Assembly: GCA_937138625.1 (NCBI GenBank) | Contig: CAKZPF010000007.1 | Location: 1-64,000, forward strand | Direction: 5' to 3' | Source of the DNA: an uncultured Caulobacteraceae bacterium | Lineage (GTDB): Bacteria; Pseudomonadota; Alphaproteobacteria; Caulobacterales; Caulobacteraceae | Length of the DNA: 64,000 nt | Part shown: positions 1 to 64,000 of the stretch, piece after piece | How positions within the stretch are numbered: the first letter of the stretch is position 1 | Layout: the number at the start of each line of letters is the position of its first letter | Made by a program: the position numbers and the translations under genes | The notes under the pieces: model-generated | Databases searched by the model: none | Seen by the model: the letters and a program-made list of their open reading frames with translations, nothing else | Told to the model about the DNA's origin: nothing

Positions 1-295
1 CGCGCCATGCGCTGCGCGCGGCTCCACGGGGGCGGTGTAAACACCGGTGCACAGTCGTGCACGCCACGGCCAAGGCCGTGGGTACAAATCGTTCGTGCCA
101 TGCGCTGCGCGCAAGAAAATACGAGAGAACCACACAACACCGCTAAATATCTGGCAAACCGTAGGCGACAACAAAGTCCGCAACCGTCACGCCCGTCATG
201 ACGGCAAAGTCTTGTCTTGGGATCCACGACCTTGACGAAGCACCAGGCGGGCGGCACAGTCCGGGGCTCAACCCGATCATAAACCGGAGCCCCCC
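1..295. other. Noncoding region upstream of pepN with short repeats
   Basis: No convincing gene is seen here. The stretch holds a 16-bp direct repeat (GCCATGCGCTGCGCGC at 4-19 and 97-112), a perfect 8-bp inverted repeat with a 2-nt centre (64-81), and a 12-bp palindrome CCGTCATGACGG (193-204). Whatever lies to the left is cut off by the window edge. The short open frames here have no ribosome binding site or recognisable product. The repeats may belong to a dispersed intergenic repeat family, but only these copies are visible. Confidence 0.5.
263..293 (+). promoter_or_regulatory. Hairpin overlapping the pepN ribosome binding site
   Basis: GGGGCTC (263-269) is perfectly complementary to GAGCCCC (287-293) across a 17-nt loop. 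The right arm covers the GAG of the only Shine-Dalgarno-like stretch (CCGGAG) ahead of the ATG at 296. In mRNA this would mask the start region of pepN. That it is regulatory is inference from base pairing only. Confidence 0.3.
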
Positions 296-2896
296 ATGCG
301 CGACGCCAATCCCCAGGCCATTTATCTGAAAGATTACAAAGCCCCTAGCCATAAAATTCACAGCCTGGATTTGGATTTCACCCTCAAGCCCAGCGCCACT
401 CGCGTCAAGGCCAAGCTTGAAATCAGCCGCCAAGACGACACCGCCACCAGCCTGCGTCTGCACGGCGAGCAGATGAAGCTGATCACCGTGGTCATCAACG
501 GCCAGCCGCTGACGCCCGCGCAATACGCCGTCGATGACGAAAGCCTGAGCCTGATCGCGCCCCCGGCCGAATTCACGCTGGAAACCGAGGTGGAGATCGA
601 CCCCAGTGCCAACACGGCGCTCGAGGGGCTTTATATGTCCGCCGGGCGCTTTTGCACCCAATGCGAAGCCGAAGGCTTTCGGCGCATCACCTATATGCTG
701 GACCGGCCCGATGTGCTGACCACCTATCGGGTGCGCATGGCCGCCGACAAGGCCCAATTCCCCCGCCTGTTGTCCAATGGCAATCTGGTGGACAGTGGCG
801 AACAGGACAACGGCTGGCATTATGCGGTTTGGGAAGACCCCTTCCCCAAGCCCAGTTATTTGTTCGCACTGGTGGCCGGAACCTATGATGTGTTTGAAGA
901 CACATTCACCACTTGTACAGGGCGCACCATTGATCTGAAAATCTATACGGATGTGGGCGAAAGCCACAAAGCCGCCTATGCCATGGACGCGCTGAAGCGA
1001 TCGATGCGCTGGGACGAAGAGGCCTTTGGCCGCGAATATGATCTGGATCTGTTTATGATCGTCGCGGTGCGGGATTTCAATTTTGGGGCTATGGAAAACA
1101 AGGGGTTGAACATTTTCAACTCGGCTTATTTGTTGGCAGATCAGAAACTGGCCACCGATGCCGATTACGAAGCCATCGAAGGCATTGTGGCCCACGAATA
1201 TTTCCACAACTGGACCGGCAACCGCATCACCTGCCGCGACTGGTTTCAGCTGTGCTTGAAAGAAGGCCTGACGGTCTATCGCGACCAGGAGTTTTCCGCC
1301 AGCCAGCGCGGTGCGGCCATCACCCGCATCAAAGACGTTAAGGCCCTGCGCAGCCGCCAGTTCACCGAAGATGACGGCCCATTGGCCCACCCCGTGCGGC
1401 CCGATCATTTTGTCGAGATCAACAACTTCTACACGGCCACGGTCTATGAAAAAGGGGCCGAGCTGATCCGCATGCTGGCGTTGATGCTGGGCGCTGAGAC
1501 CTTCCGCAAGGGTATGGATCTTTATTTCAATCGCCATGATGGCGAAGCCACCACCATCGAGGCCTTTTTGGCCTGTTTCGCTGAGGCATCAAACCGGGAC
1601 CTCGGTGCTTTTCAGCAGTGGTATCACCAAGCGGGCCGACCGCGTGTCAGCCTGCAAAGCCATTGGGATGACAGCGCCAAGCGCCTGACCCTGTCCGCCC
1701 GCCAAAGCACACCGGCCACCCCCGGCCAACCCGATAAGCGCCCCATGGTCATTCCCATCCGCACGGGTCTGGTGAACGGCAATGGCGATACCGTGCGCGA
1801 GGAGGTCTTGGTGCTGGATCAGGCTGAAAAAACCTGGACCTTTGATGACCTGACTGAGGAGCCCGCGGTCAGCGCCTTGCGGGGTTTTTCCGCGCCCATC
1901 ACGCTCAATTTCCAACAAGACCAGAGCCTGTCGGACCGGCTGATGGCCCACGATGCTGACTGGTTCAACCGCTGGGAATTGCAACAAGAAACCCTGAAAG
2001 ATCTGGCCCTGGCCAATGGCGCGCTTAAGGCCCTTGACGATACAGCCGGCCGGTTCAACGCCATCGCCCAGGCCCTGCGCACCACCCTTGAAAACCCAGA
2101 CGTTGACACAGCCTTCAAGGCCCTGTGCCTCAGCCTGCCCACCGAGCGGGAAATCAGCCAAAGCCTGGATGTGATCAACCCCGACGCCGTGCACGAGGGC
2201 CACGAGACCTTGCGTTATGACCTGGCCACGACCCTGAGTGATCTGTTGGGCCCATTGGCCAAAGCGCCCTCGCCCAGCCCGTTTGCGCCCGATGCGGCCT
2301 CGGCGGGGCAACGGGCCCTGCGCAATGCGGCCCTGGGGCTGCTGGCGGCTTTGAAAGACGACGAAGCCCGTGCCCTGGCCCAGACGGCCTTTGACAGCGC
2401 TGACAACATGACCGATGAGCTCGCGGCCCTGTCGGTGTTGATGGGCTTGGGCGGCGAGACCTATGCTGCGGCTCGTGATCGGTTCTATGAGACCTACAAA
2501 GCCGAGCCCCTGGTCGTGGACAAATGGTTCAGCCTGCAGGCCCGCGATCCTCACAACAGCGCCCAAGACATGCGCCGCCTGATGGACCACCCGGCTTTTG
2601 ATGGCAGTAACCCTAATCGTCTGCGCGCCATTGTACAGGTTTTTGCTCTGATGAACCCCACGCAATTCCACGATCTCGATGGTGCGGGCTATGAATTTTT
2701 GGCCGATCAGATCTTGGCGGTGGATGGCAAGAATGCCTCGCTGGCGGCGCGTTTGACCGGTGCCTTCGAGAGCTGGCGACGCTACAGCCCCCCTCGCCAA
2801 GAGGCCATGAAGCGTCAATTGCAGCGGATTTTGGCACACGAAAATCTCAGCAAGAACACCCGCGAGCAAGCCAGCAAAATTTTGGGCACCACCTAG
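296..2896 (+). CDS. pepN: Aminopeptidase N (M1 family zinc metallopeptidase)
   Basis: An 866-aa M1 metallopeptidase that removes N-terminal residues from peptides, expected in the cytoplasm. The exopeptidase motif GAMEN is at residues 264-268. The zinc site is HEYFH at 300-304, with the third ligand Glu323 in KEGLT, which gives the HExxH-x18-E spacing. The segment NNFYTATVYEKGAEL carries the conserved catalytic tyrosine region. Length and the alpha-helical C-terminal half match the proteobacterial PepN (E. coli) type. The ATG at 296 follows CCGGAG with normal spacing. It is the first gene of the window; an EAL-domain gene follows after 66 bp on the same strand. The identification is firm. Confidence 0.97.
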   Translation: MRDANPQAIYLKDYKAPSHKIHSLDLDFTLKPSATRVKAKLEISRQDDTATSLRLHGEQMKLITVVINGQPLTPAQYAVDDESLSLIAPPAEFTLETEVEIDPSANTALEGLYMSAGRFCTQCEAEGFRRITYMLDRPDVLTTYRVRMAADKAQFPRLLSNGNLVDSGEQDNGWHYAVWEDPFPKPSYLFALVAGTYDVFEDTFTTCTGRTIDLKIYTDVGESHKAAYAMDALKRSMRWDEEAFGREYDLDLFMIVAVRDFNFGAMENKGLNIFNSAYLLADQKLATDADYEAIEGIVAHEYFHNWTGNRITCRDWFQLCLKEGLTVYRDQEFSASQRGAAITRIKDVKALRSRQFTEDDGPLAHPVRPDHFVEINNFYTATVYEKGAELIRMLALMLGAETFRKGMDLYFNRHDGEATTIEAFLACFAEASNRDLGAFQQWYHQAGRPRVSLQSHWDDSAKRLTLSARQSTPATPGQPDKRPMVIPIRTGLVNGNGDTVREEVLVLDQAEKTWTFDDLTEEPAVSALRGFSAPITLNFQQDQSLSDRLMAHDADWFNRWELQQETLKDLALANGALKALDDTAGRFNAIAQALRTTLENPDVDTAFKALCLSLPTEREISQSLDVINPDAVHEGHETLRYDLATTLSDLLGPLAKAPSPSPFAPDAASAGQRALRNAALGLLAALKDDEARALAQTAFDSADNMTDELAALSVLMGLGGETYAAARDRFYETYKAEPLVVDKWFSLQARDPHNSAQDMRRLMDHPAFDGSNPNRLRAIVQVFALMNPTQFHDLDGAGYEFLADQILAVDGKNASLAARLTGAFESWRRYSPPRQEAMKRQLQRILAHENLSKNTREQASKILGTT

Positions 2897-2962
2897 GCGC
2901 GTGCACGGGCTTTGTTAAGGCTTTTGCCGTAAGGTTTTCTCCGAGACAATCAGAGTGACCTT

Positions 2963-4588
2963 ATGGATATCAAAGCCCAACGTAACCGCTTTATGGCCTT
3001 TTCTTTTGCTGGCGCCGACCTGTTGCTGGAGGTCAGCCCCGCCGGCACGGTGACCTTTGCCGTGGGCGCGGGTGGGCATATGATCGGGGCGGGTGCCGAG
3101 ACCCTGATGGGCAAACCGGTCGAGGATCTGTTTGCCGACAGCGACCGCACCTTGATTCACCATATCGCCAAGACCGTCACCCCAGGCCGTCGCTTTGGCC
3201 CACTGGGCGTGAAGATTGTTACCGGCAAAGACGAAACCACCAAGGATGTGTCCTTGAACGGTTGCCGTTGGCCCGGCGAGAAAAATCTGTTCCTGACCAT
3301 TTCCCAAGCCGCCCCCATTGGCCCCGCCAGCACCACCGCCAAACGGGACGGCGAGACGGGCCTGGTGAGCAAGGATGATTTTGAAAACACGGCCTCTGAG
3401 GCCCTGGAAAGCGCGCGCGCCGCAGGCATTGACGTTAAGCTGACCATGATCGAGTTTGGTGAACAAGACGAGATGCTGGCGCGGCTGAACCAAGGTGAGC
3501 GCAAAGAGTTCCTGGGTCGCATCGGCGCGATTTTGCGTGGGGCCTCGTTTGCCGATGCCACCACCGAAGTGGCCAAGGGCCGCTACAGCGTCATGCACGA
3601 CGCCAAGATCGACCCGAAAAACATCGAACGGGACCTGGCCGAGGCCTCGAAAGATGCCGACCCCAACGGCATCGGCGTGCAGATCAACCGCTCGACCTTG
3701 GATATCGAAGACGACATGAGCAACGAGGACGCCGCCCGCGCCCTGGTGTTTGCTGTCGATACCTTTTCCAAAACCGTCGAAGGCAGCTTCAATTTGGGCT
3801 CGATGTCCGGCGCGCTCGAGCGCATGATGAACGAAACTCAAGAGCGCATCAAAGCCTTCAAAGCTGCCGTTGCCGAAAAGCGTCTGACCTTCGTGGCCCA
3901 GCCCATTGTTGACTTGAAGACCCGGCAGACCCACCATCACGAGCTGTTGGTGCGCTTCAAAGACGGCGAAAGCCCGTTTGAAACCGTGTCTTTTGCCGAA
4001 AAGGTCGGCATCATTTCCGATCTGGATTTTGCTGCCACCGAATTTGCCCTGAAATTCATCAGCGAAAACAAATCTCGCCCTGACGTGGGCCTGGCGGTGA
4101 ACCTGTCGGGGCACAGTTTGCAAAACGAACAGTTCGGCATCACGCTTTTGCGGCTGCTGAATAAGGTCGATTTTTTGCGCAACCGCCTGTTGTTCGAAGT
4201 GACGGAGTCGTCCGAGATCACCGACCTGGATATCGTCAACAGGACCCTGCAGAAAATCCGGAAACTGGGTCACAAGGTCTGTATGGATGACTTTGGGGCT
4301 GGGGCCGCTGCCTTTCAGTATTTGCGCGCGCTCGAGGTCGATTACGTTAAGCTCGATGGCGTTTATGTGCGCCAATGTCTGGCCGATCGCAAAGACGCCA
4401 TGATGCTGAAAGCCATGGCGGGATTGTGCCGAGACCTGAAGATCAAAACCATTGCCGAAATGATTGAAAATGAAGACCAAATCAAGCTTTTGACGGCTAT
4501 CGGCGTTGGTCAAGGCCAAGGCTGGTTGTTCGGCAAGCCGGTGCCCGTTGATCACATTGTGCAGCTGAACCGCCCCAACGTGGCCTAA
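2963..4588 (+). CDS. EAL-domain protein (putative c-di-GMP phosphodiesterase) with PAS-like N-terminus
   Basis: A 541-aa soluble protein. Residues 1-120 look PAS-like (VSPAGTVTFAVG, GKPVEDLF). A middle region of about 130-270 resembles a degenerate GGDEF-type or linker segment. The C-terminal 290-535 is an EAL domain. The signature reads ELL (E327) instead of EAL. The other catalytic and metal-binding positions look kept: VNLSGHSL, FEVTESSE, the DDFG pair D442-D443, VKLDG, and AEMIENEDQ. It may therefore hydrolyse c-di-GMP or merely bind it. No membrane segment or signal peptide is seen, so it is probably a cytosolic sensor-effector. The ribosome binding site is weak. The next gene is a sensor kinase on the same strand, 124 bp away. 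Confidence 0.85.
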   Translation: MDIKAQRNRFMAFSFAGADLLLEVSPAGTVTFAVGAGGHMIGAGAETLMGKPVEDLFADSDRTLIHHIAKTVTPGRRFGPLGVKIVTGKDETTKDVSLNGCRWPGEKNLFLTISQAAPIGPASTTAKRDGETGLVSKDDFENTASEALESARAAGIDVKLTMIEFGEQDEMLARLNQGERKEFLGRIGAILRGASFADATTEVAKGRYSVMHDAKIDPKNIERDLAEASKDADPNGIGVQINRSTLDIEDDMSNEDAARALVFAVDTFSKTVEGSFNLGSMSGALERMMNETQERIKAFKAAVAEKRLTFVAQPIVDLKTRQTHHHELLVRFKDGESPFETVSFAEKVGIISDLDFAATEFALKFISENKSRPDVGLAVNLSGHSLQNEQFGITLLRLLNKVDFLRNRLLFEVTESSEITDLDIVNRTLQKIRKLGHKVCMDDFGAGAAAFQYLRALEVDYVKLDGVYVRQCLADRKDAMMLKAMAGLCRDLKIKTIAEMIENEDQIKLLTAIGVGQGQGWLFGKPVPVDHIVQLNRPNVA

Positions 4589-4712
4589 ACCACGCCCCCA
4601 GCCCGCTGTTCGTGCCGTCCTGCGTTCAAAAGGCGACAGGCGCGCGCTTTTCCACAGAATTCGATAACGAATCGTCGACACCGCCTGCGTTACAGACGTA
4701 ACCTTTTCGTTA

Positions 4713-7403
4713 ATGCGAATCACTCGGGGGACCAGGGCTGGCAAACAGGGCAGCGACCGCATCGTTTTGGCGGCGCAGGACAGCTCTATTCCCACCGCCG
4801 GTGATCGATTGGCAAGCGAGGTACACCCGGTGGCTGACCGTTACACAGCAGATGACCGCCCCCCATCGGAGGCGCAGTTTCGTGCCACGCCGCAAGGGGC
4901 CCGTGGTGGCGGTTTGCGCCGTCGGCATCAGGCCCAGCGCTCTGAGCCCACAGGGTTTCTGGTCAAGTTCACCATTTGGGTGGCCATCATCGGCATTTTT
5001 CTGTTCGCCTGGTTGTCGGTCAAAAAACTGGACGACGAGCTGAAAAGTGCCTTCTCCGAGGCCGCACGCGGCCGCATCCAACAAGCCGAGCTGATCAGCG
5101 CTCGCATTGATGGCCAGTTGACCGCCCTGCGCAGCGCCATGGTCGCCGCCGTTGATACCGTGCCCATGACCGATGACCAACAAGGGGCCGCCAACACCGC
5201 CGCCGAAAGCGCACTCAGTGCCGCCCGCAGCTCGGCCAATGCCATTGCCGTTATCGGCCCCAGCGGGCAATTGACCCTGGTGGGCCAAGCCGAAGGCGCC
5301 AATTGGGCCGCGGCCTATGACAGTGCACGGCGCAGCGTCAACGGGGCCTGGCTGGGCACACCAGACACGGACGCCCGCCGCTGGTCGTTCACCGCCGTGC
5401 CCACACCGTTTGATGGTGGCAAGGCGCTGATGATCGCCGCCACCGACATGGGGCGCTTCCTGCCCCGCCCCAGCCCCACAGAACGCGTGGTGGTGGCCGA
5501 CCGCAACGGCCGCGTGTTGTCAATATCGACCGCCGAGTCCGTGGGCGAGGAGATGAGCGTCTATGCCCTGTTGGGTCTTGAGGGCCAAATTTTGGAAACC
5601 CCAACACCCGAGTTCGCGGCCACAGAGACGCCCGAGGGCCAAGAGTTTTACGTCTCGGTGGCACCGGCTGCTGGTGGCGCGTTGCTGGTGGGCTCAGGCT
5701 TGAAAACTGACGCCTTTGAACGCGCCTGGCGTATTGAGCTCGCGCAAAACATGTTGGTGATTTTGGGGCCGTTGATGATCGCGGCCTTGTTGGCGGCCTT
5801 TGTCTGGAAACAGGCGAAAAACGCCGAGGCCTCAAAGCGCGCTTGGATGCAGTCGGAACGTCGTTTCCGCGCCGCGGTTGAGGCCGCACGCGCCGGCGTG
5901 TTTGAGTGGGATTTCGTCCACCAAGTCGTCTATTTGTCCGATGTGATGGCGGCGATGATCGGCATGGTGCCCGGCATGCACCCGGCCCACGAGCTGATGA
6001 AACGCATCGCCCCCCAAGACCAAGATCGGGTCGAGGCCGCCTTGCGCTCGGCGCGCAGTTACGGCGCGTTTGATGCCTCCTTCCGGGTATTGGGGCCGAA
6101 AGATCGCTATGTTTGGATCAACGCCCGCGCTCAATCCCTCAGCCAACCGGCCGAGACCGGTGGCTTTGAGGGTGTGGTGGGCGTGGCGCTGGATATCACC
6201 GAGGAAAAACTGGCCCAAGCCCGCGCCGAGGCCGCCGAGGTGCGCCTGCGCGACGCCATTGAAAACGTGCCCGAGGCCTTTGCCTATTGGGATGTGCGTG
6301 GTCGTTTGGTCATCGCCAACCATTTGTTGGTGGAGTTTTTCTCGCTCGATCCCAAAGTCTTGCAGGTGGGCGCAAGCCTTGAGGCCGTGACGCTGGCGAT
6401 GGCGGCCAATGTGGCGGGTTCGGAAACGCTGGAAGATGGCATCAAGGAGCTGCAGCTGCGCTCGGGCCGTTGGGTGCGCTGGGCCGAACGGCACACGTCC
6501 GATGGCGGTGTCGTGGGCGTGGGCTCGGACATCACCGACATCAAGCGCGAAGTGTCCGAACGCCAACGCCGTGAAGAGGCCCTGGAAGAGGTCAACACCA
6601 AGCTGGTGAAACGCGAGGAAGCGCTGGAGGATCTGGCCAAAAAGTACGAGCAAGAAAAGGTCAAGGCCGAGGACGCGAGCCGCGCCAAATCAGAATTCCT
6701 AGCCAATATGAGCCATGAGCTGCGCACCCCCCTGAACGCCATCAATGGCTTTTCCGAGATCATGCAGCAAGAGCTGTTCGGCCCCTTGGGCGACACGCGC
6801 TACAAGGATTATGTCAATGACATTCTGGCCAGCGGCAAGCATTTGCTGTCGTTGATCAATGATATTTTGGATATGTCGAAAATCGAGGCCGGCAAGCTCG
6901 ATCTGAAGCGTGAGCCCTTGTATGTGGATGAAATTGCTTCGGATTGTTTGCGGGTGATCCGCCAACGCGCTGATGCGGCCAAGGTCAAGCTGGTGTCTGA
7001 TTACGGCGGCCTGCCTGAGGTCGAGGCCGATTATCGCGCCATCAAACAGATCATGCTGAATCTGTTGTCCAATGCCATCAAATTCACCCCTGAAGGCGGG
7101 CGTGTGATCCTGACCGGGCGGGTCATTCGGGATTTTGTGGTGATTTCGGTCACGGACACGGGCATTGGCATTGCCGAAGATGACATCGACAAGCTGGCCA
7201 AGCCGTTCTCGCAGATCGAAAATCAGCACTCGAAGACCTATCAGGGCACGGGCTTGGGCCTGGCGCTCTCTAAATCTTTGATCGAGCTGCATGGCGGCAG
7301 CCTAAAAATCACCAGCAAACTGGGCCAAGGCACCACCGTCAGCTTCACCCTGCCCCGTCTGCACAGCGACGAAGCCCCCGAGCCCAAAGCCGCGGTGGTG
7401 TAA
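4713..7403 (+). CDS. Membrane PAS-domain sensor histidine kinase
   Basis: An 896-aa membrane sensor kinase. A first transmembrane segment (about residues 82-104) and a second (about 347-365) flank a large periplasmic domain. Two PAS domains follow (about 385-500 with a typical VALDITEEK end, and 510-620 with VGSDITDIK), then a coiled-coil linker. The dimerisation/phosphoacceptor box SHELRTPLNAINGF has His668. The ATPase lobe contains NLLSNAIKFTPEGG, DTGIGIAEDD and TGLGLALSKS. No receiver domain is attached, so its partner lies elsewhere. The first ATG at 4713 has no clear Shine-Dalgarno. An in-frame GTG at 4830 preceded by GAGG with 8-nt spacing is a good alternative and removes 39 residues. 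The signal is unknown. A bidirectional terminator follows the stop codon. Confidence 0.93.
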   Translation: MRITRGTRAGKQGSDRIVLAAQDSSIPTAGDRLASEVHPVADRYTADDRPPSEAQFRATPQGARGGGLRRRHQAQRSEPTGFLVKFTIWVAIIGIFLFAWLSVKKLDDELKSAFSEAARGRIQQAELISARIDGQLTALRSAMVAAVDTVPMTDDQQGAANTAAESALSAARSSANAIAVIGPSGQLTLVGQAEGANWAAAYDSARRSVNGAWLGTPDTDARRWSFTAVPTPFDGGKALMIAATDMGRFLPRPSPTERVVVADRNGRVLSISTAESVGEEMSVYALLGLEGQILETPTPEFAATETPEGQEFYVSVAPAAGGALLVGSGLKTDAFERAWRIELAQNMLVILGPLMIAALLAAFVWKQAKNAEASKRAWMQSERRFRAAVEAARAGVFEWDFVHQVVYLSDVMAAMIGMVPGMHPAHELMKRIAPQDQDRVEAALRSARSYGAFDASFRVLGPKDRYVWINARAQSLSQPAETGGFEGVVGVALDITEEKLAQARAEAAEVRLRDAIENVPEAFAYWDVRGRLVIANHLLVEFFSLDPKVLQVGASLEAVTLAMAANVAGSETLEDGIKELQLRSGRWVRWAERHTSDGGVVGVGSDITDIKREVSERQRREEALEEVNTKLVKREEALEDLAKKYEQEKVKAEDASRAKSEFLANMSHELRTPLNAINGFSEIMQQELFGPLGDTRYKDYVNDILASGKHLLSLINDILDMSKIEAGKLDLKREPLYVDEIASDCLRVIRQRADAAKVKLVSDYGGLPEVEADYRAIKQIMLNLLSNAIKFTPEGGRVILTGRVIRDFVVISVTDTGIGIAEDDIDKLAKPFSQIENQHSKTYQGTGLGLALSKSLIELHGGSLKITSKLGQGTTVSFTLPRLHSDEAPEPKAAVV

Positions 7404-7422
7404 GCCTTGTGTTCAAAAACAG

Positions 7423-7452
7423 AAACGCCGCGGCGATGACCACGGCGTTTTG
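7423..7452. terminator. Bidirectional intrinsic terminator
   Basis: AAACGCCGCGG pairs with CCACGGCGTTT around a 6-nt loop with one internal mismatch. A T-run follows on the plus strand and A-rich sequence precedes it, which gives a T-run on the other strand. It lies between the convergent sensor-kinase and EF-hand genes and can serve both. Confidence 0.75.
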
Positions 7453-7484
7453 TTCAAGGATCGGTCTTTATCATCAAAGCTTGA

Positions 7485-7952
7485 CTACTGACCCGCTGCC
7501 TCTTTTTTGGCTTTCCACTTGGCCTTCATGTTTTCACGGGCGGCCATGCGCTCGGATTTGTCGATCATATTGTCGCCATTGGCGTCAACCTTTTCAAACC
7601 GAGCCTTCTGCGGGGCCGCAAACTCGGCTTGGCTGATTTTGCCGTCTTTGTTGGTGTCGAGATGACTGAATTGCATTTGACGACGCTGTGCCATTTTTTC
7701 GGCCATGCGCTTTTGCATCATCTCGTCGTGCTGGCGCATTTCAGCGTCCGTGATGTTGCCATCACCATTGGCATCTAAGCTTTCAAACTTTTTCATATGC
7801 ATGGCTTGGGCTTCGGACATGCTCAGTTTGCCATCGCCATTGGCATCCAGGCTCATCTTGCCGTGCCCCCCTTTGTGGTGATCGGCAACGGCCGCCGTCG
7901 TCAGGCCCAGCGCCAAAACGGGCGCTATCCAAAGTGTCGATTTCAGGTTCAT
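7485..7952 (-). CDS. Secreted EF-hand calcium-binding protein
   Basis: A 155-aa protein with an N-terminal signal peptide (MNLKSTLWIAPVLALGLTTAAVA) and four EF-hand loops: DANGDGKLSMSE, DANGDGNITDAE, DTNKDGKISQAE and DANGDNMIDKSE. Each has the acidic residues at loop positions 1, 3, 5 and 12 expected for Ca2+ binding. The region between hands 2 and 3 is rich in Met, Gln, Lys and Arg, and the C-terminus is basic. It is probably periplasmic. The start has a strong AGGAGG site with good spacing. It follows glnE on the same strand (45 bp gap) but with its own ribosome binding site. Calcium binding is inferred from the motifs; the physiological role is unknown. Confidence 0.88.
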   Translation of the reverse strand: MNLKSTLWIAPVLALGLTTAAVADHHKGGHGKMSLDANGDGKLSMSEAQAMHMKKFESLDANGDGNITDAEMRQHDEMMQKRMAEKMAQRRQMQFSHLDTNKDGKISQAEFAAPQKARFEKVDANGDNMIDKSERMAARENMKAKWKAKKEAAGQ

Positions 7953-7997
7953 AAGGTCCTCCTCTGTCGTGGTGTCCCTGCTCCCATACCGCCAGGC

Positions 7998-10895
7998 TTA
8001 CAAATTTTCCACTGAATGTGGAGTGAACAGTTGGTCATAATGACGCCGCGCCGTGGCCTGATGCGCCCGCAACGTGCGCTCGAAACTTTCGATATCCGGC
8101 TGGTTCATCCCCGCCAGAAGGGCCTTTTCCAGGGCCGGTTTGAACGGGGGCTCAGGCACCTTCAGCCCCCGGGCCAAACCATAAAGCGTGCGCACATCCA
8201 ATGCCCACTGATAGGCCGCCACCATCTCGCCCGCCGCACCATGCCCCCGCTGCATCAGCTGCAAGGCGTCCTGCACATAAGGCGTGGCGAGCGCCGGCAT
8301 GTCAGAGGCTTCGGTCAATTGCAGGGCCTGGGTCCAGAACAAAATGTCCACCAGCCCCCCAGGCGCATATTTCACATCCCACCAGCCTTGGGCGGGTTTG
8401 GCGGCGTTCATCTCGTGACGCATGCTGGCGATATCGGCCAGGGTGCGGTCGAGCGTGCGAGGGCTGCAGATGATGCGTGTGATATGATCTTGGACAGATT
8501 GGCAAAAATCCGGCCCCTGCCCCGTGATCACCCGTGCCCGACACAGGGCCATATGCTCCCAGGTCCAGGCCTCGTTTTGATAATATTCGCCAAAGGCCGA
8601 CAAGCGCACGGCCACCGGTCCCGCCCGACCCGACGGCCGCAGTTTCATATCAACCGGAAAGACCACCCCGGCCTCGGTCGGGGCCGACAATGCCGCCACC
8701 AACCGCTGGGTAAAGCGTGAAAACATCACCTCGGCGTCCCAGCCCTTTTTGCTGCTGTGGGCGCCGCTGGGGGCCTCGTAAATCACCAACAGATCGACAT
8801 CAGACTGCGAGGTCATCTCCCGCGAGCCCTGCGAACCCATGGCCACCACCGCATATTGGGCTGGAAAATCGCCACCCTGGCGCACAACCTCGTCCCAGGC
8901 GGCCTCGGCCAGGGCGGTGACGGCCACATCCGCCAGGGCACTCAGGCGCCCGCGCATCTCCCGTAGGCTCAGGCTGCCCACCAGGGTATTGAACTCCAGG
9001 CGCGTGCGCGCCTCGCCGATCAGCTGGCGGGCGCGGTTCAGGCGATCCTCGAAACGCTCAGGCTGCAAGATCTCTTGGCGCAGGGCCTCTTCGCCTTCTT
9101 CCTCGGGCGGGGTGGGCATGATCAGGGCCTCAAGCAATTGGGGCGCTTCGGCCATAGCCTTGGCCATCACAGGCGAGACCGCAAACACCCGCACAAACCG
9201 CTCCAACAGCTCGGGGTGGTTCAGCAACAGGCCCATAACCTGCACGCCCGCATTCAATTGTGCGAAAAAAGTGGAAAAGCCAACAAAGGCCTGGTCCGGC
9301 ACGCCGGTCTGACTGCAGGCCCGCATCAGATGCGGCACCAAACGGGTGAACATGGCCCGCGCGCGCGCCGTGCGCATGGCCGAAATTTTGCCGTGATGCC
9401 AGCCGCGCACAGTGCTGGAGACCGATTTGGGGTTTTCAAAACCCAAAACCTCAAGGGTTTTCAAGGTTTCCGAATTGTCTTGGGGGCCTGTGAAAATCAA
9501 TGAGCCTTCGGGCAAAGACAGATCCTCGGCCTCGGGGTACAATTCGGCGGAAATGGCGTTGACCTCTTGGCGGATGGCCAGCACATCTTGCTCGAACGCT
9601 TCCAGACTGTCGGATCCCATCAAACAGGCCACGGCTGTGCGGGCGGCGGTGTCCGTGGGGATGGTGTGGGTTTGCTCGTCGTGGCGCATTTGCAACCGAT
9701 GCTCCAGGCGTCTGAGCTCGTGGTACTGGTGCACCAACCGCAAGACATCACTTTCTGGCGCCAAGCCCTCGTTGACCAGATGATGAAGGGCGGCACAGGT
9801 TTCGGGCTCCCGCAAGGCCACAATCCGCCCGCCAAACGTCAATTGCAGGGTCTGGGCATAAAGCTCGATTTCTCGAATGCCGCCTTGGCCACGTTTGATA
9901 TCCGCCCCCGGCACGGTCAGATCGTTTTGGTCGCGACTGGTGCGGATTTGTTTTTGCATGGCGCGAATGTCTTCGACGGCGACATAGTCCAAACTGCGCC
10001 GCCATACAAAGGGCTGCAAGGTCTGCAAAAAGCGCTCGCCCGCCTCACGATCCCCCGCCACGATGCGGGCCTTGATCAGGGCCGCGCGCTCCCAGTTTTG
10101 GCCCACGCTTTCGTAATAGGCCATGGCCGCTGGCACACTGACCGCCACCGGCGTCGAGCCTGGATCCGGCCGCAAGCGCAAATCGGTGCGAAAGACATAG
10201 CCCTCGGCGGTTTGGCTGTGCAAAAGGTGGCTGAGATTTTGGGCAAAGCGCACACAGAACTTCTGCGGGTCCGCATCCGGTTTCAATTCTAACCGCTGGG
10301 TATCAAACAGAATGCTCAGGTCAATGTCGCTGGAATAATTCAGCTCCTGCGCGCCCAGCTTGCCCATGGCGATGACAAACAGCCCCTCAAGCTCCAGCCC
10401 CTGACGACCGTCGACAAGCGTGCCTTTGTCTCGCGCTTGCTGGCTCAGAACCCGCACCGCCGTCTGCAAACTGGCATCGGCAAAATGGCTCAGGGCGCGG
10501 GTCACCGCTTGTACATCCAGGGTGCCGGCCAAATCGCCCAAGGCCAAGGCCAAATGCAAACGCCGCTTTTGCACCCGCAAGATGCGTTTCACGGTGTCCT
10601 GATCCGTGTCGGCGTCTAAATCCTCGACCCTATCAATGCAGGCGTGCACCGTATCGGTGACCGGACGGGAAAGCACCGTGCCCACATCCGGCAGGCGCCG
10701 CAACAGGTTATGCAAATAGGGGGCGGCCTTGCAGATCACCCGCAGGCGGTCCGCAGCCTGGGCAAAGGCCACAGTCCAATTTTCTTTTCCGGCGCGGGCC
10801 TTCAGATCAGACAGATCAAAATCCGCATCATCACGCAGGATCTCGAGACCCAGGGGCCACTCACAGGCAGACAGATTTTCGGCTAAGCTCGTCAC
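7998..10895 (-). CDS. glnE: Bifunctional glutamine synthetase adenylyltransferase/adenylyl-removing enzyme
   Basis: A 965-aa cytoplasmic enzyme that adds AMP to, and removes it from, glutamine synthetase in response to PII signalling. Two nucleotidyltransferase domains are visible. The N-terminal (adenylyl-removing) one has GKLGAQELNYSSDIDLSIL, around residues 175-195. The C-terminal (adenylyltransferase) one has GSQGSREMTSQSDVDLLVI, around 685-705. Both keep the paired aspartates (DID, DVD). Length is normal for the family. The start is a GTG overlapping the stop of the upstream sensor kinase (GTGA), so it is translationally coupled. Glutamine-synthetase control placed behind degP and a two-component pair is a recurring alphaproteobacterial arrangement. 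Confidence 0.97.
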   Translation of the reverse strand: MTSLAENLSACEWPLGLEILRDDADFDLSDLKARAGKENWTVAFAQAADRLRVICKAAPYLHNLLRRLPDVGTVLSRPVTDTVHACIDRVEDLDADTDQDTVKRILRVQKRRLHLALALGDLAGTLDVQAVTRALSHFADASLQTAVRVLSQQARDKGTLVDGRQGLELEGLFVIAMGKLGAQELNYSSDIDLSILFDTQRLELKPDADPQKFCVRFAQNLSHLLHSQTAEGYVFRTDLRLRPDPGSTPVAVSVPAAMAYYESVGQNWERAALIKARIVAGDREAGERFLQTLQPFVWRRSLDYVAVEDIRAMQKQIRTSRDQNDLTVPGADIKRGQGGIREIELYAQTLQLTFGGRIVALREPETCAALHHLVNEGLAPESDVLRLVHQYHELRRLEHRLQMRHDEQTHTIPTDTAARTAVACLMGSDSLEAFEQDVLAIRQEVNAISAELYPEAEDLSLPEGSLIFTGPQDNSETLKTLEVLGFENPKSVSSTVRGWHHGKISAMRTARARAMFTRLVPHLMRACSQTGVPDQAFVGFSTFFAQLNAGVQVMGLLLNHPELLERFVRVFAVSPVMAKAMAEAPQLLEALIMPTPPEEEGEEALRQEILQPERFEDRLNRARQLIGEARTRLEFNTLVGSLSLREMRGRLSALADVAVTALAEAAWDEVVRQGGDFPAQYAVVAMGSQGSREMTSQSDVDLLVIYEAPSGAHSSKKGWDAEVMFSRFTQRLVAALSAPTEAGVVFPVDMKLRPSGRAGPVAVRLSAFGEYYQNEAWTWEHMALCRARVITGQGPDFCQSVQDHITRIICSPRTLDRTLADIASMRHEMNAAKPAQGWWDVKYAPGGLVDILFWTQALQLTEASDMPALATPYVQDALQLMQRGHGAAGEMVAAYQWALDVRTLYGLARGLKVPEPPFKPALEKALLAGMNQPDIESFERTLRAHQATARRHYDQLFTPHSVENL

Positions 10896-12307
10896 GCCCG
10901 CACTGTCGAGGGATTTATCGGCCAGGTCAATTCCACGGCCAAGCCAAAGCCACCGTCAGGGCGCGCCAAGCCCTCGGTCAAGGTCACACGCCCACCATGC
11001 AAGCGGGCAATGGCGTCTACCAAACTCAGGCCCAAGCCCGCGTCCACGCCCCGGCGCGTGACCGCCTTGCGACTTTGATCGAGACGCACAAACCGGTTCA
11101 GCACCCGCGCACGATCATCGGGCGCGATGCCCGGCCCGTCATCGGCCACCCGCAGGGTCAGCTGCTCATCGTCATGGCGGGCGGTGATGGCGATGGTCTG
11201 GGCCCCATCGGCATATTTCAAGGCGTTGTCCAACAGATTGGTCAGCACCTGCGCCATCAGGCTGGGGCTGTGGCGGCAGACCAATGGCCCCATAACCTCG
11301 GTGCGCAGGTTCAGGCCTTCGTCCTCCAGAACCGGCTCGTACAGTTCGGCCACATCTTCGATCACCGGCACCAGGTCAGCCGTGGTCATATCTGGCGGGG
11401 CCGCCCGCTGTTCAAGGCGCGACAAGGCCAAAATGCCGGAAAAAATCGCCAACACCCGCTCGGCCTCGGTCACCAGATCCGCCACCGCTTCGGCCTTGGG
11501 GCCATCGCTTTGGTCCTCCAGACGCGCAAGGCCTGTTTTCAGCCGAGTCATCGGGGTGCGCAGGTCATGAGCCATAGCATCCCCCGCCGATTTCAGGGCC
11601 AGGGTTTGTTCCTCGATATGGGTCAGCATGCTGTTCAGGTGCTGACCGAACACATCATATTCGTCTTGTGCGCCCGACACCGGGACCCGCGCGCTCAGGT
11701 CGCCGGCTTGTACGGCCCGCAACACCCGCGTCACCGCGGCCACACGTCGCTCGACGCCTCGTGATAGCCACAGGCCGCCCACCAGGCCCAAGACGATCAC
11801 CACCGCCGCGCCCCACCAAATGGCGCGCAAAATCTGCACGATGAAATGGGCATGTTCGCCCAGGTCCACAGCGATAAAGGCCTGATAGCCATCCGGCAAA
11901 TCGAGGCGCAACCCCCGGGCCACGTGGTCTTCGGTGCCGCCATCCACCAAGGGCGCGTGATAGGTAAACCGCACATAGCCACGCGGGTCAAAGCCCCCAT
12001 CGGGCATAACCGTCAGGGTGCCGGAAATCATCTCGTCATTCGGGGCTTGCAACATGTACAAAACATCACCCCCGCGCGCCATTTGGCCAATGATATAGGC
12101 GTTGACGGCATCGGCACCGCCTTGGGCATAGGCCTCGGTGATCACCGCTTGCTCGCGGCGCAGGGTTTCATCCGCCACCCGGTATAAATAGCCCGCCGTC
12201 GACAGATAAACATAAGCCAAAAAGGCAAAGGCCGAGCCCGCAAACAAGGCCATGTAAAAGGCCGTCAGCCGAAAGGTGGTGGTTCGGGGCCAACGCAGGC
12301 GCATCAC
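10892..12307 (-). CDS. Sensor histidine kinase (FeuQ/PhoQ-like position upstream of glnE)
   Basis: A 471-aa membrane kinase, counted from a GTG at 12307; an ATG at 12304 is equally possible and has AGG 8 nt upstream. A transmembrane segment near the N-terminus (about 12-35), a periplasmic sensor region and a second transmembrane helix (about 160-180) precede a HAMP domain. The phosphoacceptor box is DAMAHDLRTPMTRL with His247. The ATP-binding lobe has NLLDNALKYADGAQ, DDGPGI and GLGLSLVDAIARLHGG. It lies 6 bp downstream of its cognate OmpR-type regulator and overlaps glnE. In rhizobia the pair at this locus is FeuPQ; the name is not transferred here because the signal cannot be read from sequence. 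Confidence 0.92.
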   Translation of the reverse strand: MMRLRWPRTTTFRLTAFYMALFAGSAFAFLAYVYLSTAGYLYRVADETLRREQAVITEAYAQGGADAVNAYIIGQMARGGDVLYMLQAPNDEMISGTLTVMPDGGFDPRGYVRFTYHAPLVDGGTEDHVARGLRLDLPDGYQAFIAVDLGEHAHFIVQILRAIWWGAAVVIVLGLVGGLWLSRGVERRVAAVTRVLRAVQAGDLSARVPVSGAQDEYDVFGQHLNSMLTHIEEQTLALKSAGDAMAHDLRTPMTRLKTGLARLEDQSDGPKAEAVADLVTEAERVLAIFSGILALSRLEQRAAPPDMTTADLVPVIEDVAELYEPVLEDEGLNLRTEVMGPLVCRHSPSLMAQVLTNLLDNALKYADGAQTIAITARHDDEQLTLRVADDGPGIAPDDRARVLNRFVRLDQSRKAVTRRGVDAGLGLSLVDAIARLHGGRVTLTEGLARPDGGFGLAVELTWPINPSTVRA

Positions 12308-12313
12308 CGGCGC

Positions 12314-12991
12314 CTAGACATCCAGCCGGTAACCGGCCCCGCGCACGGTTTGCAGCACCGGCGTCTCGAAATCTTTGTCGATCTTGGCCCGCAAGCGCGA
12401 CACATGCACGTCAATGACATTGGTTTGCGGATCAAAATGATAGCCCCAGACCTTTTCCAACAGCATGGTGCGGGTGACGGTCTGGCCGGCGTTGCGCATA
12501 AAGAACTCCAGCAACTTGAACTCACGCGGTTGCAGATCCAGCTTTTGCCCGGCGCGGTGCGCCGTGCGCGCGATCAGATCCATTTCAATCTCGCCCGCGC
12601 GCAGTTTGGTGGGCTCGCCTTCGCGGGCGCGGCGGCGGGCCATGGCCTCGATGCGGGCCGTTAGCTCTGACATGGCATAAGGTTTGACCAGATAATCATC
12701 CCCGCCAGCCTTCAGACCTTCGACCCGGTCTTCGATATCCCCAAGGGCGGTGACAAACAGCACCGGGGTTTGAATGGCCTCGTCCCGCAGGGCCTTGACC
12801 ACACTCAGGCCGTCTTGCTCGGGCAGCATGCGATCGACCACCAGCACATCATAGGTGCCGGTGCGCGCCCGATCCGCACCCGTTTTGCCATCGGCCGCCA
12901 CATCACAGCTCCAGCCCACGGCCTCCAGCTCGCGTTGGGCGGTGGCGGCGGCTTGGACGTCATCCTCGATGATCAGGACGCGCAAACTCAT
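12314..12991 (-). CDS. OmpR-family response regulator
   Basis: A 225-aa response regulator. The receiver domain has the acidic pocket (ED at 9-11), the phospho-acceptor Asp53 in VVDRMLPEQDG, and the conserved lysine in YLVKPY. The C-terminal winged helix is of OmpR/PhoB type (LQPREFKLLEFFMRN, NVIDVHVSRLRAKID, VRGAGYRLDV). The start ATG overlaps the degP stop (ATGA). It is therefore co-transcribed and coupled with the protease upstream and the kinase downstream. This suggests an envelope-stress or envelope-signal circuit. Confidence 0.95.
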   Translation of the reverse strand: MSLRVLIIEDDVQAAATAQRELEAVGWSCDVAADGKTGADRARTGTYDVLVVDRMLPEQDGLSVVKALRDEAIQTPVLFVTALGDIEDRVEGLKAGGDDYLVKPYAMSELTARIEAMARRRAREGEPTKLRAGEIEMDLIARTAHRAGQKLDLQPREFKLLEFFMRNAGQTVTRTMLLEKVWGYHFDPQTNVIDVHVSRLRAKIDKDFETPVLQTVRGAGYRLDV

Positions 12992-14535
12992 TCGTCCACC
13001 GACAGGGCCACAAAGCGTTGCACATTGCGCGAGCGCACCAACAGCAACACCGCATTGCGCTTGCTGTCTTTGGCGGCTTTGACCGCTGCGCGCAGATCCC
13101 CGACCGTATCCATGGGCTTGCCACTGGCCTCGACGATCAGATCCCCGGGCCGCAGGCCCTTTTGCGCCGCTTCCGAGTTTCGCGACACACCCGCCACCAA
13201 CAGACCCTGGGCATTGTCCGGCAAGCGGAACCGCGCCCGGTCGGCGGCGGTGGGGCTGCGCACATCCAGACCCAGATTGCCCAACAGACCACTGCCGGGC
13301 TCGTCCTCGGCCGAGTCTTGTCCGTTCAAAACCTCGGCCAAATCTTCGTCCGAAGGCCGCAGGCCCGCCTTGACCTTCAGCGTTTTGCGGGTGCCGTTGC
13401 GCAGCACCTCCAGCGTCATGACCTCGCCTACGCGCACATCACCCACCAGGCGGGTCAGCTCACGGGAATCTTCGATGGCCCGACCATTGAGCGAGATGAC
13501 CACATCACCGGCTTGGACACCGGCTTTGTCAGCCGGGCCTTTCGGGGTGACATTGGCGACAATGGCCCCGCGCTCTTCGCTGAGGTCGAGGCTGTTGGCA
13601 ATGTCATCGGTCACGTTTTGAATGACCACGCCCAACCAACCGCGCTTCACCTCGCCATTTTCGATCAACTGTTTGGTGACTTTGTCGGCCAAATCCGCCG
13701 GAATCATAAAGCCAATGCCCACCGAGCCCCCAGACGGCGAGAAAATGGCGGTGTTCACACCGACCACGCGGCCATAAACATCAAAGGTGGGGCCACCGGA
13801 ATTGCCCCGGTTGATGGAGGCGTCGATCTGGATGAAATCTGTGTACGGCCCGCCGATGTCCCGTCCATCAGCCGAGACAATGCCCGCCGTCGCCGTGCCC
13901 CCCAGGCCGAAGGGGTTGCCCAAGGCGATGACCCAATCGCCGACGCGGGGCTTGGTGCGATTTTCAAAACTGACACGGGGGAAGTTTTTGCCATCGACCT
14001 TCAGGACGGCCAAATCGGTTTGGGCGTCCGCCCCCACCAATTCCGCTGACAGCTCACGGCCATCATTGAAGGTGACCATGATGGATTTCGCCTTTTCCAC
14101 CACATGGTTATTGGTGACAATATAGCCATCCGTTGAGATCAAAAAGCCCGAGCCCATGCCCCGTGCCTCGCGGGGTTCAGGGTCTTCTTCGGGTTGCGGG
14201 AACGGGAAAGGAAAGTTCTCAAAGCCCGGAATGTCCCCCAGGCGCGGCACCCGTTGGGCTTCGCGTTCTGTTGTGACATTGATGGTCACCACCGCGGGGC
14301 TAACGCGGTCGATGATGTCCGCAAAGCTCATGGGGGCGGTGGTGCCACCGGGCAGCTGCACCTGTTTGTTGACCGTCTCGGCAGTGGCCGAGCCAAGGGT
14401 TTCGGGCCAGTGAAAGGCCACGCCCCCCAAGGCCACCACGGCCAATACCGCACCGAGCCCCGTGCCCATCAAAAAGGCCCGAGACCGACGAGCAGGACGA
14501 CGAGATGATGATGAGGATGAAGACGATGTGGTCAT
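12988..14535 (-). CDS. degP: DegP/DegQ-type periplasmic serine protease (Do family)
   Basis: A 515-aa trypsin-like protease-chaperone of the periplasm. A short N-terminal basic Ser-rich stretch leads into a signal-anchor (FLMGTGLGAVLAVVALGGVAF). The catalytic triad is visible: His144 in IVTNNHVVEKA, Asp in TDLAVLKVD, and Ser246 in RGNSGGPTFD. Two PDZ domains follow (about 315-405 with GWLGVVIQNV, and about 425-515). It degrades or refolds misfolded envelope proteins. It is followed without a gap by the two-component pair, so that pair may sense envelope state. This ccm-degP-regulator-kinase-glnE order is recurrent in Alphaproteobacteria. Confidence 0.95.
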   Translation of the reverse strand: MTTSSSSSSSSRRPARRSRAFLMGTGLGAVLAVVALGGVAFHWPETLGSATAETVNKQVQLPGGTTAPMSFADIIDRVSPAVVTINVTTEREAQRVPRLGDIPGFENFPFPFPQPEEDPEPREARGMGSGFLISTDGYIVTNNHVVEKAKSIMVTFNDGRELSAELVGADAQTDLAVLKVDGKNFPRVSFENRTKPRVGDWVIALGNPFGLGGTATAGIVSADGRDIGGPYTDFIQIDASINRGNSGGPTFDVYGRVVGVNTAIFSPSGGSVGIGFMIPADLADKVTKQLIENGEVKRGWLGVVIQNVTDDIANSLDLSEERGAIVANVTPKGPADKAGVQAGDVVISLNGRAIEDSRELTRLVGDVRVGEVMTLEVLRNGTRKTLKVKAGLRPSDEDLAEVLNGQDSAEDEPGSGLLGNLGLDVRSPTAADRARFRLPDNAQGLLVAGVSRNSEAAQKGLRPGDLIVEASGKPMDTVGDLRAAVKAAKDSKRNAVLLLVRSRNVQRFVALSVDE

Positions 14536-14640
14536 GGCAGAGGTCCCTGATCAAATTCGGATATATGAACACCCTGCCAAATGGGTATGAGATCAGCAAG
14601 TTACAAGGCGTAAATCTGTGGGGTTATCCCCGTGCCGCCA

Positions 14641-15063
14641 TCAAGACGCGGGAGGGCACCGCCGCCGCCGCGATTGTCGCCAAACCACAATAAGACCAAT
14701 GGCCAATAGGACAAACGGCCCCAACCACAGCGCACCCGTATCCAACCGAAAGGGCGGGCGCATCAGAATCTGATCCCCAAAGCGCGCCTGCAAGCGCCCG
14801 CGAATGTCCGCATCGCTCAGGCCCGCGGCCATATCCTGGCGAATCATCGCCCGCACATCCTTGGCAAAGTCCGAGGTGCTGTCGGCCAAGCTTTCACCGG
14901 AACACACGAGACAGCGAATTTCCCGGTAGAGTTCTTGGGTACGAGACTCGGTCAAAGGGGTGACCAGCAAAGGATTGTCCACATCTAGCTCGGGCTTTGG
15001 CTCGGGCGCGGCCGCCGCCATCACGGCCGCCATCAGAACCACCATAACCAAACGTCCGATCAT
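14641..15063 (-). CDS. ccmH: Cytochrome c maturation protein CcmH (CycL)
   Basis: A 140-aa membrane-anchored thioredox protein of the haem lyase complex. It has an N-terminal signal peptide and the apocytochrome-reducing motif RCLVC, with Cys51 and Cys54. A C-terminal transmembrane helix (LWLGPFVLLAIGLIVVW) precedes a basic tail. I chose the ATG at 15063, which overlaps the ccmF stop (ATGA). The longer in-frame extension lies inside ccmF and lacks a ribosome binding site. CcmH reduces the CxxCH cysteines of apocytochrome c for haem ligation. No ccmG gene lies between ccmF and ccmH, unlike in E. coli. Confidence 0.94.
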   Translation of the reverse strand: MIGRLVMVVLMAAVMAAAAPEPKPELDVDNPLLVTPLTESRTQELYREIRCLVCSGESLADSTSDFAKDVRAMIRQDMAAGLSDADIRGRLQARFGDQILMRPPFRLDTGALWLGPFVLLAIGLIVVWRQSRRRRCPPAS

Positions 15064-16964
15064 CACGCCCCCCGCCGCCGATAGGTTTGATAGGCCGCCA
15101 ACCCCCCACCCAAGGCCATCAACAGCATGCCTAAATACAAAGCGGGAATCATGGGGTGCCGCGCCACACGCACGGGCCACACCGCCTCACCGTCTCGCAT
15201 CTTCGGCTCGGCGATGGTCACATACAGGTCCCCCAGGGGCGTGGTGCGGATGGCGGCCTCGGTTGTGGTTTGGGCCGAGGCGGGAAAATAACGCCGCTCG
15301 GGCCAGAAGGTCTGTTGCTTACCGTTGCGCAAGGTGGCCTCGACTTGACCACGCATGGCCACATAGTTTTCGCCATCGACCTCGCCCACCCGTCTCAATG
15401 TCAGCTGGGTGGGCCCGATCTCCAGACTTTCGCCAATGGCCAAGGGGCGCGTGATGTCATCCCGAAACGCGGTTTCCGCCACCGCCGCCACCGCCAACAG
15501 ACCCACACCAATATGGGCCAACGCCATGCCCCAAACGCCAACCGTACGCACCGGGCGTTGCCAGAGGTCAATCACGCTGCACAGCACCACCCAGCCCCCC
15601 AGCACCAAGCCCGCGATGGGCCACAGATGCGCCACACCCAGCCAAAGGGTCAACAAAACGCCGCACAACATCACCACCACCGCCGGCACCCACAACCGCT
15701 TGGGCCGCTCCCCCACGTGCCGCCAAGCCATCACACTGCCCACCGGCAGCATCAACAACAAAAGCGCGCTGATGGGGGTAAAAACCTGGTTGTAGTAGGG
15801 CGGCCCGACACTGATGCTTTGGCCGGTTAAGCCTTCTAGAAGTAACGGATAAAGCGTGCCCACCAGCACCGTCAGGGTCAGCACGGCCAACACCACGGTG
15901 TTGATGGTCATCATCCCCTCGCGCGAGGTCATGGTGAACTCAGGCGCCTCGACGCCCGTGCTCAGGCGATGGGCCCGCACAGCATAAAGCGCAAAGGCAC
16001 CGCCAGCGAACAGCAAGAAAATTAGCAACACCGCATAGCCCCGCAAAGGGTCCATGGCAAAGGCGTGGACCGAGGTCAAAACACCTGAGCGCACCAAAAA
16101 AGTGCCCAAGATTGACAAGCAAAACGAAATGATACCTAGAAACACCGCCCAAGCCGCGAACAGACCGCGTTTTTGCAGCACGATCAAACTGTGGATCAAG
16201 GCGGTGCCCGACAGCCAGGGCAGTAAGGACGCGTTCTCCACCGGATCCCAAAACCACCAGCCGCCCCAGCCGAGCTCATAATACGCCCAATACGAGCCCA
16301 AACCGATGCCCAGGGTCAAAAACGACCACGCCACCAAGCTGACCGGGCGGACCAACCGCGCCCAATCCGCGTCGGCACGCCCCGTCACCAAAGCCGCCAC
16401 CGCCAAGGCAAACACCACGGAAAAGCCCACGTAGCCCACGTACAGCATGGGCGGATGCAGCGCCAAGGACGGGTCCTGCAGCAGCGGGTTTAGCGATGCC
16501 CCCTGCAGCGGTACAGGGTCCAGGCGCAAAAACGGGTTCGAGGTGAAGACAATCAAAGCCACAAAAGCCAAAATCAAGGCCCCCTGCACCCCCATCGTGA
16601 CTTGCATAAATCGATCCGAGGCCCGCAAACGGCTGACCCACCAGCCAAACAGCGCCAAGATCAAGACCCACAACACCAGCGACCCTTCGTGGTGGCCCCA
16701 GGCGGCTGCAATTTTATACAGGAACGGCTTGGCGGTGTGCGAGTTCTCCGCCACCGCGCGCACGGAAAAGTCCGAGGTCACAAACGACCAGATCAGGCCC
16801 AAAAAACTCAGGGCCAACACCGCCGTCAAGCCCGTGGCCATCACCCTTTGCCCACGCACCACCGCGCCGGAAGTTGGCGCGAACACCGCCACAGCCTGGC
16901 CAAAGCTGAGCACCAACGCCATCATCAGCAAAAAATGAGAAACCTCGGGGATCACCACCAACAT
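15063..16964 (-). CDS. ccmF: Haem lyase subunit CcmF (CycK)
   Basis: A 633-aa polytopic membrane protein that ligates haem from holo-CcmE to apocytochrome c in the periplasm. The tryptophan-rich WWD signature GWGGWWFWDPVENASLLPW is clear and surrounded by many hydrophobic helices. Conserved histidines are present (WGHHEGS near the N-terminus, HPPMLYVGYVGF). Length matches the family. It overlaps ccmE upstream and ccmH downstream by 1-3 bases, so the genes form one translationally coupled operon. Confidence 0.97.
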   Translation of the reverse strand: MLVVIPEVSHFLLMMALVLSFGQAVAVFAPTSGAVVRGQRVMATGLTAVLALSFLGLIWSFVTSDFSVRAVAENSHTAKPFLYKIAAAWGHHEGSLVLWVLILALFGWWVSRLRASDRFMQVTMGVQGALILAFVALIVFTSNPFLRLDPVPLQGASLNPLLQDPSLALHPPMLYVGYVGFSVVFALAVAALVTGRADADWARLVRPVSLVAWSFLTLGIGLGSYWAYYELGWGGWWFWDPVENASLLPWLSGTALIHSLIVLQKRGLFAAWAVFLGIISFCLSILGTFLVRSGVLTSVHAFAMDPLRGYAVLLIFLLFAGGAFALYAVRAHRLSTGVEAPEFTMTSREGMMTINTVVLAVLTLTVLVGTLYPLLLEGLTGQSISVGPPYYNQVFTPISALLLLMLPVGSVMAWRHVGERPKRLWVPAVVVMLCGVLLTLWLGVAHLWPIAGLVLGGWVVLCSVIDLWQRPVRTVGVWGMALAHIGVGLLAVAAVAETAFRDDITRPLAIGESLEIGPTQLTLRRVGEVDGENYVAMRGQVEATLRNGKQQTFWPERRYFPASAQTTTEAAIRTTPLGDLYVTIAEPKMRDGEAVWPVRVARHPMIPALYLGMLLMALGGGLAAYQTYRRRGA

Positions 16965-17470
16965 CAGGACCCATCCTCATGGTTGGCTTTGCCCGTCGTG
17001 GGCAGCACTGAGGTCTCGGCCCCCTCGCCTCGCCACTCGCCCGAAGCCTCAAGCGCCTTTTTCACTTCGCGGGGCATATAGGTTTCATCATGCTTGGCCA
17101 GAATGGTTTTGGCCTTGAACAGGCCCTCGGGCGTCAACTGCCCTTCGGCGACCACGCCTTGGCCCTCGCGGAACAGATCCGGCAAGGTGCCCACATACTC
17201 TACCGGCACCGTCTGGGCTTGGTCGGTGACCACAAAGCGTACGGCCTGCGGCCCCAATTCCTCGACGCTGCCCATGGCCACCAATCCACCCAGACGCACG
17301 GTTTGGCCCGGTGTCGCCTTTTCGGCGATTTCGCTGGGGCCATAAAAAAACACCACGGTGTCGCGCAAAGCACTCAGGGCCAGGCCGACCGCCACAGCAA
17401 GCGCCGCCCCCACCACCATGATGATAGTTAGCCGACGGCGGGCTTTGCGTCCTTTGGGCCACAGACTCAT
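16964..17470 (-). CDS. ccmE: Haem chaperone CcmE (CycJ)
   Basis: A 168-aa protein with an N-terminal membrane anchor (ITIIMVVGAALAVAVGLALS region) and a periplasmic OB-fold domain. The covalent haem attachment site reads AKHDETYMP, with His127 and Tyr131 spaced HxxxY as in the family. It carries haem from CcmC to CcmF. The start overlaps the ccmI stop. The C-terminal tail is flexible and rich in Gly, Glu and Ser. Confidence 0.96.
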   Translation of the reverse strand: MSLWPKGRKARRRLTIIMVVGAALAVAVGLALSALRDTVVFFYGPSEIAEKATPGQTVRLGGLVAMGSVEELGPQAVRFVVTDQAQTVPVEYVGTLPDLFREGQGVVAEGQLTPEGLFKAKTILAKHDETYMPREVKKALEASGEWRGEGAETSVLPTTGKANHEDGS

Positions 17471-18144
17471 GACGCCTTCTCCTTGTCTGGGTTTGTGTTC
17501 ATATCCGCAAGCTTACTAACCATGGCCTCGACCATAGGACGGCGGGGCGCGTCCAACGGCAAGTCTGGCAGCAACGCCCGGAATGCCTGCTCGGCCTTGG
17601 GCATTTGATCGGTTTGAACATAAGAAAGCGCCATGAAAAATCGGGCAGGAATGGAGCGGGGGTCCCGGGCCAAAGCTTCCTCGAAGGCCATGACCGCCCC
17701 TGGGTCCACACGGCCGCCCGCAGCCTTCACGCGGGCTTCGCCATAGGCCGCATAACCTGCGCCCAGATCAGGTTGCAAAGTGATGGTCCGGCGGAAGGCC
17801 TGCATGGCTTCCTCGGGCCGACCCGTGGCCAAATACAAACGACCCAGATGTTGCCAGCCCTCGGCGTCATCGGGATGGCGCTTGACGATCTCTTCCAGCA
17901 GCAGGATATGCTCTTGCGGGCTCAGGCGCGCGGGATCCGCCGCCTGACGCTCGGCTTGGGCCTGAGCAAAAGGTCGCGCCCCCTGCCCTGGTGTGCCCAG
18001 CACGGCATAAAGACCCAAAGCCGCCACCGGCAACAGCGCCATAGCCGCGCGCCAAACCACAGGCGCGCCCGCAAAGCCGCGCCACAGCACCAGACCCAGA
18101 AGGCCCGCAAAACTTAGAGAAACAACCAGAACACCAAGCAGCAT
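17467..18144 (-). CDS. ccmI: Cytochrome c maturation protein CcmI (CycH), TPR apocytochrome chaperone
   Basis: A 225-aa protein. The N-terminal transmembrane helices (VLVVSLSFAGLLGLVLWR and MALLPVAALGLYAVLG) are followed by tetratricopeptide repeats (AEGWQHLGRLYLATGRPEEA, FRRTITLQPDLGAGYAAYGE). It binds apocytochrome c and hands it to CcmFH. It is the first gene of the ccm operon here. It is shorter than E. coli-type CcmH/I fusions but normal for short alphaproteobacterial CcmI. ccmABC and ccmG are not in this window. Confidence 0.9.
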   Translation of the reverse strand: MLLGVLVVSLSFAGLLGLVLWRGFAGAPVVWRAAMALLPVAALGLYAVLGTPGQGARPFAQAQAERQAADPARLSPQEHILLLEEIVKRHPDDAEGWQHLGRLYLATGRPEEAMQAFRRTITLQPDLGAGYAAYGEARVKAAGGRVDPGAVMAFEEALARDPRSIPARFFMALSYVQTDQMPKAEQAFRALLPDLPLDAPRRPMVEAMVSKLADMNTNPDKEKAS

Positions 18145-18162
18145 AAAAGCTGCATGGCCAGT

Positions 18163-19695
18163 TTAGGCGGAAAGGTCAATGCGATCTTCTGTCTCAGATC
18201 CATCATCTGATGCCCCTCCCTTGGAGTTTTCAGCGGGTTTAGGGGCTTGGCTGCGGATGCGGCGGCGAATTTGCTCGCCAGCCTGCACGCCACACAGCGC
18301 ATCAACAAATTCAGACATGGCTTGGCCATAGGCCAGGATTTGCTCCATGTCCTCGCGCTCGTCATCTTTCATCATATCCAAGAGCTGCTCGACATATTCC
18401 GTCGATTTTTTCTCCAAATCCGTAGCCACGGCATGCCGCGCAGTGCCAAAGCCCAAATAGGATGAAATGTTATGCAGACCGTGGATCAAACGCGCATAGC
18501 CCTTGGCGGCCGTCAAGGCGTCCTCCTGGGGCATGCCGTTCATTTTGGGAATGTGGCTGAAGACACGGGGCAGCAATTGTTTTTTGGTGGTGGGGAACGC
18601 CTTGTCAAAGGCCTTGGTGGCGCTTTTGAAGTTTTGCTCCATCATGCCGCCCAGCTGGGCACACATTTTCATAATGCTGACAGACCAGGGCCCTCGGCTT
18701 TCCTCGCCAAAGGCGGCTTCGAGGTCGATACTGATGTTGTTGACCTTAGAAATCGCCTTGTTGATGGTATCGACTTCTTGCTTGCCCGCCATAGGGTCAA
18801 ACTTTTCAATTAAGGACAGCAGCTCTTCGGCCTTGCCCGCGATAAATCCCCCAACGGCAGAAAGCTCGGTTTCGCTGACAAAACTTTCGCTGCGGCCACC
18901 GGCCGCCTCTGAGACCACACGGAAAATTTGCGAGGGCCGCGGCATACGACTGACCGCCATACACATGAAATAAAGGCCGGCATCCGAAGACGCCCGAGAG
19001 AGATCCTCATAGCGGCGACGCCACAGCTTCACATCGTCATTGTGTCGGATTTCAAAGCTTTCCGGCAAGGTCTTCAGATGACGGCGCATGTACTGGGTCG
19101 CTGCCAACAAACCGGCAACAATTTCGGCGGCCTGTGCCATTTCGCCGGAACCAAAAATTTTCTTACGCGCCTTGGCGCCGCCACTCAGTTTTTCCTGCAA
19201 AACCTCTGATAAGGAGGTGCTGAGCGCATTGGCGATTTTTTCCAGTGGATGCACCTCAACCTTGGGCAGGTCATTGGCTTCGGGGTCGAACTCTTCTTCC
19301 TCGTCCAGTGGCTCTTTGATTTCGCCCTTTTCAATGCCGTCTTGAGTGGCTTCGAAATCGGCGCGAGCGGCTTCAAATTTCTCGGGGGCCAGCTCAGTCT
19401 TCAACATCGCCCAAATTTCGTCAAACTCGTTTTTCTTAAGGGGTTGGCCAAACACCGGCTCGTCTTCGGCCACAAATGGCAACAGCCCCTGCAGCAGCAT
19501 GTGCTCAAGGGCATCTGGTTCGTCATCGCCCAGGCTTTTTTTCAAAAGATCGAGAAGATCGTCATAGGGTAAAGAGGTATCCCCAGCCGCCTGCCCCGCC
19601 GAAACCGCTTGGGTCAGCGTTTTCAAAACCTTGTCCGGCAAAACACCAAACAAAGCCTCGAGTTTTTGCATTTTGTCTTGGGCTAACTCCGGCAT
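18163..19695 (-). CDS. Uncharacterised cytosolic 510-aa protein
   Basis: I do not recognise a family. The protein is helical and soluble, with no signal peptide or membrane segment. The N-terminal 90 residues resemble short helical repeats (LEALFGVLPDKVLKTLTQAV, YDDLLDLLKKSLGDDEPDAL). Residues about 115-150 are strongly acidic (EKGEIKEPLDEEEEFDP). The rest is a long helical region with several Met-rich stretches. The C-terminus is polar and probably disordered. The start is the ATG at 19695; a GTG one codon upstream is possible. It lies 18 bp upstream of ccmI on the same strand, so it may be co-transcribed with the ccm genes. No function is proposed. Confidence 0.75.
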   Translation of the reverse strand: MPELAQDKMQKLEALFGVLPDKVLKTLTQAVSAGQAAGDTSLPYDDLLDLLKKSLGDDEPDALEHMLLQGLLPFVAEDEPVFGQPLKKNEFDEIWAMLKTELAPEKFEAARADFEATQDGIEKGEIKEPLDEEEEFDPEANDLPKVEVHPLEKIANALSTSLSEVLQEKLSGGAKARKKIFGSGEMAQAAEIVAGLLAATQYMRRHLKTLPESFEIRHNDDVKLWRRRYEDLSRASSDAGLYFMCMAVSRMPRPSQIFRVVSEAAGGRSESFVSETELSAVGGFIAGKAEELLSLIEKFDPMAGKQEVDTINKAISKVNNISIDLEAAFGEESRGPWSVSIMKMCAQLGGMMEQNFKSATKAFDKAFPTTKKQLLPRVFSHIPKMNGMPQEDALTAAKGYARLIHGLHNISSYLGFGTARHAVATDLEKKSTEYVEQLLDMMKDDEREDMEQILAYGQAMSEFVDALCGVQAGEQIRRRIRSQAPKPAENSKGGASDDGSETEDRIDLSA

Positions 19696-19786
19696 CACTC
19701 CCCACTGTCTGATGGAGAAGCATACCGAAGAGGCGTTAATGTTGACTTGAGAGATCTAGTGTTTCACCCAGCACGCGAATAGAAAA

Positions 19787-21121
19787 TCAGGAAAACCGTA
19801 TATTCACTGATAAACCGCCCAGGTCCGAGCGAGCAAGTCTGAGGTCCGCCTGATAAGCCTCGGCCAAATCGCGCACGATTGACAATCCCAAGCCTGAGCC
19901 CGGCGCGGCCTCATCCAAACGCTCGCCCCGCTTCAGAACCGTTTGGCGCTCGTCTTCGTTTAAACCGGGTCCATCATCGTCAATACCAACCACAATGCCT
20001 TCGTCGCATGTTTTGATTGACACCCGCACCTGCGTACGAGCCCATTTCGCTGCGTTGTCCAGCAGATTGCCAAACATCTCCTCCAGGTCATGACGCTCCA
20101 GAGGCAACATCAGTTGATCCGGCCCCTCGATGGTGAACTGGATGGTCTTGTCAGCATGAATTTTTCTGAACATCTGACAAAGGCTGTTCAGTGTGGCCTT
20201 CACATCGGTTTGCGCGCCCATACCCGTTGAATGGGCCGTAGCCCGCGCCAAGCGTAAGCTGCGCTCGACAAATTGGCTCATGGCAGCCACACGATCTTTG
20301 ACACGGTCGGCAAACGGCCCTTGCTCTTGGCCCGCCTCGACCGACAGCACGGCCAGAGGTGTTTTCAAGGCATGAGCCAAATCCCCCACCCGCGCCCGCG
20401 CCTTTTCCACCACCGATTGGCTATGGTCCAGCAGGGCATTGAGCTCGGCTGCCAAAGCACGCAGCTCTTTTGGATAATGCCGAGTCAAACGGGCTTGATT
20501 TCCGGACCGTACGGCGCTGACCTCTTGCTCGATCTGATACAAAGGCCGCAATCCCACCCGCACCTGCAGCACCACGGCCACCACCATAATCCCGCCAAGC
20601 GCCACCAGGGCCATGATGATGACCGAGGCAAACCGGCGCACATCTCGGTTCAACGGCCGCCGGTCATAGGCCACCGTCAACACCACGGGCTTTGTCGCCC
20701 CCGGCACAGTCAAAGACATCTGCGCCAAGCGCAAAGGCTCGGCCTGGGGACCCGTCGCAGCACCATATACGGTCTCGCCCAAATCATCTTCGCCCAACAG
20801 CGGCAAATCCTGATCCCACAGCGACCGTGAGCGCGCCAAAATGATGTCTTTATCCGGATTGTGCTGCGCCACCTGCCAATATTGCCCCGAAAATACCCGG
20901 TCAAAGCCCGGGTTCAGCATATCGGCGACTTGTAGGGTCTGCTGCTCGTCCACTTCCACAGCCGAGGCCAAATAGACCACCATCTGACCCAGCTCATCAT
21001 CAAAGCGTTTCAGACTGGCATTGGCATACAAATTTGAAAGAATGCCCGCGCCCAAGCCCAAGACCACCACCGCCCAAACGGCGGCCAGGGCCACCAAGCG
21101 GCCTGTCAATGACAGCGTCAT
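19787..21121 (-). CDS. PhoQ-like sensor histidine kinase
   Basis: A 444-aa kinase with two transmembrane helices (about 10-30 and about 160-185) around a periplasmic domain, then HAMP. The H-box is GDLAHALKTPLAVL with His250, a variant typical of PhoQ-type kinases. The ATPase lobe contains FGNLLDNAAKWA, DDGPGLNEDE and GSGLGLSIVRDLAEAY. The start overlaps the regulator stop (ATGA). Together with the upstream PepSY protein and regulator it forms a three-gene operon like other PepSY-regulator-kinase loci. The ligand is unknown; divalent cations or antimicrobial peptides are the usual PhoQ signals. Confidence 0.93.
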   Translation of the reverse strand: MTLSLTGRLVALAAVWAVVVLGLGAGILSNLYANASLKRFDDELGQMVVYLASAVEVDEQQTLQVADMLNPGFDRVFSGQYWQVAQHNPDKDIILARSRSLWDQDLPLLGEDDLGETVYGAATGPQAEPLRLAQMSLTVPGATKPVVLTVAYDRRPLNRDVRRFASVIIMALVALGGIMVVAVVLQVRVGLRPLYQIEQEVSAVRSGNQARLTRHYPKELRALAAELNALLDHSQSVVEKARARVGDLAHALKTPLAVLSVEAGQEQGPFADRVKDRVAAMSQFVERSLRLARATAHSTGMGAQTDVKATLNSLCQMFRKIHADKTIQFTIEGPDQLMLPLERHDLEEMFGNLLDNAAKWARTQVRVSIKTCDEGIVVGIDDDGPGLNEDERQTVLKRGERLDEAAPGSGLGLSIVRDLAEAYQADLRLARSDLGGLSVNIRFS

Positions 21122-21786
21122 GGGGCGCGCTTTAACCGATAGCCCAGCCCGCGCACCGTTTCGATGCGCTCGGCCCCAATTTTTTTGCGCAACCGTCCGA
21201 TGAAAACCTCGATGGTGTTGGAATCCAAATCAAAATCTTGATCATAGATATGTTCGGTCAACTCGGTCCGCGACACCACCTCGCCGACATGAACCATCAA
21301 ATAATGCAGGGTTTTGTACTCATGGGCCGTCAATTTGACGTCTTCATTCCCCAAGCGCACACTTTTTGCCTTGGGATCAATGACCAAGTCTCCATTGACA
21401 AACACACTGTCCGCCTTGCCCGCCGCGCGCCGGATCAAGGCGCGCATCCGCGCCAGCAGCTCCTGAGTATGAAACGGCTTGACCAAATAGTCATCGGCCC
21501 CCGCATCAAACCCCTTGACCTTCTCACTCCAGCCATCGCGGGCTGTTAAGATCAATACTGGCATGCTGCGCCCCGCCTCGCGCCACTTGCTCAGCACGCT
21601 TACACCATCCAAGCGCGGCAAGCCCAGATCCAACACCACCACGTCATAAGGCTCGCTGTCACCCATAAACCAGCCATCCTCGCCGTTGTCGGCGTGATCG
21701 ACAGCATAGCCCTCATCGCTCAGACTGGATTTTAGATTTCGCGCCAGATCAGCATCATCTTCTACAACCAAGGCCCGCATGATCAT
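21118..21786 (-). CDS. PhoP-like OmpR-family response regulator
   Basis: A 222-aa regulator with receiver acidic residues ED(D) at 9-11, phospho-acceptor Asp53 in VVLDLGLPRLDG, and Lys in YLVKPF. It has a winged-helix DNA-binding domain (LTAHEYKTLHYLMVH, SNTIEVFIGRLRKKIG, VRGLGYRLKR). The ATG at 21786 overlaps the PepSY gene stop (ATGA); the ATG at 21780 is an alternative. It is cognate to the kinase immediately downstream. Confidence 0.95.
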   Translation of the reverse strand: MIMRALVVEDDADLARNLKSSLSDEGYAVDHADNGEDGWFMGDSEPYDVVVLDLGLPRLDGVSVLSKWREAGRSMPVLILTARDGWSEKVKGFDAGADDYLVKPFHTQELLARMRALIRRAAGKADSVFVNGDLVIDPKAKSVRLGNEDVKLTAHEYKTLHYLMVHVGEVVSRTELTEHIYDQDFDLDSNTIEVFIGRLRKKIGAERIETVRGLGYRLKRAP

Positions 21787-22085
21787 TCTCCTCGCACAGA
21801 CAAAATGCGCCCGGTGCCGGCGTGCACCCGATAGTCAATGCGCCGGCCATCTTGGCTCAGCCACTCAATGCGGTAAACCTCGCGTCGCAATTGCGCATCC
21901 AACAACCGCCCCGGCGTGCGCCGCTGTAAGCGCTGAACGATGTCGGCCAGGGGCACAAACTCGCCAGCTTGCACAGCATCACGCGCACGATCTTGTAGTG
22001 AATTTTGCATCCCATAGGGTTGGGCCATGCCTTGACCGAAACCAAAGACCACAAGAACCACCGCCAAGGACAGCACACGACACAT
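21783..22085 (-). CDS. Small secreted PepSY-domain protein
   Basis: A 100-aa protein with a signal peptide (MCRVLSLAVVLVVFGFGQGMA) and one PepSY-like unit. The pattern is the usual ...LADIVQRLQRRTPGRLLDA...YRIEWLSQDGRRIDYRVHAGTGRIL, ending at an acidic C-terminus. PepSY proteins are periplasmic and often sit upstream of a two-component pair, where they may modulate the sensor. Here it is translationally coupled to the regulator. Its function in signalling is inference from context. Confidence 0.85.
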   Translation of the reverse strand: MCRVLSLAVVLVVFGFGQGMAQPYGMQNSLQDRARDAVQAGEFVPLADIVQRLQRRTPGRLLDAQLRREVYRIEWLSQDGRRIDYRVHAGTGRILSVRGE

Positions 22086-22115
22086 GGCCTCATCCTGGCG
22101 TGGTTCTGCTGAATT

Positions 22116-22547
22116 TCAAGTGAATGCTGGCGGGTGCTGGGTGTTTTTTTGTAAAGCCCACGCCCCAAGACCCGTCGAATGCCCTGCCGACAAGCGATAA
22201 AAAAAGCTGCTGCCAATCAAGGCACAGGGCTCTTGCCCCTCGGCCCAATGCTGGTTTTCCCAATGAAAATGAAACGCCACGGCCCCGGTCGTTGGATCCT
22301 CAATCTGGTCTTGCAACAAGCTGCGCGCCATCTCGGCACCGCTGACCTGCCCCTGCGCCAACAGCAAACTGACCTGGGCCACGCCTTCGGGCTGATAACA
22401 CGAGACCACGGCCTGCCGCAAAGGACCGCGCGTGTATTTTTGCCGATTTCTTAGGACTGATAGAATGGCACAGGCATATTCATAATCTTCGCTCGCCTGC
22501 AGCACGTTTAAAAACGCAGCCAATACCTGAATGTCTGAAGTACTCAT
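22116..22547 (-). CDS. SleB/CwlJ-like cell-wall hydrolase next to the GTA cluster
   Basis: A 143-aa protein resembling the Hydrolase_2 (SleB/CwlJ) family. The order of conserved blocks fits: YEYACAILSVLRNRQKY (AxxVLNR-like), an insertion, then DPTTGAVAFHFHWENQHWA (the DPTxGAxxF block) and ALIGSSFFYRL (the final IGxHxFY block). It is short and has no signal peptide, so export would need a holin, lysis or another route. I chose ATG 22547; an alternative TTG at 22607 would start inside the promoter described next. It lies downstream of GTA gp15 on the same strand, after a 130-bp gap with its own promoter. A lysis role in GTA release is an inference. Confidence 0.6.
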   Translation of the reverse strand: MSTSDIQVLAAFLNVLQASEDYEYACAILSVLRNRQKYTRGPLRQAVVSCYQPEGVAQVSLLLAQGQVSGAEMARSLLQDQIEDPTTGAVAFHFHWENQHWAEGQEPCALIGSSFFYRLSAGHSTGLGAWALQKNTQHPPAFT

Positions 22548-22578
22548 GGGACGCAATCCATACTTAGGATTTAATTCT

Positions 22579-22622
22579 GTTATATCAAAACCACGCGCCC
22601 GAATCAACTACCTATAGTTGAT
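22579..22622 (-). promoter_or_regulatory. Sigma70-like promoter with palindromic operator for the SleB-like gene
   Basis: Read on the minus strand, TTGATT (22607-22602) and TATAAC (22584-22579) are separated by exactly 17 nt, an almost ideal housekeeping promoter. A perfect 8-bp inverted repeat, ATCAACTA-N4-TAGTTGAT (22603-22622), overlaps the -35 element. This is where a repressor would sit. It lies in an AT-rich gap between gp15 and the hydrolase gene. Confidence 0.55.
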
Positions 22623-22676
22623 ATTTTATTTTTTCCCGAAAACCGTGCATTCGCTCATAGGGACAGAATTCAGGTC

Positions 22677-25600
22677 TTATGACAGCCAGACCTGGACCCG
22701 ACGCTCGCGCCCTGGCTGACCAGACGACCCCCGCTGTGCCACCCCCACCACCAGCGGATAGGGTAGCCCATAGGGAAAATCGCTAGCCATCTCAGCAGCC
22801 GTATAGGTCACCGAAGGTCCCGAGGCCAAAAGCGTGCGCTTGGCCGTCTCGCCCTCATAAATCGTCACCTCATAGGCTTCTGTGGTTTCATCCAGCGGCA
22901 CATCCCCGGCCCAGCTGTCTGCGCGCAGGCGGGCTCTGCGCACCCAGCCCAGATGCATATCTGCGCCTTGCCACCGCGCTTGTACATGGACAGGTGCCAA
23001 GGGCTCGGCCGCCACCTGCTGCCAGCGGCTCAGGATCTGCTTGGCTTGACCCGCTTGCGGCGTGGCCTGCCATTCCAATTCCATATCCAATTCGGCAGCG
23101 CTGACCTCTGCCGCTTGCTCGGCTGCATCCAAAACCACCACCCGCGCTCCAGCAGGCACCGGCGCGCCCGTCAAGTTCTCACTGCCGCCAAGCCCGCGCA
23201 AAAAATGGCTGAGCTCATAGGTCAACGGTGCGACCAATTCAGCGGTTTGAAATTGCACCACTTCCCAGCGTCCGTCCGCACCTTCAATGGCCAGGCGGTT
23301 AGCACCATTGAACACGGCCAACGCAGACTCACTGCTCAGCTGCCCACCATACAGCTTAACCCGCACCTGGTTGCCCCGATCCCAACGGCCAATGGGTCCG
23401 GGATAAAAATCCCACTCCGTTTCGCCCATAATGGCGTTTTGTCGCAACACGGCCCGCGGCGTTTTTGCCAAGCCCGCCGGCGCGGCCGACACCGTCATTT
23501 CGGAAAAGGGCCTGACAAAGCCCGCGACCTTGGGCTGACCTTCGGTGGGCAAACCGTCCAAAACTGGCAGATCCAAAACCGAGACCACCGGCTGGGGCGT
23601 GCCCGTGGCTTGGCGCACACTGAACACCGGCAGCACAGATCCCGCCTGCACCGGCACTGCCCCCACGGGCCGCATCTGCACCCCTAGCGTCCGGCCCACC
23701 ATCAGACGTTCTACCAGATAGAGCCCCTCGGCTTTGGGCGGCACAGCCAACCGCACCGTATCCCCAACCTCTAGCGCCAAATGCCTCAGCGGCAATCGCA
23801 GCTGCACCCGTTCAGCGCCCCAAGTCATACGCGCCATTATCTTTTGGGCCATTTGCTCGGTCTCGATGCGGTCCGCCACCACGGGCAACGCCACCTCGAC
23901 AATCTCATCACCCGCGCCCACTTCTACCACCAAGGGCTGGAAATCATTCAAGACATCGGCAGTCTGCACCCGCAGCTTGGGGGTTACCGCCGGCTCCCGC
24001 CTCACCTGCAGGCGTGGCCCATCGGCTGGCAAAACCAGCATATCATCATCCAGCGTCAACAATGGCTGCGGTGCCGGATGACGAAAGACCAAGGTGCCCG
24101 CTTGCTCGCTCATCACCACATTGTGGGCGGCACACAGATGTTCCAACATATCCCGCGCCGACAAAGTGCGATCGCGTACCAAACCCTTAACCAGACCGCG
24201 CACCCCCGCGACATCAAAATCACTCACCCCGCACTGCCCCAGAAGATCGGTGATGACATCCGCCAGGGGCACCGCCTCGGCCCGACCATTGAGCCAATGC
24301 CCTACAGACCAAGCGGGCGCATCCGCCCACACCCCACCATAGGCTGGAAAGGCTGGATAGGGCCGCGCATCCCATGCCCACGCCGCCGGGCCATCCGCCG
24401 TCAACATACGCCCGACGTAGACCGTGGCCTCAGGGTTCAGCTGATCATCGGCAAAGGCCGTCAGCATGGCCTCCAGCCCCACCCGTTGCGTCACAGCATC
24501 ACGAACGCCGGTGGAAAAGGGTGGCACAGCGCTTTCGGCGCTTTTGGCATCAACAAACAGATTGGGCGCGTTTGGCCCTTTATCGATGGCGGGCACCCCG
24601 AACTCGACAATGCGCACCGGCTTGCCCCCGGGCTGCCAAGCGGTGGGGCTGGCGCTTTCCACACCCCCCGGTCGATTGTAATGGGCATTTTGCCACCAAG
24701 CGGTCAGGTCCTTGGGCCGAAACACCCAAGGCTTGCCATGCGCTCCATCGGTGATGGCTGTACGCAATTGGCCGTAGCGATCAGCCTCCGAAGCATAATA
24801 CCACTCATAGCCCTCACCGGCCCGCATCCGCCCAGCCAAATAGCCATGATCCGCCACGTCATCGGCCAGGTCGGCATCCAAATGATCATGCCCATCCCGC
24901 CAATCTGATAAGGGCGGATACCAGTCAATGCCCACGCTGCTGATGGCGCTGTCCGCCCACAACGGATCCAGATGAAAATACACATCTCCGCTGCCATCTG
25001 CGGGCTGATGACCAAAATACTCGGCCCAATCCGCCGCATAGGTGACCTCGGGTCCTGCGCCCAACAGGGCGCGCACCTCAGCAGCCAGGTCTTGCAACGC
25101 CGCCACAGCGGGATAGACATCCGCTCCACTGCGCAAGGTGGTCAGGCCTCGCAACTCCGAGCCGATGATGAACACATCTACGCCGCCGGCCATGGCCGCG
25201 AGCTGGGCATGATGCAACACACATCGCCTAAACGACCACTCCGCCGGCCCACTGTAGGTCGTGGTGCCAGCACCTGCCATGAAATGTGCGGCCTCTGCAG
25301 CGCCAAAAAAACTCTCAACCTCACTCTGAAGGGCGCTGGTTTTGTCCGGACTGCCCGCTTCACCAGGTGCCGGATGACACGTTATACGACCCCGCCACGG
25401 ATAGGCTGCCTGTTCCGCGCCCCCGTAAGGATCCGGCAAGCCATTGCCAGGGGGAATGTCCATCATCAGAAAGGGATACAGCCCAACCTTGTATCCTCGG
25501 GCCTTCAGGGCTGCGATGGCTTGCAACACAGTCTGATCCGATGGTGTGCCCCCAAAGGCAGGACTGCCCCCCACCTGTGAGACCTCATGTGCCCCTGCCC

Positions 25601-26567
25601 GCGACACGCTATTGACCTGCCAGCTCAGGGGTGTGGTGGTTTTGTCGGCTTGCTCGACGCCCGGTTTGATCTCACAAGCGCCCAGTCGCAGATCCGTGCC
25701 AAACCAACTGACCACCAGAAATACGGTTTCCAGATTGGGAAAAGCCGCTTGCAACTGATCCAGCGCCACTTCGAAATCAGACGGCCCCTGCCCCGCATAC
25801 AGGTTTTCGCCCTGCACCCGCCCGGGCCCCAACTGCCGCGAAACCCCTTCGGTGGCATAAACAAATTCACCAGCCCCGGGAATCAGATTGATCGCCTTCA
25901 GCTGCGTGTTCAGATCCCGCTCGGGCACCAGGGGTGTCGGCTTGCGCACCACCTCAAAGGCCAATTGCGGCAAGCGATTGCCGAAGGGGCCCAGTGGAAA
26001 ATCTTCAAACACCACATAGGCCACACCCTTGTAACTCGGCACCTGGCCGCTACCCTCGATGGCTTCGATGGTGGCGTCAGGCATTTGGTCGTCGGTGCCT
26101 TTGTAAACTTTGACCGCCAAGCCCTCGGTATCCAGCACACGCCCATCGGCCCAAATGCGGGCCACACTGTCGATTTCGCCTTCACAGATCGCCACGGCAA
26201 AACTCAGGCTATAGCTATAGTCCTCGACCTTGGTGCTGCTTTTGCCCGAGCCCACACGCCGCGTGTCCGAAGTTTCTTTGAAACGCGCCGCCCAAATCAC
26301 CTGGCCCGACACCCGCGCCCGCCCGTAAACATTGGGGATGGGTGCGCCTTCGCGGGCGGACAGCACCTGCAAATGCGACAGTCGCGGCCCCTGACGTGTG
26401 GGCGCAAACACGGACGCCAAGGCCCCGTCCACCCGCGCGCCCACGGTCGCGCCGACCAACCCGCCAAGCGCCGAGCCGGAAACGCTGGCCCCCAATATGC
26501 CCAAACCACCGGGCAACAGGCTGCCGCCCACGGCGGCCCCCGTTGCGCCCAAAATCAATTGTGCCAT
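22677..26567 (-). CDS. GTA gp15, host-specificity/tail fibre-like protein (phage J homologue)
   Basis: A 1296-aa protein, the usual length for Rhodobacter-type GTA gp15. It is the last gene of the structural cluster. The N-terminus is glycine-rich and hydrophobic (ILGATGAAVGGSLLPGGLG). A TIM-barrel-like, GTA-specific domain follows in the first half (IGIDWYPPLSDW, PWVFRPKDLTAWW). The second half contains the phage tail-J-like domain, with a LTLDDDMLVLPADGP region and a run of fibronectin-like beta segments. It is expected at the distal tail end for host contact. There is no disruption in the reading frame. It starts 10 bp after gp14. Confidence 0.93.
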   Translation of the reverse strand: MAQLILGATGAAVGGSLLPGGLGILGASVSGSALGGLVGATVGARVDGALASVFAPTRQGPRLSHLQVLSAREGAPIPNVYGRARVSGQVIWAARFKETSDTRRVGSGKSSTKVEDYSYSLSFAVAICEGEIDSVARIWADGRVLDTEGLAVKVYKGTDDQMPDATIEAIEGSGQVPSYKGVAYVVFEDFPLGPFGNRLPQLAFEVVRKPTPLVPERDLNTQLKAINLIPGAGEFVYATEGVSRQLGPGRVQGENLYAGQGPSDFEVALDQLQAAFPNLETVFLVVSWFGTDLRLGACEIKPGVEQADKTTTPLSWQVNSVSRAGAHEVSQVGGSPAFGGTPSDQTVLQAIAALKARGYKVGLYPFLMMDIPPGNGLPDPYGGAEQAAYPWRGRITCHPAPGEAGSPDKTSALQSEVESFFGAAEAAHFMAGAGTTTYSGPAEWSFRRCVLHHAQLAAMAGGVDVFIIGSELRGLTTLRSGADVYPAVAALQDLAAEVRALLGAGPEVTYAADWAEYFGHQPADGSGDVYFHLDPLWADSAISSVGIDWYPPLSDWRDGHDHLDADLADDVADHGYLAGRMRAGEGYEWYYASEADRYGQLRTAITDGAHGKPWVFRPKDLTAWWQNAHYNRPGGVESASPTAWQPGGKPVRIVEFGVPAIDKGPNAPNLFVDAKSAESAVPPFSTGVRDAVTQRVGLEAMLTAFADDQLNPEATVYVGRMLTADGPAAWAWDARPYPAFPAYGGVWADAPAWSVGHWLNGRAEAVPLADVITDLLGQCGVSDFDVAGVRGLVKGLVRDRTLSARDMLEHLCAAHNVVMSEQAGTLVFRHPAPQPLLTLDDDMLVLPADGPRLQVRREPAVTPKLRVQTADVLNDFQPLVVEVGAGDEIVEVALPVVADRIETEQMAQKIMARMTWGAERVQLRLPLRHLALEVGDTVRLAVPPKAEGLYLVERLMVGRTLGVQMRPVGAVPVQAGSVLPVFSVRQATGTPQPVVSVLDLPVLDGLPTEGQPKVAGFVRPFSEMTVSAAPAGLAKTPRAVLRQNAIMGETEWDFYPGPIGRWDRGNQVRVKLYGGQLSSESALAVFNGANRLAIEGADGRWEVVQFQTAELVAPLTYELSHFLRGLGGSENLTGAPVPAGARVVVLDAAEQAAEVSAAELDMELEWQATPQAGQAKQILSRWQQVAAEPLAPVHVQARWQGADMHLGWVRRARLRADSWAGDVPLDETTEAYEVTIYEGETAKRTLLASGPSVTYTAAEMASDFPYGLPYPLVVGVAQRGSSGQPGRERRVQVWLS

Positions 26568-26576
26568 GATCGGTCC

Positions 26577-27032
26577 TTATTGTGATTGTGCCGCCAGCGA
26601 CGGAAATTCAAAGCTGGCCACCAAACGCTTGTGCCACCATGGGCTTAGCCAACTTTCCACAGCCGCCCGCCCCCAATAGGCATGGGTCACTTTCCACTGA
26701 TGGCGACGGCGCCCCGTGACCAGGCCCAAATGCTTCACCCGCGCCCCCGGCGTCATGCGAAAGGCCAAAACCCGCCCCAATTCAATTTCTTGTCCCCGAC
26801 TGACAAAGTGCCGCCGCAAGCCACACAACAGAGGCTCGGCAGGGGTGGTCTCGTCCCATCGGGGGCTGTAGCGCGGCACCACCCAGGGCTCGTCGCCTTC
26901 GATGCTGCGCCACACGCCCCGCACAAGGCCCAAACAATCACAGCCCACACCTTTGATGCTGGCCTGATGCACATAGGGCGTGCCCACCCAGGCCAAGGCC
27001 TCGGCAGCAATGCGTTCGCGATCCACAGTCAT
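26577..27032 (-). CDS. GTA gp14, NlpC/P60-family tail peptidase
   Basis: A 151-aa cysteine peptidase of NlpC/P60 type. The catalytic Cys lies in GVGCDCLGLVRGVW and the His in VKHLGLVTG; the fold is the usual short phage version. In GTA and phage tails it locally opens peptidoglycan during DNA delivery. The ATG overlaps the gp13 stop (ATGA), so translation is coupled. Confidence 0.94.
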   Translation of the reverse strand: MTVDRERIAAEALAWVGTPYVHQASIKGVGCDCLGLVRGVWRSIEGDEPWVVPRYSPRWDETTPAEPLLCGLRRHFVSRGQEIELGRVLAFRMTPGARVKHLGLVTGRRRHQWKVTHAYWGRAAVESWLSPWWHKRLVASFEFPSLAAQSQ

Positions 27033-27922
27033 CAGGCGCTCTGCGAGCCCCCGTCATTGTGCTCGCCCGCCCGCGGGGCTGACAGGATAAAATCATCGCC
27101 GGGCATATGGGGAAACCCACGGAAATTCTGAATGTTGTTGAATTTGTCCCTACAGGTTTTCAGGCACTTGTCGCAGCCCGCTATGATTTCAAAGCCATCG
27201 CCCAGCTGGACGCTTTCATCCGGCTCGGAGTGCACATGCACCTCGTGGACGCCATCGCGTACCCGATGCACACTGACGACGTGGTCTTGACCAACATTAT
27301 CACCCGTGCCCCAGGTTAACGTGCCCCGGTCAAACCAGCCTGCGGCAAAGGCCGCCAAACCGCTGACCACAAAATGCCGAGGGCCCAGTATGGCCGTCAC
27401 CGTACCCGAAGCCGACAGCGCTTCATCCGCCAAGTCCACGCCACAACGCCCATCACCCAATGTGGCATCACAGTCCCGCCCATAAACGCGCCCCATGGGT
27501 TTGGCCAAAGCCGCCATGGGCCCCTCGAGCTCGGCAACAAAGCGACCGTCATCCTCGTTTAGCTTAGCAAGGGTTTGGGTGTGCAGATGCACGCGATCGG
27601 CAGGCGCTTGCCAATCCACCACCCATTCTTGAACTTCGGCCCCCAAATACAAACCGTTGCGCAAATCCTCAGCACTCAAGCCCTCGTCCTGCACCGCCCC
27701 CTGCACAGCCCCCAGCCCTGCGGCCAAACCCAATTCGCTCTCCAGTTCACCGGCTTGCAACCCTGTGTTGGCCTTGCAGGTGACCCCCTCGATGGTCAGG
27801 TCCTGATCGTGATCCGTAAAGCCCATGACCACACCATCACGGCGGGTGATCAGCCAGCACCGACACAGGCTGGTCGCACCACTTTCAAGTTTGGCCTTTA
27901 AGCCACTGGGTATCTGGCGCAT
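27032..27922 (-). CDS. GTA gp13, DUF2163/BR0599-family baseplate protein
   Basis: A 296-aa protein of the phage BR0599 (DUF2163) family. The cysteine-bearing C-terminal signature is clear: GRDCDATLGDGRCGVDL, then CDKCLKTC and NFRGFPHMPGDDFI. In the RcGTA particle this protein is part of the distal tail hub and carries an iron-sulfur cluster, which the conserved cysteines fit. The chosen ATG (27922, MRQIPSGLKAKLE) removes an implausible 37-residue extension that runs into gp12. Confidence 0.93.
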   Translation of the reverse strand: MRQIPSGLKAKLESGATSLCRCWLITRRDGVVMGFTDHDQDLTIEGVTCKANTGLQAGELESELGLAAGLGAVQGAVQDEGLSAEDLRNGLYLGAEVQEWVVDWQAPADRVHLHTQTLAKLNEDDGRFVAELEGPMAALAKPMGRVYGRDCDATLGDGRCGVDLADEALSASGTVTAILGPRHFVVSGLAAFAAGWFDRGTLTWGTGDNVGQDHVVSVHRVRDGVHEVHVHSEPDESVQLGDGFEIIAGCDKCLKTCRDKFNNIQNFRGFPHMPGDDFILSAPRAGEHNDGGSQSA

Positions 27923-27923
27923 C

Positions 27924-28553
27924 TCAACCTCGGATTTCTTGAAGGGGAATGGAGACAAACCGGCCACTCGAAAACGCCTCGATAGCCGCATCCAAATGGG
28001 GCGTGTCAAAGCGCACGGGCGTGTCAAAGCCAAACCCCGCCGTCACCGCCAGCCCCGCCCCCGGCGCGGCATCAAAGGTGATGACACCCGTCGTGGTGTC
28101 GACAGCATAATCCGCCGCATCGGCCGTCACGCCATCAACCGCCACCTGCACCGTGCCCGCCACGGGCTTGGTGATGGCGCGCGCCACACTGCCCGCTCCA
28201 TCACCATAGGTCTTTTGCAGCTGAAAAGTCGTAGTGCTGCCGTCACCAGTGCCCAAACTTTGGTCTGTGGCCGCTACCGTGCCCGACGGCATACAGCTTT
28301 GGTGATCCGCAGGGTCGCGAAAGCGAAAACCGTGCATTTGCCCCGATCGCGCCTCGAAGAACGCGATAACCGTGTGCAAATCGTCCAAAGTCTTCAACCC
28401 CACCCCAACATTATACCGCCGCAAGCCCTGCGCCAGGCGCACATTGCGCACTTCATAGCCAGACGACAGCCGCACAATTTCGGTCTCGCGCACGGGCCCA
28501 CCCGACGACCCAAAGCCAATGGCCACCGGAAAGCGAATATCATGAAACGCCAT
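27924..28553 (-). CDS. GTA gp12, distal tail protein (DUF2460/TIGR02217 family)
   Basis: A 209-aa protein starting MAFHDIRFPVAIGFGSSGGP, a typical GTA gp12 N-terminus, and ending with GRFVSIPLQEIRG. It forms the distal tail adaptor linking tube and baseplate. The start at 28553 lies inside the 3' end of gp11 (16-bp overlap). A GTG 5 codons upstream is possible but unneeded. Confidence 0.93.
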   Translation of the reverse strand: MAFHDIRFPVAIGFGSSGGPVRETEIVRLSSGYEVRNVRLAQGLRRYNVGVGLKTLDDLHTVIAFFEARSGQMHGFRFRDPADHQSCMPSGTVAATDQSLGTGDGSTTTFQLQKTYGDGAGSVARAITKPVAGTVQVAVDGVTADAADYAVDTTTGVITFDAAPGAGLAVTAGFGFDTPVRFDTPHLDAAIEAFSSGRFVSIPLQEIRG

Positions 28554-28567
28554 CTCCACGCCCCCCA

Positions 28568-29122
28568 CTACAGACTGCGTTGCCCCAGGCGCGTGGCCCG
28601 GGCCAAACTGGCAGCGATTTGTTGCTCGGACCGCACAAGCCCTTGAGCATCCGTGCCCGGCGGCAGGTGCAAATTCACCACAATCGGCCCCGCCGATGGG
28701 GTCTGGGCTTGAACCTCACCCGTGCCATGGGGCACGAACAGCTCCGGCCCGCGTTCCCCCACCAAATAGGCTCCACCCGCCGTCACCGGGCCACCACCCG
28801 CACGCGCGCCTGAAAAAATCGGCAGATTGCCCAGACCTTGCTCAAACACCTTGGTCAAAGGCCCGCTGACATAGCGCTCGATGGCCACCTGCGACAGGCT
28901 GCGCACCACAGACGCCGCCATATCTCGGAAACTCAGCTCCCCGTCCTTGGCCGCTCGTGCCAGGGTGCTGGAAATGCTTTTGCCCGTACGCTCAAAGGCG
29001 CGCTGCAACGACTCCGCCGCCTCCCGCCCCGGGCCTTCGGCCAATTGGCGCAGCGCCTCAGCATCGCTCTGAAGATCAAGCCCTAACCCTCGATTTTCAC
29101 CATCATAATTCGACTCTGTCAT
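28568..29122 (-). CDS. GTA gp11, short tail tape-measure protein
   Basis: A 184-aa protein. It has a helical N-terminal half with SLQRAFERTGKSISSTLARAA and a central hydrophobic/amphipathic stretch. The GTA tape-measure C-terminal part includes GGPVTAGGAYLVGERGPELF, a signature shared with many phage tape-measure tails. It is shorter than the RcGTA protein as I remember it (about 220 aa). The ATG shares one base with the TGA of the upstream chaperone gene (TGATG). Confidence 0.92.
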   Translation of the reverse strand: MTESNYDGENRGLGLDLQSDAEALRQLAEGPGREAAESLQRAFERTGKSISSTLARAAKDGELSFRDMAASVVRSLSQVAIERYVSGPLTKVFEQGLGNLPIFSGARAGGGPVTAGGAYLVGERGPELFVPHGTGEVQAQTPSAGPIVVNLHLPPGTDAQGLVRSEQQIAASLARATRLGQRSL

Positions 29123-29316
29123 CACGTCTCATCCGGAAATTTTTGCATTAAACCCTCAAGATCACCGCGCGTCAGCACCGGACTCACCTCTGACCCAACC
29201 AGGGCTTGCCACTCGCGCACACTCAGGGCCCAAAAGGCCTGCGGCGACAGCCCCAAGCGCCAACAGGCCAGCCGCAAAGCGGCACGCCACTGCTCGCCAT
29301 CCTGGTGTTGGCTCAA
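29122..29316 (-). CDS. GTA gp10.1-type tail assembly chaperone (small)
   Basis: A 64-aa protein, WRAALRLACWRLGLSPQAFWALSVREWQAL, matching the small phage tail assembly chaperone family found between gp10 and gp11 in GTA clusters. The start is a TTG overlapping the gp10 stop (TTGA). The TTG is supported by the family's conserved N-terminus and the tight coupling. It is easily missed by gene finders. Confidence 0.85.
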   Translation of the reverse strand: MSQHQDGEQWRAALRLACWRLGLSPQAFWALSVREWQALVGSEVSPVLTRGDLEGLMQKFPDET

Positions 29317-29606
29317 GACGCGGCCTCAAACGCAGCCACAAGTGCTGCCGCCGCCTCTTTCAAGGTCATATTGGGCAGGGTCCCCTCAGGTGCCCGGCCG
29401 CCCCCACGCAACACGGCCCCGACCATGGCCTGGACCTCTTGCGCCGATAGGGTTTGGAAGCGAGCTCCCAAGGCCTCAGTGCCCGAAACACCCAGCAAAC
29501 CTTCGATCTCGGCCAAGGCCCCCAGGGTCAGGCAAACCACATGGACCTCATTGCCCAACCGTACGGCCACTTCGCCACGGGCTGTGTTCACAGCTTGCGG
29601 TCCCAT
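29313..29606 (-). CDS. GTA gp10, tail tube/tape-measure chaperone
   Basis: A 97-aa protein of the GTA gp10 family (NTARGEVAVRLGNEVHVVCLTLGALAEIE). It belongs with phage tail assembly chaperones that act with gp10.1 in tail length control. The ATG overlaps the gp9 stop. It is normal in length. Confidence 0.9.
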   Translation of the reverse strand: MGPQAVNTARGEVAVRLGNEVHVVCLTLGALAEIEGLLGVSGTEALGARFQTLSAQEVQAMVGAVLRGGGRAPEGTLPNMTLKEAAAALVAAFEAAS

Positions 29607-30013
29607 CAGTCGGCCACGAAGCTCAGTTGCCCTGCCGCAACCAAGGTCATGGCAAAGGTGGCCTCGCCATCAAAATCCCCAGCATAATCCAGATTGCTGA
29701 CCTGAAAGGGGCCCGTGATCACACCAAAATCCGGAAGGGTCAGGGAAAAATTTGGTGCCGTGCCCTCGAAAAAGGCCGTGCGCACCAAGGCATCTGACGC
29801 CGCATCCCGAAAGATCCCCGCCCCCGTCACCGTGGCTGACTTCACGCCCGCCCCCGCCAACAGCTCGCGCCAAGCCCCGCTCGAGTCTGAATCTGTCGCG
29901 TCCACCGTTTTGGCATTCAACGAAATCGTTCGTGCCCGCAGCCCGGCCACACTGACATAGCCGCTGCCATCATATATTTTCACCAGGACATCCCGTCCCT
30001 TTTGCGCACTCAT
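29606..30013 (-). CDS. GTA gp9, major tail tube protein
   Basis: A 135-aa protein beginning MSAQKGRDVLVKIYDGSGY. It has the usual tail-tube pattern TISLNAKTVDATDSDSSGAWREL and AGIFRDAASDALVRTAFFEG. It polymerises into the tail tube. The ATG at 30013 was chosen over upstream in-frame codons because it gives the family's start and ends the overlap with gp8. Confidence 0.94.
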   Translation of the reverse strand: MSAQKGRDVLVKIYDGSGYVSVAGLRARTISLNAKTVDATDSDSSGAWRELLAGAGVKSATVTGAGIFRDAASDALVRTAFFEGTAPNFSLTLPDFGVITGPFQVSNLDYAGDFDGEATFAMTLVAAGQLSFVAD

Positions 30014-30015
30014 CT

Positions 30016-30435
30016 TCAGGCCTCGCTTTCTTGTTCCGTGACAATTCTGATCCGCATCACACCCTGCTGCGAGCGGCCATCCCGCCCGCGAAAACAATCG
30101 CGATACCGCACCTGCTGGTTGATCACCGTGGCACCGCTAACCAGCAAACTGCTGGTTTCAATAACTGCCGCCATAGCGGCCTGGGCGGCGCGCACCTCGG
30201 CAGCGCCTTGGTACTTCGACAGCAACCTCAAGGTAAAAATGTGCTCTTCCAGGCCGCCGCCATCGGCAGGCACGGGGCGACTTTCCGCCGCTTCCACCAC
30301 CACCAGGGGCGTGATCACTTCACGCGGCGGCACATCATAAATGCGCGCGGGATCCCCCAAGGCCGCCTTGACGTCGGCATCTGATCGCAAAACCGCCACC
30401 AAGGCCGCCTGCACGTCATAGACAACACCGCTCAT
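30016..30435 (-). CDS. GTA gp8, tail terminator (DUF3168 family)
   Basis: A 139-aa DUF3168 protein (MSGVVYDVQAALVAVLRSDADVKAALGDPARIYDVPP...). It is the tail terminator or head-tail joining protein in GTA particles. ATG 30435 overlaps the last bases of gp7. The longer frame upstream lies within gp7 and has no support. Confidence 0.93.
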   Translation of the reverse strand: MSGVVYDVQAALVAVLRSDADVKAALGDPARIYDVPPREVITPLVVVEAAESRPVPADGGGLEEHIFTLRLLSKYQGAAEVRAAQAAMAAVIETSSLLVSGATVINQQVRYRDCFRGRDGRSQQGVMRIRIVTEQESEA

Positions 30436-30749
30436 TGGGCCGCTCCCTGACATGACAAGCGCAGATAGCGATTGCTGAGGTCCACAGGCGTGACCGCTTG
30501 GATATATAGATCCTGCCCCGCCAGACGCACCCGCCACCCCGGGGCCACATCGGCACGATGACGAATGGTGATCTCATATTGCGTTTGGCTGAGGTCGCGG
30601 CCCGTGTTCGTGATCGTCTGCGGTGCCGTGGGCTCAACCGCGGCCCACACAAAACCCATACTGGTCAGGCTCAGACTGCGGCCGCCGGCGGCGTCTTCAA
30701 CCTCGACCGGAGCCATCAGCTGCACACGATGCTTCAACTGGCCAATCAT
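30432..30749 (-). CDS. GTA gp7, head-tail stopper/adaptor
   Basis: A 105-aa protein of the phage head-tail joining (SPP1 gp16/HK97 gp7-like) family. It begins MIGQLKHRVQLMAPV and contains FVWAAVEPTAP and ITIRHRADVAPGWRV. The ATG overlaps the gp6 stop (ATGA). Confidence 0.93.
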   Translation of the reverse strand: MIGQLKHRVQLMAPVEVEDAAGGRSLSLTSMGFVWAAVEPTAPQTITNTGRDLSQTQYEITIRHRADVAPGWRVRLAGQDLYIQAVTPVDLSNRYLRLSCQGAAQ

Positions 30750-31312
30750 AGCCGCACCTGCCGAAAGGGCGCGATCAGCATCTCGACATCGACATCCAGA
30801 CCTGGTGCCTTTTCGTCCCCGCGATGCTCATAGGCCGCTGCCAACAGACGCAACAACGCCTGACGCAAAGGCGCGGGCACATCCTCCGGCTCCACCCCGA
30901 ACCCAGCGGTGTAATCGAGCTCAATGCCACCTTTCAGGCGTTGCGGAGCAGGCAAACCCGAGCCCGAGACCGCAAACACCGCCCCATTCAGCCCCGTCAG
31001 CACCAGATACGCATCAGATCCAACAATCGTTTCGGCATTGGATGTGTCTTTGTACCGCAAAGCACTGACTGCGCCCAAAGGCTGCAGACTGGGGCTCAAC
31101 ATGCGCGGATCGCGCCCCAAACCATCAAAACGCTCGCGCACCTGGCGATGAATCAAAGCCAGCCCCAAACGCGCCTCCAAATGCTGGCGCACCTGCACGA
31201 TCATCTCGGTGATCAGACTGTCGTCATCGCTGTGGTCCACCCGCAGATGGGCCTTGGCCTCGGACAGGCTCAGGGGCTCTGTCGCCGGCGGGCTCAGTTC
31301 CGTCATGCTCAT
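30746..31312 (-). CDS. GTA gp6, head-tail connector (adaptor)
   Basis: A 188-aa protein of the phage gp6-like/YqbG connector family, with LSLSEAKAHLRVDHSDDDSLITEMIVQVRQHLEARLG and C-terminal ALLRLLAAAYEHRGDE. I chose the ATG at 31312, which has AAGG about 8 nt upstream; the ATG at 31306 is also possible. A longer frame would read through the terminator hairpin between gp5 and gp6. Confidence 0.93.
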   Translation of the reverse strand: MSMTELSPPATEPLSLSEAKAHLRVDHSDDDSLITEMIVQVRQHLEARLGLALIHRQVRERFDGLGRDPRMLSPSLQPLGAVSALRYKDTSNAETIVGSDAYLVLTGLNGAVFAVSGSGLPAPQRLKGGIELDYTAGFGVEPEDVPAPLRQALLRLLAAAYEHRGDEKAPGLDVDVEMLIAPFRQVRL

Positions 31313-31339
31313 GATCTTGCCTTTTGGATAATGGAAAAA

Positions 31340-31370
31340 GGGCTCCCCCAGCCCCATACCAGGGGAGCCC
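31340..31370 (-). terminator. Intrinsic terminator inside the GTA cluster, between gp5 and gp6
   Basis: On the minus strand GGGCTCCCC (31370-31362) and GGGGAGCCC (31348-31340) form a perfect 9-bp GC-rich stem with a 13-nt loop. TTTTT (31339-31335) follows at once. It lies 14 bp after the capsid stop and before the gp6 ribosome binding site. This is the canonical form of an intrinsic terminator. It would cut expression of the adaptor and tail genes unless transcription is anti-terminated. Confidence 0.85.
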
Positions 31371-31384
31371 ACACACGCCCCCGC

Positions 31385-32623
31385 TTAGGACGCTGCGAAC
31401 TTCAACAGCTTGATGGCGTCAAAGTTCTGCACACCCCCGCCCACACGCTTGGTGGTGTAGAACAGCACATAGGGCTTGGCCGCATAGGGATCGCGCAAGA
31501 TGCGAATGCCCGCACGATCAACAATCAGATAGCCCTGCTGGAAATCACCAAAGGCGATCGAGAAGCTATCGCTGTCGATATCCGGCATCTCCTCGATCTC
31601 GGTCACGGGATAGCCCAACAAGGTGGACGGCGACCCCGCATTCAAACCCGGCTGCCAGATGTAATTGTCATTGGCATCTTTGAACTTCCGCACCACCGAA
31701 GCCGTGCGCCGGTTCATCACAAAGCGCGCATTGGGTCGGAACTGGGCCTTGGGCGCAAAGATCAAATCAATCAAGGCATCCGCCGGATCACTGCTGGCAA
31801 AGGCCCCATCAGCGCCCGTGGCGATATAGCCAATTTTATCCCAAGCGTGCGAGGCCTCGGCCACCGTTGTGTAGCTCAGAAAGCCCTTTGGCTTGTTGGT
31901 GCCATTCCCGGAAACGAAGGCCGCCGTTTCTTGTGCCGCAAAGGTCTGGCGCAGCTCATCGGCCAGCCATTCATCAATGTTGACAAAGGCGTCATCAATA
32001 ATGGTCGGCGTCGCCGCCGGCATGGCGTAAAGCTCAGCGGTTGGAAACTCGATCATGCTCAGGGTCGGGCTGTCGGTGGTGGTGCGGCTATCGGTTTCCG
32101 CCACCCAACCATAGGTCATGCCCCCCAGGCTCACCGGTTTTTTGTAAGTGGTGGTGCCCACCTGGCGCACACTGGCAATCTCACGCATGGGCGAAATTTC
32201 TTTCAGGCGCATGTCGATCAAACGTTCAGTTTCAGAAGGCACCACATACCCACCATCCGGATCAGACCCCGCCGACAGGGCCTTTTGCTCGAAATGCCCC
32301 AGGCCGCTGATATCGCCCTTGCGCAAATACTGGTCCCATGCGGCTTTGTGCTCGCTGGGCATATCCGCCCAAGCGGACTTGCCCTCCAATTGGGGGCGGC
32401 TGTTGTCGCGATGCATGCGGTCCAGGCGGGATTTGGTCTCGGTGACGGCACTGTCGATACGTGAAAGTTTTTCTTCCAACAGCGGATCGACACGACCCGT
32501 GTTCTCGAGGTTGCGCAGACGGGCTTCATTTTCCGCCTTAAAGGCCTCGAAAGCCGCCATCATTTCATGCATAGCGGCACGCTGCCCCGCAGAGGCGGCA
32601 GCGGTTTTCTTTTCCATACTCAT
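31385..32623 (-). CDS. GTA gp5, major capsid protein (HK97 fold)
   Basis: A 412-aa HK97-type capsid protein. Residues 1-110 are a charged coiled-coil delta/scaffold domain (MMAAFEAFKAENEARLRNLE) removed by the gp4 protease. The mature part has the family's DGGYVVPSETERLID and ISPMREIASVRQVGTT, and ends DAIKLLKFAAS. A strong AGGGAGA site precedes the ATG at 32623. It is followed directly by an intrinsic terminator, so it is probably the most abundant cluster transcript. Confidence 0.96.
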   Translation of the reverse strand: MSMEKKTAAASAGQRAAMHEMMAAFEAFKAENEARLRNLENTGRVDPLLEEKLSRIDSAVTETKSRLDRMHRDNSRPQLEGKSAWADMPSEHKAAWDQYLRKGDISGLGHFEQKALSAGSDPDGGYVVPSETERLIDMRLKEISPMREIASVRQVGTTTYKKPVSLGGMTYGWVAETDSRTTTDSPTLSMIEFPTAELYAMPAATPTIIDDAFVNIDEWLADELRQTFAAQETAAFVSGNGTNKPKGFLSYTTVAEASHAWDKIGYIATGADGAFASSDPADALIDLIFAPKAQFRPNARFVMNRRTASVVRKFKDANDNYIWQPGLNAGSPSTLLGYPVTEIEEMPDIDSDSFSIAFGDFQQGYLIVDRAGIRILRDPYAAKPYVLFYTTKRVGGGVQNFDAIKLLKFAAS

Positions 32624-32637
32624 TGTTCAGGATCTCC

Positions 32638-33123
32638 CTAGTTTTGATGCGCCCACTGCGCGGTCTGTGCGGCCAGCTGATCGCTTGCCACCTCGCCACC
32701 GAACCGCGACACGCGGGCCTGCGGCAGCATGGGAAAGGTCACCAACGACACCTCCCACAACTCCAATTTCGTCAAATACCGAAGCCGCCGGGTGTCATCC
32801 TGGCGACTGCCGTGCACCCGATAGCCAATGGACAACCCATCCAAGGCCCCCGCCTGCACCAAGCGCGCGGCCAACCGCCCACGGCTCGTGTCCGTAAAGA
32901 CCCGCCCCACGACATAAAGGCCGTGATGATCTTCATAGATATCGGTCCAGACGCCAATGGGCTCGTCAGGCTCGTGCTGGTACAGCATTTTCACGCCCCC
33001 AGCGCCCACCAGCGCCACACTGTCGCGAAAGGCCCCGGCCACCACGACGTCATCATTCAAATCCCTCAGCCCAAATACCGAGGCATAGCCCTCGACCACC
33101 AGGCCAGACCGCAACTCATCCAT
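32638..33123 (-). CDS. GTA gp4, prohead maturation protease
   Basis: A 161-aa HK97-type (U35) prohead protease. It has GYASVFGLRDLNDDVVVAGAF, the histidine block LYQHEPDEPIGVW, and the serine block DGLSIGYRV. It cleaves the gp5 scaffold domain. It is 14 bp upstream of the capsid gene. Confidence 0.95.
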   Translation of the reverse strand: MDELRSGLVVEGYASVFGLRDLNDDVVVAGAFRDSVALVGAGGVKMLYQHEPDEPIGVWTDIYEDHHGLYVVGRVFTDTSRGRLAARLVQAGALDGLSIGYRVHGSRQDDTRRLRYLTKLELWEVSLVTFPMLPQARVSRFGGEVASDQLAAQTAQWAHQN

Positions 33124-33151
33124 AGATTTTGTCTCTTGTGATTATCAGGCC

Positions 33152-33406
33152 TCAGCGGGCCTCTAGCTTTCGTTCAATCCGCGCCAAGCTTTCGCGCGCT
33201 TGGCGGGCTTGTTCCTCAAGACGCGCCAGGCGCTCGGCTACCAAATGCTGGGACGCCACTTGCGCCTCCAGACCCTCCAGCCGCGCCCCGGCTCGGCCCG
33301 CCCAAATCAAGGCGCTGGCGGTCTGAATGGCCATGGCAAACAACAGCGCCAAAGACACCTGCCGACTGATACGCCAGGTGATCTGTGGGGATTGGGTCAA
33401 CATCAT
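33152..33406 (-). CDS. GTA gp3.5-type small membrane protein
   Basis: An 84-aa protein with one N-terminal transmembrane segment (VSLALLFAMAIQTASALIWA) and a C-terminal coiled coil (LEGLEAQVASQHLVAERLARLEEQARQ, partial). A small gene occupies this place between portal and protease in other GTA clusters; its role is unknown. The ATG at 33406 overlaps the portal stop, and a second ATG lies at 33403. Confidence 0.8.
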   Translation of the reverse strand: MMLTQSPQITWRISRQVSLALLFAMAIQTASALIWAGRAGARLEGLEAQVASQHLVAERLARLEEQARQARESLARIERKLEAR

Positions 33407-34587
33407 GACGCCCCGTCACCCGCGTCCAAACCGGCCATCCGGCGACGTTCCTCGTCGCTCAGAAAAGTTGCTGCCGCCAAGCGCGCCCACAGGGCCTCGC
33501 GTTCTGCTGACAACGCCGTGACCTCATCCAGATCACAATGCACACTCAGGCCCGAAAACCGCGTGCCCAACCAAGCCGTCAGCATGCGCGCGGTTTTCTC
33601 GGCCAAGGGCACAGCCGTTTGCCGCCAAAAGGCCACCTGAGCCTCGCGGAAATTGGCATAGGTGTTGTCGCCCGGAATGCCCAACAGCATGGGCGGCACG
33701 CCAAAGGCCAAGGCGATCTCACGCGCCGCGGAATTCTTGGCCTGCATAAAATCCATGTCGGATGGGCTCATGGACATGGGTTTCCAATCCAACCCCCCAT
33801 CCAGCAACACCGGCCGGCCCGCGTTCTGGGGTCCCGTGTGCGCGTCCTGAAGCTCGGACTTCAAGCGATCAAATTGCTCGGCGGTCAGGTGCTCAGCCCC
33901 CTCACGCCCACTGTAGACCAAAGCCCCTGATGGCCGCGCCGCATTATCAAGCAAGGCCTTGTTCCACGCGCCGGATGCATTGTGGATATCAATGGCAAAG
34001 GCTGCGGCCTCAAGGGGGGAAAAACCATAATGATCATGGGCGGGGTGAAACAGCTTCAGGTGCAACACCGGCAAAAACCCATCCCCATCCCGGGTCAATT
34101 TGATGGACCGCCCCCCGACACTGTACTCATAGCCCTGCGGCCAACCTTGCGCCCCGGGAATGACCTTCATCCGGTCGGGCCGCAACACATAAAGCTCGCC
34201 GTGCCCATCCCCCAAATCCGAATATTCCAAATAGGCATTGCCCGCCGTTTGCAAAAACCCATACGCGGCCTCGAAATAATCGCGGCCGCCTTGCTCGGGG
34301 TTGGGGCGGGCCAACAGCTGGGCCACCGGGTGCTGATCGTCCCGGCGTTTGTTGATGCGCACCTCCAGCGGAATGCTGGCGGCGGCCTCCGCGACCATGC
34401 GAATACACCGATAGGCAATGGCATTTTTCGCAAACCCCTCGCGCGCCAAAGCCTCGTAGTCCCGCGGCGTCCACACGGGCCGCCCCACACTGTGCACCGA
34501 GACCAGAGCCTGGCTTTGGCTTTTCTGCTCGGCCAGTCCACGCCCGCCCGGCTTCACCCGATTGATGACCGTCTGCCAAAAGGCCAT
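33403..34587 (-). CDS. GTA gp3, portal protein (HK97 type)
   Basis: A 394-aa phage portal protein with TPRDYEALAREGFAKNAIAYRCIRM (opening, in two parts), LARPNPEQGGRDYFEAAYGF, FSPLEAAAFAIDIHN, and GVPPMLLGIPGDNTYANFREA, all typical of the family. The ATG at 34587 was chosen because GGGGAGGGCGAC directly precedes it. The frame upstream of it overlaps the gp2 end without such a site. It forms the DNA channel at the head vertex. Confidence 0.95.
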   Translation of the reverse strand: MAFWQTVINRVKPGGRGLAEQKSQSQALVSVHSVGRPVWTPRDYEALAREGFAKNAIAYRCIRMVAEAAASIPLEVRINKRRDDQHPVAQLLARPNPEQGGRDYFEAAYGFLQTAGNAYLEYSDLGDGHGELYVLRPDRMKVIPGAQGWPQGYEYSVGGRSIKLTRDGDGFLPVLHLKLFHPAHDHYGFSPLEAAAFAIDIHNASGAWNKALLDNAARPSGALVYSGREGAEHLTAEQFDRLKSELQDAHTGPQNAGRPVLLDGGLDWKPMSMSPSDMDFMQAKNSAAREIALAFGVPPMLLGIPGDNTYANFREAQVAFWRQTAVPLAEKTARMLTAWLGTRFSGLSVHCDLDEVTALSAEREALWARLAAATFLSDEERRRMAGLDAGDGAS

Positions 34588-34615
34588 GTCGCCCTCCCCT
34601 TCATTTTCATCATCT

Positions 34616-35923
34616 CTACAAAACGCGCAGGCGCGGTTGTCCGCCACCGGCCAGCATCAAATGGCTGACCGCCCACACCAAGGCATCCACCCGATCCGGG
34701 CTCTGGGCACCTTGGCCAAAATCCAGCATCTCTTGCTCCAGGTGCGGGAATTGTCCCGTATGCTTGACGCGCCCTTGCTCGTACAAAGCGGCCACCGGCT
34801 CGGCACGTGCCCGCTTGCTCAGGCGGGCATGCACCAAGGTCACGGGCACCTCTGCCCCCTCCAGCTGCAACAAGGTCCGCACCATCTCGCCGCCTTGGTT
34901 CCCCTCAGCCACAATCTCTGCCTGCCACCGCCGCGCACACGCCACGGCCGCCCGCGCCCAGGCCTGGGGCGTTTGCCCCTGCACGGTTGCATCTTCCAAC
35001 ACATAGGCCCGATCGCCACAGCGCCCCACGGCCACCAAACCACAGGCATCGGCGTCTCGGCCCACACTGGCGGGCGGGTCCACCGCCACCACACGGCGAT
35101 CAAACCGTTCGGGCGGTGCGGTGTGCACCCCATGCAGATGCGTCACGGTCCAGACCCCCGCGTCATGATCCTCAACCACCAGGCCCTCAAGCTCTTGCTG
35201 GGCCAAGCGGGTGCCGCCATACATCGCCTGCAAAGTTGTCATAAATTCAGGGGCCAAATTGTGGGCATTGGCCGCCGTGGGGGCATGCGTCATGACCACA
35301 TCTGGCCGCGCCATTAACCGCTTCACCGCTGCCGTTGCCTTGGGCGTTGTCGTCACCACCCCCCGTGGGGCTGCGCCCAATCGCAAGGCAAATTCCAACA
35401 TGTTCAGCGTCTCATCCGCCAAACGCCAGGCCGCAAACTCATCACACCACGACAAATCAAACTGTGGGCCGCGCAGGCTTTCGGGGTCTTCTGCCGAGAA
35501 GGCAAAGGCCTCCGCCCCGTTGGGCCAAACCAACCGCCGCCGAGAAGGCTCGTACCGGGGCCGCCAGCCTGGCATGGCCGTGGCCAGCAATCCCGATGGT
35601 CCCTCAATCATCACTTCACGGGCATCGTTCAGTGTGGGGGCCACCAAAGCCACATGCCCGGCCCGTTCGGCTTCCACCTCGGCGCGCACCCATTCAGCCC
35701 CGGCGCGGGTCTTGCCTGCCCCTCGCCCCCCCATAAACAGCCAATGCCGCCAAGGGCCCTCAGGGGCTATCTGATCCAGGCGGGCCCAAAAGGCCCAATT
35801 CGTCATCAGAACCGTCACCTGCTCCGGGCTCAGACTCTGCAGAAGCGCTCTTTGCTGAGATTTCGGCACGCAGGCGAGCCAAGCGGCGCTCCAGCTCGGC
35901 TCGCAAGCGGGCATGTTCCGCAC
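34616..35923 (-). CDS. GTA gp2, terminase large subunit
   Basis: A 435-aa packaging motor. The ATPase domain has the Walker A motif MGGRGAGKTRAGAEW, an LVAPTLNDAREVMIEG segment, and a Walker B-type FDLSWCDEFAAW. The nuclease domain begins VVAVDPPAS with acidic residues in GRDADACGL. The start is set by a GGAGG (35937-35933) 9 nt before a GTG at 35923; ATG 35914 is a weaker alternative. Either start lies well inside gp1 (about 160 bp overlap). In GTAs this enzyme packages host DNA in head-fulls. Confidence 0.94.
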   Translation of the reverse strand: MRNMPACEPSWSAAWLACVPKSQQRALLQSLSPEQVTVLMTNWAFWARLDQIAPEGPWRHWLFMGGRGAGKTRAGAEWVRAEVEAERAGHVALVAPTLNDAREVMIEGPSGLLATAMPGWRPRYEPSRRRLVWPNGAEAFAFSAEDPESLRGPQFDLSWCDEFAAWRLADETLNMLEFALRLGAAPRGVVTTTPKATAAVKRLMARPDVVMTHAPTAANAHNLAPEFMTTLQAMYGGTRLAQQELEGLVVEDHDAGVWTVTHLHGVHTAPPERFDRRVVAVDPPASVGRDADACGLVAVGRCGDRAYVLEDATVQGQTPQAWARAAVACARRWQAEIVAEGNQGGEMVRTLLQLEGAEVPVTLVHARLSKRARAEPVAALYEQGRVKHTGQFPHLEQEMLDFGQGAQSPDRVDALVWAVSHLMLAGGGQPRLRVL

Positions 35924-36161
35924 GGGCGTCTTCCTCCATATCTTGCTCCTTTTGCTGTGATCGGATCCAGTCTTCAAGCGCCACCACGGCCTTGCTTAAA
36001 CTGACCAAGGCCCGCGCATGCGCCGCGATATCACTGGGATCATCCCCTGGGTCTTGTGCGGCCAGCTTGTTCAGGCGGGCTTGTGTCGGCTTCAGCCAAG
36101 ACATCCCCTCATCGCCCCCGGATTTGGCCGGGCCGCTTTCCGTTTCCCTTTTTTCGGACAT
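35760..36161 (-). CDS. GTA gp1, small terminase-like protein
   Basis: A 133-aa protein at the head of the cluster. It has an N-terminal polar segment, helical KPTQARLNKLAAQDPGDDPSD and LVSLSKAVVALEDWIRSQQ, a long charged coiled coil (MEEDARAEHARLRAELERRL), and a disordered acidic tail. This matches GTA gp1, shown in RcGTA to be the small terminase. The large terminase starts inside its 3' third. It is the first gene of the cluster; an AT-rich, probably promoter-bearing gap lies upstream. Confidence 0.85.
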   Translation of the reverse strand: MSEKRETESGPAKSGGDEGMSWLKPTQARLNKLAAQDPGDDPSDIAAHARALVSLSKAVVALEDWIRSQQKEQDMEEDARAEHARLRAELERRLARLRAEISAKSASAESEPGAGDGSDDELGLLGPPGSDSP

Positions 36162-36269
36162 GCCCCATCATAGGGTCGCGCCATCCCCACAGGATTTCTT
36201 TTTGGCTTTTTCTCTTAATCTATTGATTTAAATAATATAATCAGACCAAATCACGAGCATAAAGCCCCG
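36162..36269. promoter_or_regulatory. AT-rich upstream region of the GTA cluster
   Basis: About 108 bp between the convergent-facing 3' end of the YcgN-type gene (minus strand, upstream) and gp1. The stretch 36196-36245 is strikingly AT-rich (TTTAAATAATATAAT) in a GC-rich neighbourhood. It is the only plausible promoter region for the GTA operon. I see no convincing -35/-10 pair, consistent with a promoter needing an activator, but this is not proof. Confidence 0.45.
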
Positions 36270-36752
36270 CTAATCCCCGCCACGCTCGACATCAAACCAA
36301 GGCGCCAGACAATTCAGCAGGTCATCCTCGTGGACATCCGCTTCGCTGACCACCAGACCCTGCACCGACACCCCCGCCGTATGCACGGTGTTGGGGTCCC
36401 CTGAAACCAGGGGATGCCACCAGGCCAAGTCTCGTCCTTCCGCCAATCGGCGATAGGCACACGATTTCGGTAACCAGCCATATTGGGTCACGGTCTCGGG
36501 CGTCAGTTGGATACAATCCGGCACCTGGGCCTTGCGGTTGGCATAATCTGTACAGCGGCACGTCTGGGTATCCAACAGCTTACAGACCATCGCGGTCGCC
36601 ATCACCTCGCCCGTGTCTTCATCCTCGGCCTTGACCAGACAGCACAACCCACAGCCATCGCACAAGGCCTCCCACTCGGCTTGGTGCAAATCCGACAAGG
36701 CGAACCGCTGCCAAAACCGGTCTCGCAAATGGGTTTTCTTCTCAGTGGCCAT
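36270..36752 (-). CDS. YcgN/YkgJ-family cysteine-cluster protein (UPF0260)
   Basis: A 160-aa protein of the UPF0260/YcgN family with the conserved cysteines: CDGCGLCCLVK, CKLLDTQTCRCTDYANR, VPDCIQLTP, and WLPKSCAYRRLAEGRDLAWWHPL. The cluster of eight or more cysteines suggests zinc or iron binding. The function is not established. It ends 108 bp upstream of GTA gp1 on the same strand and is divergent from the penicillin-binding protein gene. Confidence 0.93.
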   Translation of the reverse strand: MATEKKTHLRDRFWQRFALSDLHQAEWEALCDGCGLCCLVKAEDEDTGEVMATAMVCKLLDTQTCRCTDYANRKAQVPDCIQLTPETVTQYGWLPKSCAYRRLAEGRDLAWWHPLVSGDPNTVHTAGVSVQGLVVSEADVHEDDLLNCLAPWFDVERGGD

Positions 36753-36793
36753 ATGTAATAGCTTACGTCTTTCGCGTCACAAGGGAATCGTCT

Positions 36794-38815
36794 GTGCCTC
36801 AGCCTTTCCGAGCCGACCTAGAACAACGCACCGACCGCCGTCAGCACAAGCGCCGCTGGATTATTCGGGCGCTGGTGCTCACCGTCTTGGCGATCGCGTT
36901 GTCTGCAGGAGTGTACCTGTGGCGCACCCTGTTTGTCGATATGCCGCCCCTGCCCAACCGCGAAGCCTTGTGGAGCATCAATCGCCCCGCTGGCTACACC
37001 TTTCTTGACAGCAAGGGCCAAGTCATCGCCACCCGTGGGCCGAAACACGGCCGCCGCACCCAGGTCCAGACCCTGCCCAGACATGTCACCGGTGCCTTTT
37101 TGGCCATGGAGGATGTGCGCTTTTACGAACACAACGGCATCGACCCCAAAGCCATCAGCCGCGCGTTCACCGCCAACCTCAAGGCCGGACACACCGTCCA
37201 GGGTGGCTCGACCCTTACCCAGCAGCTGGTGAAAAATCTGATCTTAACCCCCGAGCGCTCCTTGAAACGTAAAATCCAAGAAGCCTGGCTGGCGCTGAAA
37301 ATTGAACGCATGCTCAGCAAGGATGAAATCCTCGAGCTTTACCTCAATCGCATTTACCTCGGCGAAGGCACCTATGGCATCGAGGCCGCCGCCCGTACCT
37401 ATTTTAACAAACTGCCCACTGACCTCAGCGTGGCCGAAGCGGCCCTGCTGGCGGCCTTGCCCAAGGCCCCCAGCCGCTATGACCCCACGGATAACATCTC
37501 AGACAGCCGCCGGCGCACGCGTCTGGTGCTGAAAAAAATGTTGGAGTCCAACGTCATCGGCCCCCAAGACTACATCGCCGCTCTCAGAAACCCGCCCAAA
37601 CCTGTGAAAAACAAAGGTGAAGGCGAGCTTGGCTATATCCTCGATATGGCCACCGCCAAGGCCCAAGAACTGGTGGGCACCGACCACCCCGACCTGATGA
37701 TCCGCCTGACGCTGGATCAAGACATCCAAGCCGTCGCCGTGCAAAGTCTGCAAACGCACCTCGAGCGCAAAGCCAAATCCGCCAAAGCCGAACAGGGCGG
37801 CGTGGTGGTCTTGGACAAAACCGGGGCCGTGCGCGCACTCGTGGGCGGCAAATCTTACGCCGACAGTCAGTTTAACCGCGCGGCGCAGGCCCAGCGTCAG
37901 CCAGGATCAACGTTCAAGGTGTTTGTCTATGCCGCAGCCCTTGAGCTGGGGGTTCACCCCGATGACTTCCGCCAAGACACCCCCATCACCATTGCCGGCT
38001 GGTCTCCACGCAATTTTGATGGCCAATACGTAGGCCCCGTCAGCGTGCGCGAAGCCCTGGCCAAGTCCCTGAACACGGTCGCCGTGCGCCTAGGACAAGA
38101 GGTCGGGCCGCCAAAAATCATTTCTATGGCCCGGCGCTTTGGTATTCGTTCGCAGCTCGACCCAAACCTCTCCCTGGCCCTGGGCACGTCCGAGGTGAAC
38201 CTGCTGGAACTCACCGGCGCTTTCACCGTCTTTCAAAATGATGGGCGTTTGCGCCAACCCCATTTCATCCAATCGATCGAAACGGCGGGTCGTGAAATTC
38301 TGTATCGTCACCCGGATCTCGAGGGCCGCCAAGTTTACGACACCATGTTGTCGCGCCGCATGGTCGATATGCTGACCGAGGTTGTCAGCCGCGGCACCGC
38401 CCAACGCGCCAAGCTGAAAAACCAAGATGTCGCCGGCAAAACGGGGACCTCACAAGGCTATCGCGACGCCTGGTTTGTTGGCTTCACGCCTCTTTACACC
38501 ACCGGCGTTTGGGTCGGGAACGACGACTTCACCCCCATGCACAAGGTGGTGGGTGGCGCCTTACCCACAGAAATTTGGCACGGCGTGATGTCCAAATTGC
38601 ACGGCGAACGGGCTGCCAGCAGTTTCAGCAAACCGGACCTAACACCCCAAGAGGAAGATGCAGAAAAAACATTGGTTTTCTATCGCGATCTGACCCTGCA
38701 ATTGATGTCAGAGGCTGCAGCCCTGGAGGCCGAAATGGCGCCCCCGGCCCCGCCACGTGCCAATGTGGCCCCACAAGCGCCCGAGCCCCCACCGGCTCCC
38801 TCCGCACAGCGTTAA
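36794..38815 (+). CDS. Class A penicillin-binding protein (PBP1a-like bifunctional peptidoglycan synthase)
   Basis: A 673-aa inner-membrane protein. One N-terminal transmembrane helix (ALVLTVLAIALSAGVYLW) leads to the glycosyltransferase domain with catalytic Glu106 in MEDVRFYEHNGID and the motif GGSTLTQQLVKNL. The transpeptidase domain has SxxK (Ser372, PGSTFK), SLNTVAV (SxN) and KTG at Lys549 (AGKTGTSQG). The C-terminus is a Pro/Ala-rich tail. It polymerises and cross-links peptidoglycan. The start is a GTG preceded by AAGGGA with 7-nt spacing. Confidence 0.95.
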   Translation: MPQPFRADLEQRTDRRQHKRRWIIRALVLTVLAIALSAGVYLWRTLFVDMPPLPNREALWSINRPAGYTFLDSKGQVIATRGPKHGRRTQVQTLPRHVTGAFLAMEDVRFYEHNGIDPKAISRAFTANLKAGHTVQGGSTLTQQLVKNLILTPERSLKRKIQEAWLALKIERMLSKDEILELYLNRIYLGEGTYGIEAAARTYFNKLPTDLSVAEAALLAALPKAPSRYDPTDNISDSRRRTRLVLKKMLESNVIGPQDYIAALRNPPKPVKNKGEGELGYILDMATAKAQELVGTDHPDLMIRLTLDQDIQAVAVQSLQTHLERKAKSAKAEQGGVVVLDKTGAVRALVGGKSYADSQFNRAAQAQRQPGSTFKVFVYAAALELGVHPDDFRQDTPITIAGWSPRNFDGQYVGPVSVREALAKSLNTVAVRLGQEVGPPKIISMARRFGIRSQLDPNLSLALGTSEVNLLELTGAFTVFQNDGRLRQPHFIQSIETAGREILYRHPDLEGRQVYDTMLSRRMVDMLTEVVSRGTAQRAKLKNQDVAGKTGTSQGYRDAWFVGFTPLYTTGVWVGNDDFTPMHKVVGGALPTEIWHGVMSKLHGERAASSFSKPDLTPQEEDAEKTLVFYRDLTLQLMSEAAALEAEMAPPAPPRANVAPQAPEPPPAPSAQR

Positions 38816-38856
38816 CAAATGAAACGCTTCGTTAACGAACTCAGCCCATCGTTAAC
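38811..38856. promoter_or_regulatory. Three CGTTAAC boxes at exact 20-bp spacing
   Basis: GTTAAC (a 6-bp palindrome, each preceded by C) starts at 38811, 38831 and 38851, that is, every 20 bp. The first overlaps the stop codon of the penicillin-binding protein gene; all three lie 60-105 bp upstream of the next ATG. Equal two-turn spacing puts all copies on one face of the helix. This suggests a cooperative regulator site for the 38916 gene. The binding protein is unknown. Confidence 0.45.
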
Positions 38857-38915
38857 CCGTGTTCATGATTCGCGGAGGGCATGGCTTTCCGCATAACTAG
38901 CAGAGGATAGGTCCC

Positions 38916-39734
38916 ATGATCAGAACGATCGCAACGGTAGCATTGGCTTCAAGCTTATTGACACCGGTTGCTTTTGCACAAACGCAAATCGACCAAAACG
39001 CCGTGCGCCTTGGCCAAAGTGTCATGCGCATCTACACCCCCACGCCCGAGAAATGCGCCAAGGTCTGTGACGGGTTTTCCAACTGCCGGTCCTGGAGCTA
39101 TATTGATAAAGCCATCAATGGTGGCGAAATGGGCCTGTGCGTGATGAAGCCGGATGTCACCACCCCCATCCCCACGCAGTGCTGCGACACAGGCATCGCT
39201 GAAAAGGCCATGCCCAAGCCGCCCCCAGCGCCCGAGCCCGAGATGACACCCGCTCCAGAGGCAGCGCCCGCCGATAGCGACCCGTATGCGGATCTGCCAC
39301 CCGCGCCGCCACCACCAGCCCCTGAGCCCACGCCGGAAGACGTGACCCCGGCCGAGGCTGTTGCTGAGGTTCCCGCTGCTGATGCCGCCGAAGATGCGGC
39401 CACCGCAACACCCCCCGCGAGTGTGCCGGCCCAAGACACAGCGCCACCACAGGAAATTCCGCCAGCTGACGCGACTATGGATGCGGCCATGGCCCCTGCC
39501 CCCGCAGCTGCACCAGACGCCTCAGCACCCGCCGAAATTCCACCGGCTGCCGCCAGCAATGATGCCGCAGCCGCCCCGCTGAATATGGGTGATGAGGCCG
39601 GCAGCGAACCAGCGCCAACGGATCCCTACGCAGACTTGCCACCGGCACCCACGGGCCCCGTGACCACGGATCCCTCGCAAGTGGAATCCGACATCAAGTG
39701 GTCGTTCCCTCAGCAGCAGGCCCAAGGCCAATAA
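38916..39734 (+). CDS. Secreted PAN/apple-like domain protein with Ala/Pro-rich tail
   Basis: A 272-aa secreted protein with a signal peptide ending at AFAQ. Residues 25-95 form a small cysteine domain: CAKVCDGFSNCRSWSYID, GLCVMK and TQCCDTG. This pattern fits a PAN/apple-like module with Cys pairs and an aromatic W-Y core. The remaining two thirds is low-complexity and rich in Ala, Pro and Glu. It carries the motif DPYADLPPAP twice (about residues 122 and 240). The tail may span the periplasm or be disordered. A good ribosome binding site precedes ATG 38916. The function is unknown; binding to protein or carbohydrate is only the family's usual role. Confidence 0.75.
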   Translation: MIRTIATVALASSLLTPVAFAQTQIDQNAVRLGQSVMRIYTPTPEKCAKVCDGFSNCRSWSYIDKAINGGEMGLCVMKPDVTTPIPTQCCDTGIAEKAMPKPPPAPEPEMTPAPEAAPADSDPYADLPPAPPPPAPEPTPEDVTPAEAVAEVPAADAAEDAATATPPASVPAQDTAPPQEIPPADATMDAAMAPAPAAAPDASAPAEIPPAAASNDAAAAPLNMGDEAGSEPAPTDPYADLPPAPTGPVTTDPSQVESDIKWSFPQQQAQGQ

Positions 39735-39755
39735 GCACCTAAGGGGGTCAGCGCG

Positions 39756-40556
39756 ATGTCACAGCTGTTCAGAGCTCTGGTGGACCTGACCCCATCTTCC
39801 CCGCCCGATGCGCGGCGCCAAGCCATGCGTCAGGCGACCGATCTGTTTACCCCTACGCCTATGCGCTGGGATGACAGTTTTCCGGACCTAGCCCAGCGCA
39901 TGATCACACGGGCCGAGGGCACTTGTTCCCAGGTTCTGTTCGGCAGCCATATTCAGATCTTTAGTTCCGAGGACCTTGAAGAATTCAAGCGCTACGCTGA
40001 CATCCTCAATCGAGAAATTTCCATCCAATCCGACCAAAATATCGCTATCAACAGCGCCAAAATGGACTTCGCGGTGATGTTGGAGCTGCGCCTGCGGGCC
40101 CGCACCGTGCAAAAGAACCCAGGCCTAAGCCCCATTCGGGTCGAAGATGCCCTCGAACATGCCAAGGCCTCGTGCCTGAGCTGTGATATCAACTACCCCG
40201 AAGACTGGCCCGAAGCCCAACAGGCGGTCAAAGACCGTCTTGAGTCCGGCCTGCTGTCCGCATTTTTCCTGCCCAAATTGTGGCGGGATGGTCAGACCAG
40301 CATTTTTTATGCCGCCTTTTGCCACCTGACCGAGCTTGACTACCCACAAGCGGTCAAGCTTTTGATGTCACAGGACAAAACCGGGTTAGCGATCGCATGT
40401 CGCGCGTCAAAGTTCGATGTCTCTTTGTTCAAGCTGTTGGCCTCTCTGAACGGTCCCAGCCCCGCTATCGACACGCTTGCGGACCTCTATCCCCGTTTGC
40501 CAGTGGATCTGGCCGGTCGCACCGTACGCTTCACCAAGGCGCTGGCCGCCGCTTAG
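39756..40556 (+). CDS. Uncharacterised protein with DUF2336-like C-terminus
   Basis: A 266-aa soluble helical protein. The C-terminal part (FCHLTELDYPQAVKLLMSQD, then TGLAIACRASKFDVSLFKLLASL) resembles the HEAT-like repeats of DUF2336 proteins, but the match is by eye only. No signal peptide or membrane helix is seen. The strong AAGGGGG site before ATG 39756 supports the start. It follows the PAN-like gene by 21 bp, so the two are likely co-transcribed. It ends in a 4-bp convergent overlap with the DUF1491 gene. Confidence 0.6.
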   Translation: MSQLFRALVDLTPSSPPDARRQAMRQATDLFTPTPMRWDDSFPDLAQRMITRAEGTCSQVLFGSHIQIFSSEDLEEFKRYADILNREISIQSDQNIAINSAKMDFAVMLELRLRARTVQKNPGLSPIRVEDALEHAKASCLSCDINYPEDWPEAQQAVKDRLESGLLSAFFLPKLWRDGQTSIFYAAFCHLTELDYPQAVKLLMSQDKTGLAIACRASKFDVSLFKLLASLNGPSPAIDTLADLYPRLPVDLAGRTVRFTKALAAA

Positions 40557-40885
40557 CCCTCTTCAATCACGGGCTCGCTGAGGAAATGCCGGCCGGATTT
40601 GTCGCAAATCTCCACCACCCATAAATCCGGGTCCCGTTGACGAAACCGTGCCAAAACTTCTGATAGGGCCTGTGCGTCCATTGGCTGGGCCTGTTTTCGC
40701 CAGACCAATTCATTGGTGTCCCAATCCCGACTTTGATGGTACAGGCTGTTCACCTGCCCGTCATCCACCACGACCACAATGGCCCCAGCATTGGCCTCGC
40801 CTTTGTGCAAAATGGTGGCGAACGCCCCGCCCCCCTCGGCTCGTTTGATGATGGCTTGAACCCAGATGACTGATTTTAGACGCAT
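40553..40885 (-). CDS. DUF1491-family protein
   Basis: A 110-aa protein beginning MRLKSVIWVQAIIKRAEGGGAF, with GEANAGAIVVVVDDGQVNSLYHQ and RFRQRDPDLWVVEICDKSGRHFLSEP. It matches the DUF1491 family of small alphaproteobacterial proteins of unknown function. The start is ATG 40885; a TTG two codons upstream is unlikely. It converges on and overlaps the preceding plus-strand gene. Confidence 0.85.
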   Translation of the reverse strand: MRLKSVIWVQAIIKRAEGGGAFATILHKGEANAGAIVVVVDDGQVNSLYHQSRDWDTNELVWRKQAQPMDAQALSEVLARFRQRDPDLWVVEICDKSGRHFLSEPVIEEG

Positions 40886-40967
40886 ACCCAATCTTTACCC
40901 TATAAAAACGGCTTTACGCTATTTTAAACACTTGAACACACCAAACACCACCACACCAGAACGGACG

Positions 40968-41903
40968 ATGCGGCCAAACTGTTTTTATCGCCATCATCTG
41001 GCAGGCGCTCTGGTGGCCGGGTTCCTGATGGGACTTGCCACCTCGGCCACTGCCGCCCCCGCTGCCGAAGATGCGCTTTACGAGCGCGCGGCGGTGCTGG
41101 CGGCGGATGCGCGTTGTAAACTGTTTGATGCCAAAACCCGCGCCGCGCTCGAGGCCGCTATGGTCCAAGCCCGTGGGGCCATGATCCGCGGCGGGGCACC
41201 GGCCAAATCTGTCGAGTCCATTGAACGCTTCGCCGCCTCGGCCGGTAATCGATGGGACTGCAATTCCCCGGACATGAAGGTCATTGCCGGTCGGGTGGAA
41301 AGCGCCTTTTCCGCCTATCACAAATACACGGAAATGCGGTTCCCGGGCGATGTGCGCACTTGGATTGCCCAGCGCTATACCGCTGAACGCACTGCCCGCT
41401 GGCGCGTCTTCCAAACCGCCAAAACCTCGCAGGCCCAGTATGGCTTTGGCGTCGCCGAGTTCAATGGCCAAAAGGGCTTATTATTGGTTGTGGACGGCGA
41501 ACTGGCCCGGCCACGTTCCGTGGTGTTGATGATGCGTGACCCGCGTCGCGCGCCCGAGCCTGTGGGCGCGGGTTTCTTGAACAGTGTCACCTTCCGCAGT
41601 ACGGATAAAAATACACCCCTCAAGGACCGTGTGCCGCCCTATGGGGCCACACAACCCTTTTTTGCCAAGGGAAAAATGGTGGCCGATGCCAGCCTGACCC
41701 AAAGCGGACAAACCCAAGCGATGGCCTATCTGTTTCCCGATGCCGCCATCAACCATCTGGAAAACCTGGACCCCCGCGAAGCCATCGAGGCCCGCCTGAC
41801 CATCCCCGCACGCGGCAACCGGCCTGAATATGTGGAACGTGTATATTTCGAGGTGGGCGACTTCGCTGCGGCGCGGGCTTTTATTCGCGCGGCGGCGTCT
41901 TAA
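40968..41903 (+). CDS. Secreted protein of unknown function
   Basis: A 311-aa protein with a clear signal peptide (HHLAGALVAGFLMGLATSATAAP) after ATG 40968. A longer frame from 40866 would put 34 residues before the signal and overlap the divergent DUF1491 gene. The first half is helical (ARCKLFDAKTRAALEAAMVQ). The second is beta-rich (YGFGVAEFNGQKGLLLVVDG, ARPRSVVLMMRDPRRAPEP). I do not recognise a family. It ends in a 23-bp convergent overlap with the sensor kinase gene. It is probably periplasmic. Confidence 0.7.
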   Translation: MRPNCFYRHHLAGALVAGFLMGLATSATAAPAAEDALYERAAVLAADARCKLFDAKTRAALEAAMVQARGAMIRGGAPAKSVESIERFAASAGNRWDCNSPDMKVIAGRVESAFSAYHKYTEMRFPGDVRTWIAQRYTAERTARWRVFQTAKTSQAQYGFGVAEFNGQKGLLLVVDGELARPRSVVLMMRDPRRAPEPVGAGFLNSVTFRSTDKNTPLKDRVPPYGATQPFFAKGKMVADASLTQSGQTQAMAYLFPDAAINHLENLDPREAIEARLTIPARGNRPEYVERVYFEVGDFAAARAFIRAAAS

Positions 41904-43353
41904 GGTTTTCGTCGGCAGCCACGCGCACCGTCTCCAACAAAGCCCGCGCTGGGCCGGGGTCGGGTTCTTCATCGGTCTCGGGTAAACGCGCCGCTTTGAT
42001 GGGCAGCCGCAAGCTCACGGTTGTGCCCTGCCCCAGTTGGCTATGGATCTCCATATGACCGCCATGAAGCTGGCTGAGCGCCTGCACCAGCGAAAGGCCC
42101 AAACCGGTGCCTCTGGCCCGGGATGCCGCTGAGCCCGCTTGCTCATAGGGTGTGCCCAAACGCTTCAGGTCTTCAGGGGAAATGCCCACACCCGTGTCCG
42201 CCACGCTGATGATCACATCGCCATCCGCCACCGTCATCCCAACCAAGATATGTCCACCTTCTGGGGTAAATTTCACAGCATTGGAAATCAGGTTCAACAC
42301 CATTTGCTTGATGGCCCGGCGATCGGCACGCACAGGTACCACCACGTCGGGCAAGGTGGCCTGCAATTGCAATTTGGCCTCATCCGCCGAGCGCCGCGTC
42401 AACTTCACGCAATCCTCTATGGCATCGCGCGCGTCGAACACATCCAGATCCAGCGTGTATTTGTCAGCCTCGATCTTGGCCATATCCAGAATGTCACCCA
42501 CCAGCTCCAGCAAATGGTGGCCACTGTCGTGGATCAGTTCGGCGTATTCCGCATATTTCACATGCAAAGGGCCAAACATTTTTTGCTTCATCACATCCGT
42601 AAAGCCGATGATGGCGTTCAAGGGCGTGCGCAGCTCGTGGCTCATATTGGCCAAGAAACGCGATTTGGCTTTCGAGGCCGCCAGTGCCTCTTTTTTCTCT
42701 TGCAGCAACTCAGCCTCGCGGGCCTGCAAGCGTTGAATTTCCTCTTGGGCTTTGTTCAGCTCCAGACTGCGCGCTTGCTGAAACGCGGGCCGGCCCAACA
42801 AGGCCGCCGCCAAGATCGCCATAATGGCCATCACCCCAAAACCCACCGTCACCGGCGACATCAAGGCCGACAATTGCTGTGTTTGGGGGAACGCCATTTG
42901 CAAGGTGATGACCATTACCACCCCCAACGCCGCCAAGGCCAAGGCCTCGACCATCGCCCCACGACGGGGGATCAAGCTGGCCGCCGCCACCGCGCCAAAC
43001 AACCACATCAAATAGGGCGACCCCACCCCCGCGGAGACAAATGTCACACCCACGGCGGCAAACACCCACAACGTTAACATCAGCACCTGAACCGTCAGAC
43101 GATCCATCTGTCGCCAGAACAGCAGTCCCCACATGGCCGGCATCACACTGATACCCAAAGCCCCCATCAGCCCCCAGTGCCACTGGGCCTGTGTCGAGGC
43201 CACGGCGAACATCGGCAACACCGCCGCCGCCCAAGCCAAATGCAAGGTTTTGAGGCGCTGCACCCACGACGGCGGCATCACGTGACGTGCCGTGACATTA
43301 GGCGCAGGAGAGGCCTTGGGCGAAGACGGTGACGGTTTATTGTGTTGAGTCAT
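41881..43353 (-). CDS. Integral-membrane sensor histidine kinase
   Basis: A 490-aa kinase. The N-terminal domain (about residues 30-195) has six hydrophobic segments with very short loops, so sensing is probably within or at the membrane. A coiled coil leads to SHELRTPLNAIIGFTDVMKQ. The ATPase lobe has LNLISNAVKFTPEGGHI, DTGVGISPEDL and GTGLGLSLVQALSQLHGG. It has no receiver domain or partner regulator nearby. The phosphoacceptor region is of the PleC/DivJ-like type common in Alphaproteobacteria. Confidence 0.92.
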   Translation of the reverse strand: MTQHNKPSPSSPKASPAPNVTARHVMPPSWVQRLKTLHLAWAAAVLPMFAVASTQAQWHWGLMGALGISVMPAMWGLLFWRQMDRLTVQVLMLTLWVFAAVGVTFVSAGVGSPYLMWLFGAVAAASLIPRRGAMVEALALAALGVVMVITLQMAFPQTQQLSALMSPVTVGFGVMAIMAILAAALLGRPAFQQARSLELNKAQEEIQRLQAREAELLQEKKEALAASKAKSRFLANMSHELRTPLNAIIGFTDVMKQKMFGPLHVKYAEYAELIHDSGHHLLELVGDILDMAKIEADKYTLDLDVFDARDAIEDCVKLTRRSADEAKLQLQATLPDVVVPVRADRRAIKQMVLNLISNAVKFTPEGGHILVGMTVADGDVIISVADTGVGISPEDLKRLGTPYEQAGSAASRARGTGLGLSLVQALSQLHGGHMEIHSQLGQGTTVSLRLPIKAARLPETDEEPDPGPARALLETVRVAADENLKTPPRE

Positions 43354-43577
43354 GGAATTCCAATGCGATCTGCGACTCAGATATCAACACCAAAGATACT
43401 GTTAACCTTTGCCCAGTGCAAACCCCCTTCTTCGATGGCGTGCCCGCCCCTGCATTTTTAGGGGGGCTGGCTATGCGGAAACCACACGGCTCGCTGGAGG
43501 GCCACTTGACCCACACGGCGCAACAGACCCAAAATCGATACACGTTCCCTTTTCTAAACCCTGTAAACGAGGTCCCG

Positions 43578-44606
43578 ATGACGAGCCGAACCCAACAGCA
43601 TTCGCCCCACCGCCTTCGCCCCCTTTCCAAGCTGGCTTTGGGATTGGTTCTGACCTCAGGCTTGATTTTGACTGGTTGCACCACCGACGCCCCCCCACCT
43701 CCACCGCCTGAGCCCCAAGAGCACGCCATGCTGCCGCAATTGTCATTGCAAGAAGATGTCCTGGTGCAAAAGGCCGGTGATTACATTCAGGCACACAAAA
43801 TCGCGCAAAACAGCGCCCGCACCCCCTTAACAGGGGTCAGCACCATGGAGATGGTCATCAAAAACTCAACGCCCATGGACATCTCGCGCATCAGCCAGGG
43901 CTATGTGGCCTATATGGGCCTGATCGCCGCCCAAGACGCCGAGTTCGTGGCCGCCGTCCGAGAAATGGCCCGCACCCATGGCCCCGCCGCCGTCGGGCGG
44001 CGCTTGGCCCTACACCCTGATGCTGTGTATCAGTTCAACGGCGCCCGCACGGCCGCAGCCCGGGTCACCCAAGCCCTTAACCGTGTGGACCAATCCTACG
44101 AAGCCATTGGCAAAAAGTTCACCAGCGAGGCCTATAGCCTGCAAAGCCAGCGCTGGGCCAAGAACCGCGCCCGCGTCGGCAGTCGCACCGCCACCCTGAA
44201 AGCGGTCAGCGCCAAGGCCGCCCCTGTGCAACACACCTATCTGCAAAGCCTGCAATACTACAGCACACCAAGCCCCAAATTCGATACCGAGGCCGCCCAA
44301 CGCAACCAAGGTGCCCTCCTCAGTCTCACCAATATGCAAGACCTGTTGAGCACTGCCCCAACCCAAGCCGCCACCGCCAAGCAAACCCCATTGGTGACCA
44401 CGGCGCTGACCTTGGCGGCCTACAAAAGTCTCAATATGGCGCCGCACCCCGATATGGTGAAAAACCCCCGTTTGAATCAGTGCTTGGACATGGCGCGTCT
44501 GCAACTGTTCCAGTGTTTCTCTGCGGTGCATTACCGTTATGAGGAGCCCTTCTGCCTCGGTCGGCACGCCTATAACGATGTGGGGGACTGTCTCTCTGGA
44601 CGTTAG
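43578..44606 (+). CDS. Putative lipoprotein of unknown function
   Basis: A 342-aa protein with a lipoprotein signal (LALGLVLTSGLILTGC; lipobox LTGC) followed by a proline run. The rest is helical (VLVQKAGDYIQAHKIAQNSA, ISRISQGYVAYMGLIAAQDA), with a C-terminal cysteine-bearing segment (CLDMARLQLFQCFSAVHY, FCLGRHAYNDVGDC) that could form disulfides. ATG 43578 is supported by GAGG 6 nt upstream. The 83 residues upstream in frame are not protein-like. It is expected in the outer or inner membrane, facing the periplasm. Confidence 0.75.
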   Translation: MTSRTQQHSPHRLRPLSKLALGLVLTSGLILTGCTTDAPPPPPPEPQEHAMLPQLSLQEDVLVQKAGDYIQAHKIAQNSARTPLTGVSTMEMVIKNSTPMDISRISQGYVAYMGLIAAQDAEFVAAVREMARTHGPAAVGRRLALHPDAVYQFNGARTAAARVTQALNRVDQSYEAIGKKFTSEAYSLQSQRWAKNRARVGSRTATLKAVSAKAAPVQHTYLQSLQYYSTPSPKFDTEAAQRNQGALLSLTNMQDLLSTAPTQAATAKQTPLVTTALTLAAYKSLNMAPHPDMVKNPRLNQCLDMARLQLFQCFSAVHYRYEEPFCLGRHAYNDVGDCLSGR

Positions 44607-44632
44607 ATGATAAACCCCTTACATAAAGGGGG

Positions 44633-45046
44633 ATGACGACCGCACTGAATGATCTCAAAGACGAATTTGACTTCCTGGACAGCTGGGAGGAGCGCTATGC
44701 GCACATCATCGCCATGGGCAAAAGCCTGCCCCCCCTGCCCGAGACTTACCAAACCGAAGCCTATCGCGTGAAAGGCTGCATGAGCCAAGTCTGGCTGGTG
44801 GTCAAACCCGGAGCAGACAACCGCCCCGCCATCCAGGCCGATAGTGATGCCTTTATTGTGCGGGGGCTGATTGCGATCGCGCTGCGCCTGGTGGACAATC
44901 TTTCGGCCCAAGAAATAGCGGCCTATGATTTTCAATCGGCTTTTCAGGCGCTTGATCTGACCCAACACCTCAGCAGTCAGCGCAACAACGGCTTGGTTGC
45001 TCTGACTGAACGCTTGAAAGCCGAGGCCCAGGCGCTAGCGGCCTAG
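44633..45046 (+). CDS. sufE: SufE-family cysteine desulfurase partner
   Basis: A 137-aa SufE protein, with EFDFLDSWEERYAHIIAMGK, LPPLPETYQTEAYRVKGCMS (the active-site Cys in the VKGC motif), and DSDAFIVRGLIAIALRLVDN. It accepts sulfur from SufS and stimulates it for Fe-S cluster assembly. Length is normal. It overlaps the 3' end of the minus-strand DUF6456 gene by 12 bp (convergent). The other suf genes are not in this window. Confidence 0.95.
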   Translation: MTTALNDLKDEFDFLDSWEERYAHIIAMGKSLPPLPETYQTEAYRVKGCMSQVWLVVKPGADNRPAIQADSDAFIVRGLIAIALRLVDNLSAQEIAAYDFQSAFQALDLTQHLSSQRNNGLVALTERLKAEAQALAA

Positions 45047-45793
45047 GCGGTCTCCACGGCCCTTTGCCGCATATCCATAATGACCAGCCAGCCGGTTCAG
45101 CGCCGCTTTCAAAATCGCGCGCAACCCTTTGCGAGATTGGTCCAATTTGCGCTCGGCGGCGGACAAAGCCGTTTGCTGCACGCAGATATCCATAACGGCC
45201 GCGCTCTCGACCTTAGTCAACAGCTGCAAGGCCGCCATCACCCGTTGCCGCGCCGCCAAACGATGATCGGTTTGGTCCTGCAGACCATGGCCCGAGGAAC
45301 CACCCACCCGCAACCAATTCACCGCCCCTTGGCCCATGAAACCCGCTTGGTGACAATCGGCCCGCAAGGTCTCGGCCGCCTGATGCTCAGCCGCGGTAAG
45401 CGCCCAGCCATCCTTGTCACGGCGCAGGCTCAGCCAATCCACTGCACTTTGCAGCCGCCGATCGGGCAAGGGGTGGGCCTGTCCGTCTTCCGCCATTTGC
45501 CACGGGGACCGACCAGCCGTCTGGACGGCTTCGCATACAGATGTGCGGGATGAAGGCTGCCACGCTTTCCCCGCCGCGCTCAGGCGCCATACCGGCCCCT
45601 CGGCCCGCACCAAACCCAACAGCTGCAGGCGATTGAATACGGGCGCAGCACAGCGCGCCATCACCCGGCGCCGCTGGTCCCTTTGATCGCGCACCTCACC
45701 TCCACCCCGCGGGCTTTTTATCAAGCAGGCTCCCGGCCGCCGCAGCGCCCGCACCACCCGCCAAAGGGCTTTGTCATCAACGCCGGACATCAT
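45035..45793 (-). CDS. gafZ: DUF6456 protein, predicted GafZ (GTA transcription anti-terminator)
   Basis: A 252-aa protein. The N-terminal half contains a winged-helix-like region (ARCAAPVFNRLQLLGLVRAE). The C-terminal DUF6456 domain is clear: ETLRADCHQAGFMGQGAVNW, DHRLAARQRVMAALQLL, VMDICVQQTALSAAERKLDQ and LKAALNRLAGHYG. In Rhodobacter the corresponding region is the C-terminal part of GafA; in Caulobacter it is the separate protein GafZ. GafZ lets RNA polymerase pass terminators in the GTA cluster (literature from memory). It is translationally coupled to the upstream DnaA-like gene (TGATG). The naming depends on this context plus the domain, not on a search. Confidence 0.75.
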   Translation of the reverse strand: MMSGVDDKALWRVVRALRRPGACLIKSPRGGGEVRDQRDQRRRVMARCAAPVFNRLQLLGLVRAEGPVWRLSAAGKAWQPSSRTSVCEAVQTAGRSPWQMAEDGQAHPLPDRRLQSAVDWLSLRRDKDGWALTAAEHQAAETLRADCHQAGFMGQGAVNWLRVGGSSGHGLQDQTDHRLAARQRVMAALQLLTKVESAAVMDICVQQTALSAAERKLDQSRKGLRAILKAALNRLAGHYGYAAKGRGDRLGR

Positions 45794-46137
45794 CACTGCA
45801 CCTGGCTGGTTTCGCTGAAAATCGGCGCGCCGCGCAAAAAGCCTTCAAGAATTTCTAGCTGATGATCAAAGCCATAATCATCACGCATATCCTCGATCAG
45901 GTGACAGGCATGGGAAATGGTGGTTCGGTCGCGGCCGAAAGCATCGGCAACCCGTGACAGGCTGAGCTCATAGGCCACATGAGTCAGATACATGGCCACC
46001 TGGCGCGCAAAGGCCGCCGAGGCCGTGCGCCGTGTTGCCGCCTGGATATCTTGCAAGGATGTGCCGAACCTCAGGGCCACCACATGCTGTACAAAACCAG
46101 CTTTTTCAAGATCGCGTGATGAAGCTGCCATACCCAT
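45793..46137 (-). CDS. gafY: DnaA-domain-IV-like DNA-binding protein, predicted GafY (GTA activator)
   Basis: A 114-aa protein. Residues about 45-95 match the C-terminal DNA-binding domain of DnaA: RQVAMYLTHVAYELSLSRVA, then AFGRDRTTISHACHLIEDMR with the helix-turn-helix DRTTISHA. No ATPase domain is present. In Caulobacter GafY is such a small protein, encoded just before gafZ, and it activates GTA promoters with IHF. In Rhodobacter the two are fused as GafA. A strong AAGGGGAG site precedes ATG 46137. An unrelated DnaA-like regulator remains possible, but the gafZ pairing argues for GafY. Confidence 0.75.
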   Translation of the reverse strand: MGMAASSRDLEKAGFVQHVVALRFGTSLQDIQAATRRTASAAFARQVAMYLTHVAYELSLSRVADAFGRDRTTISHACHLIEDMRDDYGFDHQLEILEGFLRGAPIFSETSQVQ

Positions 46138-46197
46138 TTTGTCTCCCCTTCCGTAAATTTTTTTGTTGCAATGTACGGTATATGTAAATTAAGAGGT

Positions 46198-46216
46198 TTG
46201 TCCAGAGGGTGGATAA
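46198..46216. promoter_or_regulatory. Inverted repeat between gafY and the divergent XRE regulator
   Basis: TTGTCCA-N5-TGGATAA is a 7-bp inverted repeat with one mismatch. It lies in the 127-bp shared promoter region of the predicted gafYZ operon and the XRE-type gene. Size and symmetry suit an operator for a dimeric XRE repressor. Nearby AT-rich sequence (46157-46192) is where divergent promoters would fit. Confidence 0.4.
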
Positions 46217-46264
46217 CCACAAAGGAGAACAATAGGCACAAAATCCTCGTGCCCTTACAGGACC

Positions 46265-46846
46265 ATGGAAAATTTGATACGACACTATCGACAAAATCGG
46301 GGGATGACCCAGACACAGCTGGCAGAACAACTGGGCACAACCACCCAATCTGTCTCCAGACTCGAGACCGGCAACATGCGTTTGTCCATCGATTGGCTGG
46401 AGCGCATAGGCACGGCCCTGGGCGTGCACGCCACAGCTTTGTTGCCGGCTCCGCAGGATCAGACCACGCCGCTGATGTTTGCGCAGCATGATGGCACGCT
46501 CGGCAACCAAAGCCCCGGTCAATTCATGTGGCCCCAGCTGGATACACGACACCTGGCCATCAGAATGGTGCAGGCATGTGGTCCATTTCTGGCGGGGGAA
46601 ACACTGGTCTGTCAGGCGCTGAACGCCGAACAATTGCCAAATGCCTTGGGGCAAATTGTGCTGGTCACCAGCCCAGACTGGCCCAGCCCACGTTTGGGGC
46701 GACTGTTGCACGTGAACACAGACCCGACATCCACAGAACAGGCGCGCGGAGACCTGCAAATCTTCTCTGGCCCCAATGCCATTCTCAGATCAGTGGAGAT
46801 ACATCAACTTCATCTGATCACGCACAGTGTGCGCGCCCTGGCCTGA
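46265..46846 (+). CDS. XRE-family regulator, candidate RogA-like repressor of gafYZ
   Basis: A 193-aa protein with an N-terminal XRE helix-turn-helix (residues 1-55: RGMTQTQLAEQLGTTTQSVS, then LETGNMRLSIDWLERIG). The C-terminal domain resembles a sensor or peptidase-like LexA/CI fold (QFMWPQLDTRHLAIRMVQAC; GQIVLVTSPDWPSPRLG), but I see no Ser-Lys self-cleavage dyad with confidence. It is divergent from gafYZ with a shared promoter region holding an inverted repeat. In Caulobacter the repressor RogA controls gafYZ; whether this is its orthologue needs a search. Confidence 0.7.
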   Translation: MENLIRHYRQNRGMTQTQLAEQLGTTTQSVSRLETGNMRLSIDWLERIGTALGVHATALLPAPQDQTTPLMFAQHDGTLGNQSPGQFMWPQLDTRHLAIRMVQACGPFLAGETLVCQALNAEQLPNALGQIVLVTSPDWPSPRLGRLLHVNTDPTSTEQARGDLQIFSGPNAILRSVEIHQLHLITHSVRALA

Positions 46847-46880
46847 TCAAATCTTAGAAAATGGGTACGGATAAGGCGAC

Positions 46881-47414
46881 TTAGGCGGCTTTTTGGCCTG
46901 CCGCCACAACGGCATCAAAGGCCAAAATCATGTTGACCCGTTTGCCATCAGACGCCAAAGGCAAACGCAACCACAGCTGCACCAAGTGATCTTTGCCTTT
47001 CCAATCCAGCGGGGCCGCGCCAGCCGCCGGTTTGGCCTGCTCGCGCACTTCAGATAATTGCTGCCGCCAATATTGGGCCTGGGCTTCAGGATAGACTTCG
47101 GACAGCGTTTTGCCGGTGATCTCACCTTCGTAAATGTCCCGAAGGCCCGTGCCCGCCAAACGCATCTTATAGTGTGCATCTGGATTAGCTGCCGTATGGG
47201 CCACGTCTTCTTGTGGACTGTCACTGGTCTGATCCGCCTCGTCGATCTCGATCAGACTGATGGTGGGCAGGTGTTTGATAAAATCCCGTGGGTGAATGTC
47301 TTGGCGTCCAGGCAGCTGGCCATCTTTGCACTTGCTCATCCAATACTGGACCAGCTCTCGATGTGCCGCCATGGCCTCGTCACCAGAATACACGCGATTT
47401 GCCCCCGCAAACAT
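46881..47414 (-). CDS. PAS-domain protein (alphaproteobacterial PAS_5 type)
   Basis: A 177-aa protein with the PAS_5 pattern: LVQYWMSKCKDGQLPGRQDI, FIKHLPTISLIEI, YKMRLAGTGLRDIYEGEITGK and TLSEVYPEAQAQYW, ending in a beta-rich half (KDHLVQLWLRLPLASDG). There is no effector domain, so it is probably a free-standing sensory or adaptor protein. ATG 47414 has a weak ribosome binding site. ATG 47372 (MAAHRELVQYW), preceded by GAGG, may be the real start. Confidence 0.8.
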   Translation of the reverse strand: MFAGANRVYSGDEAMAAHRELVQYWMSKCKDGQLPGRQDIHPRDFIKHLPTISLIEIDEADQTSDSPQEDVAHTAANPDAHYKMRLAGTGLRDIYEGEITGKTLSEVYPEAQAQYWRQQLSEVREQAKPAAGAAPLDWKGKDHLVQLWLRLPLASDGKRVNMILAFDAVVAAGQKAA

Positions 47415-47615
47415 CTTTGCACACTTACGCTGCTAAACTCGAACCTCAGATTCAGTGGCTCATTTCAGCCCCCAGTCCGGTCATTTTTCATCACCAGACC
47501 CGAATCATTATTCATCAAGCCTTAACCCCTTGGCAAGGCCCTATTCAGCAAAGATTGTTTCGGGATCGTATTGGTCGTTCTGCAGCCGAGTCTACGGAGT
47601 CCCCAATTTACAGAC

Positions 47616-48128
47616 TCAACGCCCTGAAGAGGCTTTAGCCCGATTCCGTCCCAGGCGTCGATCGGGGCCTTTGTATTCGGTTTCACGGCGACGACGGTCC
47701 GGGCCAAAGAACTCGTCGCTGGCAACAAATGAGCGTGGACGCAACAATATCGCCCCCACCTTGTCTTTGATCATTTGACCGGTCAGGGGCTTGCCCAGAA
47801 CCTCGTGGGCACCGGCATCACGGGCCGCCTGCAACAATGACGGCGTCACCGCTGAACTGGTGACCACGATGGGCGTATAGCGATTGATGTCAAAATCACC
47901 CTTGCGCACACGCGTGACCAACTGATTGGCATTGCCTTGATCCGTGTTCCAAGTGGTGAACAGCACATCCCAGGGCATCAGCATCAAACTGGCCATGGCG
48001 TCTTTTTCTGTACGCACCATATGCGCATGCTTAACGCCAACAAAATGCAACAGGTCCTTTGTGGCCTGCCCCATCATCACACTGGGATCCTGAATTAAAA
48101 CGCGTACCCGAGCAAAATCGACTGGCAT
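47616..48128 (-). CDS. Receiver-like protein lacking the phospho-acceptor aspartate
   Basis: A 170-aa protein with a CheY-like fold: VRVLIQDPSVMMGQATKDLL, IVVTSSAVTPSLLQAARDAG and AHEVLGKPL, with the conserved Lys kept. At the place of the phospho-acceptor the sequence reads DVLFTTWN, without Asp. The C-terminus carries two GPDRRR-type motifs seen in a group of alphaproteobacterial receiver proteins. It is probably a phosphorylation-independent or pseudo-receiver. No DNA-binding domain is seen. Confidence 0.8.
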   Translation of the reverse strand: MPVDFARVRVLIQDPSVMMGQATKDLLHFVGVKHAHMVRTEKDAMASLMLMPWDVLFTTWNTDQGNANQLVTRVRKGDFDINRYTPIVVTSSAVTPSLLQAARDAGAHEVLGKPLTGQMIKDKVGAILLRPRSFVASDEFFGPDRRRRETEYKGPDRRLGRNRAKASSGR

Positions 48129-48227
48129 GTTGTCCCCATTTTGGTTCCATCCACACCAGTCAAATTAGCATAGAGACGTAAACACACAGTTTCGCAAAAC
48201 TGTGTGTTTATCGCGAGTATGTTTTAC

Positions 48228-48629
48228 TTAATTGGAAGCTTTTCCGCGACCCAACCCCATTTTTTTGGCCAGCTGCGAACGGGCCTTGGCGTAATTGGGG
48301 GCAACCATCGGATAATCGGCCGGCAGACCCCATTTTTCACGGTATTCTTGAGGGGTCATATCGTATTTGGAAGTCAGATGGCGCTTCAAAGATTTGAACT
48401 GCAAACCATCTTCCAGGCAGATGATATAATCCGGGGTCACCGATTTTTTCACCGGCACGGCGGGTTCTAATTTTTCTTGTTCCTTGCCGCCATTGGCTGC
48501 CACACCATTCAAGGCCACATATACCTGCTCGATGACACCTGGCAGAGCCGTCGAATCCACTGCATTGTTACCAACATACGCTGAAACAATGTCAGCCGTC
48601 ATTTCAATGATCTCAAGTTTTGCACTCAT
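48228..48629 (-). CDS. mucR: MucR/Ros-family transcriptional regulator
   Basis: A 133-aa regulator. An N-terminal oligomerisation region (EMTADIVSAYVGNNAVDSTA, LPGVIEQVYVAL) precedes the prokaryotic zinc-finger domain. Here the finger reads YIICLEDGLQFKSLKRHLTS, followed by YDMTPQEYREKWGLPADYPM and ARSQLAKKMGLGR. The first finger position has one Cys (IICLED) but not the usual second Cys, which is common in MucR proteins that bind zinc weakly or not at all. MucR proteins are nucleoid-associated gene silencers of AT-rich promoters that control surface and cell-cycle genes. They usually repress their own gene. Confidence 0.95.
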   Translation of the reverse strand: MSAKLEIIEMTADIVSAYVGNNAVDSTALPGVIEQVYVALNGVAANGGKEQEKLEPAVPVKKSVTPDYIICLEDGLQFKSLKRHLTSKYDMTPQEYREKWGLPADYPMVAPNYAKARSQLAKKMGLGRGKASN

Positions 48630-48689
48630 AACCTTATAAACCTCATGGGTTATTCTTGTTCAACATCTTTAGGGAACGGTGCACATACA

Positions 48690-48708
48690 TCAGACACCAG
48701 GGGTCTGA
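48690..48708. promoter_or_regulatory. Inverted repeat upstream of mucR
   Basis: TCAGAC-N7-GTCTGA is a perfect 6-bp inverted repeat about 60-80 bp upstream of the mucR ATG, in the AT-rich region expected for its promoter. It could be an operator, possibly for autoregulation, but nothing ties it to a given protein. Confidence 0.3.
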
Positions 48709-48730
48709 CAATACAAAAAGAAAACAAAAT

Positions 48731-48753
48731 CCCACTTTTTCCACAAAAGTGGG
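48731..48753 (-). terminator. Intrinsic terminator of the DUF2336 gene
   Basis: On the minus strand CCCACTTTT-N5-AAAAGTGGG forms a perfect 9-bp stem and is followed by a T-rich run (ATTTTGTTTTCTTTTT). It lies 20 bp after the stop of the 48775-50031 gene and separates it from mucR. Confidence 0.75.
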
Positions 48754-48774
48754 ACAAAAAACTATCCAGACAGG

Positions 48775-50031
48775 CTATTTGTTAAAAAACTTACTGAACA
48801 CCAAAGCTGCGGCCCGTGATGGGGGTGAGAATTCATCCACACTGCCCTCGGCCGAGCCTTCGCGAATGGCGCGGATCAGCTCAGGCGTCAAAGACGCCGT
48901 CAAAGACCAGTTCCAATAGCGTAGCAGCGTTTGCGCTTTATCGACCGTCAGAATGTCAAACACGTAAATTGATCGCTCAAGGGCCGGGTGGATTTCCCCG
49001 GCCTCGGTGGTGGTCGATCGCCGCTGGGCTTTCCAAAACAGCTCGATGTTATGACGCTTAAGGCCCGTGGCCTTGCACAGAACAGCGATGGGCTCACCGC
49101 CCATATCTGTAAAGATCCGCGCCCCTGTGGCGGGCTTCAGGCCAGACAGAAATGACATTTCTTGGGTCAGTTCGCGATCCAAGCCTTTTTCAGCGGCCAC
49201 AGCCACAGCATCTTCCAGGCTATCATAGGGACTTTTGTCAATGGCGGCCCGGTTGCGCTGGCGGCGCTCAATGAATTGCAAGGCTTTACGCGCCAGCGGG
49301 TCTTGCCAGCCTTCCTCGGCGGCCATGGCAAACACATCACCGGCCATATCCTGCAATACATCCCGACCAATGGCCAAACGCTGAATGATCTCGAGACGTT
49401 CGGCAGCGTTTGACCACCAGAACATGGCATAAGCATGGCTGGGGCGCAGCTCTTCACGGCGCAGGATGTGTCGAATCAAACCTGTCGTATCGCGTGACAA
49501 GGCCACGATCTTGTCCATAGCGCTAAACGAGAAGATGACGCCACGGTTGCGCAACAGAGCTTCGATGACATCATGTTCACCGATCTGCACCAGCACATCA
49601 CACACCACTTCGCTGACCTGCTTGCGTCGCGCGATGGCCAGACGATGGGCCTGGCTGGCGTGCTGTGCGCACTCGATCAAATCCGAATCCGTGACCGCGG
49701 TGCTGTCTTGCAAAATGTACTGAGCAATGTCGATTTCATCACGCATCAACAGACGCAAAATCGCGGTGGGCGCATCCACCAAACTGGCCATACGGCGTGC
49801 ACTTTGTTCGCGCAGCTTGCGATCGCCCTCGCGCAGCATTTCCACCAGCAAATCACCGGCAATATGACGCTCCAAGGCGTTGACCTGGCTTTGGGGCAAA
49901 CAAATCACATCCGCCAAGCGCCGGGCCAAAGTCCGACGGGCTTTCGATGTCATATCGGGCGCCTGGCTGACATCAACAGCCACCAGGTCGTCATCCAACT
50001 CAATGGGTTTGGTATTATCGAACGCGCTCAT
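48775..50031 (-). CDS. DUF2336 protein (HEAT-like helical repeat)
   Basis: A 418-aa soluble helical protein of the DUF2336 family. Repeated units such as LREQSARRMASLVDAPTAIL, LMRDEIDIAQYILQDS, LIECAQHASQAHRLAIARR and VEALL-type helices resemble HEAT repeats, and the sequence ATGLKRHNIELFWKAQRRS lies near the C-terminus. The family is common in Alphaproteobacteria; no biochemical role is established as far as I know. There is no membrane segment. A strong intrinsic terminator follows. Confidence 0.88.
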   Translation of the reverse strand: MSAFDNTKPIELDDDLVAVDVSQAPDMTSKARRTLARRLADVICLPQSQVNALERHIAGDLLVEMLREGDRKLREQSARRMASLVDAPTAILRLLMRDEIDIAQYILQDSTAVTDSDLIECAQHASQAHRLAIARRKQVSEVVCDVLVQIGEHDVIEALLRNRGVIFSFSAMDKIVALSRDTTGLIRHILRREELRPSHAYAMFWWSNAAERLEIIQRLAIGRDVLQDMAGDVFAMAAEEGWQDPLARKALQFIERRQRNRAAIDKSPYDSLEDAVAVAAEKGLDRELTQEMSFLSGLKPATGARIFTDMGGEPIAVLCKATGLKRHNIELFWKAQRRSTTTEAGEIHPALERSIYVFDILTVDKAQTLLRYWNWSLTASLTPELIRAIREGSAEGSVDEFSPPSRAAALVFSKFFNK

Positions 50032-50111
50032 GGTGCCAGTTTGCGCCCGAGTGTGTTAACAATCTCTAATCACCCACTTGAATTTGATGGTTTTCATGCC
50101 ATTTCTGGGTC

Positions 50112-50483
50112 ATGAGCCAAAACAAAAGCCAACAAGACGCCGTCGCCTGGGCCTGTGGCACCGAGCCACCCTGGTCGAGCCCCCTGTTGGATGAACACCG
50201 CCCAGGCACCTATCACTGCGCGCTGTGTGATGCGGCTTTGTTTGCTTCCGACAGCAAATTCAACTCCGGCTCCGGCTGGCCTTCGTTTTTTCAAACCAAA
50301 ACCGACCTCGAGACCCAAGACGATCACCGCCACGGCATGACGAGGACGGAAATCAAATGTCCCAGCTGTTACGCGCACTTGGGTCATGTCTTTCCCGATG
50401 GTCCCCCACCCACGGGCTTACGCTATTGCGTGAACGGCATCGTCTTGCGCTTTTTGCCAGATGGTGGTGAAACACAGGCATGA
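50112..50483 (+). CDS. msrB: Peptide-methionine (R)-S-oxide reductase MsrB
   Basis: A 123-aa enzyme that reduces methionine-R-sulfoxide. Zinc-site cysteines lie in YHCALCDAALF and CPSCYAHLGHVFPDG. Substrate residues are in SGSGWPSFF. The catalytic cysteine is in RYCVNGIVLRF. Length is normal and no signal peptide is present, so it is cytosolic. The stop overlaps the start of the oligopeptidase gene (ATGATG). Confidence 0.96.
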   Translation: MSQNKSQQDAVAWACGTEPPWSSPLLDEHRPGTYHCALCDAALFASDSKFNSGSGWPSFFQTKTDLETQDDHRHGMTRTEIKCPSCYAHLGHVFPDGPPPTGLRYCVNGIVLRFLPDGGETQA

Positions 50484-52627
50484 TGAGATACACACTCTTG
50501 CCGATGGTGGCCGCCGTGCTGGTGGCCTGTGCCCCAACCGCAGAAAAAGGTTTTGATATGCCCACGCCCCCCGTTGCCGAAAAACGCCCAAAACACATCA
50601 CCCAATTGGGCTTCGAGCGTGTGGACGATTACGCCTGGCTGAAGGCTGATAACTGGCAAGAGGTCATGCGCAATCCCCAGGCCCTGCCCACTGATATTCG
50701 GGATCATTTGGAAGCCGAAAACGCCTACACCCAAGCCGTTTTGGCCGAAACCGAAGACCTGCAAGACACTTTGTTCGCGGAAATGAAGGGCCGCATCAAA
50801 GACGATGACAGCTCGGCCCCCGAACCCGATGGTCCTTGGCAGTACTACAGTCGGTATGCCGCCGGGGCTCAGCACCCTATTTTTGCTCGCAAACCCCGCA
50901 AGGGCGGCGAGGAGCAGATTTTGCTCGATACCGATGCCTTAGCCGAGGGCCATGACTATTTTGACCTCGGCGATCTTGAACACAGCGCCGACCACAAACT
51001 GTTCGGCTATGCCGTCGATACACAAGGCTCCGAGTACTACAGCATCACGGTTTTGGATCTGGAAACCGGCAAAGCCGTGGGCCCGGTGATTGAAGGCTCG
51101 ACGGGGGATTTCATCATCAGCCCAGACACACAGTATCTGTTTTGGATTTGGCGCGACGAGAACGGTCGCCCCGCCAAGATTTACCGTCGCCCCATTGGCG
51201 GCGACCAAGACACATTGGTCTATGAAGATGAAAACCCTGGCTTCTTCTTGTCGGTCGATGTCAGCGAGTCCGAGGACTACATCTTTCTCTCCGCCGGTGA
51301 TCACACCACGTCGGAAACCTGGTGGATCCCCGCCAGCGACCCCACGGCAGCCCCACAACGTTTTGCCAAACGCGAAGACGGTGTGCGCTACAGCGTCACC
51401 CACCTGGACGATGCCTTTTATGTGCTGACCAATGCCGATGGGGCCGTGGATTTCAAAATCGCCAAAACCAGCCTCGATCAGACGGAACGGGCCTATTGGC
51501 AAGACTGGCTGCCCCACCGCCCTGGTCACTTCGTCACCGGCCTGCTGGCCAATTATGATCATCTGATCCGCCAAGAACGCGTCAAGGCACTGGACCAAAT
51601 TTTAATCACACATATGCCCAGCAACGAAACCCACGCCATCAGCTTTGCGGAAGAGGCCTATGCCCTTGACCTCAGCAGTGGTCTCGAGTTCGAAAGCGAC
51701 CAGATCCGTTTTGTCTATCAATCCCCGACCACACCGCGACAGTGGTTTGATTATGATCTGAAAACCCGTGACCGCACTCAGGTAAAGGAACAGATCATCC
51801 CTTCGGGCCACAATCCCGCTGACTATGTCGCCAAACGCGTGATGGCCAAAGGCCATGATGGCGTCGAGATTCCCATCACCCTTTTGATGCACAAAGACAC
51901 CCCCACGGATGGCTCAGCGCCTGTGTTGCTTTATGGCTATGGCTCCTATGGCATGAGTATGGATGCCACCTTCTCCATCCGGGCCTTGTCTTTGGTCAAT
52001 CGCGGCGTGATTTGGGCCACAGCCCACATTCGCGGGGGCGCGGATCTGGGCTATCAATGGTATCTTGACGGCAAAAAGGACAAAAAGACAAACACCTTCA
52101 AAGACTTCATCTCATCCGCCGAAGCCCTCATTGAACAGGATTACACCCAGGCCGGCCGGATCGTTGCCTATGGCGGCTCGGCCGGGGGGATGCTGATGGG
52201 GGCGGTGGCCAACATGCGCCCTGATCTCTGGGCCGGCATCATCGCCGCCGTGCCCTTTGTCGATGTTCTGAACACCATGTCCGATGACACCCTGCCTCTG
52301 ACCCCGCCGGAATGGCCAGAATGGGGCAACCCCATCACCAACAAGGCCGATTACGAGCTGATCGCCAGCTATTCGCCTTATGACCAGGTCAGCGCCCAGG
52401 CCTATCCGCCGGTCCTGGCCACCGGCGGCCTATCGGATCCGCGCGTAACCTATTGGGAGCCCGCAAAATGGACAGCCAAACTGCGCGACCACACCACCAG
52501 CGACAATCCCATCCTGCTGAAAATCAATATGGAGGCTGGACACGGTGGTGCCTCGGGGCGCTATGACTTCTTGAAAGACATCGCCCTTGATTATGCCTTT
52601 GCGCTGTGGGCTTTAAAACAACCCTAA
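50480..52627 (+). CDS. ptrB: Prolyl-oligopeptidase-family (S9A) peptidase with lipoprotein signal
   Basis: A 715-aa oligopeptidase B-like S9A enzyme. The C-terminal alpha/beta-hydrolase has the nucleophile in YGGSAGGMLMGAV, Asp in LSDPRVTYWEP, and His in MEAGHGGASGRYD. The N-terminal part is the beta-propeller that admits only short peptides. The start MMRYTLLPMVAAVLVAC contains a lipobox (LVAC), so it is probably membrane-anchored in the periplasm rather than cytosolic like E. coli protease II. It is translationally coupled to msrB. Confidence 0.93.
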   Translation: MMRYTLLPMVAAVLVACAPTAEKGFDMPTPPVAEKRPKHITQLGFERVDDYAWLKADNWQEVMRNPQALPTDIRDHLEAENAYTQAVLAETEDLQDTLFAEMKGRIKDDDSSAPEPDGPWQYYSRYAAGAQHPIFARKPRKGGEEQILLDTDALAEGHDYFDLGDLEHSADHKLFGYAVDTQGSEYYSITVLDLETGKAVGPVIEGSTGDFIISPDTQYLFWIWRDENGRPAKIYRRPIGGDQDTLVYEDENPGFFLSVDVSESEDYIFLSAGDHTTSETWWIPASDPTAAPQRFAKREDGVRYSVTHLDDAFYVLTNADGAVDFKIAKTSLDQTERAYWQDWLPHRPGHFVTGLLANYDHLIRQERVKALDQILITHMPSNETHAISFAEEAYALDLSSGLEFESDQIRFVYQSPTTPRQWFDYDLKTRDRTQVKEQIIPSGHNPADYVAKRVMAKGHDGVEIPITLLMHKDTPTDGSAPVLLYGYGSYGMSMDATFSIRALSLVNRGVIWATAHIRGGADLGYQWYLDGKKDKKTNTFKDFISSAEALIEQDYTQAGRIVAYGGSAGGMLMGAVANMRPDLWAGIIAAVPFVDVLNTMSDDTLPLTPPEWPEWGNPITNKADYELIASYSPYDQVSAQAYPPVLATGGLSDPRVTYWEPAKWTAKLRDHTTSDNPILLKINMEAGHGGASGRYDFLKDIALDYAFALWALKQP

Positions 52628-52672
52628 GCTTTTTACGTGCATAACGCCTAGGAACTTGATACCCAGGCCTAT

Positions 52673-54274
52673 ATGCCCATGCGCTTTGCCCGCCCAGCCT
52701 TGTCGGTACTGACCCCGCAGATCCCTCGCCTTGCGGGTATCATCAGCTTCGGTATGGGGGCCATGCTGTTGCTCTCGGGCGCCACCCCTTCTGTGGATGC
52801 GCGCCTTAAACTTCTGCGCGACTTGGTGCCCCTAACCCTCGTTGAGGTCTCTCACCTTCTGGGCAGTGTCATTGGTTTTTTGCTGATCGCGCTCGCTTAT
52901 CCCCTTTATCGCCGATTTGACAGCGCCTGGCACGTCACGGTGGGCTTGTTGTTTAGCGCAGCGGTGTTCGTGCTGTTCAAGGGGGGGAATTGGGAAGAAA
53001 CCGTTGTGTTGGCGGCCAGTGCCATTCTGCTGATCCTGGCCCGACCGGCCTTTTATCGCAAAGGTTCGATTTGGCAAAACGCGCTTTCCCCGGGATGGCT
53101 TAGCCTCAGCCTGTTGGTGGTGGGACTGTCCATTGCCGTGGGGTTATGGGCCTTTGGCGATGCCACCTACAAAAGCACCAGCTGGTGGCGCACGGCCTAT
53201 ATGGCCGAAGCGCCCCGGTTCATGCGCGCCTCACTGATTTTGATGGTCTTGGGTTTGGGGCTGCTGACAGCGCGAGTGTTTGGCCGGGCTCGCTTGCCGA
53301 AAACACGCGACCCCATTACGCCTGAGATCGAAACCATCACCAAAGCCGCCCCCGAAGCCAATGTTGGCCTGGCATTACTGGGGGACAAACGGTTCCTGAT
53401 GCACCCCAAGGGTGATGCCTTTTTGATGTACCAAATCATCGGCAGCACATGGATCGCCATGGGCGAGCCCGTAGGCCCCGACCATCGGTGGCGGGATCTG
53501 ATTTGGCAGTTTCGCGAGCTCACTGATCTTCATGGTGCCCAGCCCGTGTTTTACCAGGTCCGCAGTCAACATCTGGATTACTTTGCCGATGCCGGTCTGG
53601 TGGCTCATAAAATTGGTGAAGAGGCCCGCATACCACTGGCAAGCTTTACGACCGAGGGCAAACGCTTTCGTGACCTGCGCACCTATTGCAACCGTGTCGA
53701 GCGCGAAGGCTATGAGGTGCGCTTTCATGGGCCTGAAGACTGGGACACACACGCCACCACCCTGCGTCAGATTTCCGACGCCTGGCTGGTCAGCAAAGCG
53801 GGACGAGAGAAGACCTTTTCACTGGGCCGTTTTGATCTGGCATATCTGCGGCACTTCCCCTGGGCCAGTGTTTGGCATGATGGGAACATGAAAGCCTTTG
53901 CCAACCTCTGGTGTGGCGCTGAAAAGGCTGAAATGTCTTATGATCTCATGCGCTTTGGCCCAGATGTGCACCCAAAAACCACCACCTGGTTCACCCTAAA
54001 ATTGATCGAACACGCCAAGGCCGAGGACTACGAGATCTTCAGTCTCGGGATGGCGCCTCTGGCTGGTATGGCCAGCCACCGTTTGGCGCCCGCCTGGCAG
54101 CGCATCGGCAGCTTGGCTTTTCAGCACGGGGAACGGCTTTATGGGTTTGCGGGGCTGCGGCGCTTTAAAAACCAGTACCGTCCGCAATGGCGCTCTCGGT
54201 ATCTGATTTGCTTACCGCGCCCTGGAGCCCTGACCCGTGCCCTGCAAAACTCCACCATGCTGATCAATCGCTAA
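52673..54274 (+). CDS. Short MprF-like aminoacyl-phosphatidylglycerol synthase (DUF2156)
   Basis: A 533-aa membrane protein. About six hydrophobic helices (residues 15-215) precede the DUF2156/LPG-synthase catalytic domain: GDKRFLMHPKGDAFLMYQ, RDLRTYCNRVEREGYEV, FANLWCGAEKAEMSYDLMRF, FTLKLIEHAKAEDYEIFSLG and GFAGLRRFKNQYRPQW. MprF transfers Lys or Ala from tRNA to phosphatidylglycerol and lowers the surface charge. This version lacks most of the flippase domain of long MprF (about 840 aa). The acyl-tRNA specificity cannot be read here. An intrinsic terminator follows immediately. Confidence 0.88.
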   Translation: MPMRFARPALSVLTPQIPRLAGIISFGMGAMLLLSGATPSVDARLKLLRDLVPLTLVEVSHLLGSVIGFLLIALAYPLYRRFDSAWHVTVGLLFSAAVFVLFKGGNWEETVVLAASAILLILARPAFYRKGSIWQNALSPGWLSLSLLVVGLSIAVGLWAFGDATYKSTSWWRTAYMAEAPRFMRASLILMVLGLGLLTARVFGRARLPKTRDPITPEIETITKAAPEANVGLALLGDKRFLMHPKGDAFLMYQIIGSTWIAMGEPVGPDHRWRDLIWQFRELTDLHGAQPVFYQVRSQHLDYFADAGLVAHKIGEEARIPLASFTTEGKRFRDLRTYCNRVEREGYEVRFHGPEDWDTHATTLRQISDAWLVSKAGREKTFSLGRFDLAYLRHFPWASVWHDGNMKAFANLWCGAEKAEMSYDLMRFGPDVHPKTTTWFTLKLIEHAKAEDYEIFSLGMAPLAGMASHRLAPAWQRIGSLAFQHGERLYGFAGLRRFKNQYRPQWRSRYLICLPRPGALTRALQNSTMLINR

Positions 54275-54277
54275 AAA

Positions 54278-54302
54278 AACGCCGGGCAGTTTGCCCGGCG
54301 TT
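54278..54302. terminator. Bidirectional intrinsic terminator
   Basis: AACGCCGGGCA and TGCCCGGCGTT form a perfect 11-bp stem with a 3-nt loop. An A-run precedes it, which is a T-run for the minus strand, and TCTTTC follows it. It sits between the convergent MprF-like gene and the 54328-55218 gene and serves both. Confidence 0.9.
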
Positions 54303-54327
54303 CTTTCAAGTCAAGTTTAATCCCGGA

Positions 54328-55218
54328 TTATTCGCCGTACATAAACTCGATACAGGGATCATAGGCAATGGTTGAAATGAACGTCGGGCAAACCGTGGAT
54401 CCACCCGATGTCGGCTGTTCATCTTCCTCCTCGGTGGCCACCACTGGTGCGGGCGTGCCTGAACAACTGCCATCACCACACGCCGCATCCACGGCAAAGA
54501 AGTCTTCTTGCATGCGGATTTGCGGATCATCCTCGCGGTGGCGACGGATCAGAGTTTTGTTATCCCCAAAGTACATACGCAGGCCCAAAAACACCGAGTC
54601 ATAACCATTGGCGCCATCGCGACCTTCCAAGAACATGGCCACACCGGTGTTGGCGTTCGAAGTCACTTGCCACTCGGCACCCAGTTTGCCCATCTCGTCA
54701 CCTTGGGTGAAATGGTGGCCCAGGTACAGGCGCAGGTTGTCAATCGGATAAACGGACACTTCGGCGATCGTAAACACGCCCTTCGAGATGTCACCAAACT
54801 CGGCCCCGAACATACCCGACAACGTCCAGCGTCCACTGTAATATTCGCCCTCAAGCGCCGCACGACCGATGGCCACATCAAAGGCCCCAGTATCAATGTT
54901 GTGATAACTGGCATAGACCCCCACGAGACCCGAGCTGGGGTCACGTTGAAACAGGTGCACGGCACCGCCATAGGTCAGATCGCCATCGACCGAGCCGACC
55001 GAAGCATCAAACTGCAGGCCATGCTCTTCGCCCCACGGCATGGTGTAGGCCCCCTCAATAAACCCGGACTCTTCGTCATTGATGGTCCCGCCAGAGGCTT
55101 CGATTTTACCGTTCTTACCAGACACCGCTGGCGCTGCTTCGGCGGCCAGGGGCGCTGTGCCCATCATCACAGCCAGTGCCAATGCACCAGCACGACGCCA
55201 ATCACCCAACTTACCCAT
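54328..55218 (-). CDS. Secreted, probably outer-membrane beta-barrel protein
   Basis: A 296-aa protein with a signal peptide (LALAVMMGTAPLAAEAAP). Alternating beta-strand segments fit a small barrel: EHGLQFDASVGSVDGDLTYG, AVHLFQRDPSSGLVGVYASY, DVAIGRAALEGEYYSGRWTL and GLRMYFGDNKTLIRRHRED. The C-terminal 60 residues are different: acidic, with four cysteines (AACGDGSC, VCPTF, DPCIEF), which may form disulfides. I do not recognise a named family. The minus-strand terminator at 54278 ends the transcript. Confidence 0.7.
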   Translation of the reverse strand: MGKLGDWRRAGALALAVMMGTAPLAAEAAPAVSGKNGKIEASGGTINDEESGFIEGAYTMPWGEEHGLQFDASVGSVDGDLTYGGAVHLFQRDPSSGLVGVYASYHNIDTGAFDVAIGRAALEGEYYSGRWTLSGMFGAEFGDISKGVFTIAEVSVYPIDNLRLYLGHHFTQGDEMGKLGAEWQVTSNANTGVAMFLEGRDGANGYDSVFLGLRMYFGDNKTLIRRHREDDPQIRMQEDFFAVDAACGDGSCSGTPAPVVATEEEDEQPTSGGSTVCPTFISTIAYDPCIEFMYGE

Positions 55219-55385
55219 CGTATCAATTCCTTATGTTATTCATTTGACAGCCCACCTGATTGCGAGCGTGACCCGTGCCCTAACAGATAAATTGTCATAA
55301 GGGAACCACAGTATTGGGAAAAACTCATAGGATTAACGAGTAGAGATGCTATAAAACCCTTTACTGTGCCTATGATTAAAGGGGC

Positions 55386-55910
55386 TTAATGATTAGGCTC
55401 AAATGACTCGATGGTCTGTAATACACCGTACTCTTGGCGATCTTGACTCCGTGGGATAACGCTGAGTTGCCCATCGGTTTCCATTAATACCAGATCTGCT
55501 TCAGACGGATCGCCCAAGCCATTATAACGCATTGCCGCCAATACTTCGATTTTGGTGATCCGTTCCTTCTTCATAATTTCAGTATTGAATCCCCCTTTAT
55601 AAAATAGCACAGATGGCTCTGCTTTGATTAATTTCTGAAACCAATTCACCCTAACTTCAAGCCAAGCGATAATATATTGCATACATATAATAATACCTAA
55701 TGCCGTTATGCCCTCGGCGATTGCTAAACTCTTGCTCGTAATTATTGAGGCCAAAGTCGAACCAATTGTAAAAGTAATAATAAAATCGAACGCATTCATT
55801 TTAGTCAGTGTTCTTTTTCCCCCAAGTCTCAATAATAATATCAGACCCACAAAACAGACCACACCTTTAATTGTGATAACTCCTAAATTTTCCCAGCCGC
55901 TGAACCACAT
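55386..55910 (-). CDS. DUF421 membrane protein (YetF-like)
   Basis: A 174-aa protein. Three N-terminal transmembrane helices (GVVCFVGLILLLRLGGKR, DFIITFTIGSTLASIITS, AEGITALGIIICMQYIIAWL) precede the DUF421 cytoplasmic domain (FYKGGFNTEIMKKERITKIEV, LAAMRYNGLGDPSEADLVLM). Composition is clearly more AT-rich than the neighbours. The gene lies 12 bp downstream of a hemerythrin gene with the same bias, so the two probably moved together. YetF-type proteins are often stress or sporulation associated; the role here is unknown. Confidence 0.88.
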   Translation of the reverse strand: MWFSGWENLGVITIKGVVCFVGLILLLRLGGKRTLTKMNAFDFIITFTIGSTLASIITSKSLAIAEGITALGIIICMQYIIAWLEVRVNWFQKLIKAEPSVLFYKGGFNTEIMKKERITKIEVLAAMRYNGLGDPSEADLVLMETDGQLSVIPRSQDRQEYGVLQTIESFEPNH

Positions 55911-55922
55911 GCGCGTCCCCCT

Positions 55923-56399
55923 TTAAACTGTGTGTCTTTCATCGATATCACGCTCTGAACCCAGCTGGTGCTTAAGCGATTTCATCTCCGCCTCCATTTT
56001 TTGTTCTGCTTCAGGGCTAAGAACTTTCTTTGCGCCCTCGAAGACATCTTGCTCTTCTTCCTCAATGTGATGTTCAACCGCTTCTTTCAACTTAAGAAAT
56101 TTTTGATGCCAGGCAGCCCCATTCAGTGCCTCATCTGTTAGCTCCCTTAACAAGGTCTCGGCCTCTTCATGCTCTTCAATGCCGTGCTCTACATCTTCTT
56201 TAGTTTTCACATAAGACTTCAGAGGATTGTAAAATGACTTTTCCTCTGCATCACTATGAATAATAAGTTTCTTCTTAAGAATATTAAACAAATAGTCCTG
56301 CTTCTCAATGTCATAATGACTTGGGCCAAGATTTTTTATTTCCCCCATCAAGCTTTTAATTTCCTCATGATCCTTGTGGAGATATTCATATATACTCAT
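55923..56399 (-). CDS. Hemerythrin-domain protein
   Basis: A 158-aa four-helix protein with the usual iron ligands: YLHKDHEEIKSLM, LIIHSDAEEKSFYNPL, EEHEEAETLL and VEHHIEEEEQDVFEGAKK. It is expected to bind a di-iron centre and sense or store O2, NO or iron. It is AT-rich. AGAGGGA precedes ATG 56399, and TATAAT lies only about 20 nt upstream, with a poor -35. It forms an operon with the DUF421 gene. Confidence 0.9.
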   Translation of the reverse strand: MSIYEYLHKDHEEIKSLMGEIKNLGPSHYDIEKQDYLFNILKKKLIIHSDAEEKSFYNPLKSYVKTKEDVEHGIEEHEEAETLLRELTDEALNGAAWHQKFLKLKEAVEHHIEEEEQDVFEGAKKVLSPEAEQKMEAEMKSLKHQLGSERDIDERHTV

Positions 56400-56647
56400 T
56401 TTTTTATCCCTCTCGCATTATATATTTACACACCATCTATGGCACCCAGAACCATGAAAACAACAGGTCTTAAATATGCTGCTTAATTGGCCTGGCACTG
56501 GGAGGGTCAGACTTAACGCGTAAAATTTCCATACGGCCTGATATCGACACCATTAATGCGAAATACATTTTATAATTAAAAAAACAAATCGATTATGAAT
56601 CTGCAACTTTGCAGACCACCAAGGCTTATAATCAAATATGAATAAAT

Positions 56648-56721
56648 TGGCTGGGGGACTAGGATTCGAACCTAGATTGGCGATACCAAAAACCGCAGTC
56701 CTACCATTGAACGATCCCCCA
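56648..56721 (-). tRNA. tRNA-Gln (UUG)
   Basis: A 74-nt cloverleaf on the minus strand with encoded CCA. The acceptor TGGGGGA pairs with TCCCCCA. The anticodon arm GCGGT-TTTTGGT-ATCGC (one G-U pair) gives anticodon TTG. The T arm is GGTTCGAATCC. The 3' end points left towards the AT-rich DUF421/hemerythrin island. Confidence 0.95.
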
Positions 56722-56831
56722 AACCGGGACACTTGGCGCGCCAAGCGTTCATACCTACTAACCAAAGCCCGTAAAGAATTCAATACCCCTTTGTGCGTTT
56801 CATCACCAGAAACTGCACCCCTGCCCAAAGC

Positions 56832-57605
56832 CTAGTCGATCGCCCCAAAAACCACTTTCAAAATCTCGGTTGTGCGCTTGACAGGATTCTCGCGGATCGC
56901 GGCTTCTTCCTGGGCGATATAATAAAAAATGCCATCGACAGCCCTGTTGGCCACATAGGTGTTCAGATCCGCCTTGGCGTCCTCTGTGACCTGTCCCACC
57001 AAAGGCAGCTGATTATACCGGCCCGTGGCCTGGTCAAAGGCCTTGATAGCACCCGATTCCGCCAGGGTGCTTTCGATGATCGGCTCGATCTCTGTCACCA
57101 ACTGCGCGCCCATGGTGCGGCGGAAAAACTGGGTGGCGGCGTCTTTTTTCCCGCCGAACAAAATCTCGCGGGCATCGGTCAAGGTCATTTGCCGAATGGA
57201 GCCTATGAACAGCTGCTCGGCTCGCGGGGTCACCAATTCCGCCACGCGGTTCAGGCGGGCCTCCAGGTCTTGGGTCAGGCTGTTCATGCCCACCATCCGC
57301 AAGGCCGCATCGACCTTTTGCAACTGCGTGGGCAGCGGAATGTGGATTTTGGGATCGAGCCGGAATCCGTCCACCTGCCCCAGCTGCGCCACCACCGTGC
57401 CCGCGCCCACGGTCAAGGCCTCTTTCAAGCCGGCAACGATTTGTGCCTCCGACAGGGCCGCGGCCCCCGGCGTGGTCTGGCCATAGCCCTCCAGCACCTC
57501 ACGGGCAATGCCACCCCAATTGGGCCCCTGGCTGGTCCCGACGGAATCGGTTGCACACCCCGTGAGCATCAACGCCACGGCCGGAATCCAAACTGGGTAT
57601 TTCAT
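56832..57605 (-). CDS. DUF4197 lipoprotein
   Basis: A 257-aa protein starting MKYPVWIPAVALMLTGCATD, with a lipobox LTGC. The body matches DUF4197: QIVAGLKEALTVGAGTVVAQ, KIHIPLPTQLQKVDAALRMV, GMNSLTQDLEARLNRVAELV, AREILFGGKKDAATQFFRRT and VDGIFYYIAQEEAAIRENPV. ATG 57605 is preferred over upstream codons because the lipoprotein signal starts there. It lies between two tRNA genes; its GC-rich composition contrasts with the islands on each side. The function is unknown. Confidence 0.88.
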   Translation of the reverse strand: MKYPVWIPAVALMLTGCATDSVGTSQGPNWGGIAREVLEGYGQTTPGAAALSEAQIVAGLKEALTVGAGTVVAQLGQVDGFRLDPKIHIPLPTQLQKVDAALRMVGMNSLTQDLEARLNRVAELVTPRAEQLFIGSIRQMTLTDAREILFGGKKDAATQFFRRTMGAQLVTEIEPIIESTLAESGAIKAFDQATGRYNQLPLVGQVTEDAKADLNTYVANRAVDGIFYYIAQEEAAIRENPVKRTTEILKVVFGAID

Positions 57606-57734
57606 CTTGGGGTCTCCTGTTGCGCGTGACGACATCACAAACCCGTTTTGGCCGAATGTCCATGCCATTCTGCCGTTGCCATATCATTCTGCCATTGCTT
57701 TGGCCCAGCCTTGGTTTTATAACGCCCCCACGGT

Positions 57735-57811
57735 CGGAGCGTGGCGCAGCCTGGTAGCGCACCTGCTTCGGGAGCAGGGGGTCGGAGGTTCGAATCCTCT
57801 CGCTCCGACCA
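57735..57811 (+). tRNA. tRNA-Pro (CGG)
   Basis: A 77-nt cloverleaf with encoded CCA. The acceptor CGGAGCG pairs with CGCTCCG. The anticodon arm CCTGC-TTCGGGA-GCAGG gives CGG. The T arm is GGAGGTTCGAATCCTC. Its 3' end faces the AT-rich ATPase island at 57812-59600, the usual side for integration. Confidence 0.96.
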
Positions 57812-57881
57812 TTTCATTATCGAGCCTCATAGATTCACAGCTTCGGCACCCAACACACAAAAAAGATATAATTTATTTACC

Positions 57882-59147
57882 TTAGGCATCAAGATGGACA
57901 GCTTTCACAAATTCACGCAATCCTCTCAATCTTTCATCTTTCAGTGAAACCTTAGATAAAAGATTAGTCACAAATTTGGGGCCATGCCCTCCTATATCAG
58001 GACAAAAATTTTCCACCTCACCAACAGTTACAAGAAAAATGCCCAATGAGCTGAGAATGTTGTTTAATTGTTTAAAATCATCTCTAACATTCCCACGAGG
58101 GAAAGCGTCTTCTCCATATCTTCGCACATTCCACCACACGGATTTTTGCTTCATCAACTCTATGATTTCTTTTTTTGGAAGTTTTTCTGACTCATCCTGG
58201 CATAATTCAATAATTTTTGACTTGATTTCATCAATAGTTTTAGCATCCTTACCTTCTCGGACTGCTGAATCAATCCTGTTCCACAGTGTCTCGATATCTT
58301 CCCATTTACCGCCAAAAGCCTTAACAGCCTCACGGGCAAGCATAGAGTCTGCAAGAAAATCCAAATCAAAAATAGCCTTAACTGGCACACCTATGCCTCT
58401 TAGTGCACTCGCAATCTTGGGAATATTGTGCTTGCCTCCAGCAGGAACATAAGCAGTATCAGCCCACTGCAATTGCGATTCCCCCTTAACAAAGTCTGCG
58501 ACAGCATTCATCAGACGACAGTCGCTGTCATCTTCACATATAATTGTTTGCTCATGAAATATTCCTTCCAGAGCATTTGAATATCGTAGGATTGGACGTT
58601 CCCACAGCTCCTTAATAACTTCTGGGGCAGCTTCAAATACGGAGTTACCATCACCATCTCTTTGTATTCTCAAGATTCGGACACCCCCTTGAGTTCCTGT
58701 CAAAAATCCCCTGAGAATATCACTACTGTGCGTAGCTACAAACAATTGACCCCTAACCTCTCTCGCCAAGGTTTCCCCCAGAAGTCGCATTTGCGGCGGG
58801 TGCAAGAAAGCTTCTGGCTCATCAATTAATGTGATATCTCTTTCGGTTATGATGGCTTCAAATAATATACCAGCATAACTCTTCATGCCATCGCCCTGCT
58901 GGTTAAGAAGTGGATTGGCCCTGACTTTATCGATATAGCTGTCACTAAGGCGGTCTTCTCCATTCTCAATGGGCGGTTTAGCCCCCACATGAATAGGAAT
59001 TTGACGGCCGCCACGAAAATTTATAAATAAATCTTTCCCAAATGCAGAACGAAATAACTCACTTGCATAATGCATCAAATTATCGTTATAGTAAATAACC
59101 TGTTGTGGCCTACTTTTGTGTTCATCCGATGATACATTATTCTCCAA
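57882..59147 (-). CDS. OLD-like ATPase/TOPRIM protein, C-terminal part (frame-shifted from its N-terminus)
   Basis: 421 aa from a TTG; the frame is open upstream to 59204, so no good start is required. It has the second half of an ABC-type ATPase: Walker B/signature LIDEPEAFLHPPQMRLLGE and the switch LFVATHSSDILRGF. A TOPRIM/DUF4435-like nuclease region follows: IICEDDSDCRLMNAVADF and VPVKAIFDLDFLAD (an E...DxD pattern). Walker A is missing here but is present in the 59177-59539 frame just upstream. The two join in register at a run of seven A. Such OLD-family proteins (Gabija GajA, retron Septu/PARIS-like ATPases) are often antiphage. The AT-rich composition suggests transfer. Confidence 0.8.
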   Translation of the reverse strand: MENNVSSDEHKSRPQQVIYYNDNLMHYASELFRSAFGKDLFINFRGGRQIPIHVGAKPPIENGEDRLSDSYIDKVRANPLLNQQGDGMKSYAGILFEAIITERDITLIDEPEAFLHPPQMRLLGETLAREVRGQLFVATHSSDILRGFLTGTQGGVRILRIQRDGDGNSVFEAAPEVIKELWERPILRYSNALEGIFHEQTIICEDDSDCRLMNAVADFVKGESQLQWADTAYVPAGGKHNIPKIASALRGIGVPVKAIFDLDFLADSMLAREAVKAFGGKWEDIETLWNRIDSAVREGKDAKTIDEIKSKIIELCQDESEKLPKKEIIELMKQKSVWWNVRRYGEDAFPRGNVRDDFKQLNNILSSLGIFLVTVGEVENFCPDIGGHGPKFVTNLLSKVSLKDERLRGLREFVKAVHLDA

Positions 59148-59176
59148 TTTACATACGCTAAGCCTATCCTCTGCAT

Positions 59177-59539
59177 CTATTTTTTTACGAAAAATCGAAA
59201 AAAACTATTTGAAAGATACGGGCCTACAAAATCATTGATAGTACTTTGATTTATTTGACGGTCTCTATAGAAATAAAACCCATCCATAACATCAGCATTT
59301 TCATCTAAAAAATCCTTCAAATCATTCGAACCCCCATCCTTATTTATTGTAATACCAGATACAACCAAATTGTTATCAAATTTTCCATTTTGAGCTGCAC
59401 TAAAAATTTCTCTAAGGGTTTGTGACTTTCCGCTATTGTTAGGCCCAACCAAAATTACTTTATGAAACGACTTCAAAGAAAAGGTCTGACCACCAGAAAA
59501 GCTAAGGCTACTAATTGATACCGTTGGCTTCTTGACCAT
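59177..59539 (-). CDS. OLD-like ATPase, N-terminal part with Walker A
   Basis: A 120-aa frame from ATG 59539, with AGAGGAG 7-8 nt upstream. It contains the P-loop GPNNSGKS (residues 32-39) and stops at a TAG directly after the A-run. Beyond the stop, the sequence continues the same protein in the -1 frame: FFRFFVKK leads to IDAEDRLSVCKLENN. Alone it would be an ATPase fragment of no use, so it should be read together with the 57882-59147 frame as one protein of about 560 aa. Programmed frameshift, RNA polymerase slippage, a recent mutation or a sequence error are the possible reasons. Confidence 0.75.
   Translation of the reverse strand: MVKKPTVSISSLSFSGGQTFSLKSFHKVILVGPNNSGKSQTLREIFSAAQNGKFDNNLVVSGITINKDGGSNDLKDFLDENADVMDGFYFYRDRQINQSTINDFVGPYLSNSFFRFFVKK
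59180..59186 (-). other. A7 slippery heptamer joining two ATPase frames
   Basis: On the minus strand the codons read GTA AAA AAA TAG. The heptamer A AAA AAA is in the 0-frame register required for a -1 slip (X XXY YYZ). After the slip reading continues ATA GAT GCA GAG into the downstream frame. Adding one A by polymerase slippage gives the same fusion. No strong stem-loop is seen downstream. Confidence 0.55.
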
Positions 59540-59687
59540 GAAAATACTCCTCTAATCATTCCGACAATGCCTTTTCCCTCCCAAGAAAGCCAGCGTGAAA
59601 AGAATGACAGTCTGACAAAATGCTCATTTGCACTGGCGGGTAAGATGTCTATGGTCAGGGTTTACAGTGGAAACAGGATCTCGATCG

Positions 59688-61445
59688 ATGAAGCAGTTTT
59701 TTGTCACTCTGGCCGGTGTGTTTGTGGGCTTGATGCTCTTTTTGGTGGCGGTGCCCGTGGTGCTGGTGATGATTGCCCTCGCCAACGCCAAACCCAGCGA
59801 GCCCGTCATGCCGTCCGCCGTGGTGCTGGAGCTTGATTTGCGCCTGCCCATGACCGATCAGCAGCCCCGAGATTTCGTCAGCCGCCTGAACGGCGCACAA
59901 TCCACTGTGGGCGTGGTCCAAGCGTTGATGGCCGCCGAAAAGGATGATCGCGTCAAAGGCCTGTACATCCGCGCCGCAGAAAGCGGTCTGGATCCTGCCA
60001 CCGCCGAGGAAGTGCGCACCGCCATCAATGAATTCCGCGAGGCAGGCAAGTTTGTCATCACTCACTCGCAGGGCATCACCTCTCCGCTGGCCTATATGGC
60101 CATATCCTCGTCTGACGAGATCTGGATGCAAGCCTCCAGCGATCTGGCGGCCACGGGCATGAGCATGGAAACGCCGTTTTTCCGCGGCCTGCTGGATAAA
60201 TTTGAAATCCAACCGGAGCTGATGGCCTTTTATGAATACAAAAACGCGGCCGACCCCCTGCTCCACAAAGACTACACCCCCGCCCACAAAGAAGCGGCAA
60301 CAGCCCTGCTGACATCGTTGTATGACACCAGCGCCGACCTGGCCGCCGTGGGGCGTGACCTGCAACCTGCCGAGCTGAAAAACCGACTGCAAAAAGGCCC
60401 CCTATCGGCCATGGACGCCCAGGCCGCTGGTCTGGTGGATGAAATTGGCTATGACCAACAGGCCGAAGACGCCGCCCTGGCCCGTGCAGGCGATCAAGCA
60501 GAACTGATGGACATCGCCGCCTACCCCCACGCCAAAAAGATGTTCGCGGGCCGCGGGCCCAGCATCGCCATCGTGGGTGGCGAAGGCCTGATCATCACCG
60601 GCAGCCCCGAAGCCGTGCCAGGACTGCCACGGGATCCGGAAATGTTGGGCGATGAAGTGGCCGATGCCATCCGCGCGGCCACTGACAACAAAGACGTCAA
60701 AGCCATTGTTTTCCGGGTCAATTCCCGTGGAGGCTCGCCCGTGGCTTCGGATCAAATTTGGGCCGCCGTTAAGGACGCACAAAAGGCGGGCAAGCCCGTT
60801 GTGGTCAGCATGGGCCCGTATGCGGCCTCGGGTGGCTATTATGTGGCGACCGGCGCGGATGCCATTGTCGCCAACGCCAGCACCATCACCGGATCCATTG
60901 GTGTGGTGGGCGGTAAGGTCGCCATCAGCAAGGCTTTGGCCAATTATGGCATCAACATGTCAACCATCACGGTGGGTGATGATTTTGCCTCGATGGATAC
61001 CAGCCAACCCTTCACCGCCAGCCAACGTCAGAAAATGCACCGCCTGCTTGAGCGCGTTTATAATGACTTCACCGCCAAAGTGGCCGATGGGCGCAAACTG
61101 CCCCCCAGCCAAGTTGAAGATATCGCCAAAGGCCGTGTCTATTCCGGTGCCCAGGCCCGAGAGCTGGGACTGGTGGACAGCATCGGCGGCCTGCGCACGG
61201 CCATCAACACCGCGCGACGCTTGGCGGAATTGCCCGCAGATGAGCCTGTACGCCTGAAACGCTTCCCGGCCGAGCGCTCACCGTTCGAGGAAATCCAGAA
61301 CCTGCTGCAATCGAACATTTCGGCCCAAATGAAACTGGCGGCTTTTGCGGGCCTTCTGGACAGCCCCCACGTGAAAGCCCTACAAGCCCAGGCGCAAACC
61401 CAAGGCAAGGCCACAGTGACCGCCCCCATCACCGAGATCCAATAG
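59688..61445 (+). CDS. sppA: Signal peptide peptidase SppA (67-kDa type)
   Basis: A 585-aa inner-membrane serine peptidase that degrades cleaved signal peptides. One N-terminal transmembrane helix (VTLAGVFVGLMLFLVAVPVV) is followed by two ClpP-like repeats. The catalytic dyad is Lys185 (EYKNAADP) in the first and Ser381 (YAASGGYYVATG) in the second, the arrangement of long SppA. ATG 59688 is preferred to an upstream in-frame codon, because the membrane helix begins there and AGGA lies upstream. A stem-loop 40 bp after the stop may terminate it. Confidence 0.93.
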   Translation: MKQFFVTLAGVFVGLMLFLVAVPVVLVMIALANAKPSEPVMPSAVVLELDLRLPMTDQQPRDFVSRLNGAQSTVGVVQALMAAEKDDRVKGLYIRAAESGLDPATAEEVRTAINEFREAGKFVITHSQGITSPLAYMAISSSDEIWMQASSDLAATGMSMETPFFRGLLDKFEIQPELMAFYEYKNAADPLLHKDYTPAHKEAATALLTSLYDTSADLAAVGRDLQPAELKNRLQKGPLSAMDAQAAGLVDEIGYDQQAEDAALARAGDQAELMDIAAYPHAKKMFAGRGPSIAIVGGEGLIITGSPEAVPGLPRDPEMLGDEVADAIRAATDNKDVKAIVFRVNSRGGSPVASDQIWAAVKDAQKAGKPVVVSMGPYAASGGYYVATGADAIVANASTITGSIGVVGGKVAISKALANYGINMSTITVGDDFASMDTSQPFTASQRQKMHRLLERVYNDFTAKVADGRKLPPSQVEDIAKGRVYSGAQARELGLVDSIGGLRTAINTARRLAELPADEPVRLKRFPAERSPFEEIQNLLQSNISAQMKLAAFAGLLDSPHVKALQAQAQTQGKATVTAPITEIQ

Positions 61446-61485
61446 GGTCACGGGCGGCTGAGATTCATTGGCTTGATACACGTAT

Positions 61486-61512
61486 AAGCCCCTGTTTACT
61501 GATCGGGGGCTT
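61486..61512 (+). terminator. Probable terminator of sppA
   Basis: AAGCCCC (61486-61492) and GGGGCTT (61506-61512) form a 7-bp stem with a 13-nt loop; only a short T-run (TTT) follows. It lies 41 bp after sppA. Moderate support. Confidence 0.5.
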
Positions 61513-61716
61513 TAAGCCTCGCTAAGTCTCTCTGCGTGGGCGGGTCCTAACCGCAGAATACTGATCCAACCCCCCTGCAGATACGCAACGCTACAGCGCT
61601 TCATGCGATGTAGGCCTGAACCAACGCACGCGTCAGCTCATAAGCAATCTGTAGGATAGCCCGCGCTGCACCTGCCCTTGCCCGCAGCCTGACATACCCT
61701 GCCTCCCCCCAAAGCA

Positions 61717-61744
61717 AAACCGCCGCCCTGAAGGGCGGCGGTTT
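61717..61744 (-). terminator. Intrinsic terminator of the TonB-dependent receptor gene
   Basis: AAACCGCCGCCC (61717-61728) and GGGCGGCGGTTT (61733-61744) form a 12-bp perfect stem with a TGAA loop. On the minus strand a T-rich run (TTTTGCTTT) follows, 25 bp after the receptor stop. It also has a weaker T-run in the plus direction. Confidence 0.88.
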
Positions 61745-61768
61745 GTTGTCTTGTATCGAAAGCGTGTC

Positions 61769-64000
61769 TTAGAAGCGCGCTTTCAGAGCCAGGAAGTACC
61801 GGCGACCGATGATATCATAGGTCTGCGGATCTGTATTGGCTTGAACGGCCGGAGCGTAAATCCGGGGCTCCTGGTCAAGCAAGTTGTTAATACCCGCACG
61901 CACCGTCCAGGTGTCGTTCAGGTCATACGAACCCGAAACATCCATGTAATAGGTCGCATCCGTACCGGTTGCTGATGGGTCAATGCCCAGTTTGGCTTGG
62001 GCATGTTCCATCGCGCCAATATAACGGATCGAAGGCGTGACCGTCAGCGGGCCTTTTTTCCAGCTGGTGGTCAAGGTCCACTTCCACTCGGGGAATGCGG
62101 TCCCGATGCTGCCATCAATCGTACCTTGCAGTTGGTCGTAGTCATCACCCGGCAGAGGCTGGAAGCCAAATTCGTTCAGGTAGGTGACCACAAAATTGAC
62201 GCTCATGTCACCAGCGTTTTCAGACAGACCCAACTGGTCAAGACCAAAGCGCCAGTCAACCTGGAAGTCGACACCGCTGGTTTTGATCCCACCCAGGTTT
62301 TGGGTGAACTGCTGGAAGTTCCGCACATCACCCGAACCTGGATCACGTTGGAACAAGGCACAGTAGAAGTTGCTGCTGCTAAAGGATTCGTTGAAGTCAG
62401 GGTCATAACAGCGTGACAACCCCTGAGCCGCCCCGATGGCCCCAATGGCGTCCACCAGGTCAATCGAGTACCAGTCCAAAGATGCCGTCAGGCGCGAGAA
62501 GATGCCGTCTTCGATTGGCGAGCGGAACACTAGACCCAAGGTATAGGTGTCAGCGGTTTCCTCGCTCACATTGGGGTTACCCCCGACCAAGGCACCAATC
62601 TGACCCGTGCCCTGGATAAATGTCGACATCACTGTTTCAGCATCGGCTGAGCTCAGACCGGCCGCCACCAGTTGCGCTTCACACAAGGCGGTCACAGCGG
62701 CCGCATTGCCACCAGTACGCTGCGGGCTGTCCACGTTACAGGGGTCAGCAGCAGCAGGGTTGCTGGCGTTTTGCGGGGCAAACAGCTCCGAGATATTCGG
62801 CGCCCGAATAGCGGTCTGGTAAGATCCGCGAACACGGAATGAGTCGTTAAAGGCCCACTCCCCCTCCGCTTTGTAGGCAAACAAGCCACCGGCATTGCTA
62901 TGCTCGGAATAGCGCGCGCCAAGAGTCATATTGATTTCTTGAGCCCAGCTGACATCACGTACCAGTGGCACAAAGACCTCGGTGAAATAGTCGAGGCTAT
63001 CAATGCTCCCTTCGAGCTCTTGCTGCACGTTAAAGCCGGAAATGTCCCCAGACGACAAGATTTGGTCAGGAATAAAGCGATAATCGTTACTGCGGTATTG
63101 GGTACCGACAGCAAATGAAACCGTACCAGCTGGCAGATCAAACAGATCGCCCGAAACAGTAGCCTCGAACATATCTTGCTCAAGGTAAGTGGCGTTTTTG
63201 GCGATCACACGGACATAGTCCGCACATTCTTCTGAAATCGTGCCGTAGCCAAAGGGATTGAAGCCACCGCAGAGCGCGTCACCGCCGTCTTCGGCATCCA
63301 ACAGCTCTTCCACTTTGGAGTTCTGAACGTTCCCGTCCTGGATCTCGGTTTTGTCAAAGCGACCATGGCTGGCCCAGACATCCCAGAGCCATCCGTTGCT
63401 GAACTCACCGCGCAAGCCACCCAAAACATTCCAGATGTTATTGATATTGGTGGATTGACGGGGGCCAAGCTCGATAAAGCGACGACGCAACAACCAGTCG
63501 GCTTCCGGATCATCCCGTGAAGCCAACAATGTGGCCAAATCATCCGGCACATACGGGTTGTCGTAAGGCACGCTGAAGAAGAAGCCCGAGCCATCTGGGT
63601 TCGGAGCCGTGGGCGCCGGAGACGGTGCCAAGGATGAGGTGGCGTTGTAGTTGGTGTAGTTAACCTGAGTATAGGCTGTCAGGCTTTCATTAAAGTTGTA
63701 CTCGCCCAAAGCGGTCATGGTTGTCCGCTCAAGTGGCAAAATCAACTTGTTTGGTGGCTCAAAGTTAAACGAGTAGCGCTCGCGACCCGCTGGGTTGGCG
63801 CCACCATTGGTCCAGAAGAAGTTCGAGACACGGTCATCAATCGGATAACCAAAGTTCTCAACCAAGTTGTCCGAAGAGGCACTGTTGTTAAACAATGAGC
63901 CATCGGGGTTGAAGCTGAAAATTTCGGAATTGAAGACCGACCCGGCTGTCACGCCATAGGTAGCAAACAGATCATCAACCGCCTCTTGGGTCGGCGCATT
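61769..64000 (-). CDS. TonB-dependent outer-membrane receptor (5' end outside the window)
   Basis: At least 743 residues of a TonB-dependent receptor barrel; the frame is open to the window edge, so start, signal peptide and most of the plug are missing. Typical elements are YNFNESLTAYTQVNYTNYNA, VRGSYQTAIRAPNISELFAP (the barrel motif before a variable loop), SRLTASLDWYSIDLVDAIGA, a LNDTWTVRAGINNLLDQEPR near the end, and the C-terminal aromatic residue (YFLALKARF). Many long Asn/Asp/Gly-rich loops and a pair of cysteine-bearing loops are seen. The ligand cannot be read from this. It is followed by a strong terminator. Confidence 0.93.
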   Translation of the reverse strand, partial: NAPTQEAVDDLFATYGVTAGSVFNSEIFSFNPDGSLFNNSASSDNLVENFGYPIDDRVSNFFWTNGGANPAGRERYSFNFEPPNKLILPLERTTMTALGEYNFNESLTAYTQVNYTNYNATSSLAPSPAPTAPNPDGSGFFFSVPYDNPYVPDDLATLLASRDDPEADWLLRRRFIELGPRQSTNINNIWNVLGGLRGEFSNGWLWDVWASHGRFDKTEIQDGNVQNSKVEELLDAEDGGDALCGGFNPFGYGTISEECADYVRVIAKNATYLEQDMFEATVSGDLFDLPAGTVSFAVGTQYRSNDYRFIPDQILSSGDISGFNVQQELEGSIDSLDYFTEVFVPLVRDVSWAQEINMTLGARYSEHSNAGGLFAYKAEGEWAFNDSFRVRGSYQTAIRAPNISELFAPQNASNPAAADPCNVDSPQRTGGNAAAVTALCEAQLVAAGLSSADAETVMSTFIQGTGQIGALVGGNPNVSEETADTYTLGLVFRSPIEDGIFSRLTASLDWYSIDLVDAIGAIGAAQGLSRCYDPDFNESFSSSNFYCALFQRDPGSGDVRNFQQFTQNLGGIKTSGVDFQVDWRFGLDQLGLSENAGDMSVNFVVTYLNEFGFQPLPGDDYDQLQGTIDGSIGTAFPEWKWTLTTSWKKGPLTVTPSIRYIGAMEHAQAKLGIDPSATGTDATYYMDVSGSYDLNDTWTVRAGINNLLDQEPRIYAPAVQANTDPQTYDIIGRRYFLALKARF

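Follow-up and report, generated by a model that had tools for sequence, protein, structure and literature searches.

A divergent XRE-family gene as the probable dedicated repressor of gafYZ near the GTA cluster of an uncultured Caulobacteraceae bacterium

Which protein keeps the GTA activator genes gafY and gafZ silent in a genome where an XRE-type gene lies divergent from them? The question is raised by the window studied here, that is, the whole 64,000-nucleotide stretch of contig CAKZPF010000007.1 from an uncultured Caulobacteraceae bacterium. RogA is the dominant known GTA repressor, and tests of it in the literature surveyed have so far been made in Caulobacter only. A second repressor family would bear on what turns GTAs on in nature. 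We take the locus as the likely control module of the RcGTA-type GTA of this host, with a cis-linked gene that likely encodes a dedicated gafYZ repressor whose family is separate from that of RogA. GafY, GafZ and RogA themselves are already known, but the gafYZ-divergent XRE family is undescribed in the open-licence literature searched.

All three open reading frames of the initial annotation are present at their coordinates and strands. The first, gafY (45793-46137, minus strand), encodes a DnaA-domain-IV-like activator of 114 aa. Its product matches the DnaA C-terminal helix-turn-helix domain (Pfam Bac_DnaA_C, PF08299, E=4e-17) and a GafY HMM (E=1.9e-49), and is 50% identical over 98 aa to GafY of C. 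vibrioides DSM 9893, a genome found via the published GTA promoter pattern (PMC11150451). The second, gafZ (45035-45796, minus strand), encodes a DUF6456 protein (PF20057, E=7e-22) and putative antiterminator, with 35% identity over 130 aa to the C. vibrioides GafZ and a weak match (0.0097) to a PHROG Q-like antiterminator. It is the single DUF6456 copy in the whole 2.02 Mb genome. The gafZ start overlaps the gafY stop in a TGATG, and the two genes form one operon. The proposal of a DnaA domain IV protein adjoining a downstream DUF6456 gene, identified as GafY and GafZ, was thereby borne out.

The neighbourhood is conserved as well. Downstream, gafZ is convergent with sufE (44633-45046, plus strand; PF02657, 3.5e-39), with an overlap of 12 bp, and upstream lie genes for a PAS_5 protein (46881-47414, minus strand; PF07310, 9e-13) and a MucR/Ros regulator (48228-48629, minus strand; PF05443, 1e-51). 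The sufE/gafZ/gafY arrangement recurs in relatives and in C. vibrioides, and several relatives have the order mucR-PAS-gafY-gafZ. The family of these relatives includes the C. vibrioides genome, as G149, assigned to that family, and G060 agree in their DUF6456 coordinates; the window's genome probably belongs to it too, together with Caulobacter. This recurrence, together with the linkage of the XRE family described below, indicates that the arrangement of the locus is not due to chance. A response-regulator-like protein is encoded between mucR and the PAS gene (47616-48128, minus strand), a place where it is absent in several of the relatives checked.

The window also carries an RcGTA-type structural cluster from terminase to megatron (22677-36161, minus strand), recognized by the terminase, the HK97 capsid and portal, and the megatron (NF048004). 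From gafZ at 45035 to the 5' end of the cluster at about 36161, the distance is about 8.9 kb. The closeness of the two loci is common to relatives, since gafYZ lies immediately upstream of terL in three genomes (G050, G054, G058), and in a fourth (G042) gafYZ and the GTA cluster are spaced by several genes that also intervene in the window. The linkage of about 9 kb pointed out in the initial annotation therefore holds. In the three genomes with adjoining genes, gafYZ runs in the same direction as the GTA terL (L206, L207, L208), and two of them (L206 and L207, from G050 and G054) have one mucR-PAS-gafY-gafZ-terL array. A candidate GTA promoter lies at 36162-36290 (minus strand), with GGGGAT motifs and an exact IHF consensus (AATCAATAGATTA) at 36216-36228, one of four such consensus sites in the window. 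It resembles the mapped GTA promoter of C. crescentus (PMC11150451). A CxxCxxCC protein is encoded just upstream of the cluster (36270-36752, minus strand); such a protein is also found beside terL in G002, G038, G042 and G046, and was detected in the upstream region of G023.

The third gene (46265-46846, plus strand) encodes an XRE protein of 193 aa, divergent from gafYZ as had been annotated, with a Cro/CI helix-turn-helix (Pfam HTH_31 and HTH_3, E=2e-12 and 6e-11) and a C-terminal domain. For comparison, C. crescentus RogA (CCNA_00080) has 213 aa, with a helix-turn-helix and an S24-like domain without the key residues (PMC9632790). A 213-aa protein of C. vibrioides (L215:4218-4859), with S changed to D in the GDSM motif, matches this description and was taken as RogA by length, architecture and lost residues, not by published sequence. 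The window's genome has a counterpart of it on contig C9, with 217 aa and 45% identity over the full length. The XRE protein gave no BLASTP match to either RogA, and its best matches in C. vibrioides were confined to the helix-turn-helix (E>0.01). Compared by hhalign as a single sequence, the XRE protein retrieved nothing of RogA; only as a family profile did it match a profile of eight RogA proteins (91% probability, E=1e-6, 168 columns, in a single comparison). The same family profile did not match LexA. None of 15 family members had a Pfam match, to S24 or any other family, in the C-terminal domain, and the family has no GDSM-type motif. Taken together, these three results argue that the XRE protein is not a cleavable repressor of the LexA/CI type. 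A single-sequence fold of the protein (pLDDT 41) was too poor for use. By the profile match, the XRE family and RogA are probably distantly related and built alike, with the cleavage residues missing from both in the members compared. Thus, of the three proteins to be checked by profile and sequence, GafY and GafZ were confirmed, and the label rogA-like holds in part for the architecture of the XRE protein but not for its descent. RogA-type proteins of four other genomes (L188, L189, L190 and L191, from G046, G042, G012 and G002) differ from C. vibrioides RogA in that the S24-type GDSM motif retains its Ser, and some of them keep the Lys as well; the loss of self-cleavage residues in RogA may be lineage-specific.

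The distribution of the XRE family gives an indication of its role. A BLAST search with the C-terminal domain against 398 genomes of the window's order gave no convincing relative, and relatives have no gene between the PAS gene and gafY. A two-sequence profile of the C-terminal domain, built from the XRE protein and a Sphingomonas plasmid homologue and searched against 385 genomes of the class, detected homologues in 14 further Alphaproteobacteria genomes. In all 14 loci gafZ is immediately divergent from the XRE homologue, in eight of them together with gafY, and two (L262, L264) have the same mucR-PAS-XRE-gafY order as the window. These genomes belong partly to the same genera (10 genera, including the window's own), which leaves fewer independent cases. 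Because the query profile contained neither the helix-turn-helix nor any gaf sequence, the gaf neighbours are independent evidence. A single-protein search found no close XRE relatives on viral contigs. Among IMG/VR contigs, six good homologues were found, two of which begin at a contig edge; the other four are all divergent from gafZ. On one of these contigs (L280, IMGVR_UViG_3300001595_000004) gafZ is directly followed by terL and portal genes, and this contig, although filed as viral, is probably a GTA locus. One exception is a homologue on a Sphingomonas parapaucimobilis plasmid, which adjoins dapF.

Given that members of its family nearly always stand divergent from gafZ or gafYZ, the window's XRE protein is very likely a regulator of gafYZ, and a probable dedicated repressor of these genes. 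If true, the physical tie of a second repressor family to gafZ or gafYZ would offer both a simple marker and a switch open to testing for those GTA-bearing lineages that lack a known regulator. In eight loci (L261, L263, L265, L266, L275, L276, L278, L280) the XRE gene is divergent from a gafZ without a detected gafY, and the gap has a common TGTAGGAAAG and an AACC-N5-GGTT repeat. The latter was also tried as an XRE operator in the window, where it was no better than chance.

The 127-bp gap between gafY and the XRE gene (46138-46264) holds candidate sites for RogA and for the XRE protein. The published RogA operator in the gafYZ promoter is GGAA-N4-TTCC (PMC9632790), and a looser form, TAGGA-N6-TCCT, was found in the gafY promoters of C. 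vibrioides and relatives. Across the order, a motif resembling the RogA operator is present in 43/43 sampled promoters of loci with a detected gafY, such as L010, L178 and L236 (41 by pattern, two weaker ones by matrix), many of them from close relatives and hence not 43 independent cases. TAGGA-N6-TCCT is probably the RogA operator conserved across the order, which would extend the link between RogA and gafYZ from one species to an order. It often lies over a possible -10.

In the window, a degenerate site of this kind (ATAGGCACAAAATCCTC / ATAGGCACAAAATCCTCG; 46232-46248, plus strand) has the top PWM score among 127,966 window positions. No other site in the 2.02 Mb genome comes within 2 mismatches. 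Chance would yield about one such site genome-wide, but this one falls in the gap, at 95-111 bp upstream of gafY and 17 bp upstream of the XRE gene. One of its half-sites is altered, as in L246. Its flipped orientation was considered as a sign of an inversion and dropped, as the site is near-palindromic and is also flipped in G023 and G002.

For the XRE protein, homologous loci (L267, L270-L273) have a common TTTRCG-N5-CGYAAA inverted repeat. The best match in the window, TGTACG-GTATA-TGTAAA (TGTACGGTATATGTAAA; 46172-46188), has 2 mismatches (p=0.019) and is a tentative XRE operator, with which other short repeats in the gap compete. It lies over the -10 of a possible gafY core promoter, TGGACA-N16-TATACC (46177-46204, minus strand), read from the sequence; with a stricter consensus, the intergenic region gave no promoter hit. 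Between the two candidate operators there is a DnaA-box-like GGTGGATAACCACA (46208-46221), a possible site for GafY or DnaA, and GGGGATA is found in the same interval at five of the eight XRE-gafY loci. From these sites, control of gafYZ may be shared between the XRE protein and RogA.

Among the known systems close to that of the window is C. crescentus (PMC9632790, PMC11150451). Both have split gafY and gafZ genes that form an operon and encode a DnaA domain IV and a DUF6456 protein, each in single copy, with sufE nearby and an IHF-like site at the GTA promoter. In C. crescentus, however, a long distance separates gafYZ (CCNA_01111-01112) from the GTA cluster, and there is no linkage to rogA, whereas here the distance is about 9 kb and an XRE gene is divergent from gafYZ. 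RogA (CCNA_00080) and the XRE protein are alike in combining a helix-turn-helix with a C-terminal domain without catalytic residues, which in the XRE protein is possibly of the S24/RogA type, and in their target, the gafYZ promoter, which is a proposed one for the XRE protein. They differ in the helix-turn-helix, in the lack of a pairwise match and in the cis-linked, divergent position of the XRE gene, whose host also has a true RogA. Other Caulobacter XRE proteins, CdxA, CdxB, RtrA and RtrB, bind and repress gafYZ (PMC10688885, PMC13236601), but their genes lie apart from gafYZ and their targets are numerous; CdxB has 132 aa. In Rhodobacter capsulatus the activator domains are the same but fused in GafA, in contrast to the split genes of the window, and GafA too has a divergent neighbour, rcc01866, for which the authors could predict no function (PMC6363796, PMC9638019). 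For Hyphomicrobiales, Sherlock and Fogg note a split gafA with sufE downstream and mucR or a helix-turn-helix gene upstream (PMC9638019, Figure S2); the parts of that account dealing with this arrangement give no family or repressor analysis of the helix-turn-helix gene.

Four other explanations of the XRE gene have to be weighed against a dedicated repressor. A RogA orthologue that moved next to gafYZ, as the initial annotation saw it, would agree with the two-part architecture, with the profile similarity and with the known repression of gafYZ by RogA (PMC9632790). We rejected it as very improbable, since the true orthologue is encoded on contig C9, neither RogA is matched in BLASTP, the recognition helix is different and the XRE family is separately conserved. 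An unrelated recent insertion, from a prophage or as a selfish gene without a GTA role, was favoured at first, when the 398 genomes of the order gave no relative of the C-terminal domain and the gap between the PAS gene and gafY was found empty in relatives. It was dropped after the class-wide linkage to gafZ or gafYZ, including the two loci with the complete mucR-PAS-XRE-gafY order, and now seems barely credible.

The two remaining explanations accept a regulatory setting. Divergent adjacency would also fit an activator of gafYZ, or a stress sensor turning these genes on, and GTA activation in other species needs several positive inputs. The Cro/CI fold, joined to a C-terminal domain that resembles RogA, and the tentative site over the proposed gafY -10 region speak against such a role, which we hold to be unlikely. 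It is quite improbable, too, that RogA is the main gafYZ repressor here and that the XRE protein is mainly autoregulatory or RogA-controlled, with little effect on gafYZ. The presence of the orthologue and the position of the genome's best operator-like site, close to the XRE start, point in this direction. However, this site is degenerate and lies upstream of the proposed gafY promoter without overlapping it, in contrast to its position close to gafY in relatives, and the family-wide linkage implies a role of the XRE protein at gafZ or gafYZ.

With the XRE protein as a dedicated repressor, the module could work as follows. The XRE protein, and perhaps RogA, would keep gafYZ off. The former probably binds as a dimer to an inverted repeat that overlaps the gafY promoter, with 46172-46188 as the candidate site. 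Release of the XRE protein would occur by a route other than RecA-driven cleavage, because the self-cleavage residues of LexA/CI are lacking. RogA, too, probably takes part in this control, with gafYZ, the XRE gene or both as its targets, since it is encoded elsewhere in the genome and one weakened operator-like site lies between the XRE gene and gafY. Upon release, by analogy with the mechanism described for GafY, IHF and GafZ (PMC11150451), GafY together with IHF would activate the operon that encodes it as well as the GTA promoter, with which the IHF-like site at 36216-36228 is consistent, and GafZ would act as an antiterminator that lets the polymerase read through the GTA cluster.

On a wider scale, two repressor families of similar build might hold alphaproteobacterial GTAs off. 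RogA would act in trans, and the cis-linked, CI-like family would be the main switch in other lineages, including those with gafZ only. The window's genome, having both families and a weakened RogA site, would then show control passing between them. This picture could equally well hold or fail. An 11.5 kb contig (L019, G017:C80) carries a weak DUF6456 match and a weak XRE-family match on opposite strands, possibly a prophage form of the gafZ/XRE pair.
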